Shown here: in pieces, positions 1 through 64,000 of the stretch
How the letters are laid out: every line of letters begins with the position of its first letter
How positions within the stretch are numbered: the stretch's first letter is position 1
NCBI RefSeq assembly: GCF_000219625.1
Contig: NC_018206.1
Location: 1-64,000, forward strand
Length of the DNA: 64,000 nt
DNA from: Zymoseptoria tritici IPO323
Lineage: Eukaryota > Ascomycota > Dothideomycetes > Mycosphaerellales > Mycosphaerellaceae
Direction: 5' to 3'
Notes under the pieces: model-generated
Databases searched by the model: none
Seen by the model: only the letters and a program-made list of their open reading frames with translations
What the model was told of the DNA's origin: nothing
Position numbers and translations under genes: made by a program

Positions 1-108
1 ACCCTAACCCTAACCCTAACCCTAACCCTAACCCTAACCCTAACCCTAACCCTAACCCTAACCCTAACCCTAACCCTAACCCTAACCCTAACCCTAACCC
101 TAACCCTA

Positions 109-109
<1 letters not shown>
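1..109. repeat. Telomere, CCCTAA repeats
   Basis: About 18 perfect CCCTAA units start at base 1, the C-rich strand of the TTAGGG telomere common to filamentous ascomycetes. The window therefore begins at a physical chromosome end, and everything to the right is subtelomere. Confidence 0.97.

Positions 110-194
<85 letters not shown>
110..194. repeat. Variant telomeric repeat block, CCCTCA
   Basis: Immediately inside the canonical repeat, about 14 uninterrupted CCCTCA units (TGAGGG on the other strand) follow with no canonical unit mixed in. The sharp single switch suggests that one variant unit was amplified, or that a variant tract was later extended by telomerase with the normal repeat. Confidence 0.93.
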
Positions 195-900
195 CGCCGC
201 GCGCTTACGCGCGCGTACAAACCCTTGGATTTGAACCTCTTATTTACTCTACTACCTTTCCTACTTAACCTCTAACGCTTTTGCCCGTTTGACGGGTTAC
301 GCTTCGCGTATATAAAACCCTAACCGTAACACGGGTTAACCCTATCGGCTATAATCCTTTATATATTAACCGGGTTACGCTACGCGTACCCTCTACCCTA
401 AGCGGGTTACGTACCCTATACCCTTAATACGGTTATCCTATACGCTATAACTCCTTATCTATTAACCGGGTTACGCTGCGCGTACCTTAACCTAAAACCC
501 TATATAGCGAAAATTTATCTACCGGGTTATAACCTACCTCTACCCTTAGCGTATAACCCTTAACTACCCCTCTATCTAAATCCTAATCCGGGAATCCTAT
601 AACCCTTTACTTCTACTACGGGTTACCGTATACGTAGTAATCTTAGGCTAATTAGTCTAGCTCTATACCCTTACTCTATATAGCCTTATCTATATAAGAC
701 TATAAACCGAACTCTAGTAACTTAGCTTATAACCCCTATACCCTAGAATACTAAGTATTCCCTACTCTAAACTAAACTTAAGACTTAGGGAAACCTACTA
801 AGCTACCTATAAGAACCGGAGAAGTAGGAACCCTAGTATATTTCTATACTACCTAGTTACGCCCCTCTTTCTCTAATCCTAAACCCTAGATACTCCACCC
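195..900. repeat. Subtelomeric RIPed spacer with repeated GGGTTACGC motifs
   Basis: No gene is visible. A segment at 343-390 (attaaccgggttacgctacg) recurs with few changes at 431-486, and shorter versions lie near 293-312 and 402-418. The core tacgctacgcgta is near-palindromic. A similar GGTTACGCTTCGCG motif returns at about 22845-22862. Degenerate CCCTAA-like words are scattered through the segment. CA and TG are scarce. Confidence 0.7.
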
Positions 901-3900
901 TTAGAAATTCCAATCTCTATTATCTCTCTTAGTACGCTTAGAAGAGCTCTCTCCGATATCCCGGCTATAATCCTTATAGTGTTTACGGTTCTCTTTACTT
1001 TTAGATATATCCTCTCTTATATTACTAGGACCTCCTCTCTCTAGGCTACTAACAGAATCCGGCGAAGGAACTCGTAGATCAAGTAGATCTAGATCTAGAT
1101 CTTTAAACCCTTTAAGAGACCCTCCCTCTTCCCCTAGAGAAACCCTAGATTTACTAATAAGGTCTTTATAAAGACCGGTAGGATCTATTTCCTCGTCGTC
1201 GTCTATAGGCCCTAAATCCTTCTCTTCTATAGATCTAAGACTAATAATCGAAGTGTTAGGGCTACTACTACTAATATTATTATCCTCTAGTTCTTTAATA
1301 AGTCGATCGATCCGGAGCTTATAGAGAAGCTCGATAATCCGAATAGTCTCTAAGGTAAGGATACTTATAGGACTAATATTAAGACTAATAAACCGCTTTA
1401 GACTTATCTCCTCTATATCCTCCGTATATAGAAACGAAACCTCCTCCTTATAACTAAATAAGATAGCTATAATAGTATAGATATAGTCCTTAAGAAAGCA
1501 ACTATTATCGAGTACATTATACTTATTAATAAGAATAGAACAGATATTCTTAGGTAATAGGCACTTAGAGCAGCCCGAATTTCCTTTAAGGAGGCGTCCG
1601 TCCTTAACTTCCTTCTTTATAAATTCTATATTACTCTTTAGAGTTCTACTATCTCGGACATAGGGGCAGTCGAGAGAATAGTGTTTATAGCGATTCGAGG
1701 TATTATAGGGATTAATAATACAACAAATACAATAGTTGTTATAAAGATCTACTAGCTTCTCTTCTACTTCTAGTACTACCCGGTTTATATTTCGAGTTCC
1801 TTCCTCCTCTTTATCCTTAATTGTTTCGAGAATAGTATCTGCTTCGAGACAGAGAGAACACTTAGACTTAGAGTTATTAGCGCATTTAGTTAACGAATTA
1901 TCGAGGAATAGGCCTATAGGAATCCGTAGGCATCGAGATTCTATACTAAAGAGCTTATAATAGAGACGGTCTAGGTCCTTATACATACTTAGATCTATAA
2001 CTCGGCTAGTGTCCTTTAGTAGTATATTCTCCCGGGTATGCTCTATATTATACTTAGTAGGCCTAGGTCCTATTATAAAGCTAGTACCGCTAGACCGGAT
2101 CCGCCCGCTAGACTGTATAATACTACTAAGACTAAAGATAGGTTCTACATTAATAGTATACTTAATACTAGGGAGGTCGAGCCCGACCTCTAGAATACTC
2201 GTAGTAATAAGTACCCGTTTTGTATTAGTATTTATAAACGTATCGAGTATCGTATCTAATCCACTAAGGCCGCTATAGACAAAGCTATACTCTAGAGTAC
2301 GGGCGAGCTCCTCGCCTTGTTTCTTAGAGCTTACAAATAAAAGGATTTTATTACTTAGATCTAGGTCCTTCTCCTCTATTTCCCTAATAGTCCGGTATAT
2401 AGTAGGGATTTCCTCTATCTTAGAAGAATAATAGACTCTTCTATACGATATATCTTCCCGGTTACTAGATCCCCTAATAACTTTATTATAATCCTTTATA
2501 TTAAGGGTAGTATTAAGAATATTAAGAAGGCTATTAGGTAGCGTAGCTGTTAGAAAGATAAGATTAACTTTATACTTAACTAAACTCCGGAAGTACTTAA
2601 GGCGAAGCCTAAAGCTACTCTCTAATAAGAATAGATGTACCTCGTCGATATAGATAGATATGTCCCTATTATATTGCTTATATGTAGTAATTAACGTATC
2701 TAGCTCGTTCGAATTAAGCTCCTCTAAGTTAATAAAGAACAAATTACTATTACTACTAGCAGGATCCTTTAGGGTACTCGGATTTAGACCGAGGTTATAG
2801 GCTCGATTATAGAGGTCCCTACTAAGGCTAGTACGAGGAGTTATAATTATATATATTCTATTCTTTAGGATATAGCTAGGGAGAAGATAGAGTAGGCTTT
2901 TTCCGCTACTAGTCTTATTAATAAAGGTAATAATAGGTATATTATTAAGGATCTCTAATAGACCTTCCTTTTGAATCTGGCTTTTAAAGCTTGCCGTAGG
3001 GTCCTTATATAGCTCCTTAATATTTCTTTCTATAGTAGCTGTACTAAGACTAAATCCTAAGTCCGGCTCGATATTAAAGCTCTCTAGAGTAGACGAGTCT
3101 AGGAGCTTCCGTATAGAAGGATTATTAACATCGGTAGGGGTTAATAAATTAAAGTAGTTAAAGTAGAGAATAGTAAAGGTCTTAACCTTATCTAAGAGGC
3201 CTAGGTTCTTACTATTACTAAAGTTGAACCCGATATTAAAGTAGTAGTTATAGCTAGTTTTAGTAGATCTATTAGCCTGTATATCTTCGATAAGATCCTC
3301 TTTTACCTCCTCTCCTTCGCTACTACTATAGTAGTTAGTATTACCTAACTTTGTTTTAATAATATAGTTAATAATCTTTCGATAAGAAGCTATAGTAAGG
3401 CCTTTTCGAAAGAGACGACTAGACTCTAACTCTAGCGTAGTACTAAGAAGACTAGTAGTCAACGGCTTATTATCCCGTACTAAGAGTAAAGGAGTACTCG
3501 GTTCGTCTAGCGTATAGTACTCTCTATTAATATACTCTTTAAAGGGTATAATATAAAGAATATAAGTAATAAGTAGCTTACTAAGTCGAGGAGGTATAAA
3601 CCGGATATTTGCTTTCTCCCTACGAGTAATATTATTACTCTTACTCCAATCGGTTAAGATAGTAAAAACACCTTCCTCTTTATTATATAATAGGCTACGA
3701 GTTTTACTCTCGATGTTCTTAAAGAGAATAGTAGTTAACTCCGTGCTGCGAAGAGGCCCTCCGCTAAATAAGTATATTGCTAAAGCGAGATAGGTAACAA
3801 ACGAATTTATATTACTATTAAACCGCTCTATCTTACTAGCCTTAAAAACTATCTTATTATTCCTAACCCCCTTTACGAGGGTCTTATTATAATAAGTACC

Positions 3901-5874
3901 CGGAGTTAATAGTCTATCTAGAAAGTAGGGTCTATACTTAAAGGCCGAGAGGTTTTCGATGTCTAAAATACTAAACCCAACCCTATTAAGAAGATTATTA
4001 TCGTCTACTCGGTTAAAGTTAAAGTCTAGGTCGTCTAGACTATTAATACTAAGAAGTCTATGTAGTAGAATGTCCTCTAGTTTAGTATATATATTACTAA
4101 AGAGCTCCTTAATCTTCTCGATAGGGTACTCTATATTATTATAGATAATAATATTAGGCCTAACCTCTCCTATTAAACCGGCTGTAGTTGTAGTCTCTCT
4201 ACTTAAAGCTAGGAGATAAGGCCGGATAACAAAGATAAATTCGAAATAGTTACTACTAGTATTTGTAAGATATGTCTTTATAAAGTCCTCTATTCTAAGC
4301 TCGTTCTCTAGTTCTCGCTCGGTATATAGATCGTCTTCTAGTTTCTCTCGAAAGAGATAATAAGCTAGGGTAATAAGTCTAGCATTATATACTAGATAAC
4401 TACTAAGTTGACTTATTCCTAAGACCTCCTTAACCTCCTTAGTTCTTCTATCTAGACAGTTTATATAGTAGAAATTAATTACGAGATTATCTAGGGTACT
4501 ATCCTTATTAACCGCTAAAGGGATCTTAGTCTTAAGTAACTCTATCCCTAGTAAGCTAAACTTATAGAAGAGCTCTAGTTTATTCTCCTCTAGATAGATA
4601 GTACTAAGATCTAACTCAATAATCTCGCCGACTAGAGTATAGACCCGATCCGGAACTAAAATACTACTTACTATATTATAGTATTCCGACTCTATAGGGT
4701 CTATACTACCCTCAAAGTTAGAGCGTATAAAGCATACCTTAATAGTAAAGACAATAAGCTGTATATAGATATTAAAGTAAGTACTTCGAGTATATTTACT
4801 TATATGCGGAGTAAAGTCCTTAAATACTCTTTCGTCGATATTATTACTTCTAAGTCGTTGCCGTATACCTAAGGGGACTGCTAGGATCTTACTACTAGTA
4901 TCCGCTAGAAACTCAGCGATTAAACTTTCCAGTTCCCTAAGATCTAATCCTATCTTATCCTCTAAGTTAAACTCCGTTTCCTCCCTAGTATATAGAGTAT
5001 TAGAGTATCCTAGAGTAATAAGGATGTCTCTATTCTTATCTGTTAGATACCGTATAATATTTGACTTTCTAATAAAGCTATTTAGTAGCCTCGTATTTGT
5101 TTCAATACTACTACTTAGTAGTAAATCCTTACTACGGCCTAACTCTTCTTTAGAATATGTACTAAGTAAGAGCTCTTTAGTATTATCCGGAATAGAACTT
5201 AGCTCTACTACCCGGCTACTACTACTAGAGCTACTATCCCTACTCCGGCTAGTAGATCTAGATACCTCTCTATTACTAGGTATTCTAGTATCTCTAGATC
5301 GTCTTAGTTCTAGGTCCGGTAACTTAGGTATAAAGTATATTTTCTTATTATCCTTAAAACCCTCTAGTAGCTGAGCGGGTACACCTTCTAGAATCCAATC
5401 TACTTTAGTAGTCCCCTTATTATTATTACCGTGCTCTAGATTATAATGCCTCCTTACTTCCTTTCTAGAAATATTAAGGAAGTTACACTCCCTACACTTT
5501 AAAGCATTAAAGTAGATATCTAGCTCCTTAAATAAGTACAAATTAGGCCCTATAAGACTCTTTAAGCCGTCTATATCTAATAGCTCTAGATTATTAATAG
5601 TAAGAGTTAAGTCCCTTAGAGTACCCGAATCCTTATATATAGTATAGATCTGCTTATGCTTAGCTTTAAGGTGCTTAGTATAGTTATTTCTAGTAAGATT
5701 TATATAGCATTTAGAACAGAAGATTGTCTTAATCTCTATACTATAGGAAATAATAGTATCGCTAAGAGGAGTCGTAGGGTTTTCTCTAACTAGATCTTTA
5801 TCCCTAAAGTCTTCGAGGGTCGGTCTATTATTAGTTAGATAGTTATTAATATAGTCCTTACTACTAGGATCCAT
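901..5874 (-). CDS. Telomere-linked RecQ-like superfamily-2 helicase
   Basis: An uninterrupted 1657-codon frame, read toward the telomere about 700 bp away. Two C2H2-like fingers lie at residues 53-73 (C53, C56, H68, H73) and 127-148 (C127, C130, H143, H148), followed by a Ser/Arg-rich linker (about 190-225). The helicase core shows Walker A SSGKS at 989-993, the DEVH box at 1077-1080, an LTATLPN motif III and motif VI QSSGRIR at 1254-1260. A Cys-rich C-terminal part (CSLC, CICC, CSKCLLPKNIC) probably binds zinc. The GGPLRSTEL motif near residue 705 resembles the large N-terminal region of fungal telomere-linked helicases; that placement is from family knowledge. The residues encoded through CA/TG are extremely rare: 2 Met, 3 Trp, about 10 His and 11 Gln in 1657 aa. 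Yet the finger and DEVH histidines survive, so the frame appears to be selected. The start is the only upstream Met. Confidence 0.9.
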   Translation of the reverse strand: MDPSSKDYINNYLTNNRPTLEDFRDKDLVRENPTTPLSDTIISYSIEIKTIFCSKCYINLTRNNYTKHLKAKHKQIYTIYKDSGTLRDLTLTINNLELLDIDGLKSLIGPNLYLFKELDIYFNALKCRECNFLNISRKEVRRHYNLEHGNNNKGTTKVDWILEGVPAQLLEGFKDNKKIYFIPKLPDLELRRSRDTRIPSNREVSRSTSRSRDSSSSSSSRVVELSSIPDNTKELLLSTYSKEELGRSKDLLLSSSIETNTRLLNSFIRKSNIIRYLTDKNRDILITLGYSNTLYTREETEFNLEDKIGLDLRELESLIAEFLADTSSKILAVPLGIRQRLRSNNIDERVFKDFTPHISKYTRSTYFNIYIQLIVFTIKVCFIRSNFEGSIDPIESEYYNIVSSILVPDRVYTLVGEIIELDLSTIYLEENKLELFYKFSLLGIELLKTKIPLAVNKDSTLDNLVINFYYINCLDRRTKEVKEVLGISQLSSYLVYNARLITLAYYLFREKLEDDLYTERELENELRIEDFIKTYLTNTSSNYFEFIFVIRPYLLALSRETTTTAGLIGEVRPNIIIYNNIEYPIEKIKELFSNIYTKLEDILLHRLLSINSLDDLDFNFNRVDDNNLLNRVGFSILDIENLSAFKYRPYFLDRLLTPGTYYNKTLVKGVRNNKIVFKASKIERFNSNINSFVTYLALAIYLFSGGPLRSTELTTILFKNIESKTRSLLYNKEEGVFTILTDWSKSNNITRREKANIRFIPPRLSKLLITYILYIIPFKEYINREYYTLDEPSTPLLLVRDNKPLTTSLLSTTLELESSRLFRKGLTIASYRKIINYIIKTKLGNTNYYSSSEGEEVKEDLIEDIQANRSTKTSYNYYFNIGFNFSNSKNLGLLDKVKTFTILYFNYFNLLTPTDVNNPSIRKLLDSSTLESFNIEPDLGFSLSTATIERNIKELYKDPTASFKSQIQKEGLLEILNNIPIITFINKTSSGKSLLYLLPSYILKNRIYIIITPRTSLSRDLYNRAYNLGLNPSTLKDPASSNSNLFFINLEELNSNELDTLITTYKQYNRDISIYIDEVHLFLLESSFRLRLKYFRSLVKYKVNLIFLTATLPNSLLNILNTTLNIKDYNKVIRGSSNREDISYRRVYYSSKIEEIPTIYRTIREIEEKDLDLSNKILLFVSSKKQGEELARTLEYSFVYSGLSGLDTILDTFINTNTKRVLITTSILEVGLDLPSIKYTINVEPIFSLSSIIQSSGRIRSSGTSFIIGPRPTKYNIEHTRENILLKDTSRVIDLSMYKDLDRLYYKLFSIESRCLRIPIGLFLDNSLTKCANNSKSKCSLCLEADTILETIKDKEEEGTRNINRVVLEVEEKLVDLYNNYCICCIINPYNTSNRYKHYSLDCPYVRDSRTLKSNIEFIKKEVKDGRLLKGNSGCSKCLLPKNICSILINKYNVLDNSCFLKDYIYTIIAILFSYKEEVSFLYTEDIEEISLKRFISLNISPISILTLETIRIIELLYKLRIDRLIKELEDNNISSSSPNTSIISLRSIEEKDLGPIDDDEEIDPTGLYKDLISKSRVSLGEEGGSLKGFKDLDLDLLDLRVPSPDSVSSLERGGPSNIREDISKSKENRKHYKDYSRDIGESSSKRTKRDNRDWNF

Positions 5875-6885
5875 TATTATAACCCTTAATAGATAGTAGT
5901 AGGGTACTACTAATATATAGTAAGAATAGTAGTAGTAGAGGTAGTAGTAGAGTAGGGTATAGGGGTAGAAGCGTAGAGAAGTAGTAGGAAGTTAAGAAGG
6001 AACCTCTAGGTCTATGTAGAATCTTATAGCACCTTTATAGTCTATGCTCTAACCTTATACTATAGTATATCCTACCCTACCCTATATAGTTATAACCCTA
6101 GGTCTAGAGCTATATAGTATCTCTATTACCCTAAAATAATATAGATTATAGGGAACCCTAAACCCTATAGTCTATCTAGGGTATATAGAGCTTATATTCT
6201 ACCCCTAAACTATATAATAGACTAACCGTAGTAATATAGTATATTCTATATTTTATAGGCGTTAACCTTAGTAACCCTAATATCCGGCTACTACTTATAG
6301 AGCTATATATATAGGGGAGTACTCTATATAATATATAAGCTAAGAATCCTAAGCCTAAGCGTATATTCTCTACCCCACCCTAGGGTTATACTCTACCCTA
6401 GTACTATAGGGTATCTATAGTCTCCCCGCTTAGTCTCTTAGAGATACTTTTAATATATATATAATAACCTAACCCTATAGCCCTAAGCTATAAACTAAGC
6501 TATATAGGGTACGCTCTAGGTATAATAGTAGAAAGTAGTATATAGATAGACTGCTATACCCTATACTAAGCCTAAATCCTATATATATAATACTTTAATA
6601 TATATCGCTAGTTAAGCTAGCTCTACTATAGTACCCTATCTAATATATATACTATATACTACTCTATATATATATAATCGGAACTCTATATATATATTAT
6701 AGCCCTAGATCTAGCTATTATATACTATAGTTCTATATACTCTAAACTATATAGAGTATAGATTTCCTAGTATAGCTACTATATACTATACGTATTCTAA
6801 ACTATACGTATAGAGATTTATCCCTAATCTATAAGTAATCCTTTCCTTTCCTCTCTTTATCTTCTCTTTCTCTTCTATCTAGTAT

Positions 6886-6926
<41 letters not shown>

Positions 6927-6945
6927 TAAGAACTAGTACTAGTAT

Positions 6946-7002
<57 letters not shown>

Positions 7003-7170
7003 CCTAAGGATTATTCTATACTCTACCCTACTACTAGTAAGCTCTTTTTTTCCTACCCTAATCCTTATACTAACTTAGACCCTAGGTACTCTTTCTAGAC
7101 CGACTTCCTAGGTAAGAACCTATACTCTAACCTCCTAACCTAGTTATAAAACTAATAGAGTCTCTAAGAA
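5875..7170. promoter_or_regulatory. Shared upstream region between the helicase and the 7171 gene
   Basis: No frame is visible. The sequence is CA/TG-poor and rich in ctatata words. It separates two divergent genes, so it must carry both promoters (inference). Two CTA microsatellites sit at about 6888-6924 and 6945-7002. Confidence 0.45.
6888..7002. repeat. CTA trinucleotide microsatellites
   Basis: Two runs of (CTA)n, about 13 and 19 units, are separated by a short spacer. They lie about 170 bp upstream of the 7171 start codon. Confidence 0.9.
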
Positions 7171-7957
7171 ATGTCTACCGCGGATAATACCTCTATCCTC
7201 TCTCCGACAATCGTCTACTTTATTAAGAACTATATTAATAGTAACCCTATTATCCGCTCGACTTGCCTAGACCGGACTATTAAGGCTATTATTAATTACC
7301 TATCCTATAATCCAAAGGTCGTAGAGTACCTAAACCGGGTCCGGGTTATATACTTCCTTAAGCGGGCTAAGTATCTCGACTCTAAGACCTATAAGATAGC
7401 TATTGGTTAGAGCTCTAACCCTAACCCTAGAGCGTATACTAATATATCTATAACTAGGATTTATCTATAATCATTCTGGGACAGAGCTAGACCTAGATCT
7501 TAACCGATATATTTATAATCTTAAGGCTCTAAACGATACTTCGACCTCGAATCTTATCCGGACGATTAACGAGTACCTTACTCGCTATTCCCTCTACTTT
7601 AAAGATCAAAGTAAGCCTATATCCTCTAGCTAGTCTCTACTATACTAACTCTAATCCTAATTAGATCTTTCTCGTACCTTTACTAGTAGAGGACTCTTTC
7701 CGAAGGAGTTATTTACGACCCTAAGGTATAATATTAGGGGAGCGCGCGACTTCTACTTAGAAGTAGATATAGTAGACGATCTTCGATTAATCGGATCTTT
7801 AAACTCCTTTAATAAGGAGTATAAAGAAAGAGAGATCGAGGCTATTAGTCTATTTAAGCTAAGGTCTACTAGAGAGGAGGTAGATACCCTTACGGTAGAG
7901 GAAGTTAGGAGTATTTTAAGGGACTATACTCCTATAAAAATGGAGATAGAGGAGTAG
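7171..7957 (+). CDS. Unknown 226-aa protein, three exons, possible relative of the small-protein family
   Basis: Exons 7171-7405, 7458-7610 and 7665-7957 join in frame, both introns in phase 1 (GTTAGA...TACTAAT...TAG and GTAAGC...ATACTAACT...TAG). The first intron interrupts a glycine codon right after a helical segment containing VRVIYFLKRAKYL, echoing the ..LY.L....G| junction of the small genes at 11269, 14676, 17895 and 18432. No domain is recognised. The product is basic and helix-rich, with few Met, His, Gln, Trp or Cys, as expected from CA/TG-poor DNA. It lacks a signal peptide. All three exons are open and both introns have branch sites, which argues against a relic. It is divergent from the helicase. 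Confidence 0.7.
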
Positions 7958-8477
7958 AGAGGCTTAGGGTTCTAGTATAGGCGTACCTAGGGGATAAGAA
8001 ATAAAAATAGTACTAGGGTATACTAGGGAAGGAAGTATAGCTAGGGTTTAAGGGTTACCTACTACCCTATATATATAGTATCTATATACTTACCCTATAG
8101 CCCTAATTCCTTAAGTAATTTCTAAGCCTACTCGTTTATCTTTATATCTATACTACTAGATAGATACCCTAACTCTAGAACTTTGCTCTAGTTAACTATA
8201 GACGGTAAGGTTACCTATCTATAGTATAGTAGTAAGCTCCCGTTTTTAGTCTAAGCTAAGCTACTACCCTAAGCTAAACCCTACCCTACTACTAACCCTA
8301 TATTTTTCTCTAATTAATTTAAAGTAATACTCCTAGCTACGTTAATAAGTAAATTATATCCGGCGGGCGTTCTAGAGTATACTAACTTTCTTAGGTCTAT
8401 TACCGGTGTTAGAGTCCTTCTAGTATTTCCCGTAACTAACCCTAAGCTTTAGTAATTTAGTATAACTTTAGTAGTAG

Positions 8478-8985
8478 TAGCGGTAGAAGGATAGCGATAG
8501 TAGCGGCGATAGCGAGGTCGACGACGGCGATATACCCGACGACTATCCTAGGGTAAAGCGACTACGCCGCGTCGAACGCCGGTCTCCGTTTGTCCGTAAC
8601 CCCTCTCGTTGTCGAGAAATTGATTTTTCTTTATTTTGGCCCCGCTTACTAAGAGGGCGTTGGGCGTTGGTCAGGGTCGGTCTAGAAGCCGAAATTTAAA
8701 TAAAATCTCGAAATCGCCGGGTAAGCGGATTTCGACATTTCGGGTATCTATATAGGGTAAATCGACCCTAAAAAATCGATTCCCGCTATCGATTTTGCGA
8801 TCGGAGGTCTACTCGCGGAGCTATGCGCGACCAACGCTACCGATACCCCTCGGTAGCGACGGCGACAGCGAGGTCGACGACGGCGATATACCCGACGACT
8901 ATCCTAGGGTAAAGCGACTACGCCGCGTCGAACACCGGTCTCCGTTTGTCCGTAACCCCTTACGTCGTCGCGAAATTAACTTTTC
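8478..8985 (+). repeat. Direct repeat of about 130 bp, both copies open on the plus strand
   Basis: Segment 8478-8610 recurs at 8851-8985 with few substitutions. Both read an acidic-then-basic peptide on the plus strand (core DIPDDYPRVKRLRRVE). The second copy lies in a 77-codon frame (8795-9028); the first continues to about 8700. Between them, 8653-8679 is identical over 27 bases to 24908-24934 inside the 182-bp satellite. The function is unknown; these are probably remnants of a repeat-borne frame. Confidence 0.6.
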
Positions 8986-9489
8986 TACCCTATATATAAT
9001 AAGCCGTAGCTCTACCCTAGAATATTAAGGTTACTATTCCCTAGCTAATCTCTATATAGTATATACTAAACCCTAAGTACTATATAACCTATACTATATA
9101 GTATATATTAGACTATACGTAGATACTACTCTAAGTTATCTATATATATATATTAATTAAACCTAGAAACGTATAGCCTTACCTAAGAATCTATATATAT
9201 ACATAGCTAAAAGATCTATATATATATACATAGATTAAACCTAGAAACGTATAGCCCAACCTAAGAATGTATATATATATAGATATAGATATAACTAAAA
9301 GATCTATATATAGATATAGCTAAAAGATCTATATATAGTAGGGCTTAGCTACATCTATATATATATATAGATTAGTATATAGGTCTATTAGTAAGCATAG
9401 CAACCTTAATGTCCTAGGTAGCCTATATAATAATAGCTATAGTACCTATCTCTCCTCTTTCTTTCCTCTATACTACTATAGTACCTACT

Positions 9490-9556
9490 ACTCTCTATAC
9501 TATTCTACTCTACTCTACTCTACTCTACTCTATTCTACTCTACTCTACTCTATACT
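9490..9556. repeat. CTCTA pentanucleotide microsatellite
   Basis: About 13 units of ctcta with one ctatt interruption. Confidence 0.85.
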
Positions 9557-9673
9557 CTCTAGAGTTAGAGTCTCTACTCTACTTTATATCTTATAAAGTA
9601 AGTAGGTTCTTCTAAGCTACTCTTTCTATTACTAACCTTTCCCTAGGTACTCTCTGCCTTTCCTAGGCTAAAG

Positions 9674-10356
9674 ATGTCTCTCTATACGTACTACGCCGTA
9701 AGCCCTTGCCTTATACAGCGTAAGTATAGACCTTACTATATCTATTACTCTACTAAACTACTATAGCTAAGGGCGTATCCCGAAGGCCGGCCCGCCCTAT
9801 TAGGGCTACTCCTAGGCCTATTACGTTTGCTCTACCTAAGAGAGTCCCGAACGAGCCTCGCGAGCCCTCTATACCGTCTAGTTCTACTCTAGATGTTCGG
9901 GAGAACCCTACTACTTCTACTATAAGAGGTAAAGAACCGGAGGCCTCTCTACTACAACGGACAACCGGAAGGCGCTCGGAGCCTATCGAAGGCGCTATAA
10001 AGGCGCCTAGTACCCCTAGTAGTACTCCGGAAGACCGGACAGAACGTTCTTCTTCTACTAAGAAGATATTCCCTATAGACGGTATATATACCCTTACTAT
10101 ATATACTAGACTAGACTAATAGAGATTAGAAAAGAGAGAACAATACGCAAATCCGAAGGGCGGCTCCCTAGGAAGCCTACGAAAGACACTACAAGGCCTA
10201 AACGGAAAGAATAGACCTAAGTATAAGCCGGTCTATACTAGGTAGGTTTAGCTCTTTAAACTAAGGAGCCCTTTACTAACTATATCTAGACCGCCGGCGA
10301 GGAAGGACTTTAAGGATTGGCAGACTTATTATACCTATAAGGCGGCTACTAGTTAG
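9674..10356 (+). CDS. Unknown 179-aa basic Ser/Thr/Pro-rich protein, four exons
   Basis: Exons 9674-9719, 9767-10081, 10130-10241 and 10290-10356 give one open frame with intron phases 1, 1 and 2. All introns start with GTA and end in TAG with a CTAA branch site. The product begins MSLYTYYAVSPC, then has a long low-complexity stretch rich in Arg, Pro, Ser, Thr and Glu, and ends with an aromatic segment (KDWQTYYTYKAATS). No catalytic motif is seen; nucleic-acid binding or a disordered linker role is only a guess from composition. An alternative acceptor at 10122 would give a 150-aa product ending at 10214, but its branch-to-acceptor distance is too short compared with the other introns here. 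Confidence 0.62.
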
Positions 10357-11094
10357 GTAGTAGAGAGTCTAGAGTACCCGGGTCTATACGGCGTTAAGGA
10401 GTAGTAGAGGGATAGACCTTAGGAAGGAGAGTAAGCTATATATATAGGAAGGGTTTCTATTAACTACTCTACGAAGACCGTAAGCAAATAAGTATACTAT
10501 TTCCTACCTTAAAGGCCTTAGGATATCTAAGGGACTCTATACCGACTCCTAGCTCTAGCCTATTATAAGTAGAATAGGGTAGGGGCTCTTCTTACCCTAC
10601 TAGATAGTCTTAGTCTCCTAGAGTATATAGGGTCCCTATCTTCTTAGGCCTCTTTAATAACCCTCTTTAATCCTATAGTTATTATCTACTTAAGGTACCC
10701 TAAACCCTAAGGCTATTATAGGTTAAACTAATATCTTCGATTCTAAGGGAAGTTATTATAGATAAGTAGGTAAAGGCCTAGAATATAAGACTATACTAAC
10801 GCCGTACCCTAGAGAGTTAATAGGAGAGGGTATATATAGAGTATCTAAAAGGACTTAAGCTCTAGTTTTTAATACTATACTAGTAGCCCGAGTTAGTATA
10901 GAGTTACCCTCTACGCCCTAGAGAGTACCGGGCTACTAGTAGTTACTAATATAACCTATAGGCATAGTATAGTAGATAGAGTATAGTAAGGAGAGTATAG
11001 TAAATAAGAAACGATAGATAATAAATAGAGTACGGTAGCTACTTCCCTAGGTATAATAGATAGTATATATAATATAGGAGATAGTAGATACGGT

Positions 11095-11186
<92 letters not shown>

Positions 11187-11268
11187 GTAGACAAAGGTAT
11201 TTAACCCTCTAAACCGGACTAAGTCCCTACCTTCTTTTACTTTTCCTAAAACCCTTCTACTCTCTATT
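10357..11268. other. RIPed intergenic DNA
   Basis: No start codons or open frames of note. Starts (ATG) and their complement are almost absent. It contains a heptanucleotide array at about 11096-11187. The last 60 bases are pyrimidine-rich and probably promote the 11269 gene. Confidence 0.6.
11096..11187. repeat. Heptanucleotide array, AGTAGAT
   Basis: About 13 consecutive units of agtagat with no spacer; a simple minisatellite. Confidence 0.9.
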
Positions 11269-11717
11269 ATGCCGTATACGTCCTCCCTTACTAAGGACTC
11301 TCTACTACTTACTCTAATTAGTAGTAGAGACTATAACATTATAGATATTATAAAGACTCTAAGAGAAACCTACTCGGAAGACCCGGCTACCCTTAAACTA
11401 CTAGATAAGCTAGAGTCTAGTATTAATCTATATAATCTAAAGAAGGAGTATACAATCTTTATAACCGGTATGTTATACTCTACTCTCTAGGTAGACTTAT
11501 ACTAACTAAGTATAAAGAGAATCGAGATACCGGGAACGTAAAGGAGAATATATCGAAGCTACTAGGTCGAGGTGTCTCTAAAGATACTCTGTCCGGAATC
11601 GAGCGAGGAATCTTAAAGGAACAGGTTCTTACTTTAAACATCGGTAAGACTCTTTATATATAGCTTATATTAACCCGAGGTCCTAACACTCTTATAGATC
11701 TTGCTCCGATATCCTAG
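11269..11717 (+). CDS. Small two/three-exon protein, 114 aa, subtelomeric small-protein family
   Basis: Exon 1 (11269-11467) ends in phase 1 inside a glycine codon after the segment LESSINLYNLKKEY; exon 2 starts at 11518 (VKENISKLLGRG...). The intron has GTATGT and TACTAAC. The frame can either end at 11663 or use a further intron (11644-11697) and end at 11717; both give 114 aa. The NLY.L core and the intron position match the genes at 14676, 17895 and 18432; the second exon again ends in charged helix. It is the most divergent member. Function unknown; no signal peptide or membrane segment. Confidence 0.58.
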
Positions 11718-12691
11718 GTAACTTAGCTAGTCCGAAGATATATATACGGGAGTCTAGGGTATTTAGTTACTTAGTTAGACGTTTTACCTAGAGGTATATA
11801 GTCTTTCTATTAGAAGGTCTCTTTAATCTACTATCTACGAGGCCTCCTATTATTACTATTATATTATAGTTCCTACGCTAGAATACTAGTCTATCTCGTA
11901 GGTTATAGTACGTATAGTATATAATAAAAATTTAGCTAGTAAACCCTAGAGGACGGCTATAGGTAACGTTCCCTAGTCTAGGTAAGACTTAGTAGTACTA
12001 GCCTATCCGAAGATGTTTCTTTACTAAGAGATATAACTTAAGCTTAGTCTAATCTAGTATAATACCTCGGATTAATTATTTATTTACCTAAGGAACTAAC
12101 TAAGTATATACGTTCCTAACTCTTTTATTCTATCTAACCCTAAGCTATAAGATTAATACCTAACTAGACTATCGGCTATAGTCTTAGAATAGCTAAGATT
12201 TAGTCTCTATTACCGGGTTTATATAAAAGAGCCTCTCCCGGAATATCCTATATCTATAGTATAGAAGGCTCGTAGTAGGAGTCTCTTAATTAAGGCGTAG
12301 AGTACCCTAACCCTACCTACTATCTACTAACCCTAGTAGTACCCTAAAGCTATAGTCTAGATTAGAGTAGAGGTACTAGTTATAAATTCTCCGGATAACT
12401 AAAGGTCGTCTAGCTTCTAGCTTCTTAACTATATAAGTTTATATCTAGTTATATACTAGGGATAGTAGTAGAGTAAACGCTAAGTAAGGCCTACCGATAC
12501 TTACTTTCTAACCGACCCCGCGTCTACTCTCTATGCTATATAGTAGCGCTCTATAATAACCCCCTACGAAAGTAGAGTATAAGATAAAGAGGCTTAGTAC
12601 CTATATTATTACTATAGCTATTATACTTAAAGGGATATAAAAGTAAGTAGTTATAGGGTAGAACAAACTCCGTACGCCTCTATAGAACTAC
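11718..12691. other. RIPed intergenic DNA
   Basis: No supported gene. Only two isolated start codons occur on the plus strand, each closed within eight codons. CA/TG-poor throughout except near the gene to the right. Confidence 0.55.
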
Positions 12692-13524
12692 CTATGCACC
12701 GTACTCGTTGCTCTCAAGCTGTAGAGTAGACGTATCTAATAAAATTAGTAAGGTAGCTAGTAGATATAGATATATAGTCTTACTTTCAAAGGCGTACGGC
12801 TGGCCCTGTGCAAAGTTAGGGCCTATAGGCCCTCCCGAATACTGTTCGGACGTTCCGAAAGGCTGGGAGAGCTCGTATGCCGTCGGGAAGGTTAAGGAGC
12901 CTAAGAATATTTAGAGAAAACTAAAGACTTTAAGGGTTTTAGAGGCCCTACTGTTATTTCCACCTCCGTATACCGGACCAGACCCTAACGACGGGTCGAA
13001 GAACGTTCCGACACATTGTCCGGACGGTATAGGGGGCTGGGAGAGGTCGTACGCAGTCGAGGAGGCCGAGGAATCTAGAGGAAATTAGTAAAAACTAAGG
13101 ATTTTAAGGGTTTTAGAGGCTATATAGTTACTTTCAGCTCCGTATACCGGACTAGACCCTGAAGACGGGTCGAAGAACGTTCCGATGTATTGTCCGGACG
13201 GTACGGTAGGCTGGGAGAGGTCGGTTATAGTAGAGGAGGCCGAGGAATCTAGAGGAAATTAGTAAAAACTAAGGGTTTTAAGACTATTAGAGGTACTACT
13301 ACTGTTTTGAGCTATTTTTAGCTCTTGTATCTCTTTGTCCCTTTGCTCGAGGAGTGTTTCGAGCTCTCGGATGCGGTCGTAGGCTCCCTGGATGCTTGTG
13401 TTCCTAGGGAAAGTAAGTACTAAGTAAGAGAAAGTAGTAGATATTTATCTTACTTAGATTGCCTTTGATTATAAGGCACGAATTTGGGGTGGTCTGCACC
13501 GCGTTTGTGACCGCACTTAGGCAT
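12692..13524 (-). CDS. Unknown 190-aa protein, six exons with three tandem paralogous exons
   Basis: Exons 13524-13454, 13403-13303, 13248-13132, 13074-12952, 12900-12784 and 12735-12692 join in frame (first intron phase 2, the rest phase 1). The N-terminus MPKCGHKRGADHPKF has a possible metal-binding Cys/His cluster. Exon 2 encodes a coiled coil (RIRELETLLEQRDKEIQELK). Exons 3, 4 and 5 (117, 123 and 117 nt, all phase 1-1) are diverged copies of one module around LSQP.VPSGQ..GTFFDPS.GS.PVYG; module plus intron is 174 bp. Unlike its flanks the gene keeps many CA/TG dinucleotides and Gln codons. In exon 4 the ancestral donor GTAAC has become ATAAC, and a GTAGG nine bases on restores splicing in frame. 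A plausible sister gene is at 19646-20282. Function unknown. Confidence 0.7.
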
Positions 13525-14675
13525 TGTAGAAGTGTTGTACTTGTAGTAGATAGGTATTATAAGGAACTATAGAGATAAGGAAGGAAAGGGATAGGTAAAG
13601 GAAGAACTAAGCTAGATATACTACGCTAGCTCCGTACTAAGCTACGGCTACTATTCCTAAAGCGGATAAGGGTACCCGAGAGGTAAGAATGAGTCACAAT
13701 CTATATATATATAGTACTAGTTATAAGCTAGTAGGGCTAGAGAGGGTCTAGAATAAGCTAAAGCCCTAATCCCGGCTTAGCTCGAGATAGGGCTAAATCT
13801 TAGCCCTAACGCCCTACCCTACATATATTCTATAGCGTATAAGGTCTTAAGAGCTCTTCTAGTAGATAGCTATAGTATCTTAGTCGAGCTATATAGTACT
13901 AGTAGTATATACTCTATATTAGTAGGTACTACCTCTGGACTTAAGGGTTCTATATCTTGTCTTAGCTTAAAGAGAATAATCTATATACCCTATACTACGT
14001 CTAGCCTATTTAAGCCTAGTAGAAGGTATTATATAGTGTCCTATCCTATAATATATATATATATATATAAATATAGTATACCGTAGCTCTACCTAGCCTA
14101 TACTCTAAATAACTATATAGTTTTAGACGGATCCCTCTTACTATATAGGTATTATAAACCTATATATAGTATCCCTAGAACCTTTCTTCTTAGCTATAGC
14201 AAATACTAGTCCTATACCTTATATAGATAATAATCTCTTAGAAGTACGGCTAGGTAGCTATATAGTACTATAATCCGGACCTATATCTATATATATAACC
14301 CTATAATATTACCCTACCCTATAGATAGAAACCCTATATAGCTTTACTCTAAAACGAGGCTAAGGTAGAGTCTACTAATCTAAGTATTCTATAGTATATA
14401 TCCCGAATATACTTCGGTCTATTATACTCTATACCCTATATACTACTAGCCCTATGACCGTAACTCTTTACCTAATATATATAGTATATAGGGAATAGAT
14501 TTAATAGATATAGGATATATAGCTAGACTCTATATCCTATAGCCTAGAAGGCGCTCGGATAATATAAGAAGGCCTAAACCGACGCTCTTTCTACCTATAA
14601 GTATTCTACGAGTATAGATCCTATACTCTACTTTACCTATCTTTTCTACTAATAAAGTAAAAGCTCTACTAATAG
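13525..14675. other. RIPed intergenic DNA
   Basis: No gene seen; the three start codons on the plus strand are closed within about 20 codons. TATA-rich tracts lie at 14050-14075 and 14280-14300. The 13525-13680 part is the likely promoter of the minus-strand gene to the left. Confidence 0.5.
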
Positions 14676-15039
14676 ATGGAACATCAAGATCTCTTTCTAT
14701 CCCTCTATCTCCCGCTAGAGCTATACCGCGTTCTCGAACGCCTTAGGGAAGAAACCCTACCCGAGAATATTCGAGAGGAAGTTAGGAGGCTTCGGGCAAG
14801 TCTAGTTAATCTATATATCTTAGAGAAGATTAAGGGTACCCTTATAGCCTATCTATAGCTTTGCGATATTACTAACTTAAGGACTAGGCTATAAGCAAAA
14901 GTTCTACCCGGGTCTTTACTACCTCGAAGAGCTAAAGAACGCACCGATCCTTAAAGACTCCCCGAGGAATTATAACTTTATTAAGGAGGAGATAGAGCGC
15001 TTTACTACCTTACCGGATCCTCGGCTACCTACTCTCTAG
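14676..15039 (+). CDS. Small two-exon protein, 103 aa, subtelomeric small-protein family
   Basis: Exons 14676-14835 and 14888-15039 join in phase 1 inside a glycine codon (donor GTACCC, branch TACTAAC, acceptor CTAG). The first half reads LPLELYRVLERLREE, then a helix with RASLVNLYILEKIKG at the splice; the second half ends in NFIKEEIERFTTL. The same order (P..L...L+R(I/L), LY.L...G|, (I)..EI.RL) is found at 15300, 17895 and 18432. Helical, charged, without a signal peptide; likely a small cytosolic or nuclear protein (inference). Known function: none recognised. Confidence 0.68.
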
Positions 15040-15299
15040 ATATAGAATTAATAGCTATCTAAGGCTACGTCTATTCTACTATACTAGGAATATCTCCTAC
15101 CCTACTCTACTACTAGCTTATCTCGGGTAAGTAAGATAACTATACCCTTTACTTTACTAAAGATTATATCCAAATCTCTTCTTCCTATTACTAAGATTAG
15201 TAGGGACCGGGAACCCTCTCTACTCTAGGATACTATAAGCCGATTGCCCTATTTAATAATATAAAGAGAAAGAAAGAGTAATAGAGTAAGAGAGAAGCG

Positions 15300-15709
15300 A
15301 TGTCTATTGTAGGATACCCTAGCTTCGAGGTAGACTATACTATACTAACCCTATATAGAGCGAGCGAGTCCTTATTAACTATCCCTTTAGAATTCCTAAG
15401 AGAACATTTATAATTCTCGACGAAATAGACCGGGAGTCTCTACCTCTAGGACACTACGCGCCGCGGCTAGTACGGCAATTTACGAAGGTTGTCTATATGC
15501 TTTATATTAAGGCTGTTCTTCTTAGTAAGTATTAAGTAAGAGAGTATAAGAAGACCCGAGCTTATATAACTATAGACGAGAGAAACCTTAGAGACCCGCT
15601 CGAATTCCTACCGAGTCTCGAAGGCTATATTACGACGGACGAGCATAATATTCTTCTAAACGAGATAGATAGACTACGAACAACAGTTCGAGAGGAAGAG
15701 ATAGTCTAG
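15300..15709 (+). CDS. Small three-exon protein, 102 aa, subtelomeric small-protein family
   Basis: Exon 1 is a 9-nt start exon (15300-15308, Met-Ser-Ile) spliced in phase 0 to 15359-15524, then in phase 1 to 15576-15709. Residues FRIPKRTFIILDEID parallel IPKRLLTSLERLI of the 17895 gene. KVVYMLYIKAVLL precedes the phase-1 intron, and the last exon (LRDPLEFLPSLEGYITTDE, then LLNEIDRLR) parallels LGEPLEYLRRLEDNLTPEE and IEIRRL there. The tiny first exon is the weakest part: the 50-nt intron 15309-15358 has a good branch site, but another start cannot be excluded. Confidence 0.64.
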
Positions 15710-16523
15710 CCTAGTAGGATTATAGGGAGGATAAAATTAAAAGAGTCTATCTTAGAAGGAGGGTCTATATAAGTATAGAGAGAGATTAGCTAGTTATAAG
15801 ATAAGTCTATCTATAAGAGCTAGGGCGGATATTATACTAGACTACTATTCTAAGCTACTACGGGATATAGGCTAGGGGGAATATAGGAGTAGAGAGTAAA
15901 ATATATAAGACATAGGTTATAATATATAGGATTCTAACCCTAGGGCCTTTATAAACATTAGTTAGTAGAGTTTTAAATATCGGGTAGTTAGATAATAGCT
16001 CCGGCTATTATTTAGGAGTAGACTTTAGTACCCTACCGCGTATATCTATTACTTACGTAAACGACTCGTATAAGAGCTAGCGTATAATCGTTCGAGAGCA
16101 GTAGGGCGCTTACGTTAATATATAAGTAGCTTAAGGATATAGTTATTATCTTCGCGGCGGCTACTAGAGATAAGGTAGAAGTAGTAAAATACTCCTAGAG
16201 TAAGTAGCTCTTTATCGCTACCTTATAGTAGAGGCTTCTAATCGTAACTATATAGACCTCTATACTATATAGTAGACGCTAGTAAGTTCTTATTAATAGT
16301 ATCTTACTCGAGCCTACTCTTTATCTTTATATATTACTAGTACCCTATATTTTAGCCCTTTAGGAATACTATGTATACTAGAGTCCCTAGACTGTTTCTA
16401 TACGTCTCTCCCTATATAACCTTTCTATATCCTACTTCCTAAGTAATTACCCGTAGTCCCTAACTCTATAATACCCTAAAATAATACTATAGACCCCTAG
16501 GAAACCCCCGTTATAAGACCGTC
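15710..16523. other. RIPed DNA, possible transposon relic
   Basis: No intact frame. Around 16050-16250 the plus strand reads a peptide-like stretch broken by several TAG codons, the pattern expected of a RIP-killed transposon frame, but no family motif can be named. Confidence 0.4.
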
Positions 16524-16837
16524 CTATCTATATAGGGGTGCACGGTCGTTAAGCATCCGGTATTTGCTCTTCGGAGGGCCGTATATATAGTTCTCTACCT
16601 TAATATCCTTTATAAGGTCGCGTATCTTCTCCTATATCTTAGGGTCCTTAGTATTAAGAATACCTTTAGAAAAGGCGTACGATATCCTAAGATCTCCTTA
16701 TAGAGACGTTAGTAGGGTTTATATATAGCTACTATATACGTACGGACGCTCCGTGCGATAGCTTCTCTTACTACCTCCGGTATCGGAACGCGGACGTCCT
16801 TCTTAGTATCTCGAGCTATAGATCCGGAGGCCGCCCT
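16524..16837 (-). pseudogene. Decayed spliced gene fragment
   Basis: On the minus strand a frame opening with RAASGSIARDTKKDV runs into a good intron (GTACGT...CTACTAACG...AAG, 47 nt), continues DLRISYAFSKG, meets one in-frame TAG, and stays open for 38 more codons to SKYRMLNDRAPLYR. No start codon is found for at least 1 kb upstream, consistent with ATG having become ATA by RIP. A possible intron at 16884-16845 precedes it. Family unknown. Confidence 0.45.
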
Positions 16838-17894
16838 CTTACTCCGAGTAGAAGAGCGTAGAGTAGGCCCTACTTACTGTTTCGAAGCGCGATCGGTAGT
16901 AGAAGACCCGGAGGAAGACACTAGATACTATTAGACCCTAAGTAGTAGATAATATAGTAGGTCCCTCTATACTTTCTAGAAATAGTATTCTAGCTTTAAG
17001 AACCGAGAGAGAGCTTATATCTCTAGATAGTAGAGATACGTAGGGGAGATAGTAGTAGTAGCAAGGCGTTCTATATCTCTTCTTCCTAAGATAGATAGAG
17101 AAGAAAGAGAATAGAGGAGAGTAATTATTATAGAAAGACTATAGGTAGATAGCGGTAGTTATGTAGCGGAAGTCCTAACGAAGACCTAACCCGAACCGGT
17201 AATATATATATTATAACCTATATATCCCGTTACCTAAGCCGTAGAGTATATAGGTATAAAGACTATATATTATATAGGGTATAAGGATACCTCTAGAAGT
17301 AATTATACTCTATAGAACCCCGAGGCCCGGCGCTCTATTAAGTAGTATATACTATACCTCCTAGAATAGTATATCCTTAGCGTAGGATAGGTCTAAATAT
17401 ACAAAGCGCTACTACTCTCTATAGTATACGAGTCCTAAGTAGATATAGACCTATAAGAAGAATATATCTAGTATATAATACTAGACCCTAGCCCGGTCTA
17501 GGTTACTATAGAGTATAGTACGCCCTAAGATATCTACTACTATCCTATGTTAGTATAGGCTAGACCGTAGCCTAGAGAGCCTCTAGATATAGGTGTTAGA
17601 GGTACTCTATATAGGATAAACCCTAAACCCTAAGCTATATACCCTAAGGCCGTCTAGGCTTTACGTTTAGTATTTTGCTCTAGATATATATACCCTATAT
17701 TATATAGCTCATAGATATATAGTATACGCTATAGTACTTCTATAGCTAATATAATATACTATATATTCGATACCCTACCTAAGGTACTTAAAAGCCTCCG
17801 AACCCGCCTACTTATAGAATATTTATCTTTACTACCTAGAGTACGCTAAGTACTACTACTAAACCCTACTACTATACTATACCTAAAGTATTAG
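16838..17894. other. RIPed intergenic DNA
   Basis: No gene seen. Rich in ctatata and tagtag words; the few ATGs close at once. The last 100 bases (ctactacta runs) probably promote the 17895 gene. Confidence 0.5.
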
Positions 17895-18228
17895 ATGGAC
17901 GAGATTGACGTTACGTACTATATCGGGATACCAAAAAGGCTTCTTACTAGCCTCGAGCGACTTATTAACGATCCTAATAATACGCCGGAAGCTACGGATA
18001 AGGCTAAGCAGTTTAAGGAGCGGATTATCTGTCTATATCTCCGAGAGCGCTTTATCGGTAAGTCTTAGCCGAATAAGAAACCTAGATAATATTCTAATAG
18101 GTCTAGATATATCTACAAGACTAGGAGAGCCCCTCGAGTATCTCCGCCGCCTAGAGGATAACCTAACGCCGGAGGAAGAGGATAGACTACGTATCGAGAT
18201 TAGGCGTCTTATTCGTCTTAGGTACTAA
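17895..18228 (+). CDS. Small two-exon protein, 96 aa, subtelomeric small-protein family
   Basis: Exons 17895-18057 and 18101-18228 join in phase 1 inside a glycine codon (donor GTAAGT, acceptor CTAATAG). Product: IPKRLLTSLERLI near residue 13, KERIICLYLRERFIG at the splice, then GEPLEYLRRLEDNLTPEEED and a basic helix IEIRRLIRLRY. It is the clearest match to the 15300 gene. A 107-codon frame starting at 17905 in another frame reads through the intron and uses the same stop; the spliced model is preferred because it has consensus splice sites and family similarity on both sides of the intron. Confidence 0.7.
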
Positions 18229-18431
18229 AGAGCACCCTAACTACTACTCTAATACCTCCTTCTATTTAATCGAGTTACGGTTACTCTACCTATTCTATAA
18301 AGGAATAGAACTCCTCTTAGTACTAAATAGGCTTAATAGAATGCCTAAGGTAGGTACATTTTCTAAGAGCCTAATACTAGATAGCTAATATTCTCTAGTA
18401 CTTTCTACTACCGATAGAAGTAACGACTAGA

Positions 18432-18715
18432 ATGCCTACGGATCTCTACTTTATTCTAGATAGAATACGAGAAGAATGTAGACAGACTAGCGACGAGACT
18501 CTAGCTAAGGAATTCGAGCAAGTAGTAAAGAACCTCTACTTTAAACTACGGTTAAACGGTATTATTCCTCTATATCCCTAACAAACGTCTTATACTAATA
18601 CGGGTAAGCTATTATAGGAACCGAACAGCCTCTAATAATGTTAGATAGATATATATTTGATCTTACGTCGGAAGAGTTTCTACTTATTAAGGAGGAGATC
18701 GAGAGGCTAAGTTAA
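18432..18715 (+). CDS. Small two-exon protein, 74 aa, subtelomeric small-protein family
   Basis: Exons 18432-18558 and 18618-18715 join in phase 1 inside a glycine codon; the intron has GTATTA and TACTAAT. Shortest member: MPTDLYFILDRIREE, VVKNLYFKLRLNG at the splice, then LTSEEFLLIKEEIERLS. The C-terminus shares KEEIER with the 14676 gene. It lies about 200 bp downstream of the 17895 gene on the same strand, suggesting tandem duplication followed by divergence. Function unknown. Confidence 0.67.
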
Positions 18716-19645
18716 AGTACTACGAGGATACCCTAATATCGAGAGTCTTAATAGATATAGTATAAAGGAAGAAATGGTATATCGAGGAGAAAGAGGATAG
18801 GTACTAAACTAGGCTAAACTTTTCTATCTACTTACTCTATCGGTCTAAGAGAATACTAAGGTAATAAGGTATCTAGGTCGAAGATAGTTATCCGACTAGC
18901 GCTATATACGCTATTAGGGGAGATATAAGGACTATATTAAGAGATAGGGGGACTATATCGGGAGACCTAGGACCTACTAGATATAGCTCGAACCCTAGAA
19001 ACGAAATAGGGCACCCTACGTAGTATATTACGGGCTATTCTATCTATATATATAATAGGGATATAAGGGCCTCGACTCCCCTTCGTAGATAGATTACTTA
19101 GCTTTATAACCCTTTATCTACTTATTTGTTCTAATAGTTATAAGCCTAGAAGTAGTAGTAGCATAGATAGATAGTATATATATCTTAGTATAATATATAT
19201 AAACGAGCTATCGGTCGAGGTAATTAATAAGCTATTATCTAAGGAAGTTAATAGATACTTAGTCTCTCTACCGTATATAACTCTAACGTCTAGAGGTACT
19301 AGAGCTTTAATATACTAGGTACTACCTTATTAATCTAGGGTTACTTAATAGTCTAGATAACCTTAGTATATAGGAGAGTAGATAAGAGCTAGTATAAGGT
19401 AGAACCGGTAGGAGGCTTCCCTCGTTTCGGTTTTAATACCTATAACTTCCGGATATTATAATAAGACGTAGAGCCGGGCTATAGGTATAAGATTAAAAAG
19501 TAAACGAGTTAATATACTAATAAAGAGTTCTAGATAACTAAAAGATACTATAGTAGAGGATAGAGCCTAAGATAGGCCGTCTAGAAGGAAAGTTTCACCC
19601 TAACGCCTTAAATTTCAATCTCTACCCTTAGATCTACTAGTATAT
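18716..19645. other. RIPed DNA without supported gene
   Basis: Long plus-strand stretches between about 19190 and 19600 are interrupted only by TAG and TAA, the look of a RIP-killed frame, but no protein family is recognisable. Confidence 0.4.
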
Positions 19646-20282
19646 CTACTCTAGATCCATAGGCTCTACGAATTCGTCGATCGGGTACTCGATAGAGAGC
19701 ATTGGATCCTCTGCTCCCTGTTTGAAAGGGGCCTTAGGCACCTGTTCTTCCAACGTCTCTATAAAAGTATTAGTAAAGATATAAGTATATTATAAGATAG
19801 GGGAGGCTTACTCATCTGGTAGTAAAGGGCCGCGGTCTCTTGCTGCGCGTAGAAGACTGTTTCGTGTGCGTAAGCTATAATATATATTAGTTTATTAAGT
19901 AGAATAGGTCTAGAGAGTAGACCTACCTAGAGAAGCTTCTAGCTCCTCTATCTTCTTACGGCTGGCTTCCTCTTGCTCTCTCTTCTCTTGTTCGATCTGT
20001 GCGATGCGAGCAGTCGTAGACTCTATTATATATGTTAGTTTATATAGTAGAACAGGTCTAGGTAGTAGACCTACCTAGAAGAGCATTTAGCTCTTCTGTT
20101 TTCTTCTTGTTCTGTTCTTCTTGTTCTTTGTTGTGTACAAGGCATATCGGGATTAGGATCTTGCTCGGGTCTACCGTAGACCACTCCTTGTAGGCCTTTG
20201 TAGGCTCGGTCTGTGTTCTTGGGCTCCTAGTACTATTAGTAAAGAAAGAGTAGTAGAAGAAGTCTTCTTACCTGAGTAGCAT
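19646..20282 (-). CDS. Unknown 144-aa coiled-coil protein, five exons
   Basis: Exons 20282-20272, 20226-20075, 20022-19927, 19874-19812 and 19758-19646 give one open frame (first intron phase 2, then phase 1 three times), each with a consensus donor and branch site. The middle is coiled coil, in two repeated units ending TEELNALL and IEELEASL, each followed by almost the same intron (GTAGGTCTACT...CTAA(C/T)ATATAT(A/T)ATAG). A tail with acidic residues (FVEPMDLE) ends the protein. CA/TG and Gln codons are retained, unlike the flanking DNA. Intron phases and overall design match the 12692-13524 gene. Function unknown; a self-associating structural or regulatory role is only an inference from the coiled coil. 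Confidence 0.75.
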
Positions 20283-21194
20283 TTTGGCTGTGTTGTTGTA
20301 GAAGAAAGGAAGAGAAAGAGAAGGAGAGTAAGCGCTACGTATATGCGTACGTAGCGGACATCAAGGTAGGGTCTAGCTATAGCTATCCTAGCTAAGAAAG
20401 CTCTAAAACAGAGAGAGGGCGCGTAGAGGGAACGTATCTCGCTCTACGTATAGCCTACTAAGGATGTTAGTAAAAATATGTTTATTAGGGTTATATTTAA
20501 CCCTAACGCGTAAGATTTCATTAGGTATACCCTAATACCTACCCTACTTCTATAGTAGTAAGCGGTTTTATCCGGTTTACCCGAGCTAAGACTTCTAGCT
20601 AATTATAAGTTACGTAAGCAACCTGTTACACTACTATACTTATTTATATTATAATTTAGTCCTAAAGACGTAATCCTAAGCCCTAACACTACCTATATAC
20701 CGCTAGATAGTATTAAAAGGTAAGGGTTGTCCCCGATAATGACAGGGATTAGGAGGCTGGATTCTTACTGCGATTAGACTTTTATAGTACACTTTAGATT
20801 TTGTTTCAAAAAGTAGAGTATTAAGTCTATATTATATCCAAATTTCAGCTTAAAGGCTCTTAAAACGGTTCCGTAATAAATTTCCGAAGTTAATACCCGG
20901 ATTTTACCTCGGGTCCGAAGTAGATATTTAGCTATCCTACCTTATAAACCCTACTCCTACGAGTCTTAGGGACTAGTTTTATATAGTTTATAAGTTCTAA
21001 GGCTTTTTAAACACCTCCCTAAAGTTGTAGGGATAAGTAATAGAATATAAGAGTTATACGAGTAACGGTATCTAGTATACGACCTTTTACTATAGTATAA
21101 TATTCTAAGATACCCTAAGAGAGACCGTACTAAGGTTCTTCTAGACCTCTTTTAACCCCTCCTATCGATTTACTTTAGTAGATATAGGTATAGC
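20283..21194. other. RIPed intergenic DNA with a less-RIPed patch
   Basis: No gene supported. 20283-20420 is the promoter side of the minus-strand coiled-coil gene. A patch at about 20710-20810 keeps CA/TG, but only short frames occur. Confidence 0.5.
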
Positions 21195-22010
21195 TATAGT
21201 CTAGACGTCTTATCGAGGTATAGAAGAGTAACCTATTCGCGCTTCCCTTTACCTTTTGCCGTATATATTATAAGACAAGACGAACTAAGAGATACTATAG
21301 TAGGTTACTTCTATAGTAATTCGTACCCGTAGAATCGAGTCCTACAATAAAATCGAGGTGCTCCCGTAGTATAGACGTCTTATCGAGGTGTAGACGAGTA
21401 ATAGACTCGCACTTCCTTATACCTTTTACTATATATATTATAGGACAAGACCGACTAAGAGATACTATAGTAGATTGTTTCTAGAGTAATTCGTGCCCGT
21501 AGAATCGATTCCTACAATAAAATCGAGGTGCTCCCGTAGTATAGACGTCTTATCGAGGTATAGACGAGTAATAGACTCGCACTTCCTTATACCTTTTACT
21601 ATATATATTATAGGACAAGACCGACTAAGAGATACTATAGTAGATTGTTTCTAGAGTAATTCGTGCCCGTAGAATCGATTCCTACGATAAAATCGAGGTG
21701 CTCCCGTAGTATAGACGTCTTATCGAGGTACAGACGAGTAATAGACCTATACTTCATTATACCTTTTACCGTATATATTATAGGACAAGACCGACTAAGA
21801 GAGACTTAAGTAGATTGTTTCTAGAGTAATTCGTACCCGTAGAATCGATTCCTACGATAAAATCGAGGTGCTCCCGTAGTATAGACGTCTTATCGAGGTA
21901 TAGACGAGTAATAGACCCGCGCTTCCCTTTACCTTTTGCCGTATATATTATAAGCCAAGACCTACTAAAAGATACTATAGTAGGGTACTTTTAAACTAAA
22001 GTAAACCCTA
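21195..22010. repeat. 170-bp satellite, five tandem copies
   Basis: The anchor agacgtcttatcgaggt recurs at 21203, 21373, 21543, 21713 and 21883, exactly 170 bp apart. Copies 2-4 are nearly identical; the first and last are more diverged. AT-rich with few CA/TG. The minus strand is open through much of each unit, but 170 is not a multiple of three. Confidence 0.93.
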
Positions 22011-23202
22011 GGAACCCTTACTATTACTAGGTAGAGGGGTCTAAGACGTTGTTTACTCTAGCTAAGGTACCTAAGGATATCTCTCTTGTTCTTACTTATA
22101 CCTCTTATACTCTATAGTCTAAGATCTTATCTTTACCTAGAGACCGTAATAGATTATTTATAGACTACTCTATACCCGTAGAACCCTTTCTAACCCCTAG
22201 CTTTCGGTTAACCCGAGTATATAGTATAGGTAGTAGGTTTACCCTACTCTTAACTCTACCTTATCTCCGACTCTTTCCTTCTAGATTATTTACTAGTAGA
22301 AGTATCTTCGATATATAGTAGTAGAGTACTTCTAGACTAAATCGACCCCGTAGAGTCGATTCCCGGTCTCGGATTTCGGCTAACCCGAGGTTTAGGTACC
22401 CGTCTATACTCCTAGACGGAACCTCGGGTTAACCGTCGAAAAACCTTTGTCTTTACCGGGTATACCCGAGTTATATATAAGGTAGGCTATTTACGTAGAT
22501 ATCTACTCTTAATTTTTCTAAGCTCTAATCTTTTTTTCTAGCCCTTATTCTATTTTTCTCTTCTTTCTTTAAGTATTCTAATTCTAATAAAAATACTAGC
22601 TAAGGATTCTAAATTATAGTAAGCTCTAGAAAATTATATCTAGAATACCGATTATCTTAAAATAATTTTAGCTTCCCGAAGAGAGTACTTTTTCGACGTC
22701 TCTTATTTTTTCCTTAATCTATAAGCCTTAAGGGCTTATAGAAAAATCCCCGAAGCCCTCTCGAACGACTCGTCGCTTCGCGAAAAATCGCCTTATAGCT
22801 CCGCTCGGGTCGACTTCGTCGACCCGAGCTACGCTATAAGTAGGTTACGCTTCGCGTTAACCGTAGATCCTTAATTTACTTCGTTATCGTAGCTCTAAGT
22901 ACCCTAAGAGGAAGTGGAGGTAGTATATATTTAATATTATATCTACACCCTCCTACCCTAGTTAAGGTATACTATATATAAGAGCTATACTAAAAGCATT
23001 AATCTACTGGGGTTAGGGTCTAATGCTCTACGACTATAAGCTTTGTACTTCTAGGCGCCTATACTCTATACTATATATTTAGAGACCTCCCGAGTATATA
23101 GAGTAAAGCCGGTATAGTATATATCTAGATACTAGTATACTTTAAACTACTCTACGCTATACTCTAAAACGACTACGCCCTATACTAAAGACCCGCTATA
23201 TC
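22011..23202. other. RIPed spacer with two hairpins
   Basis: No gene seen. An imperfect inverted repeat (22377-22393 with 22422-22437) pairs ggctaacccgaggttt with its complement. A second, stronger hairpin sits at 22791-22840. 23150-23202 is ordinary RIPed DNA. Confidence 0.55.
22791..22840. repeat. Strong palindrome / potential cruciform
   Basis: A perfect 12-bp inverted repeat gctcgggtcgac / gtcgacccgagc with a 3-nt loop (22803-22829), extended after a 3-nt mismatch by cttatagc / gctataag. Uninterrupted GC-rich stem inside AT-rich DNA; could be a terminator-like stem or a relic element end. Confidence 0.8.
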
Positions 23203-24052
23203 CTATGTTCTAGTATGTTTGTTTGTTTGTTTGTTTGTTTGTTTGTTCCATTTACGTCCTTTCGGAGTCCAAGACTATGTAGGACGGCTTTGCCATAAAG
23301 GCAAAGCAGTAGATCTAGTTACAATCAGATTTTTCGGTATTCTTTGACCTTAGGGGAGACCCCGTGCCTAAGGCAATGCCAAAGGACTTCAAACGCGAGA
23401 CAAAGGAAATCAAACGAGTGTTGCAGCCCAAGGCTGCAGAATTTTCGCGCCAAGCTTTTGCAGAATTTTCAGCGGATCCTTCCGCTTCGCACACACACAC
23501 ACGCTGCAAATTCGAATGCAAAATTCGAATGCAAAGCAGCTGTCCAACTCGCTGTCTTCTCTTGTCCTCAATATGCCTTTGTGGAACTGCAACGCTTCCA
23601 AACGCATACAGCTACGCAGGTTGATCGCAGAGTTGTGGATTCCACCGACTGTTCCAGCTCTTTGAAGTGCATGTATGCTTCCTTCGAGGGTGACGAAGTC
23701 TCTAGAGAAGGGACATGCGATTTCGGTTCGGATTTCGAGGAGGTGCGCGTATAGGGCAGAGTGGACTGCTTCTTCTTCTTCTTCTTCTTCTTGTTTATAG
23801 CGTTTGTAGCGTAGAGGGCGTTCGAATCGTGCTGTTGTTCTGTAGCTTGTGTTTCGAGGTAGATTTCGAGGAGGATTTCGAGAAGGATTTCGAGAAAGAT
23901 TTCGAGGCGGATTTCGAGAAGGATTTCGGGCGGATTTCGAGAGGTTTTCGAGGAGGTTTCTTCCAGACTGTCTTGGTTTCCCTTCCGAGGAAGGTACTTA
24001 CGACGGCCACCGCGTGAAGGTGCAGTCTGTTCGGCCGTCTATGTTCTAGTAT
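23203..24052 (-). mobile_element. Retroposed insert with 14-bp target duplication and (CAAA)n tail
   Basis: The 14-bp word ctatgttctagtat occurs at 23203-23216 and again at 24039-24052, flanking an 822-bp segment. Read on the minus strand the segment ends in about seven CAAA units (23217-23247). Target duplication plus 3' simple tail is the mark of target-primed reverse transcription. The insert keeps normal CA/TG while both flanks are RIPed, so it arrived later. It holds a 15-bp minisatellite at about 23855-23960 and no convincing protein or polymerase-III promoter; it may be a truncated non-LTR element, a SINE, or a processed copy of a host transcript. Confidence 0.75.
23855..23960. repeat. 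15-bp minisatellite (gatttcgagaa)
   Basis: About six units of gatttcgag(a/g)aggat-type sequence. The minus strand reads KSFSKS repeats in a short frame (23795-24010). It sits inside the retroposed insert. Confidence 0.8.
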
Positions 24053-24464
24053 TACTATACTATATAACCCTAAACCGCCAGATTATGTACCTAAGAAGAG
24101 GGTAGGCTATACAAACCTGAAGGTTTCTTCTCCGAGCATCCTAGACCGAGTCTCTTTCCGGATACCCTACCGAATCTAGACTTCTCGGACTGGATTATCC
24201 CCTCCTTTCCATGGCAACAATCTCTTCATCCACCGCCCCCTTCTCCACTAGAGCATAGGTATCTACCGACACCTAACAAACGTCGTACTGGGATTGCCTC
24301 GCCGGGATCCTAGCTTTAAGCATCTTATCTAGAGAACAATAAGGAGAACGGAGAATGCCCCAGCTCCACCTCTGTTCTCGATTGAACCGGGAGCTTTATA
24401 GTGGGTAGGAATGTACGTACCAAGGGAAATAGCAAGGAGGTACTTAGTACTATCGGCTATGCGA
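24053..24464. other. Mixed spacer, nothing recognised
   Basis: Partly non-RIPed from about 24170. No gene or clear element boundary seen. Confidence 0.4.
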
Positions 24465-25957
24465 TTCCAAGGCCGTGGTCCCTTTGTCGACCCAACCAGT
24501 ATCCGCGGAGATGCCGGCGCCAACACCCTCGACCGAGGCCGTGAAGGCGTTGGTCAGGGTCGCCCCGGGGGCGGATTTTGAGACGGCGAGGTAGCAAGAA
24601 TCCGATGGGCAGAGCGGGGTAACCGACCCGCGCGACTCCAACGCCGTCGTCCGTTTGTCGATCCGACCATCGCCCGTGACGATATCGTCGCCAACACCCT
24701 CGACCAACACCTACCCGGTTTTCGCGGAGGCGTTGGTCAGGGTCGCCCCGGGGGCGAGATTTGAGACGGCGAGCTAGGAAGAATCCGGAGGGCGAAACGG
24801 GGTAACCGACCCGCGCGACTCCAACGCCGTCGTCCGTTCCGCCGTCCGACCTCTCCCCGCCGAGATATCGCCGCCAGCACCCTCGGACCAACGCCCCCCA
24901 GGGTTTCGAGGGCGTTGGGCGTTGGTCAGGGTCGCCCCGGGGGCGAAGTTTGAGACGGCGAGGTAGAACAAAACCGATGGCCAAGGTGGGGTAACCGACC
25001 CGCGCGATTCCAACGCCGTCGTCCGTTTGTCGATCCGACCATCGCCCGTGAAGATATCGTCGCCAACACCCTCGCCCAACACCTACCCGGTTTTCGCGGA
25101 GGCGTTGGTCAGGGTCGCCCCGGGGACGATATTTGAGACGGCGAGGTAGAGCAAAACCGGTGGCTAGGATGGGGTAATCGACCCGCGCGATTCCAACGCC
25201 GTCGTCCGTTCGTCGATCCGGCCATTGCCCGTAGAGATATCGCCGCCAACACCCTCAGGCCAACACCTACCTGGTTTTCGAAGGCGTTGGTCAGGGTCGC
25301 CCCGGGGACGATATTTGAGACGGCGAGGTAGAACAAAACCGATGGCCAAGGTGGGGTAACCGACCCGCGCGATTCCAACGCCGTCGTCCGTTTGTCGATC
25401 CGGCCATTGCCCGTAGAGATATCGCCGCCAACACCCTCGGGCCAACACCTACCCGGTTTTCGAAGGCGTTGGTCAGGGTCGCCCTGGGGACGATATTTGA
25501 GACGGCGAGGTAGAGCAAAACCGGTGGCTAGGATGGGGTAATCGACCCGCGCGATTCCAACGCCGTCGTCCGTTCGTCGATCCGGCCATTGCCCGTAGAG
25601 ATATCGCCGCCAACACCCTCAGGCCAACACCTACCCGGTTTTCGAAGGCGTTGGTCAGGGTCGCCCCGGGGACGATATTTGAGACGGCGAGGTAGAGCAA
25701 AACCGGTGGCTAGGATGGGGTAATCGACCCGCGCGATTCCAACGCCGTCGTCCGTTCGTCGATCCGGCCATTGCCCGTAGAGATATCGCCGCCAACACCC
25801 TCAGGCCAACACCTACCCGGTTTTCGAAGGCGTTGGTCAGGGTCGCCCCGGGGACGATATTTGAGACGGCGAGGTAGAGCAAAACCGGTGGCTAGGATGG
25901 GGTAATCGACCCGCGCGATTCCAACGCCGTCGTCCGTTTGTCGATCCGGCCATTGCC
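24465..25957. repeat. GC-rich satellite, 182/183-bp units, about eight copies
   Basis: The anchor ggcgttggtcagggtcg recurs at 24546, 24729, 24918, 25101, 25283, 25465, 25647 and 25829, giving spacings of 183, 189, 183, 182, 182, 182 and 182. The last four copies are nearly identical, the first ones diverged. GC-rich and rich in CA/TG, so not RIPed although repeated. Both strands show open frames through single units, but those reflect composition. Whether the early multiple-of-three units were coding is unresolved. Confidence 0.93.
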
Positions 25958-26480
25958 CGGGCCCTTACCTTTACCGGATACTGGATACGACTACTAGATA
26001 CTGGATACGACTACTGGATACCTGTTTATCTATCGTACGATATAAAACTACGACACCGCGCTCGCGGTGTGCTGGACTCGACCCTCTTCCTTCGACAAAA
26101 GATAAGAATCTCGCAAAAGATTTAATTCTTCCCCCTCTTGAACTTGTGGTAAACCGTATCGACGCGGTGCCTCTGCACTTGGAAGTCTGCGACTTCCCGA
26201 TCGGGTGAAACCCACAAGTTCAAGAGGAGCATTACAGAATAGAGGACCTACATGTCGCAATGGCGCATGTAGTGACATATGGAGCACAACCCTGCTGGCA
26301 CACAGGGTCAGCCGAACTGCTTCTGTGCGCGCCCTGAATAGCCAGCCGTTAGGCCACTGTGTCTGTCAGCCGCTTCGTTATCGGCCTGGACGTGTCGACC
26401 AGTGGGTTGCATGAGGCGTCTCAAGAACGTGTAAATCTGAGCACATGCAGATTCCTGAAAAATATATACCCAACAATTTC
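25958..26480. other. Spacer between satellite and repeat element
   Basis: A short tandem (actggatacgactacta, about 22 bp, two to three copies) lies at 25976-26025. An inverted pair cctcttgaacttgtgg (26137) / ccacaagttcaagagg (26211) spans about 90 bp. No gene recognised. Confidence 0.45.
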
Positions 26481-29400
26481 CCGGAGGTCAAATGGCTGAG
26501 TGGAATGGACCCTTTACCTCCGGCTTTTTATAAGCTGCAGAGCATAAGATTAGCAGGTTGGGAGGTGACGGAGCTGGATTTCCAGGAATAGGGTGGAATT
26601 TTGAGGCGGATTCAATGGTTACACTGGTTTTGCGATTGGGGGTGGTAATTTCACTCGTCTGCCTCGTCAGAACTGCCTCCTTCGCTACCCTCAGTGCCCC
26701 GTGCCATTGCACGTGCTGCTTCGTTGACCGGACTACCGAGGTCTAGATTCGCCCCAGAGAAGTACTCTGGATGGGCCCTGTACTGACGTGCGATGTGCCA
26801 GCCGTCGTAACGTGGCTCATCTCGATTTGGGTCTTTTCGCCATGTACGGAGGGCTTCCCATTTCGGGGTCTTCCCCTCTTCGTGGGCTTGTTCTAGGTTG
26901 GACGGAAAAGCTGCAATCCACCTGATTGATGTCTCGTATACGACCGGTCGACGGGTCCTTGGAGGCGGTGAATCGTTGTCTGAACTCGGGCGAGGTCGGG
27001 CTGGGGCTGGGGGTTGAGTAAACGCCGGTAGTTGGCAAGTCTGGTAGAGCTTGCCGCTCTCGTATAAGGGCAGGACCCGGAGGTATCTAGTAGCGTATAA
27101 CGCAAAGTTCGTCCTCCACTTTTCCGCTATCCTCGGACTGACCGGTCTGCCTGTGTAGGGTGAATTGCCAGGGATAGTCTTTAGTGCATCGTAGCAGTAG
27201 CGAGTCCATACCCGCCATGGGCGGTTGTCCCATGTACGAGGGAATCCATCGTCCTAGTCAAAGAGGAGCTGAATGCGTGTTTCCCAGGTGTTTGGCCAGG
27301 CAGAGAAGCCGCCAGTACCGGTCGCCTGCCTACCGCCGTCTCTAATCGGGGAGACCCAGGGATCTCGACCGGTCGCCCGATCGATGAGGTCGTAGGAAAG
27401 GCCTTCGAGTCCTATACGTTCCTGTGGAGATACTTCGTCGGGGTTGTTAATATACGGCAAACGGGGCATGTTCCCCAACCGTTTAACCGGTGTAGATAGC
27501 GTCGAGAGAAGACAGTTGCAGTAGCGGAATACACATAGCCGTGCGAGTTCCCTTAGGGTTCTGTTTAACGCAGCGCGGTAGAGTTCGGCGTCGCCGGCCT
27601 GCACATGTCCGGCCAACTGACTTATTAGCGTCTGTACCTGGGTCTCAAAGGCCATATGGAGACGGCCCTGACCAGTCGACCGGAGTTTCTGCCGGAGGAA
27701 GTCGTTTGCATATGCCGTCTGTAACAGAACGCCTGATTGGAACCGTAGCTGAATCCAGTCGAACATGTCGTTTGGGAGCCAGCAGAGGTTGGTGCGACGA
27801 AGGGTCTGTAGGAGAGCTAGCCCACGGCGATCTTGGGGCGTACGCACTCCACGAGACCGCTCATACCGGTCTTTCTCTAGCCGATGGTGACGCCGTATGT
27901 TGCGGCTGTTCGTAGTAAACGCAAGGATGTCGAGAAGGGCGGTCAAGAAAGCCGAGGCTAGGCTCTGTTGAACATCGATAGTGTCGCTACCGGTAGAGTG
28001 ACCAGTCCGCGGGAGTGTAGACAGGACTGCACAGATTGCATACAGCCAGCGGTTAATCTGGGTCCGGATATAGCAGAGCACATCGCGCCTCTCGAGCACA
28101 AAGAAGGGCCAGTGTGTCTGTCTATTCGTATGCTGTACAAGAGCCGGTTGATCGAGACCGGCAGGGACTTGTGCTTTCTGAAATAAGTCCCAGGATATCC
28201 GATATTCCTCTCGGACCCCGAAGCCGTATGGACTGTCCTCGCACGACTGGAGCGAGCGGTGGACTGACCGGACTTCATGCTTGAACGCTGCAAAGATGCG
28301 ACGGCGCTGTGGAGCCTTAGCAGCCTGCCCTCGCCGGGAGACCGCCTGGGCTTTATCGGCTGCACTCTGCGAGAAGGCGAGGCTGCTGTATACTGGCTGG
28401 GAGAACAGAGGTTCGGTCGACCGGTCGACTGGTGCAAAGAGATCCTTAATGTTGTTGTACCCTTGCATAAAGGCGACACCGCCTAAACGCTCAGGTGATT
28501 CGCGCTTTGATTCGCCGCGAACTGTAGTACTGTCAAAGGTCCCACTCCACTGGTAGAGCTCTGGCTTTATATTAAGCCGGCTGGCTTGGTATTCGTTGCA
28601 GTTCGTACGGCGGAGTAGAACGAGGGGTTCTCGATGAACCCTCGACCGGTTTGTAGGTTGGTGGGCTAGGTCCTCAAACGCAAGATCTACGAAGGCAGTG
28701 TCGAAGTCAATGTACTCCTTGTCGAATTGTCGTTCAAGGGACTAGTCGACCACTTGCCGAAGGCTGGCGACAGACGTCTCACGGAGCTCGAGCTTACAGC
28801 CGTAGCGCACTGTAATCAGTTCTGCTTCCTGCCAGTCCTCTTCGTCGTCTGCTAGGCGTTCACAAATACGGGTCCAGAGACGCGCGAGCGGTGGTGCCCT
28901 AGGACGCCGGGCCTGATCGCTCGGCCATGTATTTGGAAGGTCGTAGAATAGCTCGCTAAACGACCGGTTGGTCGACCGAATCGACTGCCGCTGGCGAGCG
29001 TGGGACCGGTCATACGCCTGTTCGAAAGTGCGAGGATGGTACTGGAGAATGTCGTCTAGGTAGGTGTCTTCGAGGGCAGGTATAAAGATTTCGTTAATAA
29101 AATGCGCTTGCTAGATCCGGTTAAGGTAGCAGCGGCGCTGTTTGTCGACCGCTCGTTGCCGCTTTGTAGATAGCAAAGGTAGGTTTGGGAAGAAGATGTA
29201 GGTATCGAAGCCGGTAGCACCGAAGCCACGGGCGAGCCGGAAGTGCTTGCACGTCGTTGGGCGGATGCCTGACCGGCCGACAGGTGTGTGCCAGTTGCTA
29301 GAAAGAGTCTTTGTAAACCGTGGCTGGTAACAGAACTAGATGCCATGCCGATGGGCTGCAAGTGAGGTCAGTGGTAGGAATAGGGCATCAATATCCCACC

Positions 29401-29600
29401 GGCGCGTTATCGTAAAGGGCCGCTGCTGGTATGTTAGACAGGACCGCTCGAGCGATAGGACTGGTCGGTTATCGTCCGGTGCACCGGTGCTGCCAGCGAG
29501 GAGTCTTTCCCATACGATGTAGCGGATCTGGTCTTGACTGTAGACCGGGAGAACTCTATACTCTGCAATATGTCGCATTATATCGGGAATCGTACATCGT
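26481..29600 (-). mobile_element. Unidentified repeat element, long minus-strand ORF region
   Basis: On the minus strand, frames covering 29578-29340, about 29340-28470 and 28468-27254 (404 codons, the longest uninterrupted part), then short frames to about 26490, together look like one large protein broken by few stops. No domain is recognised: the visible parts are Arg-rich and helical (for example RWDIDALFLPLTSLAAH and RRHHRLEKDRYERSRG). The 27158-31005 part has a colinear RIPed copy at 46352-50200, so this is a repeat. This copy has normal CA/TG here. A transposon protein is likely; a tyrosine recombinase or another class cannot be decided by eye. Confidence 0.6.
27254..28468 (-). CDS. 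Uninterrupted 404-codon part of the repeat-element protein
   Basis: The longest intact piece of the element's minus-strand frame. Similar reading continues upstream past a few stops or frame changes, so it is probably the C-terminal part of a larger broken protein and its first Met is not necessarily the start. It contains Trp- and Cys-rich helical segments (TNLCWLPNDMFDWIQ) and a C-terminal stretch RLPYINNPDEVSPQERIG. Family not recognised. In the RIPed copy (about 46440-47660) the same frame is destroyed. Confidence 0.5.
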   Translation of the reverse strand: MQGYNNIKDLFAPVDRSTEPLFSQPVYSSLAFSQSAADKAQAVSRRGQAAKAPQRRRIFAAFKHEVRSVHRSLQSCEDSPYGFGVREEYRISWDLFQKAQVPAGLDQPALVQHTNRQTHWPFFVLERRDVLCYIRTQINRWLYAICAVLSTLPRTGHSTGSDTIDVQQSLASAFLTALLDILAFTTNSRNIRRHHRLEKDRYERSRGVRTPQDRRGLALLQTLRRTNLCWLPNDMFDWIQLRFQSGVLLQTAYANDFLRQKLRSTGQGRLHMAFETQVQTLISQLAGHVQAGDAELYRAALNRTLRELARLCVFRYCNCLLSTLSTPVKRLGNMPRLPYINNPDEVSPQERIGLEGLSYDLIDRATGRDPWVSPIRDGGRQATGTGGFSAWPNTWETRIQLLFD

Positions 29601-32600
29601 TCCTCTATGTTTGTATCTCTATCCGGGGACCGGTCTTAACTCTCCTTATCGCTTTCTCTAGTAACCTTAAGGCTCTAGTTATAGTAGAACTAGCAGAGCG
29701 TTTAACCGGTCCCCTGCCTCTCTAGACTAGCGCTATCTCCTATTACCTGGGAACACTTGCAGCCGCTATAGCGAAAGGCTCTTTAGAGTGTCCGAATAGT
29801 ATAGGGAGTTGTAGTGTTCCTTACCTCTTCGCTCTTATCCTAATCTGTCCCTCTACTACCTCGTACGCTCGACCGGTCGCTGCTAGTATGCGACGACGAA
29901 TCGTCCTCGACGTCTCCTTCTTCTTCTTCTCCTATATTGCTATCGGTAAGCGACTAGTCGTTAGGATCCTAAGGAACAGGCTCCTATGTCTCGGGCTCGT
30001 CGATAACCGGTATTGTAGTATGCCTTGTCCCTACCCTCTCGTCCTCGTCGGTAGCGCTACTACCTAAAGTAACTAACTAGTTGCTATATGTATCTGAAAA
30101 GTTGTCCTCGACGTAATCCTCTTCTTGCTCCTCTTCTTCCTCGTCTTCTTCTGCGTAAGCGGTAAGCGACTAGTCGTCGAGGTCGGAAGGGTTAAGGTCC
30201 TAATTTGTCTCGAATTCGTCGATAACCGGTGATAGAGGGCCAAGCTCCTAGTCCGACTCGAACTCGTCGATAACTAGTAACTCGAATTCGTTAATAACCG
30301 GTAGTAGAGGGTCGGGCTCCTAGGCTGTTTTAGATTCGTCGATAACTAGTAGTAGGGGTACGGCCTGCTAGTTAGCGCGGATACCTGTCGCTGCGATGCC
30401 TCTAACGAGGGTGTTCCAGTCGGACTCGTCGACTAGTCTATATAGTAGCGCTACGTGCGAAGGAGGTTTAGGAGCGATTTTCCGAGGGCTCCTCCTAAGG
30501 ATAGCTGTCTCCGGGGCGTCTTCTGCGAGCTCGGTCGGACAGTGCTATTCCTACTGCGCCGCGCTCGCTGCGACGGATGGTCCTACGACGACAGATAGTC
30601 CGGCTGCGACTAGTACCTACAGTTGTAGGGTGTCTACAAGAGCATCCTGTCGTTGCCGTACACGAAGCTCTCGCTAAGTCTACAACCGACGTTCGCAGGT
30701 AGCAGCATCGAAGGCGGCTTGCGACTGCGGAGACTAGTAAACTGCTCGCCTAGGCATCGCTCTAAGCGACCTCTTATAGGAGGGAATTAAGTAAGAACCA
30801 AAGCTGCACCGGGAGTAGGGCAGTATGTAGGTGCGTCCTCGTCGTCTCAGTGTATTAGAAAAAGTAAGGGTGTGGACCCCGCGACCGGTAGACGAATTAG
30901 CGGTCGCGAAAGGCGGCTTCAGATCGCTAGACCAATTAGCAGTGCCGAAAGCCGGCTTCAGCTTGCGGAGACCGCCCAACCCTAACCCTAAACTACCTTA
31001 TGGTAGTATATTAGACAGGACCGCTCGAGCAATAGGACCGGTCGGTTATTGTCCGGTGCACTAGTACTGCTAGCGAGGAGTCTTTCCTATGCGATATAGC
31101 GGATCTAGTCTTAACTGTAGACCGGGAGAACTCTATGCTCTGCAATATGTCGCATTATATCGGGAATCATACATTGTTCCTCTATGTTTGTATCTCTATC
31201 CGGGGACCGGTCTTAACTCTCCTTATCGCTTTCTCTAGTAACCTTAAGGCTCTAGTTACAGTAGAACTAGCGGAGCGTTTAACCAGTCCCCTGCCTCTCT
31301 AAACTAGCGCTATCTCCTATTGCCTGGGAACACTTGCAGCCGCTATAGCGAAAGGCTCTTTAGAGTGTCCGAATAGTATAGGGAGTTGTAGTGTTCCTTA
31401 CCTCTTCGCTCTTATCCTAATCTGTCCCTCTACTACCTCGTACGCTCGACCGGTCGCTGCTAGTATGCGACGACGAATCGTCCTCGACGTCTCCTTCTTC
31501 TTCTTCTCCTATGTTGCTATCGGTAAGCGACTAGTCGTTAGGATCCTAAGGAACAGGCTCCTATGTCTCGGGCTCGTCGATAACCGGTATTGTAGTATGC
31601 CTTGTCCCTACCCTCTCGTCCTCGTCGGTAGCGCTACTACCTAAAGTAACTAACTAGTTGCTATATGTATCCGAAAAGTTGTCCTCGACGTAATCCTCTT
31701 CTTGCTCCTCTTCTTCCTCGTCTTCTTCTATATAAGCGGTAAGCGACTAGTCGTCGAGGTCGGAAGGGTTAAGGTCCTAATTTGTCTCGAATTCGTCGAT
31801 AACTAGTTATAGAGGGCCAAGCTCTTAGTCCGACTCGAACTCGTCGATAACTAGTAACTCGAATTCGTTAATAACCGGTAGTAGAGGGTCGGGCTCCTAG
31901 GCTGTTTTAGATTCGTCGATAACTGGTAGTAGGGGCACGGCCTGCTAGTTAGCGCGGATACCTGTCGCTGCGATGCCTCTAACGAGGGTGTTCCAGTCGG
32001 ACTCGTTAACTAGTCTATATAGTAGCGCTATGTGCGAAGGAGGTTTAGGAGCGATTTTCCGAGGGCTCCTCCTAAGGATAGCTGTCTCCGGGGCGTCTTC
32101 TGCGAGCTTAGTCGGACAGTGCTATTCCTACTACGCCGCGCTCGCTGCGACGGATGGTCCTACGACGACAGATAGTCCAGCTGCGACTAGTACCTATAGT
32201 TATAGGGTGTCTATAAGAGCATCCTGTCGTTACCGTACGCGAAGCTCTCGCTAAGTCTACGACCGACGTTCGCGGGTAGCAGCATCGAAGGCGGCTTGCG
32301 ACCGCGGAGACTAGTAAACCGCTCGCCTAGGCATCGCTCCGAGCGACCTCTTATAGGAGGGAATTAAGTAAGAACTAAAGCTGCACCGGGAGTAGGGCGG
32401 TATGTAGGTGCGTCCTCGTCGTCTCGGTATATTAGAAAAAGTAAGGGTGTGGACCCCGCGACTGGTAAACGAATTAGTAGTCGCGAAAGGCGGCTTCAGA
32501 TCGCTAGACTAATTAGTAGTGCCGAAAGCCGGCTTCAGCTTGCGGAGACCGCCTAACCCTAACCCCAAACTACCTTATAGTAGTATATTAGACAGGACCG

Positions 32601-34158
32601 CTCGAGCAATAGGACCGGTCGGTTATTATCCGGTGCACTAGTACTGCTAGCGAGGAGTCTTTCCTATGCGATATAGCGGATCTAGTCTTAACTGTAGACC
32701 GGGAGAACTCTATGCTCTGTAATATGTCGCATTATATCGGGAATCGTACATCGTTCCTCTATGTTTGTATCTCTATCCGGGGACCGGTCTTAACTCTCCT
32801 TATCGCTTTCTCTAGTAACCTTAAGGCTCTAGTTACAGTAGAACTAGCGGAGCGTTTGACCGGTCCCCTGCCTCTCTAGACTAGCGCTATCTCCTATTGC
32901 CTGGGAACACTTGTAGCTGCTATAGCGAAAGGCTCTTTAGAGTGTCTGAATAGTATAGGGAGTTGTAGTGTTCCTTACCTCTTCGCTCTTATCCTAATCT
33001 GTCCCTCTACTACCTCGTACGCTCGACCGGTCGCTACTAGTATGCGACGACGAATCGTCCTCGACGTCTCCTTCTTCTTCTTCTCCTATGTTGCTATCGG
33101 TAAGCGACTAGTCGTTAGGATCCTAAGGAACAGGCTCCTATGTCTCGGGCTCGTTAATAACCGGTATTGTAGTATGCCTTGTCCCTACCCTCTCGTCCTC
33201 GTCGGTAGCGCTACTACCTAAAGTAACTAACTAGTTGCTATATGTATCCGAAAAGTTGTCCTCGACGTAATCCTCTTCTTGCTCCTCTTCTTCCTCGTCT
33301 TCTTCTGCGTAAGCGGTAAGCGACTAGTTGTCGAGGTCGGAAGGGTTAAGGTCCTAATTTATCTCGAATTCGTCGATAACCGGTAATAGAGGGCCAAGCT
33401 CCTAGTCCGACTCGAACTCGTCGATAACTAGTAACTCGAATTCGTTAATAACCGGTAGTAGAGGGTCGGGCTCCTAGGCTATTTTAGATTCGTCGATAAC
33501 TGGTAGTAGGGGCACGGCCTGCTGGTTAGCGCGGATACCTGTCGCTGCGATGCCTCTAACGAGGGTGTTCCAGTCGGACTCGTCGACTAGTCTATATAGT
33601 AGCGCTACGTGCGAAGGAGGTTTAGGAGCGATTTTCCGAGGGCTCCTCCTAAGGATAGCTGTCTCCGGGGCGTCTTCTACGAGCTCGGTCGGACAGTGCT
33701 ATTCCTACTACGCCGCGCTCGCTACGACGGATGGTCCTACGACGACAGATGGTCCGGCTGCGACTAGTACCTACGGTTGTAGGGTGTCTACAAGAGCATC
33801 CTATCGTTGCCGTACGCGAAGCTCTCGCTAAGTCTACGACCGACGTTCGCGGGTAGCAGCATCGAAGGCGGCTTGCGACCGCGGAGACTAGTAAACCGCT
33901 CACCTAGGCATCGCTCCGAGCGACCTCTTATAGGAGGGAATTAAGTAAGAACTAAAGCTACACCGGGAGTAGGGCGGTATATAGGTGCGTCCTCGTCGTC
34001 TCGGTGTATTAGAAAAAGTAAGGGTGTGGACCCCGCGACCGGTAGACGAATTAGCGGTCGCGAAAGGCGGCTTCAGATCGCTGGACCAATTAGCGGTGCC
34101 GAAAGCCGGCTTCAGCTTGCGGAGACCGCCCAACCCTAACCCCAAACTACCTTATGGT
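29429..34158. repeat. Tandem triplication of a 1577-bp segment
   Basis: The anchor ttagacaggaccgctcgag starts at 29434, 31011 and 32588, exactly 1577 bp apart, and the third copy ends at 34158. Each copy ends with a short telomere-like run (aaccctaaccctaaac or a one-base variant) and the small hairpin ctaccttatggtag. On the minus strand each unit reads an acidic region (EEDEEEEQEEDYVED) with several TAG stops that would lead into the element protein. Units are partly CA/TG-depleted and differ by scattered C/T and G/A changes. Confidence 0.93.
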
Positions 34159-34339
34159 AGAGCGTAGCGCTGTGCGAACGAGAATACACTACTAGTGCCG
34201 ACCCCGGCGGCGAAGGCGAGAAGGATAACGGTAATCGACGAGGTAACGGAGGGATTTGCCGGTCGATTTGTCTCGACGGCGACCCTCCCGGTATAGGAGA
34301 TGTTTCCTATCGACGATCGATCCGCCTCGCTCTCCTTCT

Positions 34340-36290
34340 CGATCGACAAGATAATGTAGGAGCTTACTTACTAGGATGCTACGAAGGCCTACGGAAACGA
34401 TAGGGTATACATTTATCTAATAAAAACCCTCGCGATAACGAGCTTCCTCCGGATCCTAGCTGCCCTCTACAATTCCTATCTCCGGAATAGTAAGACGCCG
34501 CGGAGCTAGAACGAAACTATCGTCTGTCTAGTCGTTAAGGACAAGACCCGACGGGAGGATAGTATAATGCCGGCGAAGGACGCTAATAACGTTCGTCCGA
34601 TCTCGCTAGTAACGATGTTTCGAAAGGTCTTCGAGCGCCTGCTCCTCTAGCGCTTTAATAGTAGGACATAGGCGAGGATATATCCTAACTAGGCGGGATT
34701 TCGAAGTTACTACTCTACTATAACGAACGCCGCGGTCGTCTACGCCCTCCTCGAATCGAGCCGGATTATATACGCCGTGTTCCTCGATTTTTAAGCCGCC
34801 TTTAACGTTGTAGATTATATACTACTCGCGGACGTTCTATGCCGGCGGAGATGTCCGGAGAATATACTAGCTCTAATTACGAGCCTCTGCTTTTTCGATG
34901 TCTAGTCCTTTATCGTTTCGGATTATACGGCTTCTCGGTGGTTTCCGCGGACAAGGGGAGTTCTATAGGGCTTACCCCTCTCGCCCTATCTATTTAACAT
35001 CTTTATCGATAGCTTGCTCGAGGACTTAAATTAACCTAGGATACTCGCCCTAGCCGGCTCTTCCGACGTAATGCCTACGGCGCCGCCGATTCTTCGCGCG
35101 CTGTTCTTCGCCGATGATAGTGTTCTCCTCGCTACCGACTTAGACGAGGTACGTGTACTAATCTAGATCCTCGAGCGCTAGTCCTCTACTAACCGCATCG
35201 CCCTAAACATTAAAAAATGCGCCTATCTGGCGCCGGCGTCTTCGTAGGAGGCGATCTACCTCTTTAGTGCGGAGGTACCGAGGAGAGAGGTATATACCTA
35301 CCTTAGATTTCCTATAACGGCGCGAGGGATTGACTTAAGGAGGCACCTTAAGAGCCGGCTCGAATAGGCCGGGAAACGAAGCGACTTCCTAACCCTCGAC
35401 ATAGACAGTTGGGGCTTCGCGCATCGCCTACGAGTCTATCGGCAGTATCTCGCACTAATGTTCGAGTATAGCGCGCCTCTCCTCGCGGCGTTTGCCGAGG
35501 ACTCTCCTAAGTTCTAGGACAAGACGACTAAGGACGTTACAAAGCTAACGAAGTAGATCTTAGGTTATGCTTCTAACCCTTACTTTACTCGCAATCTCCT
35601 AGGAATCTCCGCCCTACCCTCGCGATTTAAGGTACTAAAAACTAGCTTTTAGGTCGTAAAGAAGCACGCTCCGGAAGAAAGTCCGCTACAGGAGTTAGGA
35701 TTACTAATCTAGAAACCTAAAGCGTTCTTCCGGCGCTTAACAGAGGACAAGCTCTACGAGAAGTACCGTAAGACACCCGAGTCCTGGCCTCGCGACCGAA
35801 GCCTTAGCGAAGACTACCGTTCTGTCCAGCGGTTCCTACGCTAGGAGAGAGAGGAAGATATAGCTAAAGAGGCTAAGAAGTGGAGCCTAACCCGGATTAT
35901 ACCGGAAGAAAGCCGCCTAAAGCGGGACTTACGAGGAGCCGATTACTTTTTAAAGGCGCCGCGGTCCTTCTAGAAGCGCTTCCTCTAGTATCGGCGTAGA
36001 ACCTTCTATACCTATAGTTTCTACGTCTGTACGAGCAAATTTATCTGAGGATATAAGACTTGCTACTAGGAAAACAGGACGAGCTAGCTCTCGAGGAAGG
36101 AACGACGGGCGAAGCAGAAGATGTATAAGAAAATAGGCACTACGAACACGAAGTTTACTGAGGTAGACTTCCTTCTAAATATAGGATACTAGGAGCGAGC
36201 TAACGAGATCCTCGAGCGAATCTCGACGAAGATTACGAAGGAGGAAGCTACGAAGGAGGAAGCGGAGGAAGCGGCGGTACAGACCTAGTG
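34340..36290 (+). pseudogene. RIP-inactivated LINE (non-LTR reverse transcriptase)
   Basis: The plus strand reads an ORF2-like protein interrupted by many TAG codons where Trp or Gln is expected. Recognisable in order: NNVRPISLVTMFRKVFERL (start of RT), AGFRSYYSTITN, a FLDF-type catalytic block, RGVL-GLPLSPYLFNIFIDSLL, and the catalytic ALFFADDSVLLA at 35098-35133 (FADD at 35107-35118). Downstream 'thumb' and C-terminal parts follow to a stop at about 36288. The start, ORF1 and any endonuclease are not clear in 34160-34340. Family: Tad/I-like fungal LINE by general appearance only. Confidence 0.8.
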
Positions 36291-36299
36291 CACACTGTC

Positions 36300-36500
36300 C
36301 TAAGTAGGACGTTAAAAGGCTCGGTCCGATAAGTAGGACGTAAAGTAGCTCCGTCCGATAGGTAGGACGTAAAGTAGCTCCATCCGATAGGTAGGACGTA
36401 AAGTAGCTCCGTCCGATAGGTAGGACGTAAAGTAGCTCGGTCCGATAGGTAGGACATAAAAAGGCTCCGTCTAATAGGTAGGACGTAAAGTAGCTCCGTC
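36300..36500. repeat. 29-bp minisatellite behind the LINE
   Basis: About seven units of gtaggacgtaaagtagctcc plus gtccgatag, two with a variant gttaaaaggctc/ataaaaaggctc core. It may be the LINE 3' untranslated region. A single related unit recurs at about 36600. Confidence 0.9.
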
Positions 36501-36946
36501 GACCTGGGACGTAAAAGCGGAGATTATCCCTCGAAGATAAATTAGGCGTTTACCCTATCGAAAAGGAGTCTCTTCCCTCAAGATAAAAGTAGGCGTCCGA
36601 TCGGTAGGACGTTAAAAGGCTACGCTACGACGTAGGAGACGTAGGCGACTGGCGAGGCCCGGACTGGCTCCGTACTAGACGATTAACTCTATCTAGAAGG
36701 CCTAGTAGTAGATGTAAGGTATATACCCTAGATCTGCGGCTACTTCCTCTTAAAGCCGGGGAGCAGGAGGAAGAAAACTAGTACCTCTACAGAGCAGTAG
36801 GAGGCTTAGAGGAATGCGAAGGCGACGGCGTAGTAGGGGAGAGGAGTAGACGACGACGATCGCTAGAGGAGGAATTCTAGCCGAAGGGAAGATAGCACTC
36901 CCTAAACTATTCGGGAAGCACTTATAGACTAGTATATAAGCAGCTC
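36501..36946. other. RIPed flank of the Ty3 element
   Basis: No gene seen; purine-rich plus-strand sequence. With 44331-44796 it formed one continuous segment before the Ty3 insertion. Confidence 0.5.
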
Positions 36947-36951
36947 GATCG
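36947..36951. repeat. Target-site duplication, left
   Basis: GATCG directly before the 5' LTR; the same five bases follow the 3' LTR at 44326-44330. Confidence 0.9.
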
Positions 36952-37132
36952 TGTCACGGGGTGCAGCCGGAGTACTGCCCTGGGTACATCTAAGCATGCT
37001 TGGTCAGCAGCTTCACGAGCAGCTGCCCTTCCCTTTCGTTCGGAAGTCGAGCTTCTCTCGACCTTCCTTCCTTCTTTAGAGTGTATTGACAATCTGATAC
37101 TGACTACACGTTCTGTCGTCTCACCCGTGTCA
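36952..37132 (+). repeat. 5' LTR of the Ty3/gypsy element
   Basis: 181 bp, from TGTCACGGG to CCCGTGTCA. Identical to the 3' LTR except for one seen difference (ctaagc here, ctgagc there), a G-to-A change in TG context, as RIP would give. Confidence 0.95.
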
Positions 37133-37263
37133 TTATACACTCTCGCTTTAATCCTGCCCCGACCCGCCTATCCAGCCTGGTCGCCGCAGCTTGATTCTAT
37201 CAGCAAACGCGAGAAAGTGAGTATACGCGCCCATTCAGCGTAGGTACAACCTCTCTCTTCTTC

Positions 37264-39597
37264 ATGACAGGCGACGACGAAGTGCGCGCCTACGCAAACA
37301 ACCAAGAACTCCAGATCAACGAATCGACCAAGAACGAGTTACTCTAGGCTCAAGAGCAGCCCAAGTCTAAGTCCAAGCCCCGCGCAAGACCTCAAAAGCG
37401 ATCCAGGTCTAGAGCCTTCCTCGATCTAATGTCTACTAGCAACACGCGCAACCAGTCCTAGCAACCCGCGGTGCAACGTCCCGCCTAGTCACAGTCTTAA
37501 GTCGAGACTCAAGCCTCGTACGCGACGGCGTCGTCTCAGAACACTATGTCCCAGAACACTATGTAGGGTAATCAGCACCCTCGCGCCCCAAGTGCGCATC
37601 GAGCGAAGAGCGCCATGCGCGCCCGCCCACCTAAGCAACAGGAGATGGCTGAGGTTGAGGACGAAGACGACCTGGACAAGATGATTCGTAAACAATACGA
37701 GCACAAGAGCAATGCTGAGGAGGAGGATAACGAAGACTCCCTCTCTGAGCCAGCCCCACCTTCAAAGGAACTGCGCAACGCACTAGGACAATACACTAGT
37801 CCTTTCGACCTGGTGGACTTTATCCCGTTCGCGGAGGGTGTCACCGATGCTGAGGGACGCCCTGGGAGGAAATACGAGCGCTCCTAGTTCGAGTTTGCCA
37901 ATCCTGACGACTTCCACACCAAATACACTACAGGAGGTCGAGGTCGTTTCTACGACGTGCTCTTTCGAGCTAAGCTAATGCTCAATCGGATTCGTGAAGC
38001 AAACGCGGATTTGGAGCGCAAGATTAAGGAACTCACAAAGCAGAATAGCTCCCTCACTAACAAGGTTGCTAAACACGAGGCTCGTGCCGGCAAGATCAAG
38101 GCGTTTATCGAGGGAATCCAGCGGGATATCAATACCTGGAAACGCAAGAATGAGTCCACCGCCGAGCAGCTCGCTAATTCTATCCAACGCGAACAAGACT
38201 CTGCCTAACGCGAGGAGGAACTTTAAGAACAAATTGCAGGTCTGGAGTCCGAAGTTGAGGCCTTCGTCGACCACTTTTACGCCGAGCATAAGATGACTCG
38301 TGCTCACTTTGATAAACTCCTGGACACCAAAACCCCGAACATGAAGGCCCGTGTCGAAAAGATGCGCGCTGCTATCAACACCCCACAGATTCGCGCGAAG
38401 ACGGATGAGGACTCGTCAGAGGACGAGGAAGACGAGCTCGACAACCTCCTTAACAGTCACGACGAGGAGCGCGATGTTACCCCAACCCCAGTTCACCCAC
38501 ATCAAGTCACCACCCCTACGGCCACTCCCCTTAGGCCCCTTCGAGTCTCTTCAAGCATTCCGCCGCAACCTGAGTTCCGCGGACGCACGCCTTACCGCGC
38601 CCTAATCGCCGACAAGAAGCAACAGCAGCGCGCTCCCTCGCCAGTGGCCTCGGTGTTGTCGGAATTCGGAACTACTCACAAGCACAAGAAGGTTATGTTC
38701 GAGAAGCCGGACAAGTGGCATAGAGACAAGGACAAGGATACTATGCTGTTTACGGAGTGGAAGCAGAAGATCAACAAGCACTTCCAGTACGAGTCGAGCC
38801 ACTATACCAACATGGAGCATTGCATCGACGCTTGCGTAGCTCAGACCAGTGGTCTAGCCTGGAAGAAGCTGCAACCTCGAGTAAACACCTCTGGCTTTAA
38901 GTCTGTCGCCGAAGTGCTGGAGCTTCTTACCGTGTTCTACGGCAAGCACTATAAAGACTCTTACATACAGAGGAAGTTCTGGAGTCTTAAGTTAGCTGAG
39001 AATGGAGATCTCGATGACTTCCTGTCCGAGTTCGACGAGTGCGCCATGTACGTCGATCAAAACCCCGAGCAGGAGGCTTACCACTTAACACGCGCGGTTA
39101 AGAACAGCCGCTTTGGCCAATACCTGATTAGGCGGTCTTTCACCACCGCCGAGGAGATGAAGTCCTACCTGCGCCGAATCGACATCGACCTAAACCGCCA
39201 GAAAGCAAACGATCCCTCCGCTGCCGCTAGCGGCAATAGAGGCGGTAGTCGCACCCGCAACAACAAGGCTAAGGACAAGTCACAGCCGGAGCGCAGCCTC
39301 CTTAGCAGCATGAACTATAGCATGACCAAGGCCTACGACTAGTCTAAGATCGGCCGTTCTTACAAGCCCATAACTCAGTCCGAGATGGACCGTCTCTCTG
39401 AGACGAATGGATGCTTCGCATGCAAGACCGAGGGACACAACCGCGGCAGCACTGACTGCCCACTCTTCAAGCACCGCATAGAGCGCGGCAACAACACTAA
39501 GACTCGGCAGAACGCCTCGACCACCCAGCCCGCAGAGTTGGACAACACTGCTGTTCCCGCAGAAGCCGACTCGGGAAATGCTCACGCCCGCACCTAA
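37264..39597 (+). pseudogene. Ty3/gypsy gag, broken by stops
   Basis: One frame from MTGDDEVRAYANNQ at 37264 to a TAA at 39595-39597, interrupted by several TAG/TAA codons. Open pieces: 37615-37887, 37957-38208 (coiled coil: ANADLERKIKELTKQ), 38293-39342 (349 codons, capsid-like, with an acidic linker) and 39385-39597. The last carries a retroviral-type zinc knuckle C-x2-C-x4-H-x6-C, close to the usual C-x2-C-x4-H-x4-C, at 39412-39459. Gag proteins package the element RNA. Confidence 0.85.
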
Positions 39598-39599
39598 GT

Positions 39600-42500
39600 G
39601 GCTTAGGAGCGGGCACTTCATCACCAGTGCCACCAGTGCCACCACGTCCGCCGGACCCGCATAAGGAGACTGGCTTTCGCGAGTACACCAGCAGGAGGAG
39701 CGTTCCCTACAAGGCTCCGGTCCCGACTAGCCCCAACCGGCGTGCTCGCCGCGCAGCTAAAAAGGCCAAACGAAGGGCGATTCGCCAGGCCCAAGACATA
39801 GGCGGCGATGTCGATTCATCCGACGACGACGACGAGGAAGACACCGAAGAGCCTTTCTTCCGTTAGGCTGCCGTCGACCTTAATGAGCCGCCACCAGAGC
39901 TGGCCGCTAACTTATTAGTACACCTCTCAGCAACAGCCTTCCGCGCTGCTTCACCAGTAGAGATCTCAGACCACATCGTGTTTAAGGGGCTGGCAGGAAA
40001 CCAGAAGATTCGCATCCACATAGACAGCGGTGCCGACGCGTGCTGCGTCAGTCCGGCCTTTGCCGCGAGAATAGGGAAGAAACCCCTTAGCAAGCTGATT
40101 AATGTTACATACACGGACGGCAGCATAGGAGCGCTAATTACTAACTAGACAAGCGTAGAGCTGAATCTGAATAGACACACTAAGGAGCTTCCTTGCTTCG
40201 TCACACAACTCGAATACGACCTCGTCCTAGGAGGCCCATAGCTCCGCAAGCACAATCCTCAGATAGACTGGTTAGAGGGTACTATTACCTTCGACCGCCC
40301 TTGCTGCGCAGACTATATCACGCACGACTCGCTAGCTAGTGCTCCTTGCATCCGTTACTTCAACTCGACAGCTGATAACGCCGACTATCTGCAACCAAAT
40401 TTACGGCGCGAAATCAACCTTGAATCTATCTCCGTCTCTTAAGTGTCGAATAGCGAGGCCTACGATGCGATATAGAGGGGCGAGGAGGGCTTCTTTGTGT
40501 AGGACTGTCTCCCGAACGAGATTTACCAAATATGCAGAGAAGTCGACAGAGCGCTTCGACTTTGTAAGCTCAGCCCTTCCGACTTCGAGAAATACATAAA
40601 GGGCAAGCCTGATAAGGACTACACACAGGATGTGCCTGAGGAGTTTAGCGCGTACAAGGACTTGTTTAACCGGCGAGCAGCCGAGTCTCTTCCTAACTCC
40701 CTGCCTGCACACAGAGCAGACGGTGACCTCGGCATTAATTTCGAGCCTAGAGCCAAGATCCCCTTCCGCAAGCCATACCCTATAGGGGAGAGGGAGCTAG
40801 CAGTCGTACGCAAGCACATCGACGACCTTATTACAAAGGGCGTCATCCGTAAGAGCAAATCTCCTTGCAGTTCACTAGTGCTCCTTATTAAGAAGGGTGA
40901 TGGTGGCATCCGCGTTTGTATCGACTACCGCGCCGTTAATGCCATTACGATCAAGAACAGGTATCCCCTGCCACATATCCGGGAAACCTTACTTCGCATA
41001 GGCAAGGCCAAGATCTTTATAGTTCTTGACATTGTCACCGCCTTTAACCGCCTCCGCATCCGTGAGGGTAACGAGTAGAAAACAGCATTCACGTCTCGAT
41101 ATAGTACTTATGAGTACCTAGTGGTGCCCTTTGGCCTTACAAATGCCCCTTCCCAGTTTTAAGCTTACATCAACCGCACCCTTGGCGAATACCTCGACGA
41201 CTTCGCATCTGCATAGATCGATAATCTGATTATCTACAGCAACTCGTACGACGAGCACGTGGAGCACGTACGCAAGGTCCTTTAACGACTTCAGGACGCC
41301 GACCTACCTCTCGACATCGATAAATACAAGTTCTTCGTTTCGGAAGTAGTTTACTTAGGCATTATTATCATAACCCAGGGATTAAAAATGGATCCTCGCA
41401 AGGTTGAAGCTATTACTAGCTAGGAGACTCCCCTCTGCTTAAAGGATGTACAGGCCTTTCTCGGCCTTTCTAACTTTTACAGACGATTCGTGCGTAACTA
41501 TTCGACCATCGCACGACCCCTTACGGCTCTTTCTAAGGGGCAAGGAGCGAAGAATATCGACGGTACCAAGAAGAAGACTACATTCGTCTGGACGACCGCC
41601 TGCCAGTCTACATTCGAAGCCTTGAAGGTGGCCTTTACTACCGCCCCAGTCCTCGCGCACTACAACCCTAAAAAGCCCTATGTCCTCGAATGCGACTCTT
41701 CCGACACTGTCTCGGCAGGGGTGCTCTCATAATACGACGAGGACGACGTCCTCCACCCTATCGCGTTCTTTAGCAAGAAGATGTCCCTAGCTGAGTACAA
41801 TTACGAGATTTACGACAAAGAACTTATGGCCATCGTTAAGGCCTTCGAGGAATAGCGCCCTAAGCTAGTCGCCGGTTATACGTATGTTTTCTCCGACTAC
41901 CGGAGCTTGGAATACTTTATAACTACAAAACAACTTAATCGCCGTTAGGCTCGTTGGTCTGAATTCCTCGCAGAGTTTGACTTCCAGATTAAATACCGGG
42001 CCGGCAAGCTGAACAGCAAGGTCGACGCCCTAACTAGGCGCTCCTAAGACATAGATAAGATAGCCGACCGCGATAACCGCAATGTCTCGCTCCTGAAGAC
42101 GGAGCAGCTGTCACCCGAGCTGGCCGCCGCCCGGGCGCGCGAGGAGGAGCATAGAGCTTTGCGCCAACGACAGTGCGCTATGCGCTTTCTCGAGGATGAG
42201 GACCTCTCTGTTAACGAGATGATTTAGAAGGCGTACGCCAACGACGACCTCGTATAGGCTATCTCGGCCGCTCTCGACAACGGTCTCTTACGACTGCCAC
42301 CTACGCTTAACGCGCGCGTCTCCCTCGGGGACTGCCGCAAGCAAGGAAGAATGATTATAATCAAAGACAGAGTCTACGTTCCTAAGGACGAAGATCTTCG
42401 CACTAAAGTCTTCCGCTACTACCACGACGCCCCATTAGCCGGACACCCTGGCCGAAACCGCACATATGACCTTGTCGCGCGAGACTACTACTGGCCAGGA

Positions 42501-43815
42501 CTCTATGAAGATTGCGAACGCTTTACGCGCAACTATTAGACCTGCAAGCGCACCAAGGCTTCAAGGGAGGCCTATTAAGGATAGCTCCGCCAACTGCCGG
42601 TACCGTCAGCAGCGTACGATTCCATCGCCCTAGACTATGTGGTTCAGCTGCCGGACAGCACCCTCGACAGCGATAGGCCGGTATACAACAACATCCTCGT
42701 CGTCACGGACCAGCTCACCAAGCGACGCCACCTTATCCCGGTGGCCGACATAACTCTAGAAACAACTGCCGAGGCGGTCCTTCGGCATGTGGTCAGCTAA
42801 CAAGGCGTCTTCCGCCATGCGGTCTCAGACAGAGGCACGCAGTTCCTCGATCCTTTCTACCGCCGCCTAAGTAAGCTCCTCGGTACAAAGCAACACTTCA
42901 GCACGGCGTAGCACCCTCAAATAGATAGACAGAGCGAGAACTCGAATCAGCTTATAGAACAATACCTCCGCGCATACGTTAATTACACGCAGAACGACTG
43001 GGCTCGATAGCTCTGGACTACTAAATTCGCGCTCAACAATGCGAAGGCAGCTACCGGTGTGTCGCCCTTCTTCGCAACTCTTAGTCGGAATCCTAAGATC
43101 CAAGTTCGTTACGTAGATGCCAAGCCGCTACCCACCGCCGCACAGAGAATCGATTAGGCAAGCGCAGATCGCTTCGCCAAAGAACTTTAATCTATCCACG
43201 ACTATTGCAAGACTACCCTGATTGCAACACAAGCTCGCCGCGAGAAGAACGATGCCTACCAAGTTGCCCGCACCTACTGAGAAGGCGACCAAGTCTGGCT
43301 CGACACGCGTAACATTCGCACTAAGCGCGCAACGAAGAAATTAGCCGACAAGAAGGCCGGCCTATTTAAGGTAAAAAAGGTGTTGTTCACTAACGTCTAC
43401 TAGCTCGATCTTAGTGCCCTTCAAACGCAGATCCACGATGTCTTTCACACTAACCTTCTCCGACCGGTCGCCGACGATCCCTACGGCACACAGCACCGCG
43501 ACAACGTTACACTACCACCCGACCTCATCGATAGGGAACAAGAATAGGAAGTTAAAGAGGTAGTATTATCGCGGCGCAAGGGCCGGTAGAAGAACATATA
43601 CTACACCCTGCGATAGAAGGGAGGAGATTTGACAGAAGTTTTCAGACCCGAAGACTTGGCACATTGTCAAGAGTTGGTTGCGGACTTCTACTAGCTCAAC
43701 CCCAGTGCGGACAAACCTAACAACTACACACCGCCGCAAGGATGGATTGCGCCGGGCTTAGAGAACATAGAGGGACTTGGTCACGCTGTTAGTCTGCAGC
43801 CCGCTAAGGACAGGA
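39600..43815 (+). pseudogene. Ty3/gypsy pol (PR-RT-RH-IN-chromodomain), broken by stops
   Basis: Pol is in a different frame from Gag, so a frameshift or restart was needed. Seen in order: acidic linker; protease IHIDSGADACCV (40014-40050); RT from about 40640 (IPFRKPYPIGERE, CIDYRAVNAITIKNRYPLP) with catalytic GEYLDDF at about 41185-41204; RNase H with CDSSD near 41690 and [15 protein letters not shown]; integrase HHCC zinc finger at about 42415-42550, then a DDE core (LDYVVQLPD, VSDRGTQFLDPF); and a degenerate chromodomain at about 43545-43640 (VKEVVLSRRKGR). Stops are TAG or TAA, e.g. NE-stop-KTAF at 41077. Confidence 0.88.
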
Positions 43816-44144
43816 GACTTGATTAACGAGCTTAGTGTGTCTCCGTATAACCCAGCGTGGGACCTAGCGGTCTTTGACCGTGTCGGTGTCCTCGTGTCGG
43901 TGTCACCGTGTGACCTCTTGCGACATTATCCGGTCAGCTCTGTTAAAACCCTCACCGTTGGTAGTGCGCAACGGCACGCCTTGTGCGCCTCGCTGTCCTA
44001 GAAGGAAAAATCGGTTGGGAGCGAGAAAAGTTCTTGGAGCATGCCGCTTGAGGCATTTGATTTGATTTAATTTGGATACTGCTTGCTTGCTGCGAGCGCT
44101 GGTTTCAGTGTATCGAGACGATACACGGTTTTAAGAGGGGGATG

Positions 44145-44325
44145 TGTCACGGGGTGCAGCCGGAGTACTGCCCTGGGTACATCTGAGCATGCTTGGTCAG
44201 CAGCTTCACGAGCAGCTGCCCTTCCCTTTCGTTCGGAAGTCGAGCTTCTCTCGACCTTCCTTCCTTCTTTAGAGTGTATTGACAATCTGATACTGACTAC
44301 ACGTTCTGTCGTCTCACCCGTGTCA
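44145..44325 (+). repeat. 3' LTR of the Ty3/gypsy element
   Basis: 181 bp, TG...CA termini, preceded by the polypurine tract; followed by the target duplication GATCG at 44326-44330. Confidence 0.95.
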
Positions 44326-44330
44326 GATCG

Positions 44331-44796
44331 GAATCGAATGTCTCTAATAGTAGATACGCCGGACGGAGGGAGGATAGAGCTCCACCGGACGGTCTTAAAG
44401 CGGGATGTTCCCCCTTAACGAGACGGGGTTATAGTTTCGGGCGGATGAGGAGACGCACACCTCGTCCGTTACCTAGGAGGTTTGGAAACCTAAGGTACGA
44501 TGGACGGTAAGCGATTGCCGGAGCGATATTTTGCGTTAGGATGTAGATTAGCCTATCGGTAGTCTCTCTTTTTAGCGGTTTGGTCAACTCGGGAGATAGT
44601 AAAAAGGACACCGTAAAACGTAGTTAGGCTAGGAGTAGCTACGGTGCCGTACATCGCGAGGCGCTTTACGTAGGAGCGTAGGTCTGTTTCCTCCCCTCTA
44701 AAGACGGCCAAAAGAGCCGGTAGCAAGGGCTTGGATGGGGCTTCAGTTCAGATTAGGTGCAAAGGTAGACTAGCCTATATAAACAAGTACAATGAA
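44331..44796. other. Right flank of the Ty3 element, nothing recognised
   Basis: GC-moderate sequence with some CA/TG retained. No frame supported. It continues the segment cut by the Ty3 insertion and ends at an interstitial telomere repeat. Confidence 0.45.
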
Positions 44797-44822
44797 CCCC
44801 TAACCCTAACCCTAACCCTAAG
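44797..44822. repeat. Interstitial telomere repeat
   Basis: Four perfect CCCTAA units (cccctaaccctaacc...) in the same orientation as the chromosome-end telomere, exactly where the AT-rich satellite begins. It may be a former chromosome end or a junction healed by telomeric DNA. Confidence 0.85.
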
Positions 44823-46351
44823 ATTTTTCGAGGCTTAGGTTTTATTTTTCTAGTATACATTTATAGCTAAAGATTAGTAGAAAACCTCTAACTAGTCTAT
44901 AAAAACTCTATAACTCTCTAAAAAACCCTAAGTACCTAATTTACTAAGAAAATCCTTAGGTTTCTAAGCTTTATTAATTTTCCCGAGAGCTATAGATTTT
45001 TCGAGGCTTAGATTTTATTTTTCTAGTATACATTTATAGCTAAAGATTAGTAGAAAACCTCTAGCTAGTCTATAAAAACTCTATACCTACCGAGAAAACC
45101 CTAGGTACCTATTTTACTAAGGAAATCTTAGGTTTCTAAGCTTTATTAATTTTCCTAAGAGCTATAGATTTTTTAAGGCTTAGATTTTATTTTTCTAGTA
45201 TACGTACGTATCTAAAGATTAGTAGAAAACCTCTAGCTAGTCGCTAAAAACTCCGTAGCCCTCTCGAAAACTAAATCTCGATCCGCGCTCGGTCCGACTA
45301 AGTAATTCCTACGAACGATATAAGTAGGGCGACCTAAGAAGATTAAAGGCGGTATTAAAGGAGGACGGCCTAGAAAGGCTAAATAAGTATTAGAATTAGT
45401 TCCTTTATTTACTTATTTATCGATTTAATTAATCTATCTTTCTATTTCTTTTTCTTAGTATTATAAATATTCGAGGTTTTCTCTTAAGCTAGGAGGTTTT
45501 CCTTAACTAGCTATAGGTTTTCTATATATATTTAGATATAGAGGAAGCTAGGAAAACCCTTAGCTAAGCTCTAAAAACTCCGTAGCTCTTAAGAAAACCT
45601 CTAAGTCTTTATTTTACTAGTAAATTTCTTACTATTATAGATACTCGAGGTTTTCTCTTAAGCTAGGAGGTTTTCCTTAACTAGCTATAGGTTTTCTATA
45701 TATATTTAGATATAGAGGAAGCTAGGAAAACCCTTAGCTAAGCTCTAAAAACTCCGTAGCTCTTAAGAAAACCTCGAGTTCTTATTTTTACTAGTAAATT
45801 CCTAGTATTTATTACTATTCGAGGTTTTCTCTTAAGCTAGGAGGTTTTCCTTAACTAGCTATAAGTTTTCCCTATACTATTAGATATAGAGGAAGCTAAG
45901 AAAACCTCTAGCTAAGCCTTTAAAACTTCGTAGCTCTTTTAAAAACCTCGAGTTCTTATTTTTACTAGTAAATTCCTAGTATTTATTACTATTCGAGGTT
46001 TTCTCTTAAGCTAGGAGGTTTTCCTTAACTAGCTATAAGTTTTCCCTATACTATTAGATATAGAGGAAGCTAAGAAAACCTCTAGCTAAGCCTTTAAAAC
46101 TTCGTAGCTCTTTTAAAAACCTCGAGTTCTTATTTTTACTAGTAAATTCCTAGTATTTATTACTATTCGAGGTTTTTTCTTAAGCTACGAGGTTTTCCTC
46201 GACTAGCTATAGGTTTTCTATATATATTTAAATATAGAGGAAGCTTAGAAAACCTCTAGCTAAGCTCTAAAAACTCTATAGCCCTCTCGAAAACTAAATC
46301 TCGATCCGCGCTCGGTCCGACTAAGTAATTCCTACGAATAATATAAGTAGG
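44822..46351. repeat. AT-rich satellites, 173- and 174-bp units
   Basis: First block: the anchor gatttttcgaggcttag (with variants) near 44821, 44994 and 45167, about 173 bp apart. Second block: tcgaggttttctcttaagc at 45471, 45645, 45819, 45993 and 46167, exactly 174 bp apart. Both blocks end in the same unique sequence (ctctcgaaaactaaatctcg, 45262 and 46284), so the array itself was duplicated. Strongly CA/TG-poor. Confidence 0.92.
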
Positions 46352-49300
46352 GTAAATTACTAGGGATAGTCTTTAGTATATTATAGTAGTAGCGAGTCTA
46401 TACCCGCTATAGGCGGTTGTCCTACGTATAAGGGAATCTATCGTCCTAGTTAAATAGGAGCTAAATACGTATTTCCTAGGTATTTAGCTAGGTAGAGAAG
46501 CCGCTAGTACCGGTCGCCCGCCTACTACCGTCTCTAATTAGGGAGACCTAGGGATCTCGACTAGTCGCCTAATCGATAAGGTTATAGGAAAGGCCTTCGA
46601 GTCCTATACGTTCCTATAGAGATACTTCGTCGGGGTCGTTAATATACGGTAAACGGGGTATCTTCCCTAACTATTTAACCGGTATAGATAGCGTCGAGAG
46701 AAGATAGTTATAGTAGCGGAATATATATAGCCGTACGAGTTCCCTTAGGGTTCTATTTAACGTAGCGCGGTAGAGTTCGGCGTCGCCGGCCTATATATAT
46801 CCGGCTAACTAACTTATTAGCGTCTATACCTAGGTCTTAAAGGCTATATAGAGACGGCCCTAACTAGTCGACCGGAGTTTCTACTAGAGGAAGTCGTTTA
46901 TATATACCGTCTATAATAGAACGCCTAATTAGAACCGTAGCTAAATCTAGTCGAATATATCGTTTAGGAGCTAGTAGAGGTTAGTACGACGAAGGGTCTA
47001 TAGGAGAGCTAGCCTACGGCGATCTTAGGGCGTACGTACTCTACGAGACTACTTATACCGGTCTTTCTCTAGCCGGTAGTAACGCCGTATATTACGGCTA
47101 TTTGTAGTAAACGTAAGAATATCGAGAAGGGCGGTTAAGAAAGCCGAGGCTAGGCTCTATTAAATATCGATAGTATCGCTACTAGTAGAGTAACTAGTCC
47201 GCGGGAGTATAGATAGGACTATATAGATTATATATAGCTAGCGGTTAATCTAGGTCCGGATATAGTAGAGTATATTACGCCTCTCGAGTATAAAGAAGGG
47301 CTAGTATATCTATCTATTCGTATACTATATAAGAGCCGGTTAATCGAGACCGGTAGGGACTTATACTTTCTAAAATAAGTCCTAGGATATCCGATATTCC
47401 TCTCGGACCCTAAAGCCGTATAGACTATCCTCGTACGACTAGAGCGAGTAGTAGACTAACTAGACTTTATACTTAAACGCTATAAAGATACGACGGCGCT
47501 ATAGAGCCTTAGTAGCCTACCCTCGCCGGGAGACCGCCTAGGCTTTATCGGCTATACTCTACGAGAAGGCGAGGCTACTATATACCGGCTAGGAGAATAG
47601 AGGTTCGGTCGACCGGTCGACTAGTATAAAGAGATCCTTAATATTATTATACCCTTATATAAAGGCGATACCGCCTAAACGCTTAGGTAATTCGCGCTTT
47701 AATTCGCCGCGAACCGTAGTACTATTAAAGGTCCTACTCTACTAGTAGAGCTCTAGCTTTATATTAAGCCGGCTAGCTTAGTATTCGTTATAGTTCGTAT
47801 AGTAGAGTAGAACGAGGGGTTCTCGATAAACCCTCGACCGGTTTATAGGTTAGTAGGCTAGGTCCTTAAATATAAGATCTACGAAGGCGGTATCGAAGTC
47901 GATATACTCCTCGTCGAATTATCGTTTAAGGGACCGGTCGACTACTTACTAAAGGCTAGCGATAGACGTCTTACGGAGCTCGAGCTTATAGCCGTAGCGT
48001 ACTATAATTAGTTCCGCTTCCTACTAGTCCTCTTCGTCGTCTACTAGGCGTTTATAAATATAGGTCTAGAGACGCGCGAGTAGTAGTACCCTAGGACGCC
48101 GGGCCTAATCGCTCGGCTATATATTTAGAAGGTCGTAGAATAGCTCGCTAAACGACCGGTTAATCGACCGAATCGACTACCGCTAGCGAGCGTAGGACTA
48201 GTTATACGCCTATTCGAAAGTATAAGGATAGTACTAGAGAATATCGTCTAGGTAGGTATCTTCGAGGGTAGGTATAAAGATTTTATTAATAAAATGCGCT
48301 TACTAGATCCGGTTAAGGTAGTAGCGGCGCTATTTATCGACCGCTCGTTACCGCTTTATAGATAGTAAAGGTAGGTTTAGGAAGAAGATATAGGTATCGA
48401 AGCTAGTAGTACCGAAGCTATAGGCGAGCCGGAAGTACTTATACGTCGTTAGGCGGATGCCCGACCGGCTAATAGGTATATACTAGTTACTAGAAAGAGT
48501 CTTTATAAACCGTAGCTAGTAATAGAACTAGATACTATACCGATAGGCTATAAGTAAGGTTAGTAGTAGGAATAGGGTATTAATATCCTACCGGCGTATT
48601 ATTATAAAGGGCCGCTACTAGTACGTTAGATAGGACCGCTCGAGCGATAGGACCGGTCGGTTATCGTCTAGTATACCGGTACTACTAGCGAGGAGTCTTT
48701 CCTATACGATATAGTAGATCTAGTCTTAACTATAGACCGGGAGAACTCTATACTCTATAATATATCGTATTATATCGGGAATCGTACGTCGTTCCTCTAT
48801 ATTTATATCTCTATCCGGGGACCGGTCTTAACTCTCCTTATCGCTTTTTCTAGTAACCTTAAGGCTCTAGTTATAGTAGAACTAGCGGAGTATTTAACCG
48901 GTCCCCTACTTCTCTAGACTAGCGCTATCTCCTATTACCTAAGAATACTTATAGCCGCTATAGTAAAAGGCTCTTTAGAGTATCCGAATAGTATAGAGAG
49001 TTATAGTATTCCTAACCTCTTCGCTCTTATCCTAATCTATCCCTCTACTACCTCGTACGCTCGACCGGTCGCTACTAGTATACGACGACGAATCGTCCTT
49101 AACGTCTTCTTCTTCTTCTTCTCCTACGTCGCTATTAGTAAGTAACTAGTCGTTAGGATCCCGAGGAACGGGCTCCTATATCTTAGGCTCGTCGATAACC
49201 GGTATTATAGTATACCTTATCCCTACCTTCTCGTCCTCGTTAGTAGCGCTACTACCTAAAGTAACTAACCGGTCGCTACGTATATCCGAAAAGTCGTCCT

Positions 49301-50200
49301 CGACGTAATCCTCTTTTTACTCCTCTTCTTCCTCGTCTTCTTCTATACGAGTAGTAAGTAACCGGTTATCGAGGTTAGAAGGGTTAAGGTCCTAATTTGT
49401 CTCGAATTCGTCGATAACCGGTAATAGAGGGCTAAGCTCCTAGTCCGACTCGAACTCGTCGATAACTAGTAACTCGAATTCGTCGATAACTAGTAGTAGA
49501 GGGTCGGGCTCCTAGGCTATTTTAGATTTATCGATAACCGGTAGTAGGGGTACGGCCTACTAGTTAGTACGGATACCTATCGCTACGATACCTCTAACGA
49601 GGGTATTCTAGTCGGACTCGTCGACCGGTCTATATAGTAGCGCTACGTACGAAGGAGGTTTAGGAGCGATTTTCCGAGGGCTCCTCCTAAGGATAGCTAT
49701 CTCTAGGGCGTCTTCTACGAGCTCGGCCGGATAGTACTACTACTACTACGCCGCGCTTACTATAACGGATAGTCCTACGACGATAGATAGTCCGGCTACG
49801 ACCGGTACCTATAGTTATAAGGTATCTACGAGAGTATCCTATCGTCGCCGTACGCGAAGCTCTCGCTAAGTCTATAACTAACGTTCGTAGGTAGCGGTAT
49901 CGAAGGCGGCTTATAACCGCGGAGACTAGTAAACTACTCGCCTAGGTATCGCTCCGAGCGACCTCTCGTAGGAGGGAATTAAGTAAGAACCGAAGCTATA
50001 CTAGGAGTAGGGCGGTATATAGGTACGTCCTCGTCGTCTCGGTATATTAGAAAAAGTAAGGGTATAGACCCCGCGACTAGTAGACGAATTAGTAGTCGCG
50101 AAAGGTAGCTTTAGATCGCTAGACTAATTAGCGGTACTAAAAGCTAGCTTTAGCTTACGGAGACCGCCTAACCCTAACCCTAAACTACCTTATAGTATAG
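46352..50200 (-). mobile_element. RIP-exhausted copy of the 27158-31005 repeat element
   Basis: Colinear with 27158-31005 and of the same length (3849 against 3848 bp), so almost without indels, but nearly every CA or TG of the other copy is TA here (for example gccagggatag to actagggatag). It contains a single 1577-bp unit (48618-50200), not three, and ends with the same telomere-like aaccctaaccctaaacta. All minus-strand frames are closed by stops. Confidence 0.92.
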
Positions 50201-51113
50201 CCTCCTTTAATATAGAGTTTATACTTAGTAAACGCTAGTAATCCTAAAACGGGATAATCAGCTAAGATTATACTAAGAAACGCCGAGATCTCCTAGCTTA
50301 AACTTACCTTCGTCCGTCTTCTATACTCGACCTATATAATTATAGTAGTTAAGCGTCTACTTTCCGCTCTTCCGTATAGTAGTATCTAACGACTATACTT
50401 TAGTAAGAGCTTCGGTCTATACCTTAACGCTAATATACTACGGAGCGAACTAATCTATTATATTTAGTATATAAAAGGCTTAGAGATCTATAGGTAGAGT
50501 TAAGGTTACTAGTAGCGGTATTAGAGTTAGAGTATTAGTATTAGACGGAGGATTATTAATAGCTCGTATTAGTATATCGTCGCGGTTAAGAAGCGGTAAG
50601 CCCTACGCTTCGAGCCTAGTATTCTTAGTAGCTTTACCTACTTTAGAGTTTATTAATATAAAGGCTATAGTAAGATCGAGAGCGAGAGCGAGAGCGGTAG
50701 AGATTAGTAGTAGTAGTAGTAATATTAATATTCGAGAGAGAGAGAAACAACCGCGGAAGGGGATATTTAAACCTACTAAACGCCCTTATTAGTATTATAC
50801 GTACTTATATATAATTGTTAGCTCTTAGCGTAATCTTAGTAGCTAGCTAACAATATCTAGTAATATATAGCGACAATAGGAGCGTTTATTAAGGGAGTAA
50901 AGTTATTTAAGCCCTATACGTAACTATTAAATCTATAAAAAACACGTAGTAAGGGAAACTTCCGTTTAGTACACTATCGGAACTCTAGCCCTTTCTAATC
51001 GTAGGTACTATTTTACTAATCTACTGTCCTACCTAATTAATCCTACATAGACCTGCACTATTTCGGCAAGGACTAGATCGCCTTCTAGGCTATACATTTG
51101 TCCATTGCTGCTA
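50201..51113. other. RIPed DNA with a TAG-riddled frame
   Basis: The plus strand at about 50440-50740 reads a peptide interrupted almost only by TAG, as if a Gln-rich protein had been RIPed. Trinucleotide tagtag runs lie near 50705. From about 51030 normal CA/TG content returns. Confidence 0.5.
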
Positions 51114-53003
51114 TTATGCTAATTGTAATGGCTTAGGAATGTTCTTTCTTTCTTCTTCGCCATCATCCTTCCTATTTACACTCACAGCCCAAGAACTGGA
51201 TTCTCTGATTTTCGCGGCATAGAACCAAAACCAGATCGCTATCCCAACGAACACGGTTGCGATAATCGCCAAGATCGAAGTGCTGATGTTGCTGCCCAGG
51301 TTCGTGAACATCTGCCTGGCGAATATTGGGAACGCGCCGCTGAGGATGCCCCGGATGACCGCAAGAGGCGCGTTTGCAGATGCAGCATACATGGCATAGG
51401 AGTCAGTAAGGTAGCCTTGCAGAATGCCGTCAAACTCATTGAGGCAGGCTCCCACCAGTATCAGGGCAGCCAGGGAGACGAATGGGGAGATGGTCGGAGC
51501 CTGGCGATGGCAAATGTGTCAGCTTGGTCCATGGCTTCTCGCGAGACAAGTGGTTCGAATTGCGGCCAACTCACATAAGGCGGCACCGTCCATGCAAACC
51601 ACCAAAGCGCAGCACATAAGACCGGTGCTGCGACAAAGAAGCCCGTAATCTTGTCCTCTGGAGTAATGGCTTTGCGCTGCCGGATACGAGCGGAGAGAAC
51701 ATGCCAGTCAAACAGCCGGAGAGGAATGGTCAAGATCAGGCCGATGATCCACGTCAAGTACACAAGCGATGCCTCGCGCTCGCTGAAGCCGAAGACCTGG
51801 TACGTGACAGTCAGACCCTCCGTCTGAAGATACACGGACGAAAAGATGACAGCACTCATGATGGAGACAGTGCAGATGATGGGCTCAGTGAAGAAGAACC
51901 GGACAGGTCTGCAGAGCATGGTCCGCGCAAAAGTGCTAAGGTCAGGGACGTGATCAGCTTTGTCCTGTTGAAGACCTCGGAAGCCTGTGGTTCTTTCCAC
52001 TAAAACGATCTCTCTCTTCAACACGACGCTGGGTCGACTCTCCTTGGTCCATAAGAACAGAAAGGAATTGCCTGCGAGTAAGATTGCTGAGATGTGATAG
52101 ACCCATGGCCTGTCGAAGGTGTCGTCAGCGACGGAGGGAGACATTCAAGGCGACTCAAATCAGGTACTTACCAGCCTAACGAAGTGCTGACATATGTCGC
52201 GAACGCAGGTCCGACAGCGATGCCAATGATGGAGCCCTTGATCCATGTGTCAATCGCCCACACTCGGGGTCGAATACTCCACATATCCTCCAATGCTCCC
52301 GATCCGACGACGGTAGGTAACGCTGAAAGGAAGCCATTGAAGAAGCGTCCTATGATGATCGCTGGCAAGGACTGGGGAGCCCCAACCACGATGCAGGACA
52401 CGACATAGGCTACGGCAGCGAGAACATTGGTACGTTTTCGACCAAAGCTTTCGGTGTAAGGCGGAAACAAGAGACCGCCAGCAGCTTGCCCGAAGAAGAA
52501 CCTTGGACAAGGTCAGCATTCCATGTCTGGACCGGCGTTCTGGAGACTTGCATGGACGCAAAGGCGATGTTCGCTACCACTGGACTGATTCGCAGTCCTT
52601 CTTGCGCCGAGCGGGCGGTTGCCGTCTGGTTGATGTGTCAGTTGTCACATCCGTCCTACAGTATGGCCGATCTGAGACTCACACCAACATTTCCTGTCAT
52701 GGCCCTGTATTCGACAACATTTCAGAACGGCCTTTGACATCCCGAACAACCAGATCGATGGCCAACTTACGAGATCGTAATGAATGTGGTAAGAACGCCG
52801 GTATCGTACAGCTTTCTCGGCATTTTCCAATTTCTAGGATGTGCAAGTGCTCCATCGGCCCAAGTAACGTTGCCATCTGCGCCAATTTCAATCCCGCGAT
52901 TTGTCAACTCTTGTTGGACATGGCGAGGTACGTCTTGCTGCGGTTGATTTTCTTTTCCACTCTGGGCGTCCTCCTCTATTTTCTGCCTCGCCTCCCCGTG
53001 CAT
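51114..53003 (-). CDS. Major facilitator superfamily transporter (drug/polyamine antiporter type)
   Basis: The last three exons are well supported: about 52470-52172, 52109-51575 and 51500-51114, joined in phases 2 and 0 (GTAAGT...CAG; GTGAGT...CCAG). They encode the hydrophobic helices of a 12-TM MFS carrier, with the loop 2-3 signature TESFGRKRTNV, an LGWPWVYHISAIL segment and a C-terminal helix ILAIIATVFVGIAIWFWFY. A hydrophilic N-terminal exon (53003-52771) begins MHGEARQKIEE and ends LTTFITIS before GTAAGT. How it joins the exon around 52620-52500 (AQEGLRISPVVANIAF) could not be solved in frame, so one exon may be misread or the gene slightly damaged. Proton-coupled export of small molecules at the plasma membrane is the family role. 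Divergent from the decarboxylase gene. Confidence 0.78.
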
Positions 53004-53602
53004 CGCGCTTGCTTTCTGCGATATATCGGATACGCAACGAATCTGGCCAGGTAGAAGCGACAAATGAACATGTCTGATGGAGCATGGAAACACAAGAGTC
53101 GCGAGACACAAAATTGACAGACGAAGTCATAAAGCAATGATGAGATCATCTGAACCCTGGATCGGAAAAGATGCATCGAAGATCGGCGTGCTGAATGGTG
53201 GGCCTGATCTACGGTGATATAATCCGAATGGAGTAACTGTATATTTCTGTTAGCCTGTGTAACGTCATATTTGCCAGCACATCGGGCTCGATCTGCGGAC
53301 TTGACTGACGATTCTTCTTGTCGGCAGTCTGTCTCACGGATATCAAGATGTGATAGTTCAGTCGCTGCTTTCTCGAACTTAGTAGCAGTCGCAATCGTCT
53401 ACGCCGGACCTGACTATGCTGTACAAAACCATGCACAGCTACGTACCTATACTTACCGTCATCTTGTCGATGCGCTAGACCCTCCTTGCAGCATCGATCG
53501 ATTGAAAGCCAATCTGACATACCGAATCACGGAGGACAGGCTTTCGAAGGACAGCCTGCCACACGATACCGTCCAACATTCTAGTCGTTCCAGACGACAG
53601 CC
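53004..53602. promoter_or_regulatory. Divergent promoter between transporter and decarboxylase genes
   Basis: About 600 bp, non-RIPed, without a supported gene. It separates two divergent unique genes, so it probably controls both. No specific binding site is claimed. Confidence 0.5.
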
Positions 53603-55004
53603 ATGGAGGCATTGGCCAACTATGGAGCAAAGATCATGCCAGAGATGATATCTCGCACCGAGTCGGTCTACATATACACCGAAGATGGTCGGAAAATCTT
53701 AGACTGGACGTCCGGACAGGTATGTTTGTCCTCAGCCTTCTCCTTCAACCGCAATGCAGTCTAATGTATTCGCCCACCAAGATGGCATCTTTGCTCGGCC
53801 ATTGCCATCCAGAAGTAGTCGAGACAATCAGATCAGCTGCGGGGAAGCTTGACCATGTCTCGTCGTGCATGCTCGCTCCTCCTGTGGTCGAGCTGGCCAA
53901 GCGACTCACAGACGCTCTCCCTTCTGGCCTCGACAAGGCAGTCTTCTTCAGCACAGGCTCTGAGAGCAATGAAGCCGCAATTCGCTTGGCCAAATTGTAC
54001 ACCGGGAAGTTCGAGGTCGTTGCGTTGGGACAGTCCTGGCACGGCATGAGCGCCGAAGCACAAGCAGCACAATACCAGGGCGGCCGCAGAGGTTATGGTA
54101 AGCGACTGTTGAATCATGCAACATGTCCACGTCTTTAACGCTCGTAGGACCGTCGATTCCCGGGCAACATATGCTTCCTCAGCCCAATGCGTATCGATCA
54201 CCTTTCCGGAATCGTGACGGCTCATACGACTGGGAGACTGAACTGGACTACGGCTGGAGTCTGATCGACCAATCATCTTGTGGGTCGCTTGCTGCCTGTC
54301 TGGTGGAGTGCATTCAAGGCGATGGCGGTATCCACGTGCTGCCACCTGGCTATCTCAAAACCATCAAGCAACGTTGCGAGGCTCGTGGAATGCTTCTTAT
54401 TGTGGACGAAGCTCAGACCGGGCTGGGACGGACGGGGAAGCTCTTCGCGATTGAGCACGATGATGTCGTCCCTGATATTCTGACTTTGAGCAAACCGCTC
54501 GCCAATGGTCTGCCGTTGAGTGCCATGGTCACTAGTGCAGAGATTGACGCACGAGGCAAAGAAAAAGGTTTCTTGTTCTTCACGACTCACACGAACGAGC
54601 CACTTCTGGCAGCGGTAGCGAATACGGTCCTCACAGTTCTCGTCAGGGACAACCTCGTGCAGAACGCCGTAGCGAGAGGCGAACAACTCAAGAACGGGTT
54701 CTTGAAGCTCAAGGATCGGTATGCATGTATTGGCGATGTTCGTGGTCGAGGACTGATGTTGGGTCTTGAGATCGTGGATGATCGTCGACGCAAGACCGGC
54801 AATCCCAAGCTTGCCCGAGCACTGTCTGAGGCACTGTGGCACAAGGGCGTTTGGTGCCAATTGCAAGCCGGTGCTGTCTTTCGAATTGGGCCTCCCATCA
54901 CCATTACTTCAGATCAGGTGTCGGAAGGCTTGCGAATGATGGACGAAGTTTTCCGGAGTACAACGAGAACTGTCGTGGCGCAGAAAACGGCGAGATCTCA
55001 TTGA
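53603..55004 (+). CDS. Class-III PLP enzyme, probable 2,2-dialkylglycine decarboxylase
   Basis: Exons 53603-53719, 53782-54097 and 54148-55004 join in phases 0 and 1 into 429 aa, close to the 433-residue bacterial enzyme. Visible class-III features: MASLLGHCHPEVVE, the STGSESNEAAIRLAK phosphate-binding block, the SWHGM segment, VDEAQTGLGRTG with the PLP-ring aspartate, and the Schiff-base lysine in TLSKPLANGLPLSAM (about residue 260), a wording typical of dialkylglycine decarboxylases. That family decarboxylates 2-aminoisobutyrate or isovaline and transfers the amino group to pyruvate. Other class-III transaminases are possible. Non-RIPed; divergent from the MFS gene. Confidence 0.88.
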
Positions 55005-56990
55005 TAGATGCTGAGAGCAAAGCCATTGGGAGATTCGATGCACGTGGAGAACTGTGGTCAAGAAAAGTTGCTTTGCATTTCCGGCCGAACGAGAGACCAG
55101 ATATGTACTCCAGACATGTACTCCAGACAAACGCCCTTCCAAACCAATCAACCACTCCAAACGATGACATTCCTTCACATCCAACACGTCGCAAGCCTGA
55201 CCATCGTCCAACGCCAACGTCAGGAGTCCAAATGAAGCAGCTGAAGATATCATCTTGGCTACACAAGGTCGATGTCAGCACATGCACAACGCAGCCAGGC
55301 CGAAAGAGGTTTTCGTACCCAGGTGAGCATAGGCTTGCTCTCCAACATTCGCGAGGCGGAGCCGCTACTCGAACAGCAAGCTTCCACCGGCATCGCCACC
55401 GCTCTTGGTACAGGCGAGGCAGACGCACGTGTTATGCTCGCTACGCAAGGTCGATGTCAGCACATGTGGAACGCAGCCAAGCCGAGAGAGGGTGTTTATA
55501 CCATTTTGGGCACTCGCTCGGTCCGCAAGTTTTCACGTGTGCGGAGCAAGCTTGGTCGGGTGTCAACCCTTTTGAAATATCCTCGTCTCTCATGCACCTT
55601 GCCTTGAAACGATCAGCAAATCAGGACGGCGATGAAGGAGAATGTCGGGCTTACTGCGGCCATGGGCGAGAGGAGGCCCATCAAGACGGCGGCAGTGGCA
55701 GCAAGATTGGTGATTGCGAAGGCCTTCATGTTTGGTATGGTGAATCCCTTTGAGATCAGAAGTGTCGACCTTGAAGCTGTTGTTGATGTTTGGAATGAGA
55801 TGGAAGGAACCTCGAGTGGGCAGTGGTCTTTTATGACCGTCTCCCCATCCCGAATCTCGGGAGATCAGTCGTGTTCATCATCAGCCGAAAGAGCCGGAAA
55901 AATATTTACTGTCCAGGTGGTGTTGGATAACCTTCGTATCGGCACTCTCCCGAACACCGAAGGTTCATCACCTCTGCGATCCCTGTCTCTGATATCTGAA
56001 TGCGGGCTTCACTTCCTTCCACCTCTGTCTTGAGCGAGCGCATGAGACGGATCACTGCCGGTGGGCGTACCGTTTCCTGTATACCTCTCTACAGCAACTC
56101 CGCGGACACGCTCCTTGAGCAAAAACCGCGACTCCGTCGAGCTAGCATTGGCACGAGAGTCTGGGTAAAGTATTACGCCCGCGGTATTACCCTCACAGTA
56201 TTACCCTCATGGGCAGGGCACTTCTTGCTTCGGAGAAAAGAGCTATACTTGCACGCTCAGGGGTAAGTCCTTGTTCATCGAACCATCTTGCTCCAGGGTC
56301 ACAGCGCGGTCCATCCGGTGCGCTCAGACGCAGCTAGCGCAGGAATGAGTGCCCGTTTCCCGGAAACGACACCACTGCATCGTCAGTTCCGAATCATTGC
56401 AACACGTGAAGATTGTCGATACCCGCCCGAAAGGGGAGACCGCCAGAATTTTCCACTTAAGCATTAAACCGTCCCAGATATTGTAGGAGTTGTGCAAAGG
56501 CAAGCAAACGCGAACTCACGCAACCATGATCGCGATCCCTTGTATGCTGATTGACCCTCTGTCCATGGAAGCTCATGCTTGAAGCTGACGCCGACCAATA
56601 CAGCCGGAAGAGGGGGAAGCTTTGGCCATGAGAGAGCTGTGTAAACGCGGAGAGAGCACCTTTTCATAGGACGCGTGTCTTGTCTAACCTCCCAAAAATT
56701 GGTGAGGCCCAACAAGAAAGGGCCATGTGGAACACGCATGGATGAGGTCAAAGTTCAGAGGGAAATACTAACGAGCGGTGCCCTCGAATATAGTAGCCGG
56801 TGCCCTCGAATATCGTCTGTATGTCGCGTGTTAGTCAGATCCCAGATTATAGTCGATTTCCGGTGTAATATAGGGCCGTGCGCGGGATACCTCGCGACAC
56901 GCGAGTACGCGTTGTTATCCTTCCTTCTACTACCTCTTCTACTACCCCTTCTACTACCGCTATTGCCCTTAAATCGTTATATCTAGCTCT
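55005..56990. other. Non-RIPed island without an identified gene
   Basis: Several short plus-strand frames (55008-55235, 55272-55607, 55632-56033) could be exons or remnants of one protein (REAEPLLEQQASTGIATALG; AKAFMFGMVNPFEIR), but no family or splice chain is convincing. A segment of about 50 bp around aaggtcgatgtcagcacatg at 55266 is repeated at 55444. At 56800-56900 a short duplicated phrase (ggtgccctcgaatat) marks the passage into RIPed DNA. Confidence 0.45.
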
Positions 56991-58330
56991 TTTAATAGTA
57001 CTAGTGTTATCTACCCTACGGTTACCGTTACCGCCGCTAATAGCCTCGTAGCTACTATACGAACGCCGTCTACTTAAAGATACCGGAGTACTCGATAAAT
57101 CGGATAAGGAAGGTAGTAGTCGCGCGCGGACGCTTAGAGATATTATCGACCGGCTCGCGCGACGAGCGGCGGTTTATAAGGAAACGATAAGGGCGGCGGC
57201 GCTACGAGAGGGGTTACTATAGTATATACTTAATAGCGCGGTAGATTAAGAGGTAGTAGAAATAATAGATCTACTTACTAATAACTCGTTCTCGAAGCTA
57301 TAGTTCTTATAGGTACGAAGAGGCATCTATCGGAAGGTGTTATAGAAGGTAGTAGAATAAGAGCGGCTAGTAGTCGAAGAACTAAGGGTATTAAAGGAGG
57401 GTAAGATATCTACGCCGACTACCTATAATTACTAGTTTATAAGCTTATAGGGTTGTCCTTATAAGTATAAGATTATAGAGCTTATAACCGCCGGCTCCTT
57501 TAAATATACTATAGATATATTTAACCGGTACTAGTATATAGATAAGTAGTCTACGCCGCTAGTACGGCTAATTATAGTAAATAGGCTTATATATAATCTA
57601 GCTATTATTCTAAATAATAGAGTTACTAACGTACGAGGGCGTAGCTATAGACGTACTAATATACGAGAGCCCTCGGCGTTCGAATTCGCTAATACTAATT
57701 ATCTAGCTTCTACCGTACTAGCGGTAGTAAGGGGTAGTAGACGAGGGCGTAGACGGCGTAGAAGGGGTAGACTAGCGACTCCTTCGTAGAGCTAGCCTTA
57801 ATAACAACGCTAGCCGCTCGTTTATACGCCTTATAGATTATACTATAGTATTAGCTACGGTATACAACTAAATAATACTACTATTCGATAAGTAGTTATA
57901 CTACGTAAACTAAGGTAAGTACCTTCTCGTAACGAGCTCCTTATATAAGCTATACAACGAGAGTAATAGTACTAATAGCCGCAACAACGTAGATATATAC
58001 TACTACCTTCTACCGTACCGGTATAGCGATAATATAGTTATATAGCTCTACCGGCGGCGACGCTAATACTATTCGAACGACCGCTATTATATATACGCTA
58101 ATATATAAGGGTAGACTAAGGGAGGCAGTTTTAAGAGCTATATAGCTATATATTTACTTATAACCGTTATAATTACTAAGCCCTCGATATAGTATAACTA
58201 CCCTAAACTATAGATAACGAGGGTGTACTAAGGCTATTGTATTAGTGGGTATACCACTAATATAGTGGCAGGATCACATAAACGATATCCTTAGGGCAGG
58301 ATAACAGCTAATATTAGAGGGCACCGGTTA
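56991..58330 (+). pseudogene. RIP-killed Gln-rich ORF, unknown element
   Basis: From about 57060 to 58320 one plus-strand frame is interrupted nearly only by TAG, and some TAA. The readable parts are IIDRLARRAAVYKETI, LITAGSFKYTID and an Arg-rich stretch RRGRRRRRGRLATPS, followed by a region where TAG is frequent (ancestral CAG runs likely). Probably a transposon protein; the family is not recognised. Confidence 0.5.
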
Positions 58331-59455
58331 CTAGTTGTTTAGGCACCGCTCGTTAGTATTTCCTAAGTTCAGACCGCTATCGAGCACAACATCTTCGGCG
58401 GTATGTCGGCAGCGTCCAACCCTGGTCTCGGAAGCTGTCTCCCCTGCGCAGAACGATCTGGCCACATACTAGTAGGCATGTTGCTGGGAGCTCTCCTTGA
58501 CTTCATTCCTTCTCCGCATCGTCTACACCGCAATTCTCCTCGCGTATCCGCAGGCGATTGTTTGGTCAGACGTTATCACCTCCGGCGAGGTCTCCGAGGC
58601 GTCACGAGCCATTGGGTTGACCATCTACTGTTGCACTTGATTACACGCAAAGCCATCGACCTGAGCACGATACTGTCGGAGCAATATCCGCTGATCTCAA
58701 ACAGGAGATAGTTTTCTCCAATTCTCCGAGCACCTGGCTAAGTAGGAGTATGAATCGTGCCAGCTTACAACTTTGCCAGCTTACAACTTTGCCAGCTTAC
58801 AATCGTGCCAGCTTACAATCGTGCCAGCTTACATCAGTTGGAGAGTCGGTGACATCCACCGGATACCGAGATCAATTGCCGATCACCTCCCATGTCTGTG
58901 GTCAAAAGCTTCTTTGCACAGCGCTGTTCTGACATGACCCAAGGATCCTACCGAGAGTTTGAGGCGTCCGTCAAACACCGAGGTCAATTGCCCAAAGCTG
59001 TCCATGCCTGTGGCCGGACGTATCCTTGCAAGGGAGCGAATCAATCCAGGCATTATGCTCCAAAGTCATACGAGTCTGTCACACACAAGATGGCGAGCAA
59101 CGTGCCTTCCGGTACCTTCACAAAGGCCAAGGTTCTCGTGATATGTCTGGCGAGGCAGTCCAATTGCTCAGAGACGAAGCACCTCTGGACTGTATCGACA
59201 GCGCCCGGCTATGCCGTGTCCACAATCACCCATCACGCTGAACCCTGCACGCTGCGAGACATCACCAAAGCCGCACAGGAAGCCCACTTTGGTAATCTGG
59301 GCGCGGTCTGGCGAGGAGGAACATTATAGAGACAAACAAAGTCTTCTCAGAGCTGTCATGAGTCTGCTCCCGGCGTATTATAAAAGGTATGCTGGTGGGG
59401 TTGGAGAGCACAAAATACAAGTAATAACATACAAAAGTCGTTGTCTGTGCTAGAA
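58331..59455. other. Non-RIPed segment, only short frames
   Basis: Plus-strand frames 58403-58711 (102 codons) and 58892-59329 (145 codons) overlap others and show no known motif; they may be pieces of a decayed gene. Normal CA/TG content. Confidence 0.4.
58755..58840. repeat. 17-bp minisatellite
   Basis: Five units of gccagcttacaactttt-type sequence alternating with an atcgt ending (tgccagcttacaatcg). Confidence 0.88.
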
Positions 59456-60140
59456 TACTTCGACCTCTAGCTCTAAGACTTTCTCGGCACGAGGTCGAAA
59501 GGCGGATGCATATACCCCTCGATTCTTTTAGTTTCGTCCTATAGTTTCGTCCTATAGTTTCGCTGCTCCTTACGGTCCTTATTCGTCTTTAACCTATAGA
59601 TGCCGAAGTCGCAAAGTAACAGTAGAGAAGGCAGGATAGATTAAGGTTTCTAGTAGTAGTAGTTTAGAGGTAACTAGCGGTTTAGAGTTAATAGACGTCC
59701 GAAATACCCTTTAACGCCTAGAATACTAATTACGTAGTTAATTTTCGGCTAATAAGCGTATAAAAGGGCGTACTTATAAGACCGCCTCGTAAGCGTAGTT
59801 AACTTTACTATTAACGAACTAATCTAGGTACGACTATTTATAACTATCGAGACAACCGTCCGGGGCGTAAATCTTAGGTACATTATAATTATAGATTTTG
59901 CCCTATATTACGAATTAGGAAGAACACCTAAAGGAGAACATATAATGCCTACTTACTAGAGCGTAGTAGAAATCGGCCGCGAATACTAGGTTAACAAAAA
60001 TTGCGGCGAGTACTAGGACGGATTAGGAAAACATAGTATGCGAAGGCAGAGGTAGGTATTTAAGTAAATGTAGGATTGTATAAGGTGCCCGAGGGAAGAG
60101 ACTATTAAGGGAGTAATTAGTCGATAGTTAAGCCGTAGAG
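59456..60140 (+). pseudogene. RIPed ORF relic
   Basis: A start at 59600 (MPKSQSNSREGRID) is followed by TAA and TAG codons, with peptide-like reading between them to about 60060. The beginning looks like fungal pogo-type transposases, but no catalytic motif can be shown. Upstream, tatagtttcgtcc is repeated at 59540-59570. Confidence 0.4.
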
Positions 60141-61690
60141 CGTAAAAGGAGAGTACGAACCGGACGGTCTGCAGGGATCGTTCGAAGTAACAAGTTGAAT
60201 CACGGCCTTGAGCGATGCGATGACTACCTCAGCTGAGGGAGCTCTTTCTAAACTATATAGGTCCACCGGCCGCAGCGACAAGTCTTTGGCTACCTGGTGG
60301 TGCGATCAACGCGTGGCCGTGCGGCAGTAGAACGAGTTGCATTCTGGCATCGCAAACTCGTCTTTCGCGCAACATGTACTGATTGGGTATCCATGTCGCG
60401 CTAATGGAAGTGCCATGGCCGGGCAGATTCAACGAACGCTCTCTCGATGCAGGGGATACCTGGAACTTATCACGCCACGAGAAATCGATCCGCAACGACT
60501 TCTTACTTTGGTCCAGGTGTTGTAATGAGGCAGGGAGAGCATCTCCGCGCTTCTCCGATTCCCAGTATCGCTCAAGGATTGCAGCGAATATTTTGATCGG
60601 CATCACTCGCCGCTGGCATCGTACGCAGGCCCCGAGGCAAGCCAGCATCGCGTTGTAGGCAACGAGCAGAGACAAGTATTGATGCAAGCAAGGCAACAAG
60701 TAACCCAAACTTCAAAGAGACAGCGACAATGTCACATCTGTACGACAGCCGCCCTTCTTGCTGAACGCGAATCGAAAAAAGGTTCGTAGTTGGACTTGAA
60801 CAGGGAACAAGGATCAGAAATTAGACGGTGCCTCAACCTGGGATCGGAGATTGGACCACGTGTGAGTGAATCGGATGAGGGCCAGTCTAGAGTGGGATGG
60901 GATATTGGACATGAACCGATTACGAGATCAGGGCAAGGCATGGGTCGTTCCAACATTGCTCTTTCCATCGACATGTTTCGCAGCAAGGCGATTGCCCAGG
61001 AGGAGGGATTGAGCCTTTGACGAATTTCAAGACGGATTCGGGTACGACCAGAGCTCTTATTTCGTATGAAAGCCAGACGCCTTGACGATGGAACATCTCG
61101 AAGCAGAAAGGACCAATGTATAGGACAAAGAAAGCCGACAGCTTTGCTGGAGACTTCGAGCCATGGTCTCCTGGGCGGTTAGGGCTTAGGCCAACCCGGC
61201 GAGGTATATTGCACGAACGTGCCCACAGTCCTCGCAGTGTCGGGTCCCTCGCCCAAGTGTCTAGCACGGGATGGAATTATCCGGGCCAGACTCCCTTCAA
61301 CCTCATATAATTGCTGCCGGGATGCTCATGCCGTCGTTCATTTGGACCCAGCAGCGTGAGATCATTGCTCAGTGAGGCCACGAACACATACATCATCTGT
61401 GCGCGGGCATGGACTTTCTCCATTACGCACTGTCTCGGAAGGGCTTTCAGGAGTCAGAAGAGCTTTCAATCTTGCTTGGGGATTCTCCGTTCTGACGCCC
61501 CCTTCGGCTGAGCTCTGGAACAATCGATCTCGAAGATACTGGGGGTGCAACCACCTCTTTCTGCGCAGTCTCAAATGTCTTTCTTTCCGGGCGTTTCTGA
61601 CTGTGCCCTGCGGGCCCTGTCGTGGAGAGCTTGCTGTCGTGGCTCATACTACGGCAGTGAGCTTGTTGTATTAGATCCTTCATAGATTGT
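60141..61690. other. Non-RIPed segment; possible minus-strand ORF 60253-60708
   Basis: The longest frame is 151 codons on the minus strand (60253-60708; MGYLLPCLHQYLSLLVAYNA, then a Cys/Arg-rich middle). No homologue recognised and no splice partners found; opposite-strand frames overlap. A 115-codon minus frame at 60920-61267 is equally unsupported. Treated as unique DNA without an assigned gene. Confidence 0.4.
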
Positions 61691-61783
61691 ATTGTATTGG
61701 ATTGGATTTGGATGTCGTAGATCCTTATAGTAAGGCTGGTAGATTGTATTGTATTGCTATAAGGCTAGATCTAATCTAGCTAG

Positions 61784-64000
61784 ATACAGAGGTGTTGTTG
61801 TAGCTATGTTAATAGTAGTAGAGCGTTTAAAGGTGTATTCGGTAGTAGATTAAAGGTAGTAGATTCGGAGTCTGCGCCGGTGTTGTTATACTATATATAT
61901 ATAGAGTCTACACCTAAGAAGTTAGCGATTAATCTACTACTATTGTAACTATTGTAACAACACTATTGCTATTAACATAGCCTCCTTATTAGCCTTAACA
62001 CTATCGACAGGCTAGCAATTGCTACGTAAAGACCGCACCTCCGATACCGTTACCCTCTACGAGACGAGCGCGTCCTATAACCCCTCCCTTCGGCCTAATT
62101 CCTTTAAGATTAAGGGCATTAAATATACTCGTTATAAGGTAATTGTATTGCTAGGCAATTAGTAGAAGGCTCGGAAGATAACCTCGCTAATTTAGATGTA
62201 TAGTAAGGCGTTGTTGTCGTTAAGGGATAGTAAGAAGTACTACTATTGCTACCGCTTGTCACAGGCGGTGCCTGAGGCATAAACTCGGCTGTGCCGAGCC
62301 TTCAAAAGTGGGGCGCAATCTTAGAACAAGGTTCTAAGATTCTTGTCTTTTGGCACTTTTGGCCCAGTGGTAAAGCGCCCCACCCTGAACCCCAAGGTCG
62401 CCAGTTCGAGCCGGAGCTACCTCCGGTCGGACCCTGACACCGCTATAAAGTAGCTAGTAAGGAGTAGCGCTTATTGTCGTGCTCGAGTAGCAATAGACCT
62501 ACTCTTAATTATATAGCTAGCTATAGGATTAACCGTCTAACTAGTAAAGCACTTGTTAGAATGCTAGTAGAGTAAGAGCCTATTAATAAGGCTATCGCCG
62601 GTAGTATAGTATATTAGGCTCTAACTAAGAAGTACGTAATTATAGAGTTTAAGGACCTTCTCGTGCGCTAGATAGTATATTACTACGTTGCCTTCCGTAT
62701 AGTTAAGAACGAGTATTTCCGCGACCTTATTAACTTCCTTAGCTCTTCTATAGGGACCTTCCTACCGCGCGCGGCGTCGACGATTCGGTAGTAGATACTC
62801 GAGGCGTACGCGGTTAAGAAGAAGAAGGTGCGGAAGGAGCTAGAGGGTGCGATTAGTAGCGTCTACCTGTCCTTCGACGGCTAGACCTCGCTAAACAACT
62901 ACTTAATCCTTAGTATATTCGTATACTTTATCGATAGCTAAGGCGTTCGTTAGATCCGGTTACTAGCCTTTAGAAGGACCTTTAGTACGAAGTTAGCTAA
63001 GAACGAGGCGGCTACCTTACTAGAAGTTATTAGAGAATACGAGCTAGAGTAGAAGGTCGGATACTTCGTCTACGACAATATTAATACTAACGACGCCTAT
63101 ATTAACCTCGTGCTCCTCGAGCTCTTCCCTTACTCGACCGAGAAGTAGCGTAATAGAAGAAGGATCCGCTGCCTTAGCTATGTCGCTAACATCTACGCGA
63201 GGGCGTTGTTGCTCGGTGTTAGAGCTAGTAAGGCTTTAGCGGCGTTAAGAGCGAAGGTCGAGAAGGGCGCGCTAGACGTAGAAGAGCTCTTCTAGAGCAT
63301 AAGAGGGCCGGTCGGTATACTACATAATATTATTAGATTTATTCGTACGTCGCTAGGGCGGCTCGAGAAGTTCGTAGAGACGGTTGTTAGTAGAGTTTTA
63401 GTAACATTCGATAAAAAGAAGGTAAGTTTTGAGGTAGAGCTATACTAGCTGTTTTCGAATTTATAATTAGCTAACGCTAGCGGGCCGTAGACGGGACTTT
63501 CCTTCCCGCGCTTCCGTAGAGCCCCTTAAACCCCCTTACTATACCTTCTAATTTATTTACTTATACGTTTTTAGCTTGTTTAAGACAACGACATACGATG
63601 GAACTCCTCCTTTTATATAATTACGCGTACGCTCGAGCTTAAGGAGCGTATTACTAAGTTCGTAGCCGCCTAGCTACGCTCTACACCGCGCGAGAAGACC
63701 CTTACTTCTAACCGACTTAAGCCTTAGTACTAGACTTAACTTAACAAGATTTACGACGCTCTCGCGACCTTCGAGGTAGCTATAATAGACTCTTAAGGCA
63801 ATGCTAAGACCTTCCTATTTAACTAGTATCCTACGCTAAGTTTTATACTAGATAACATTAATAATTTTAGAGCAGAATTCGCCGTAGACGCCGCTATAAC
63901 TCCCTCCTTTAAATACGTCTTAGACTGCTACGAGTACGTATAGCACAAGCTCGAGAAGTACTATAAGCTCGCCGACAATACGCCTATCCTCTTCGCCGCC
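61784..64000 (+). mobile_element. RIPed hAT-family DNA transposon, cut by the window end
   Basis: The plus strand reads a hAT transposase with TAG stops at expected Trp/Gln sites: VYLSFDG-TSLNNYLILSIFVYF near 62860-62940 (catalytic Asp region), YDNINTNDAY and RIRCLSYVANIYARALLLG near 63070-63200, a likely intron at about 63421-63580, then DNDIRWNSSFYIITR at about 63588-63625 (typical hAT motif) and KYYKLADNTPILFAA at the edge (dimerisation region). A CAGAGGTGTTG-type start at 61784 could be the terminal repeat. The right end is outside the window. Confidence 0.78.
62252..62446 (+). mobile_element. tRNA-like, SINE-like insertion inside the hAT element
   Basis: A CA/TG-rich island interrupts the RIPed transposase frame. 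It carries a polymerase-III A box (TGGCCCAGTGG, about 62361-62371) and a B box (AGTTCGAGCC, about 62402-62411) in the right order, with 30 bases between the boxes as in tRNA genes. A shorter inverted phrase ttagaac/gttctaa lies at 62320-62339. A complete functional tRNA was not folded; a tRNA-derived SINE or tRNA pseudogene is more likely. Confidence 0.6.

Follow-up and report, generated by a model that had tools for sequence, protein, structure and literature searches.

We found that the left end of chromosome 13 of Zymoseptoria tritici IPO323 probably carries a family of four diverged tandem paralogues, genes A to D, which are likely working genes apparently kept by purifying selection despite CpA-to-TpA mutation. 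They lie on the plus strand of the window, as we call the entire stretch of 64,000 nucleotides that was analyzed, and on this chromosome every one of their frames is open, with a start and a stop. We infer that the genes are spliced, expressed and functional at the present day. A preliminary description had listed five loci that open upon removal of a single intron of 44-60 nt. This held for the loci at 11269, 14676 (gene A), 17895 (gene C) and 18432 (gene D), but the locus at 15300 (gene B) needs two introns, and the phase-1 introns of the spliced models measure 43-59 nt. The statement that no frame exceeds 110 codons was slightly off, as the 17895 locus overlaps with a frame of 113 codons from stop to stop (17887-18228).

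Gene A consists of a predicted exon 1 (14676..14835), a predicted phase-1 intron of 46 nt (14836..14881), in which a branch-like TACTAAC was seen by eye upstream of the acceptor, and a predicted exon 2 with stop (14882..15039). Its predicted spliced product has 105 aa, or 103 aa with the alternative acceptor at 14887. For gene C, the predicted exon 1 (17895..18057) is followed by a predicted phase-1 intron at the common position (18058..18100; donor GTAAGT) and by exon 2 with stop (18101..18228); the intron has 43 nt and the product 96 aa with the acceptor at 18100, or 49 nt and 94 aa with the acceptor at 18106. Gene D is predicted to have exon 1 at 18432..18558, a phase-1 intron at the common position (18559..18608) and exon 2 with stop at 18609..18715, giving a product of 77 aa with the acceptor at 18608 or 74 aa with that at 18617. 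The acceptor is ambiguous in these three genes, and the choice leaves the donor positions unaffected. In 4 out of 4 models of the family, the predicted donor falls exactly six residues past an invariant Leu-Tyr, so that the common position proposed earlier stands for genes A to D and fails for the locus at 11269, where the distance is 11 residues. A split glycine codon in four of the loci was not borne out: the split codon is Asn at 15300 and Glu at 11269, and it is Gly at 14676, at 17895 with acceptor 18100 only, and at 18432 with acceptor 18617 only.

Gene B required a different model, since with one intron of 40-80 nt its longest product was only 61 aa. A start mini-exon (15300..15308), the least certain element of the family, was added to supply a start codon, as the conserved frame lacks an ATG ahead of the motif. 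It would be joined across an additional 5' intron of 50 nt in phase 0 (15309..15358), which contains a TACTAAC that looks branch-like by eye, to a predicted exon 2 (15359..15524), the counterpart by homology of the first exon in genes A, C and D. A predicted phase-1 intron of 51 nt (15525..15575; GTAAGT..ATAG) at the common position and a predicted final exon with stop (15576..15709) complete a product of 102 aa. This variant was picked by donor and alignment from 11 two-intron variants with products of 96-102 aa, and the 5' end is uncertain. Genes A and B are separated by ~260 bp and genes C and D by ~200 bp, and such close pairs could be pieces of one or two bigger genes rather than four. 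That is very improbable, given that every unit begins with an ATG of its own and ends at an in-frame stop, and that all these start codons are a retained TG amid DNA nearly without TG.

The predicted products of genes A, B, C and D are homologues, judging by their sequences. With full-length leave-one-out HMMs, the held-out proteins scored 21.8-33.7 bits, while the maxima of their shuffled versions were 11.9-14.4 bits, and none of the 2,981-2,995 shuffles reported per gene (3,000 made) reached the score of the real sequence. We also ranked each held-out exon among the open reading frames of the window and of other chromosome ends, with training members and their contig 8 twins taken out beforehand. 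The held-out exon ranked first in 8 of 8 profile tests among 5,675-6,702 reported ORFs, for the first and second homologous exons respectively in a field of 6,245 and 5,845 for gene A, 6,533 and 5,675 for gene B, 6,642 and 5,740 for gene C, and 6,702 and 5,971 for gene D; reversed decoys scored at most 4.0 bits. Individually, the exon-2 scores are weak (11.0-14.2 bits), and the next ORF trails the last exon of gene B by just 0.4 bit. Identity of family members to gene C is only 20-39% per exon. An internal duplication was rejected, as the profiles of exon 1 and exon 2 do not match each other (hhalign probability 0.4).

In 300 order-3 Markov simulations, qualifying spliced ORFs averaged 0.007 per 6 kb. 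Under the same rules the real 6 kb contained 3, with gene C represented by acceptor 18106 and gene B missed. Chance resemblance among L/E/R/I-rich open frames in biased DNA might be entertained on the grounds that CA/TG depletion narrows the set of codons and that short frames are occasionally open where stops make up 8.9% of codons. Genes A to D nevertheless outscore shuffles of matched composition, reversed decoys and thousands of ORFs, the four share an intron position, and the mutational footprint described below was absent from 20,000 random placements; chance is hardly conceivable as their origin, and we consider it refuted for these four loci.

The locus at 11269 did not join the family. 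Of 3,000 shuffles made of its spliced ORF (11269..11663, plus strand; 114 aa, phase-1 intron at 11468-11517), 2,988 were reported, and 756 of these matched or exceeded the family score of the real sequence. Synonymous sites make up 3 of the 7 CA/TG sites left in this ORF. Chance may account for the locus. The earlier picture, in which tandemly duplicated genes survive by selection in DNA saturated with RIP, is accordingly supported for four loci, on homology and on the site counts that follow (0/29 and 3.1-fold), and loses 11269 as a member.

The DNA surrounding genes A to D is strongly depleted of CpA/TpG. The four coding sequences retain 29 CA/TG sites, a small number, and none of the 29 would be silent upon RIP mutation. 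In the shifted frames, which as a control are not independent of the genes, 14/29 and 8/25 residual sites were synonymous (0/29 in frame versus 22/52 shifted, two sites within stop codons excluded; Fisher p=1.1e-5). We compared the genes with 51 control open frames as well, in which 34/120 sites were synonymous (Fisher p=3.3e-4). Across 20,000 random placements, the synonymous fraction averaged 0.289; at least 29 sites occurred in 0.07%, and at least 29 sites with zero synonymous never occurred. Zero synonymous sites alone was seen in 5.1% of the random placements, which are mostly site-poor (mean 11.3 sites). Both controls excluded the four genes, the locus at 7.2-8.0 kb and the island at 12.6-13.6 kb, and retained the locus at 11269. 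Alternative models of genes B and D gave 0/28 synonymous.

Residual sites are also concentrated in the exons, with 29 across the 1,153 bp of exons, 3 across the 240 bp of introns and 37 across 4,567 bp outside. The exon density is 3.1 times that outside (p=1.0e-5), with the caveat that CA/TG is inherent to Gln, His, Cys and Met codons. A 1,696-codon open helicase frame from this depleted region showed a similar tendency (15/101 synonymous versus 37 and 37 in the shifted frames). Long ORFs that are depleted in the same way, at chromosome ends other than this one, fell below just one of the two shifted frames (e.g. 4/19 versus 9 and 5). In genes A to D, it appears that RIP consumed the silent targets and that selection preserved the remaining ones. 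Such a footprint places selection somewhere within the period of RIP exposure, which is not necessarily the present day.

We propose that RIP, or a Dim2-type CpA-to-TpA mutation, would strip the silent targets from the coding sequence. Once synonymous CA/TG was exhausted, every later RIP mutation would alter the protein. Selection would purge such changes from the copy that is needed, leaving redundant ones, like that on chromosome 8, to decay. The paralogues themselves share just 20-39% identity with gene C in each exon and are too diverged to be expected to trigger mutual RIP, given the identity threshold of RIP.

The block with genes A to D has a 99%-identical copy on contig 8, one lying at the left end of chromosome 13 and the other at the right end of chromosome 8. 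Five exon differences separate the two sets of genes (1 stop, 3 missense and 1 silent), and they give no sign of constraint in the chromosome 8 copy. The four genes could be relics of past selection, with a fossil footprint and with RIP now eroding both copies, as the stop at codon 4 of the chromosome 8 gene A, the strong depletion of the flanking DNA and the loss of sites on chromosome 8 would suggest: 4/29 exonic sites of chromosome 13 are missing there, about the same rate as elsewhere (6/40). All four frames are nevertheless open on chromosome 13, those of genes B, C and D are open on chromosome 8 too, and chromosome 13 lacks 0/25 of the exonic sites found on chromosome 8, versus 5/39 elsewhere, a difference that would go in the right direction but comes from small numbers. 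On balance we consider relics unlikely, and working genes under purifying selection the better account.

When the genome was searched with every protein of the family in turn (E<=10), only the left end of chromosome 13 and the right end of chromosome 8 came up; the searches missed the paralogues as well, which shows their limited sensitivity. Scanning the window and 24 further stretches with a stop-tolerant profile revealed nothing better than E 0.79 beyond the four loci and their twins; 3 of the 24 stretches were the contig 8 twin, and the other 21 sampled 11 of the remaining 40 chromosome ends at 10-20 kb each. An alignment search of 5.77 billion proteins yielded 722 candidates, two of them at E<=10 (P0001 and P0002), both apparently encoded by the window. 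Single-protein searches of the same collection gave P0001 again in one case and zero candidates in the other. P0001 (57 aa) and P0002 (49 aa) match the lengths of unspliced first frames; spliced fungal proteins may therefore be under-represented in the collection, and missing relatives are weak evidence.

No domain was found at E<=0.001 in Pfam, where five families each matched just one of the five proteins queried, with a best E of 0.0037, or in NCBIfam (a single match, E 0.078). Against PDB sequences, 7 hits had an E of 10 or lower, the best of them 0.17. Instead of being host genes, the four might be fragments of a mobile element not yet described, or of a telomere-linked repeat, travelling with the helicase block. 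The block is common to two chromosome ends and has a telomere-linked helicase frame aboard. The genome searches, with their limited sensitivity, returned just these two copies and no multicopy dispersal of the kind met with transposon genes, whereas relatives of the helicase frame are present at further chromosome ends, and the Pfam matches include no mobile-element domain. A mobile origin thus seems quite improbable beside that of host genes.

Each exon was also modeled on its own from the four sequences. The exon-1 model (mean pLDDT 82.6) has main helices at 14-24 and 31-53, and the exon-2 model (mean pLDDT 79.4) has helices at 3-20 and 23-40. Searching the PDB for similar folds with the model of exon 1 produced 56 hits with an E of 10 or lower, the best at 3.6 and zero at E 0.001, and the fold was therefore left unassigned. 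Because helices are predicted in each exon and no signal peptide was recognized by eye at the N-terminus of the products, our guess, the weakest step of the analysis, is that the product might be an intracellular helical protein-protein interaction module.

None of the titles and beginnings of abstracts surveyed described genes A to D, and the comparisons that follow draw on excerpts of the reports cited. In P. fijiensis, a histone H3 gene has probably stayed intact through purifying selection among RIPed copies (PMC6710886). Both systems have a coding sequence likely exposed to RIP, a protein retained by selection and copies that decay; histone H3 is a conserved housekeeping gene with hundreds of dead copies, whereas genes A to D are four diverged paralogues that form an orphan family in DNA nearly stripped of CA/TG. 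Z. tritici has a subtelomeric RecQ helicase gene family, and a helicase pair is named in the stretch common to chromosomes 8 and 13 (PMC4522978). Like genes A to D, these helicases are open frames in low-GC subtelomeric DNA, but they are large proteins at many chromosome ends, while genes A to D were found in one block only. RIP and purifying selection are both reported for the FoTeR telomeric retrotransposons of Fusarium oxysporum, near telomere-linked helicases (PMC12857005), a setting that genes A to D share; FoTeRs are retrotransposons, and genes A to D are small predicted spliced ORFs in which a transposon domain was not found. The family further resembles the Z. tritici orphan genes (PMC4502367) in having no known relatives or function; that set came from predicted gene models.

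A broader reading counts the four-member helical family together with two coiled-coil-like minus-strand genes and the adjoining telomere-linked helicase. We offer it tentatively, as possible rather than probable, that this end of the chromosome serves as a standing nursery of genes amid hypermutating DNA, housing several unrelated spliced genes whose code has been purged and hardened against RIP and keeps mainly the CA/TG essential to the proteins. If so, the residual CA/TG of one genome would directly map the selected codons. RIP-saturated subtelomeres are commonly dismissed as dead repeats. Asking whether residual CpA/TpG sites are silent or not, in a single genome, helps to tell living from dead frames without transcripts or relatives, and here it picks out a predicted spliced family with products below 110 aa. 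Applied genome-wide, it could count the genes in RIP-saturated DNA of RIP-competent fungi and could show whether orphan families arise or survive in such DNA.

The six longest frames opened by the 38 plus-strand ATGs in the 6-23 kb interval start at 7171 and at the five loci proposed in the preliminary description as small spliced genes. All five could be rebuilt as spliced open products: gene A (14676; 105 aa), gene B (15300; 102 aa), gene C (17895; 96 or 94 aa), gene D (18432; 77 or 74 aa) and locus 11269 (114 aa), all on the plus strand. Gene B, for which a single intron had been proposed, required two, the additional 5' intron being 50 nt long and in phase 0. The phase-1 introns measured 43-59 nt, as against the 44-60 nt first given, and in all four models of A-D the predicted intron fell exactly six residues after the Leu-Tyr pair (LY) of exon 1 (exon numbering ignores the 5' mini-exon of gene B). 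By eye, a CTAA(C/T) sequence lies ahead of the acceptor in three genes (A, C and D) and in the 5' intron of gene B; in gene C it is very close to acceptor 18100, which may mean that 18106 is the one actually used. Order-3 Markov simulations of the region (300 runs) yielded 0.007 qualifying spliced ORFs per 6 kb, compared with 3 in the real 6 kb under the same rules.

Profiles built from three of the genes recognized the held-out fourth with scores of 28.3 (C), 21.8 (A), 33.7 (B) and 32.2 (D) bits, and none of the 2,981-2,995 shuffles reported reached these full-length scores. We also ranked each exon separately among 7,911 scanned ORFs, from which training members and their contig 8 twins had been removed; every held-out exon of A-D ranked first among the 5,675-6,702 ORFs reported, while reversed decoys reached 4.0 bits at most. 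Exon-2 scores were individually modest (11.0-14.2 bits), and for exon 2 of gene B the next-ranked ORF was just 0.4 bit lower. Invariant positions include P, L and LY in exon 1 and L, L and EI.R in exon 2. Locus 11269, the proposed fifth member, scored only 1.9 bits against the four-member profile, a value reached by 756 of the 2,988 shuffles reported, and is dropped from the family.

The window lies at the left end of contig 13 in a genome of 39,686,251 bases and 21 contigs, and its first 23 kb are heavily depleted in CpA and TpG (observed/expected ~0.06-0.2, with two islands at 0.34-0.66). This depletion is the mark of RIP; Dim2-dependent C-to-T mutation at CpA is reported for Z. tritici in PMC8016269. 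An internal stretch at 45000-51000 is depleted beyond the subtelomere level (0.02) and is likely a RIPed repeat.

Where RIP has removed nearly all CA/TG, the surviving sites show which positions were defended. None of the 29 sites left in the coding sequences of A-D is silent: RIP would alter a start codon at 4 of them, cause a missense change at 18 and a nonsense change at 7. The same DNA in the two shifted frames gave 14/29 and 8/25 silent (Fisher p = 1.1e-5, two stop-codon sites excluded). Control open frames between 6.0 and 19.6 kb (51 frames, each 40 codons or longer) had 34 silent sites out of 120 (p = 3.3e-4 versus A-D). Among 20,000 random placements of lengths equal to the genes (mean 11.3 sites, silent fraction 0.289), 0.07% had at least 29 sites and 5.1% had zero silent sites; the two never occurred together. 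CA/TG is unavoidable in Gln, His, Cys and Met codons, so the informative signal is avoidable sites missing relative to equally depleted non-coding DNA. Site density was higher in exons (29 in 1,153 bp) than in the rest (37 in 4,567; p = 1.0e-5), with 3 in 240 bp of introns. The earlier proposal of selected small genes in RIP-saturated DNA is supported at four loci; at locus 11269, 3 of 7 residual sites were silent. A large helicase frame in the depleted end tends the same way as A-D (15/101 silent, versus 37 and 37 in shifted frames). At other chromosome ends, long depleted ORFs, which have few sites, had fewer silent sites than one shifted frame and not clearly fewer than the other (for example, 4/19 versus 9 and 5; 1/8 versus 5 and 1).

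Window positions ~2-22.5 kb are common to the right end of contig 8 (~2 kb being the limit of the compared sequence), with 99.1-99.8% identity across two main pieces; ~5.6 kb is present on the contig 8 copy only, at a site matching window 6,524-6,537. Of 102 mismatches examined, 39 have CA/TG at the site on the window copy and 15 on the contig 8 copy. The A-D exons differ at five positions (one stop, three missense, one silent), the stop interrupting the contig 8 copy of gene A at its fourth codon. Sites of the contig 13 copy were gone from contig 8 at 4/29 exonic and 6/40 other positions, and the reverse at 0/25 and 5/39. On these small raw counts, the losses would fit one copy decaying and the other being cared for.

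The helicase frame (901-5991, minus strand; 1,696 codons) carries DEAD and Helicase_C domains; a further stretch resembles OrsD, below the cut-off (E 5.8e-4). Its relatives, open frames of 1,060-1,071 codons at the ends of contigs 3, 4, 12, 17 and 20, align over residues 106-957, ahead of the helicase domain. PMC4522978 describes a subtelomeric RecQ helicase family and a 39.7 Mb, 21-chromosome genome with a subtelomeric stretch, including a helicase gene pair, common to chromosomes 8 and 13, which fits the genome, shared block and helicase frame seen here. A gene-like multi-exon locus at 12690-13524 (minus), was found at E <= 0.01 only as its contig 13 and contig 8 copies. By eye, its first exon contains Cys and His, another exon resembles a coiled coil, and three consecutive exon-like units resemble one another, as do the introns between them. 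The second CA/TG-richer island (19560-20345, minus) contains, by eye, a likely multi-intron coiled-coil gene, and many RIP-type differences of the contig 8 copy fall in it. Locus 7171-7957 (plus) is likely another spliced gene: its first frame has 79 codons, 7406-7457 could be a 52-nt intron, and a frame of 98 codons spans 7661-7957.

The products of A-D matched no known family at E 0.001 (Pfam, NCBIfam, PDB sequences). Genome searches with each gene returned only the two block copies, paralogues likewise not being recovered from one another, and no additional member emerged when the window and 24 stretches, covering a minority of the other chromosome ends, were scanned with a profile. AlphaFold, given the four sequences only and each exon separately, placed helices at 6-10, 14-24 and 31-53 of gene C exon 1 (mean pLDDT 82.6, middle blocks 93-94, pTM 0.61) and two 18-residue helices in exon 2 (mean pLDDT 79.4, pTM 0.46). 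We read these models as suggesting one helical hairpin in each exon; a fold search with the exon-1 model gave no informative match. Genes A-D form a genuine family of four. With confidence lowered slightly by the ambiguous acceptors and the 5.1% of placements without a silent site, we consider it quite probable that these small genes, likely spliced, were kept by purifying selection amid RIP saturation in the past and likely still are; their products may form an intracellular helical interaction module.
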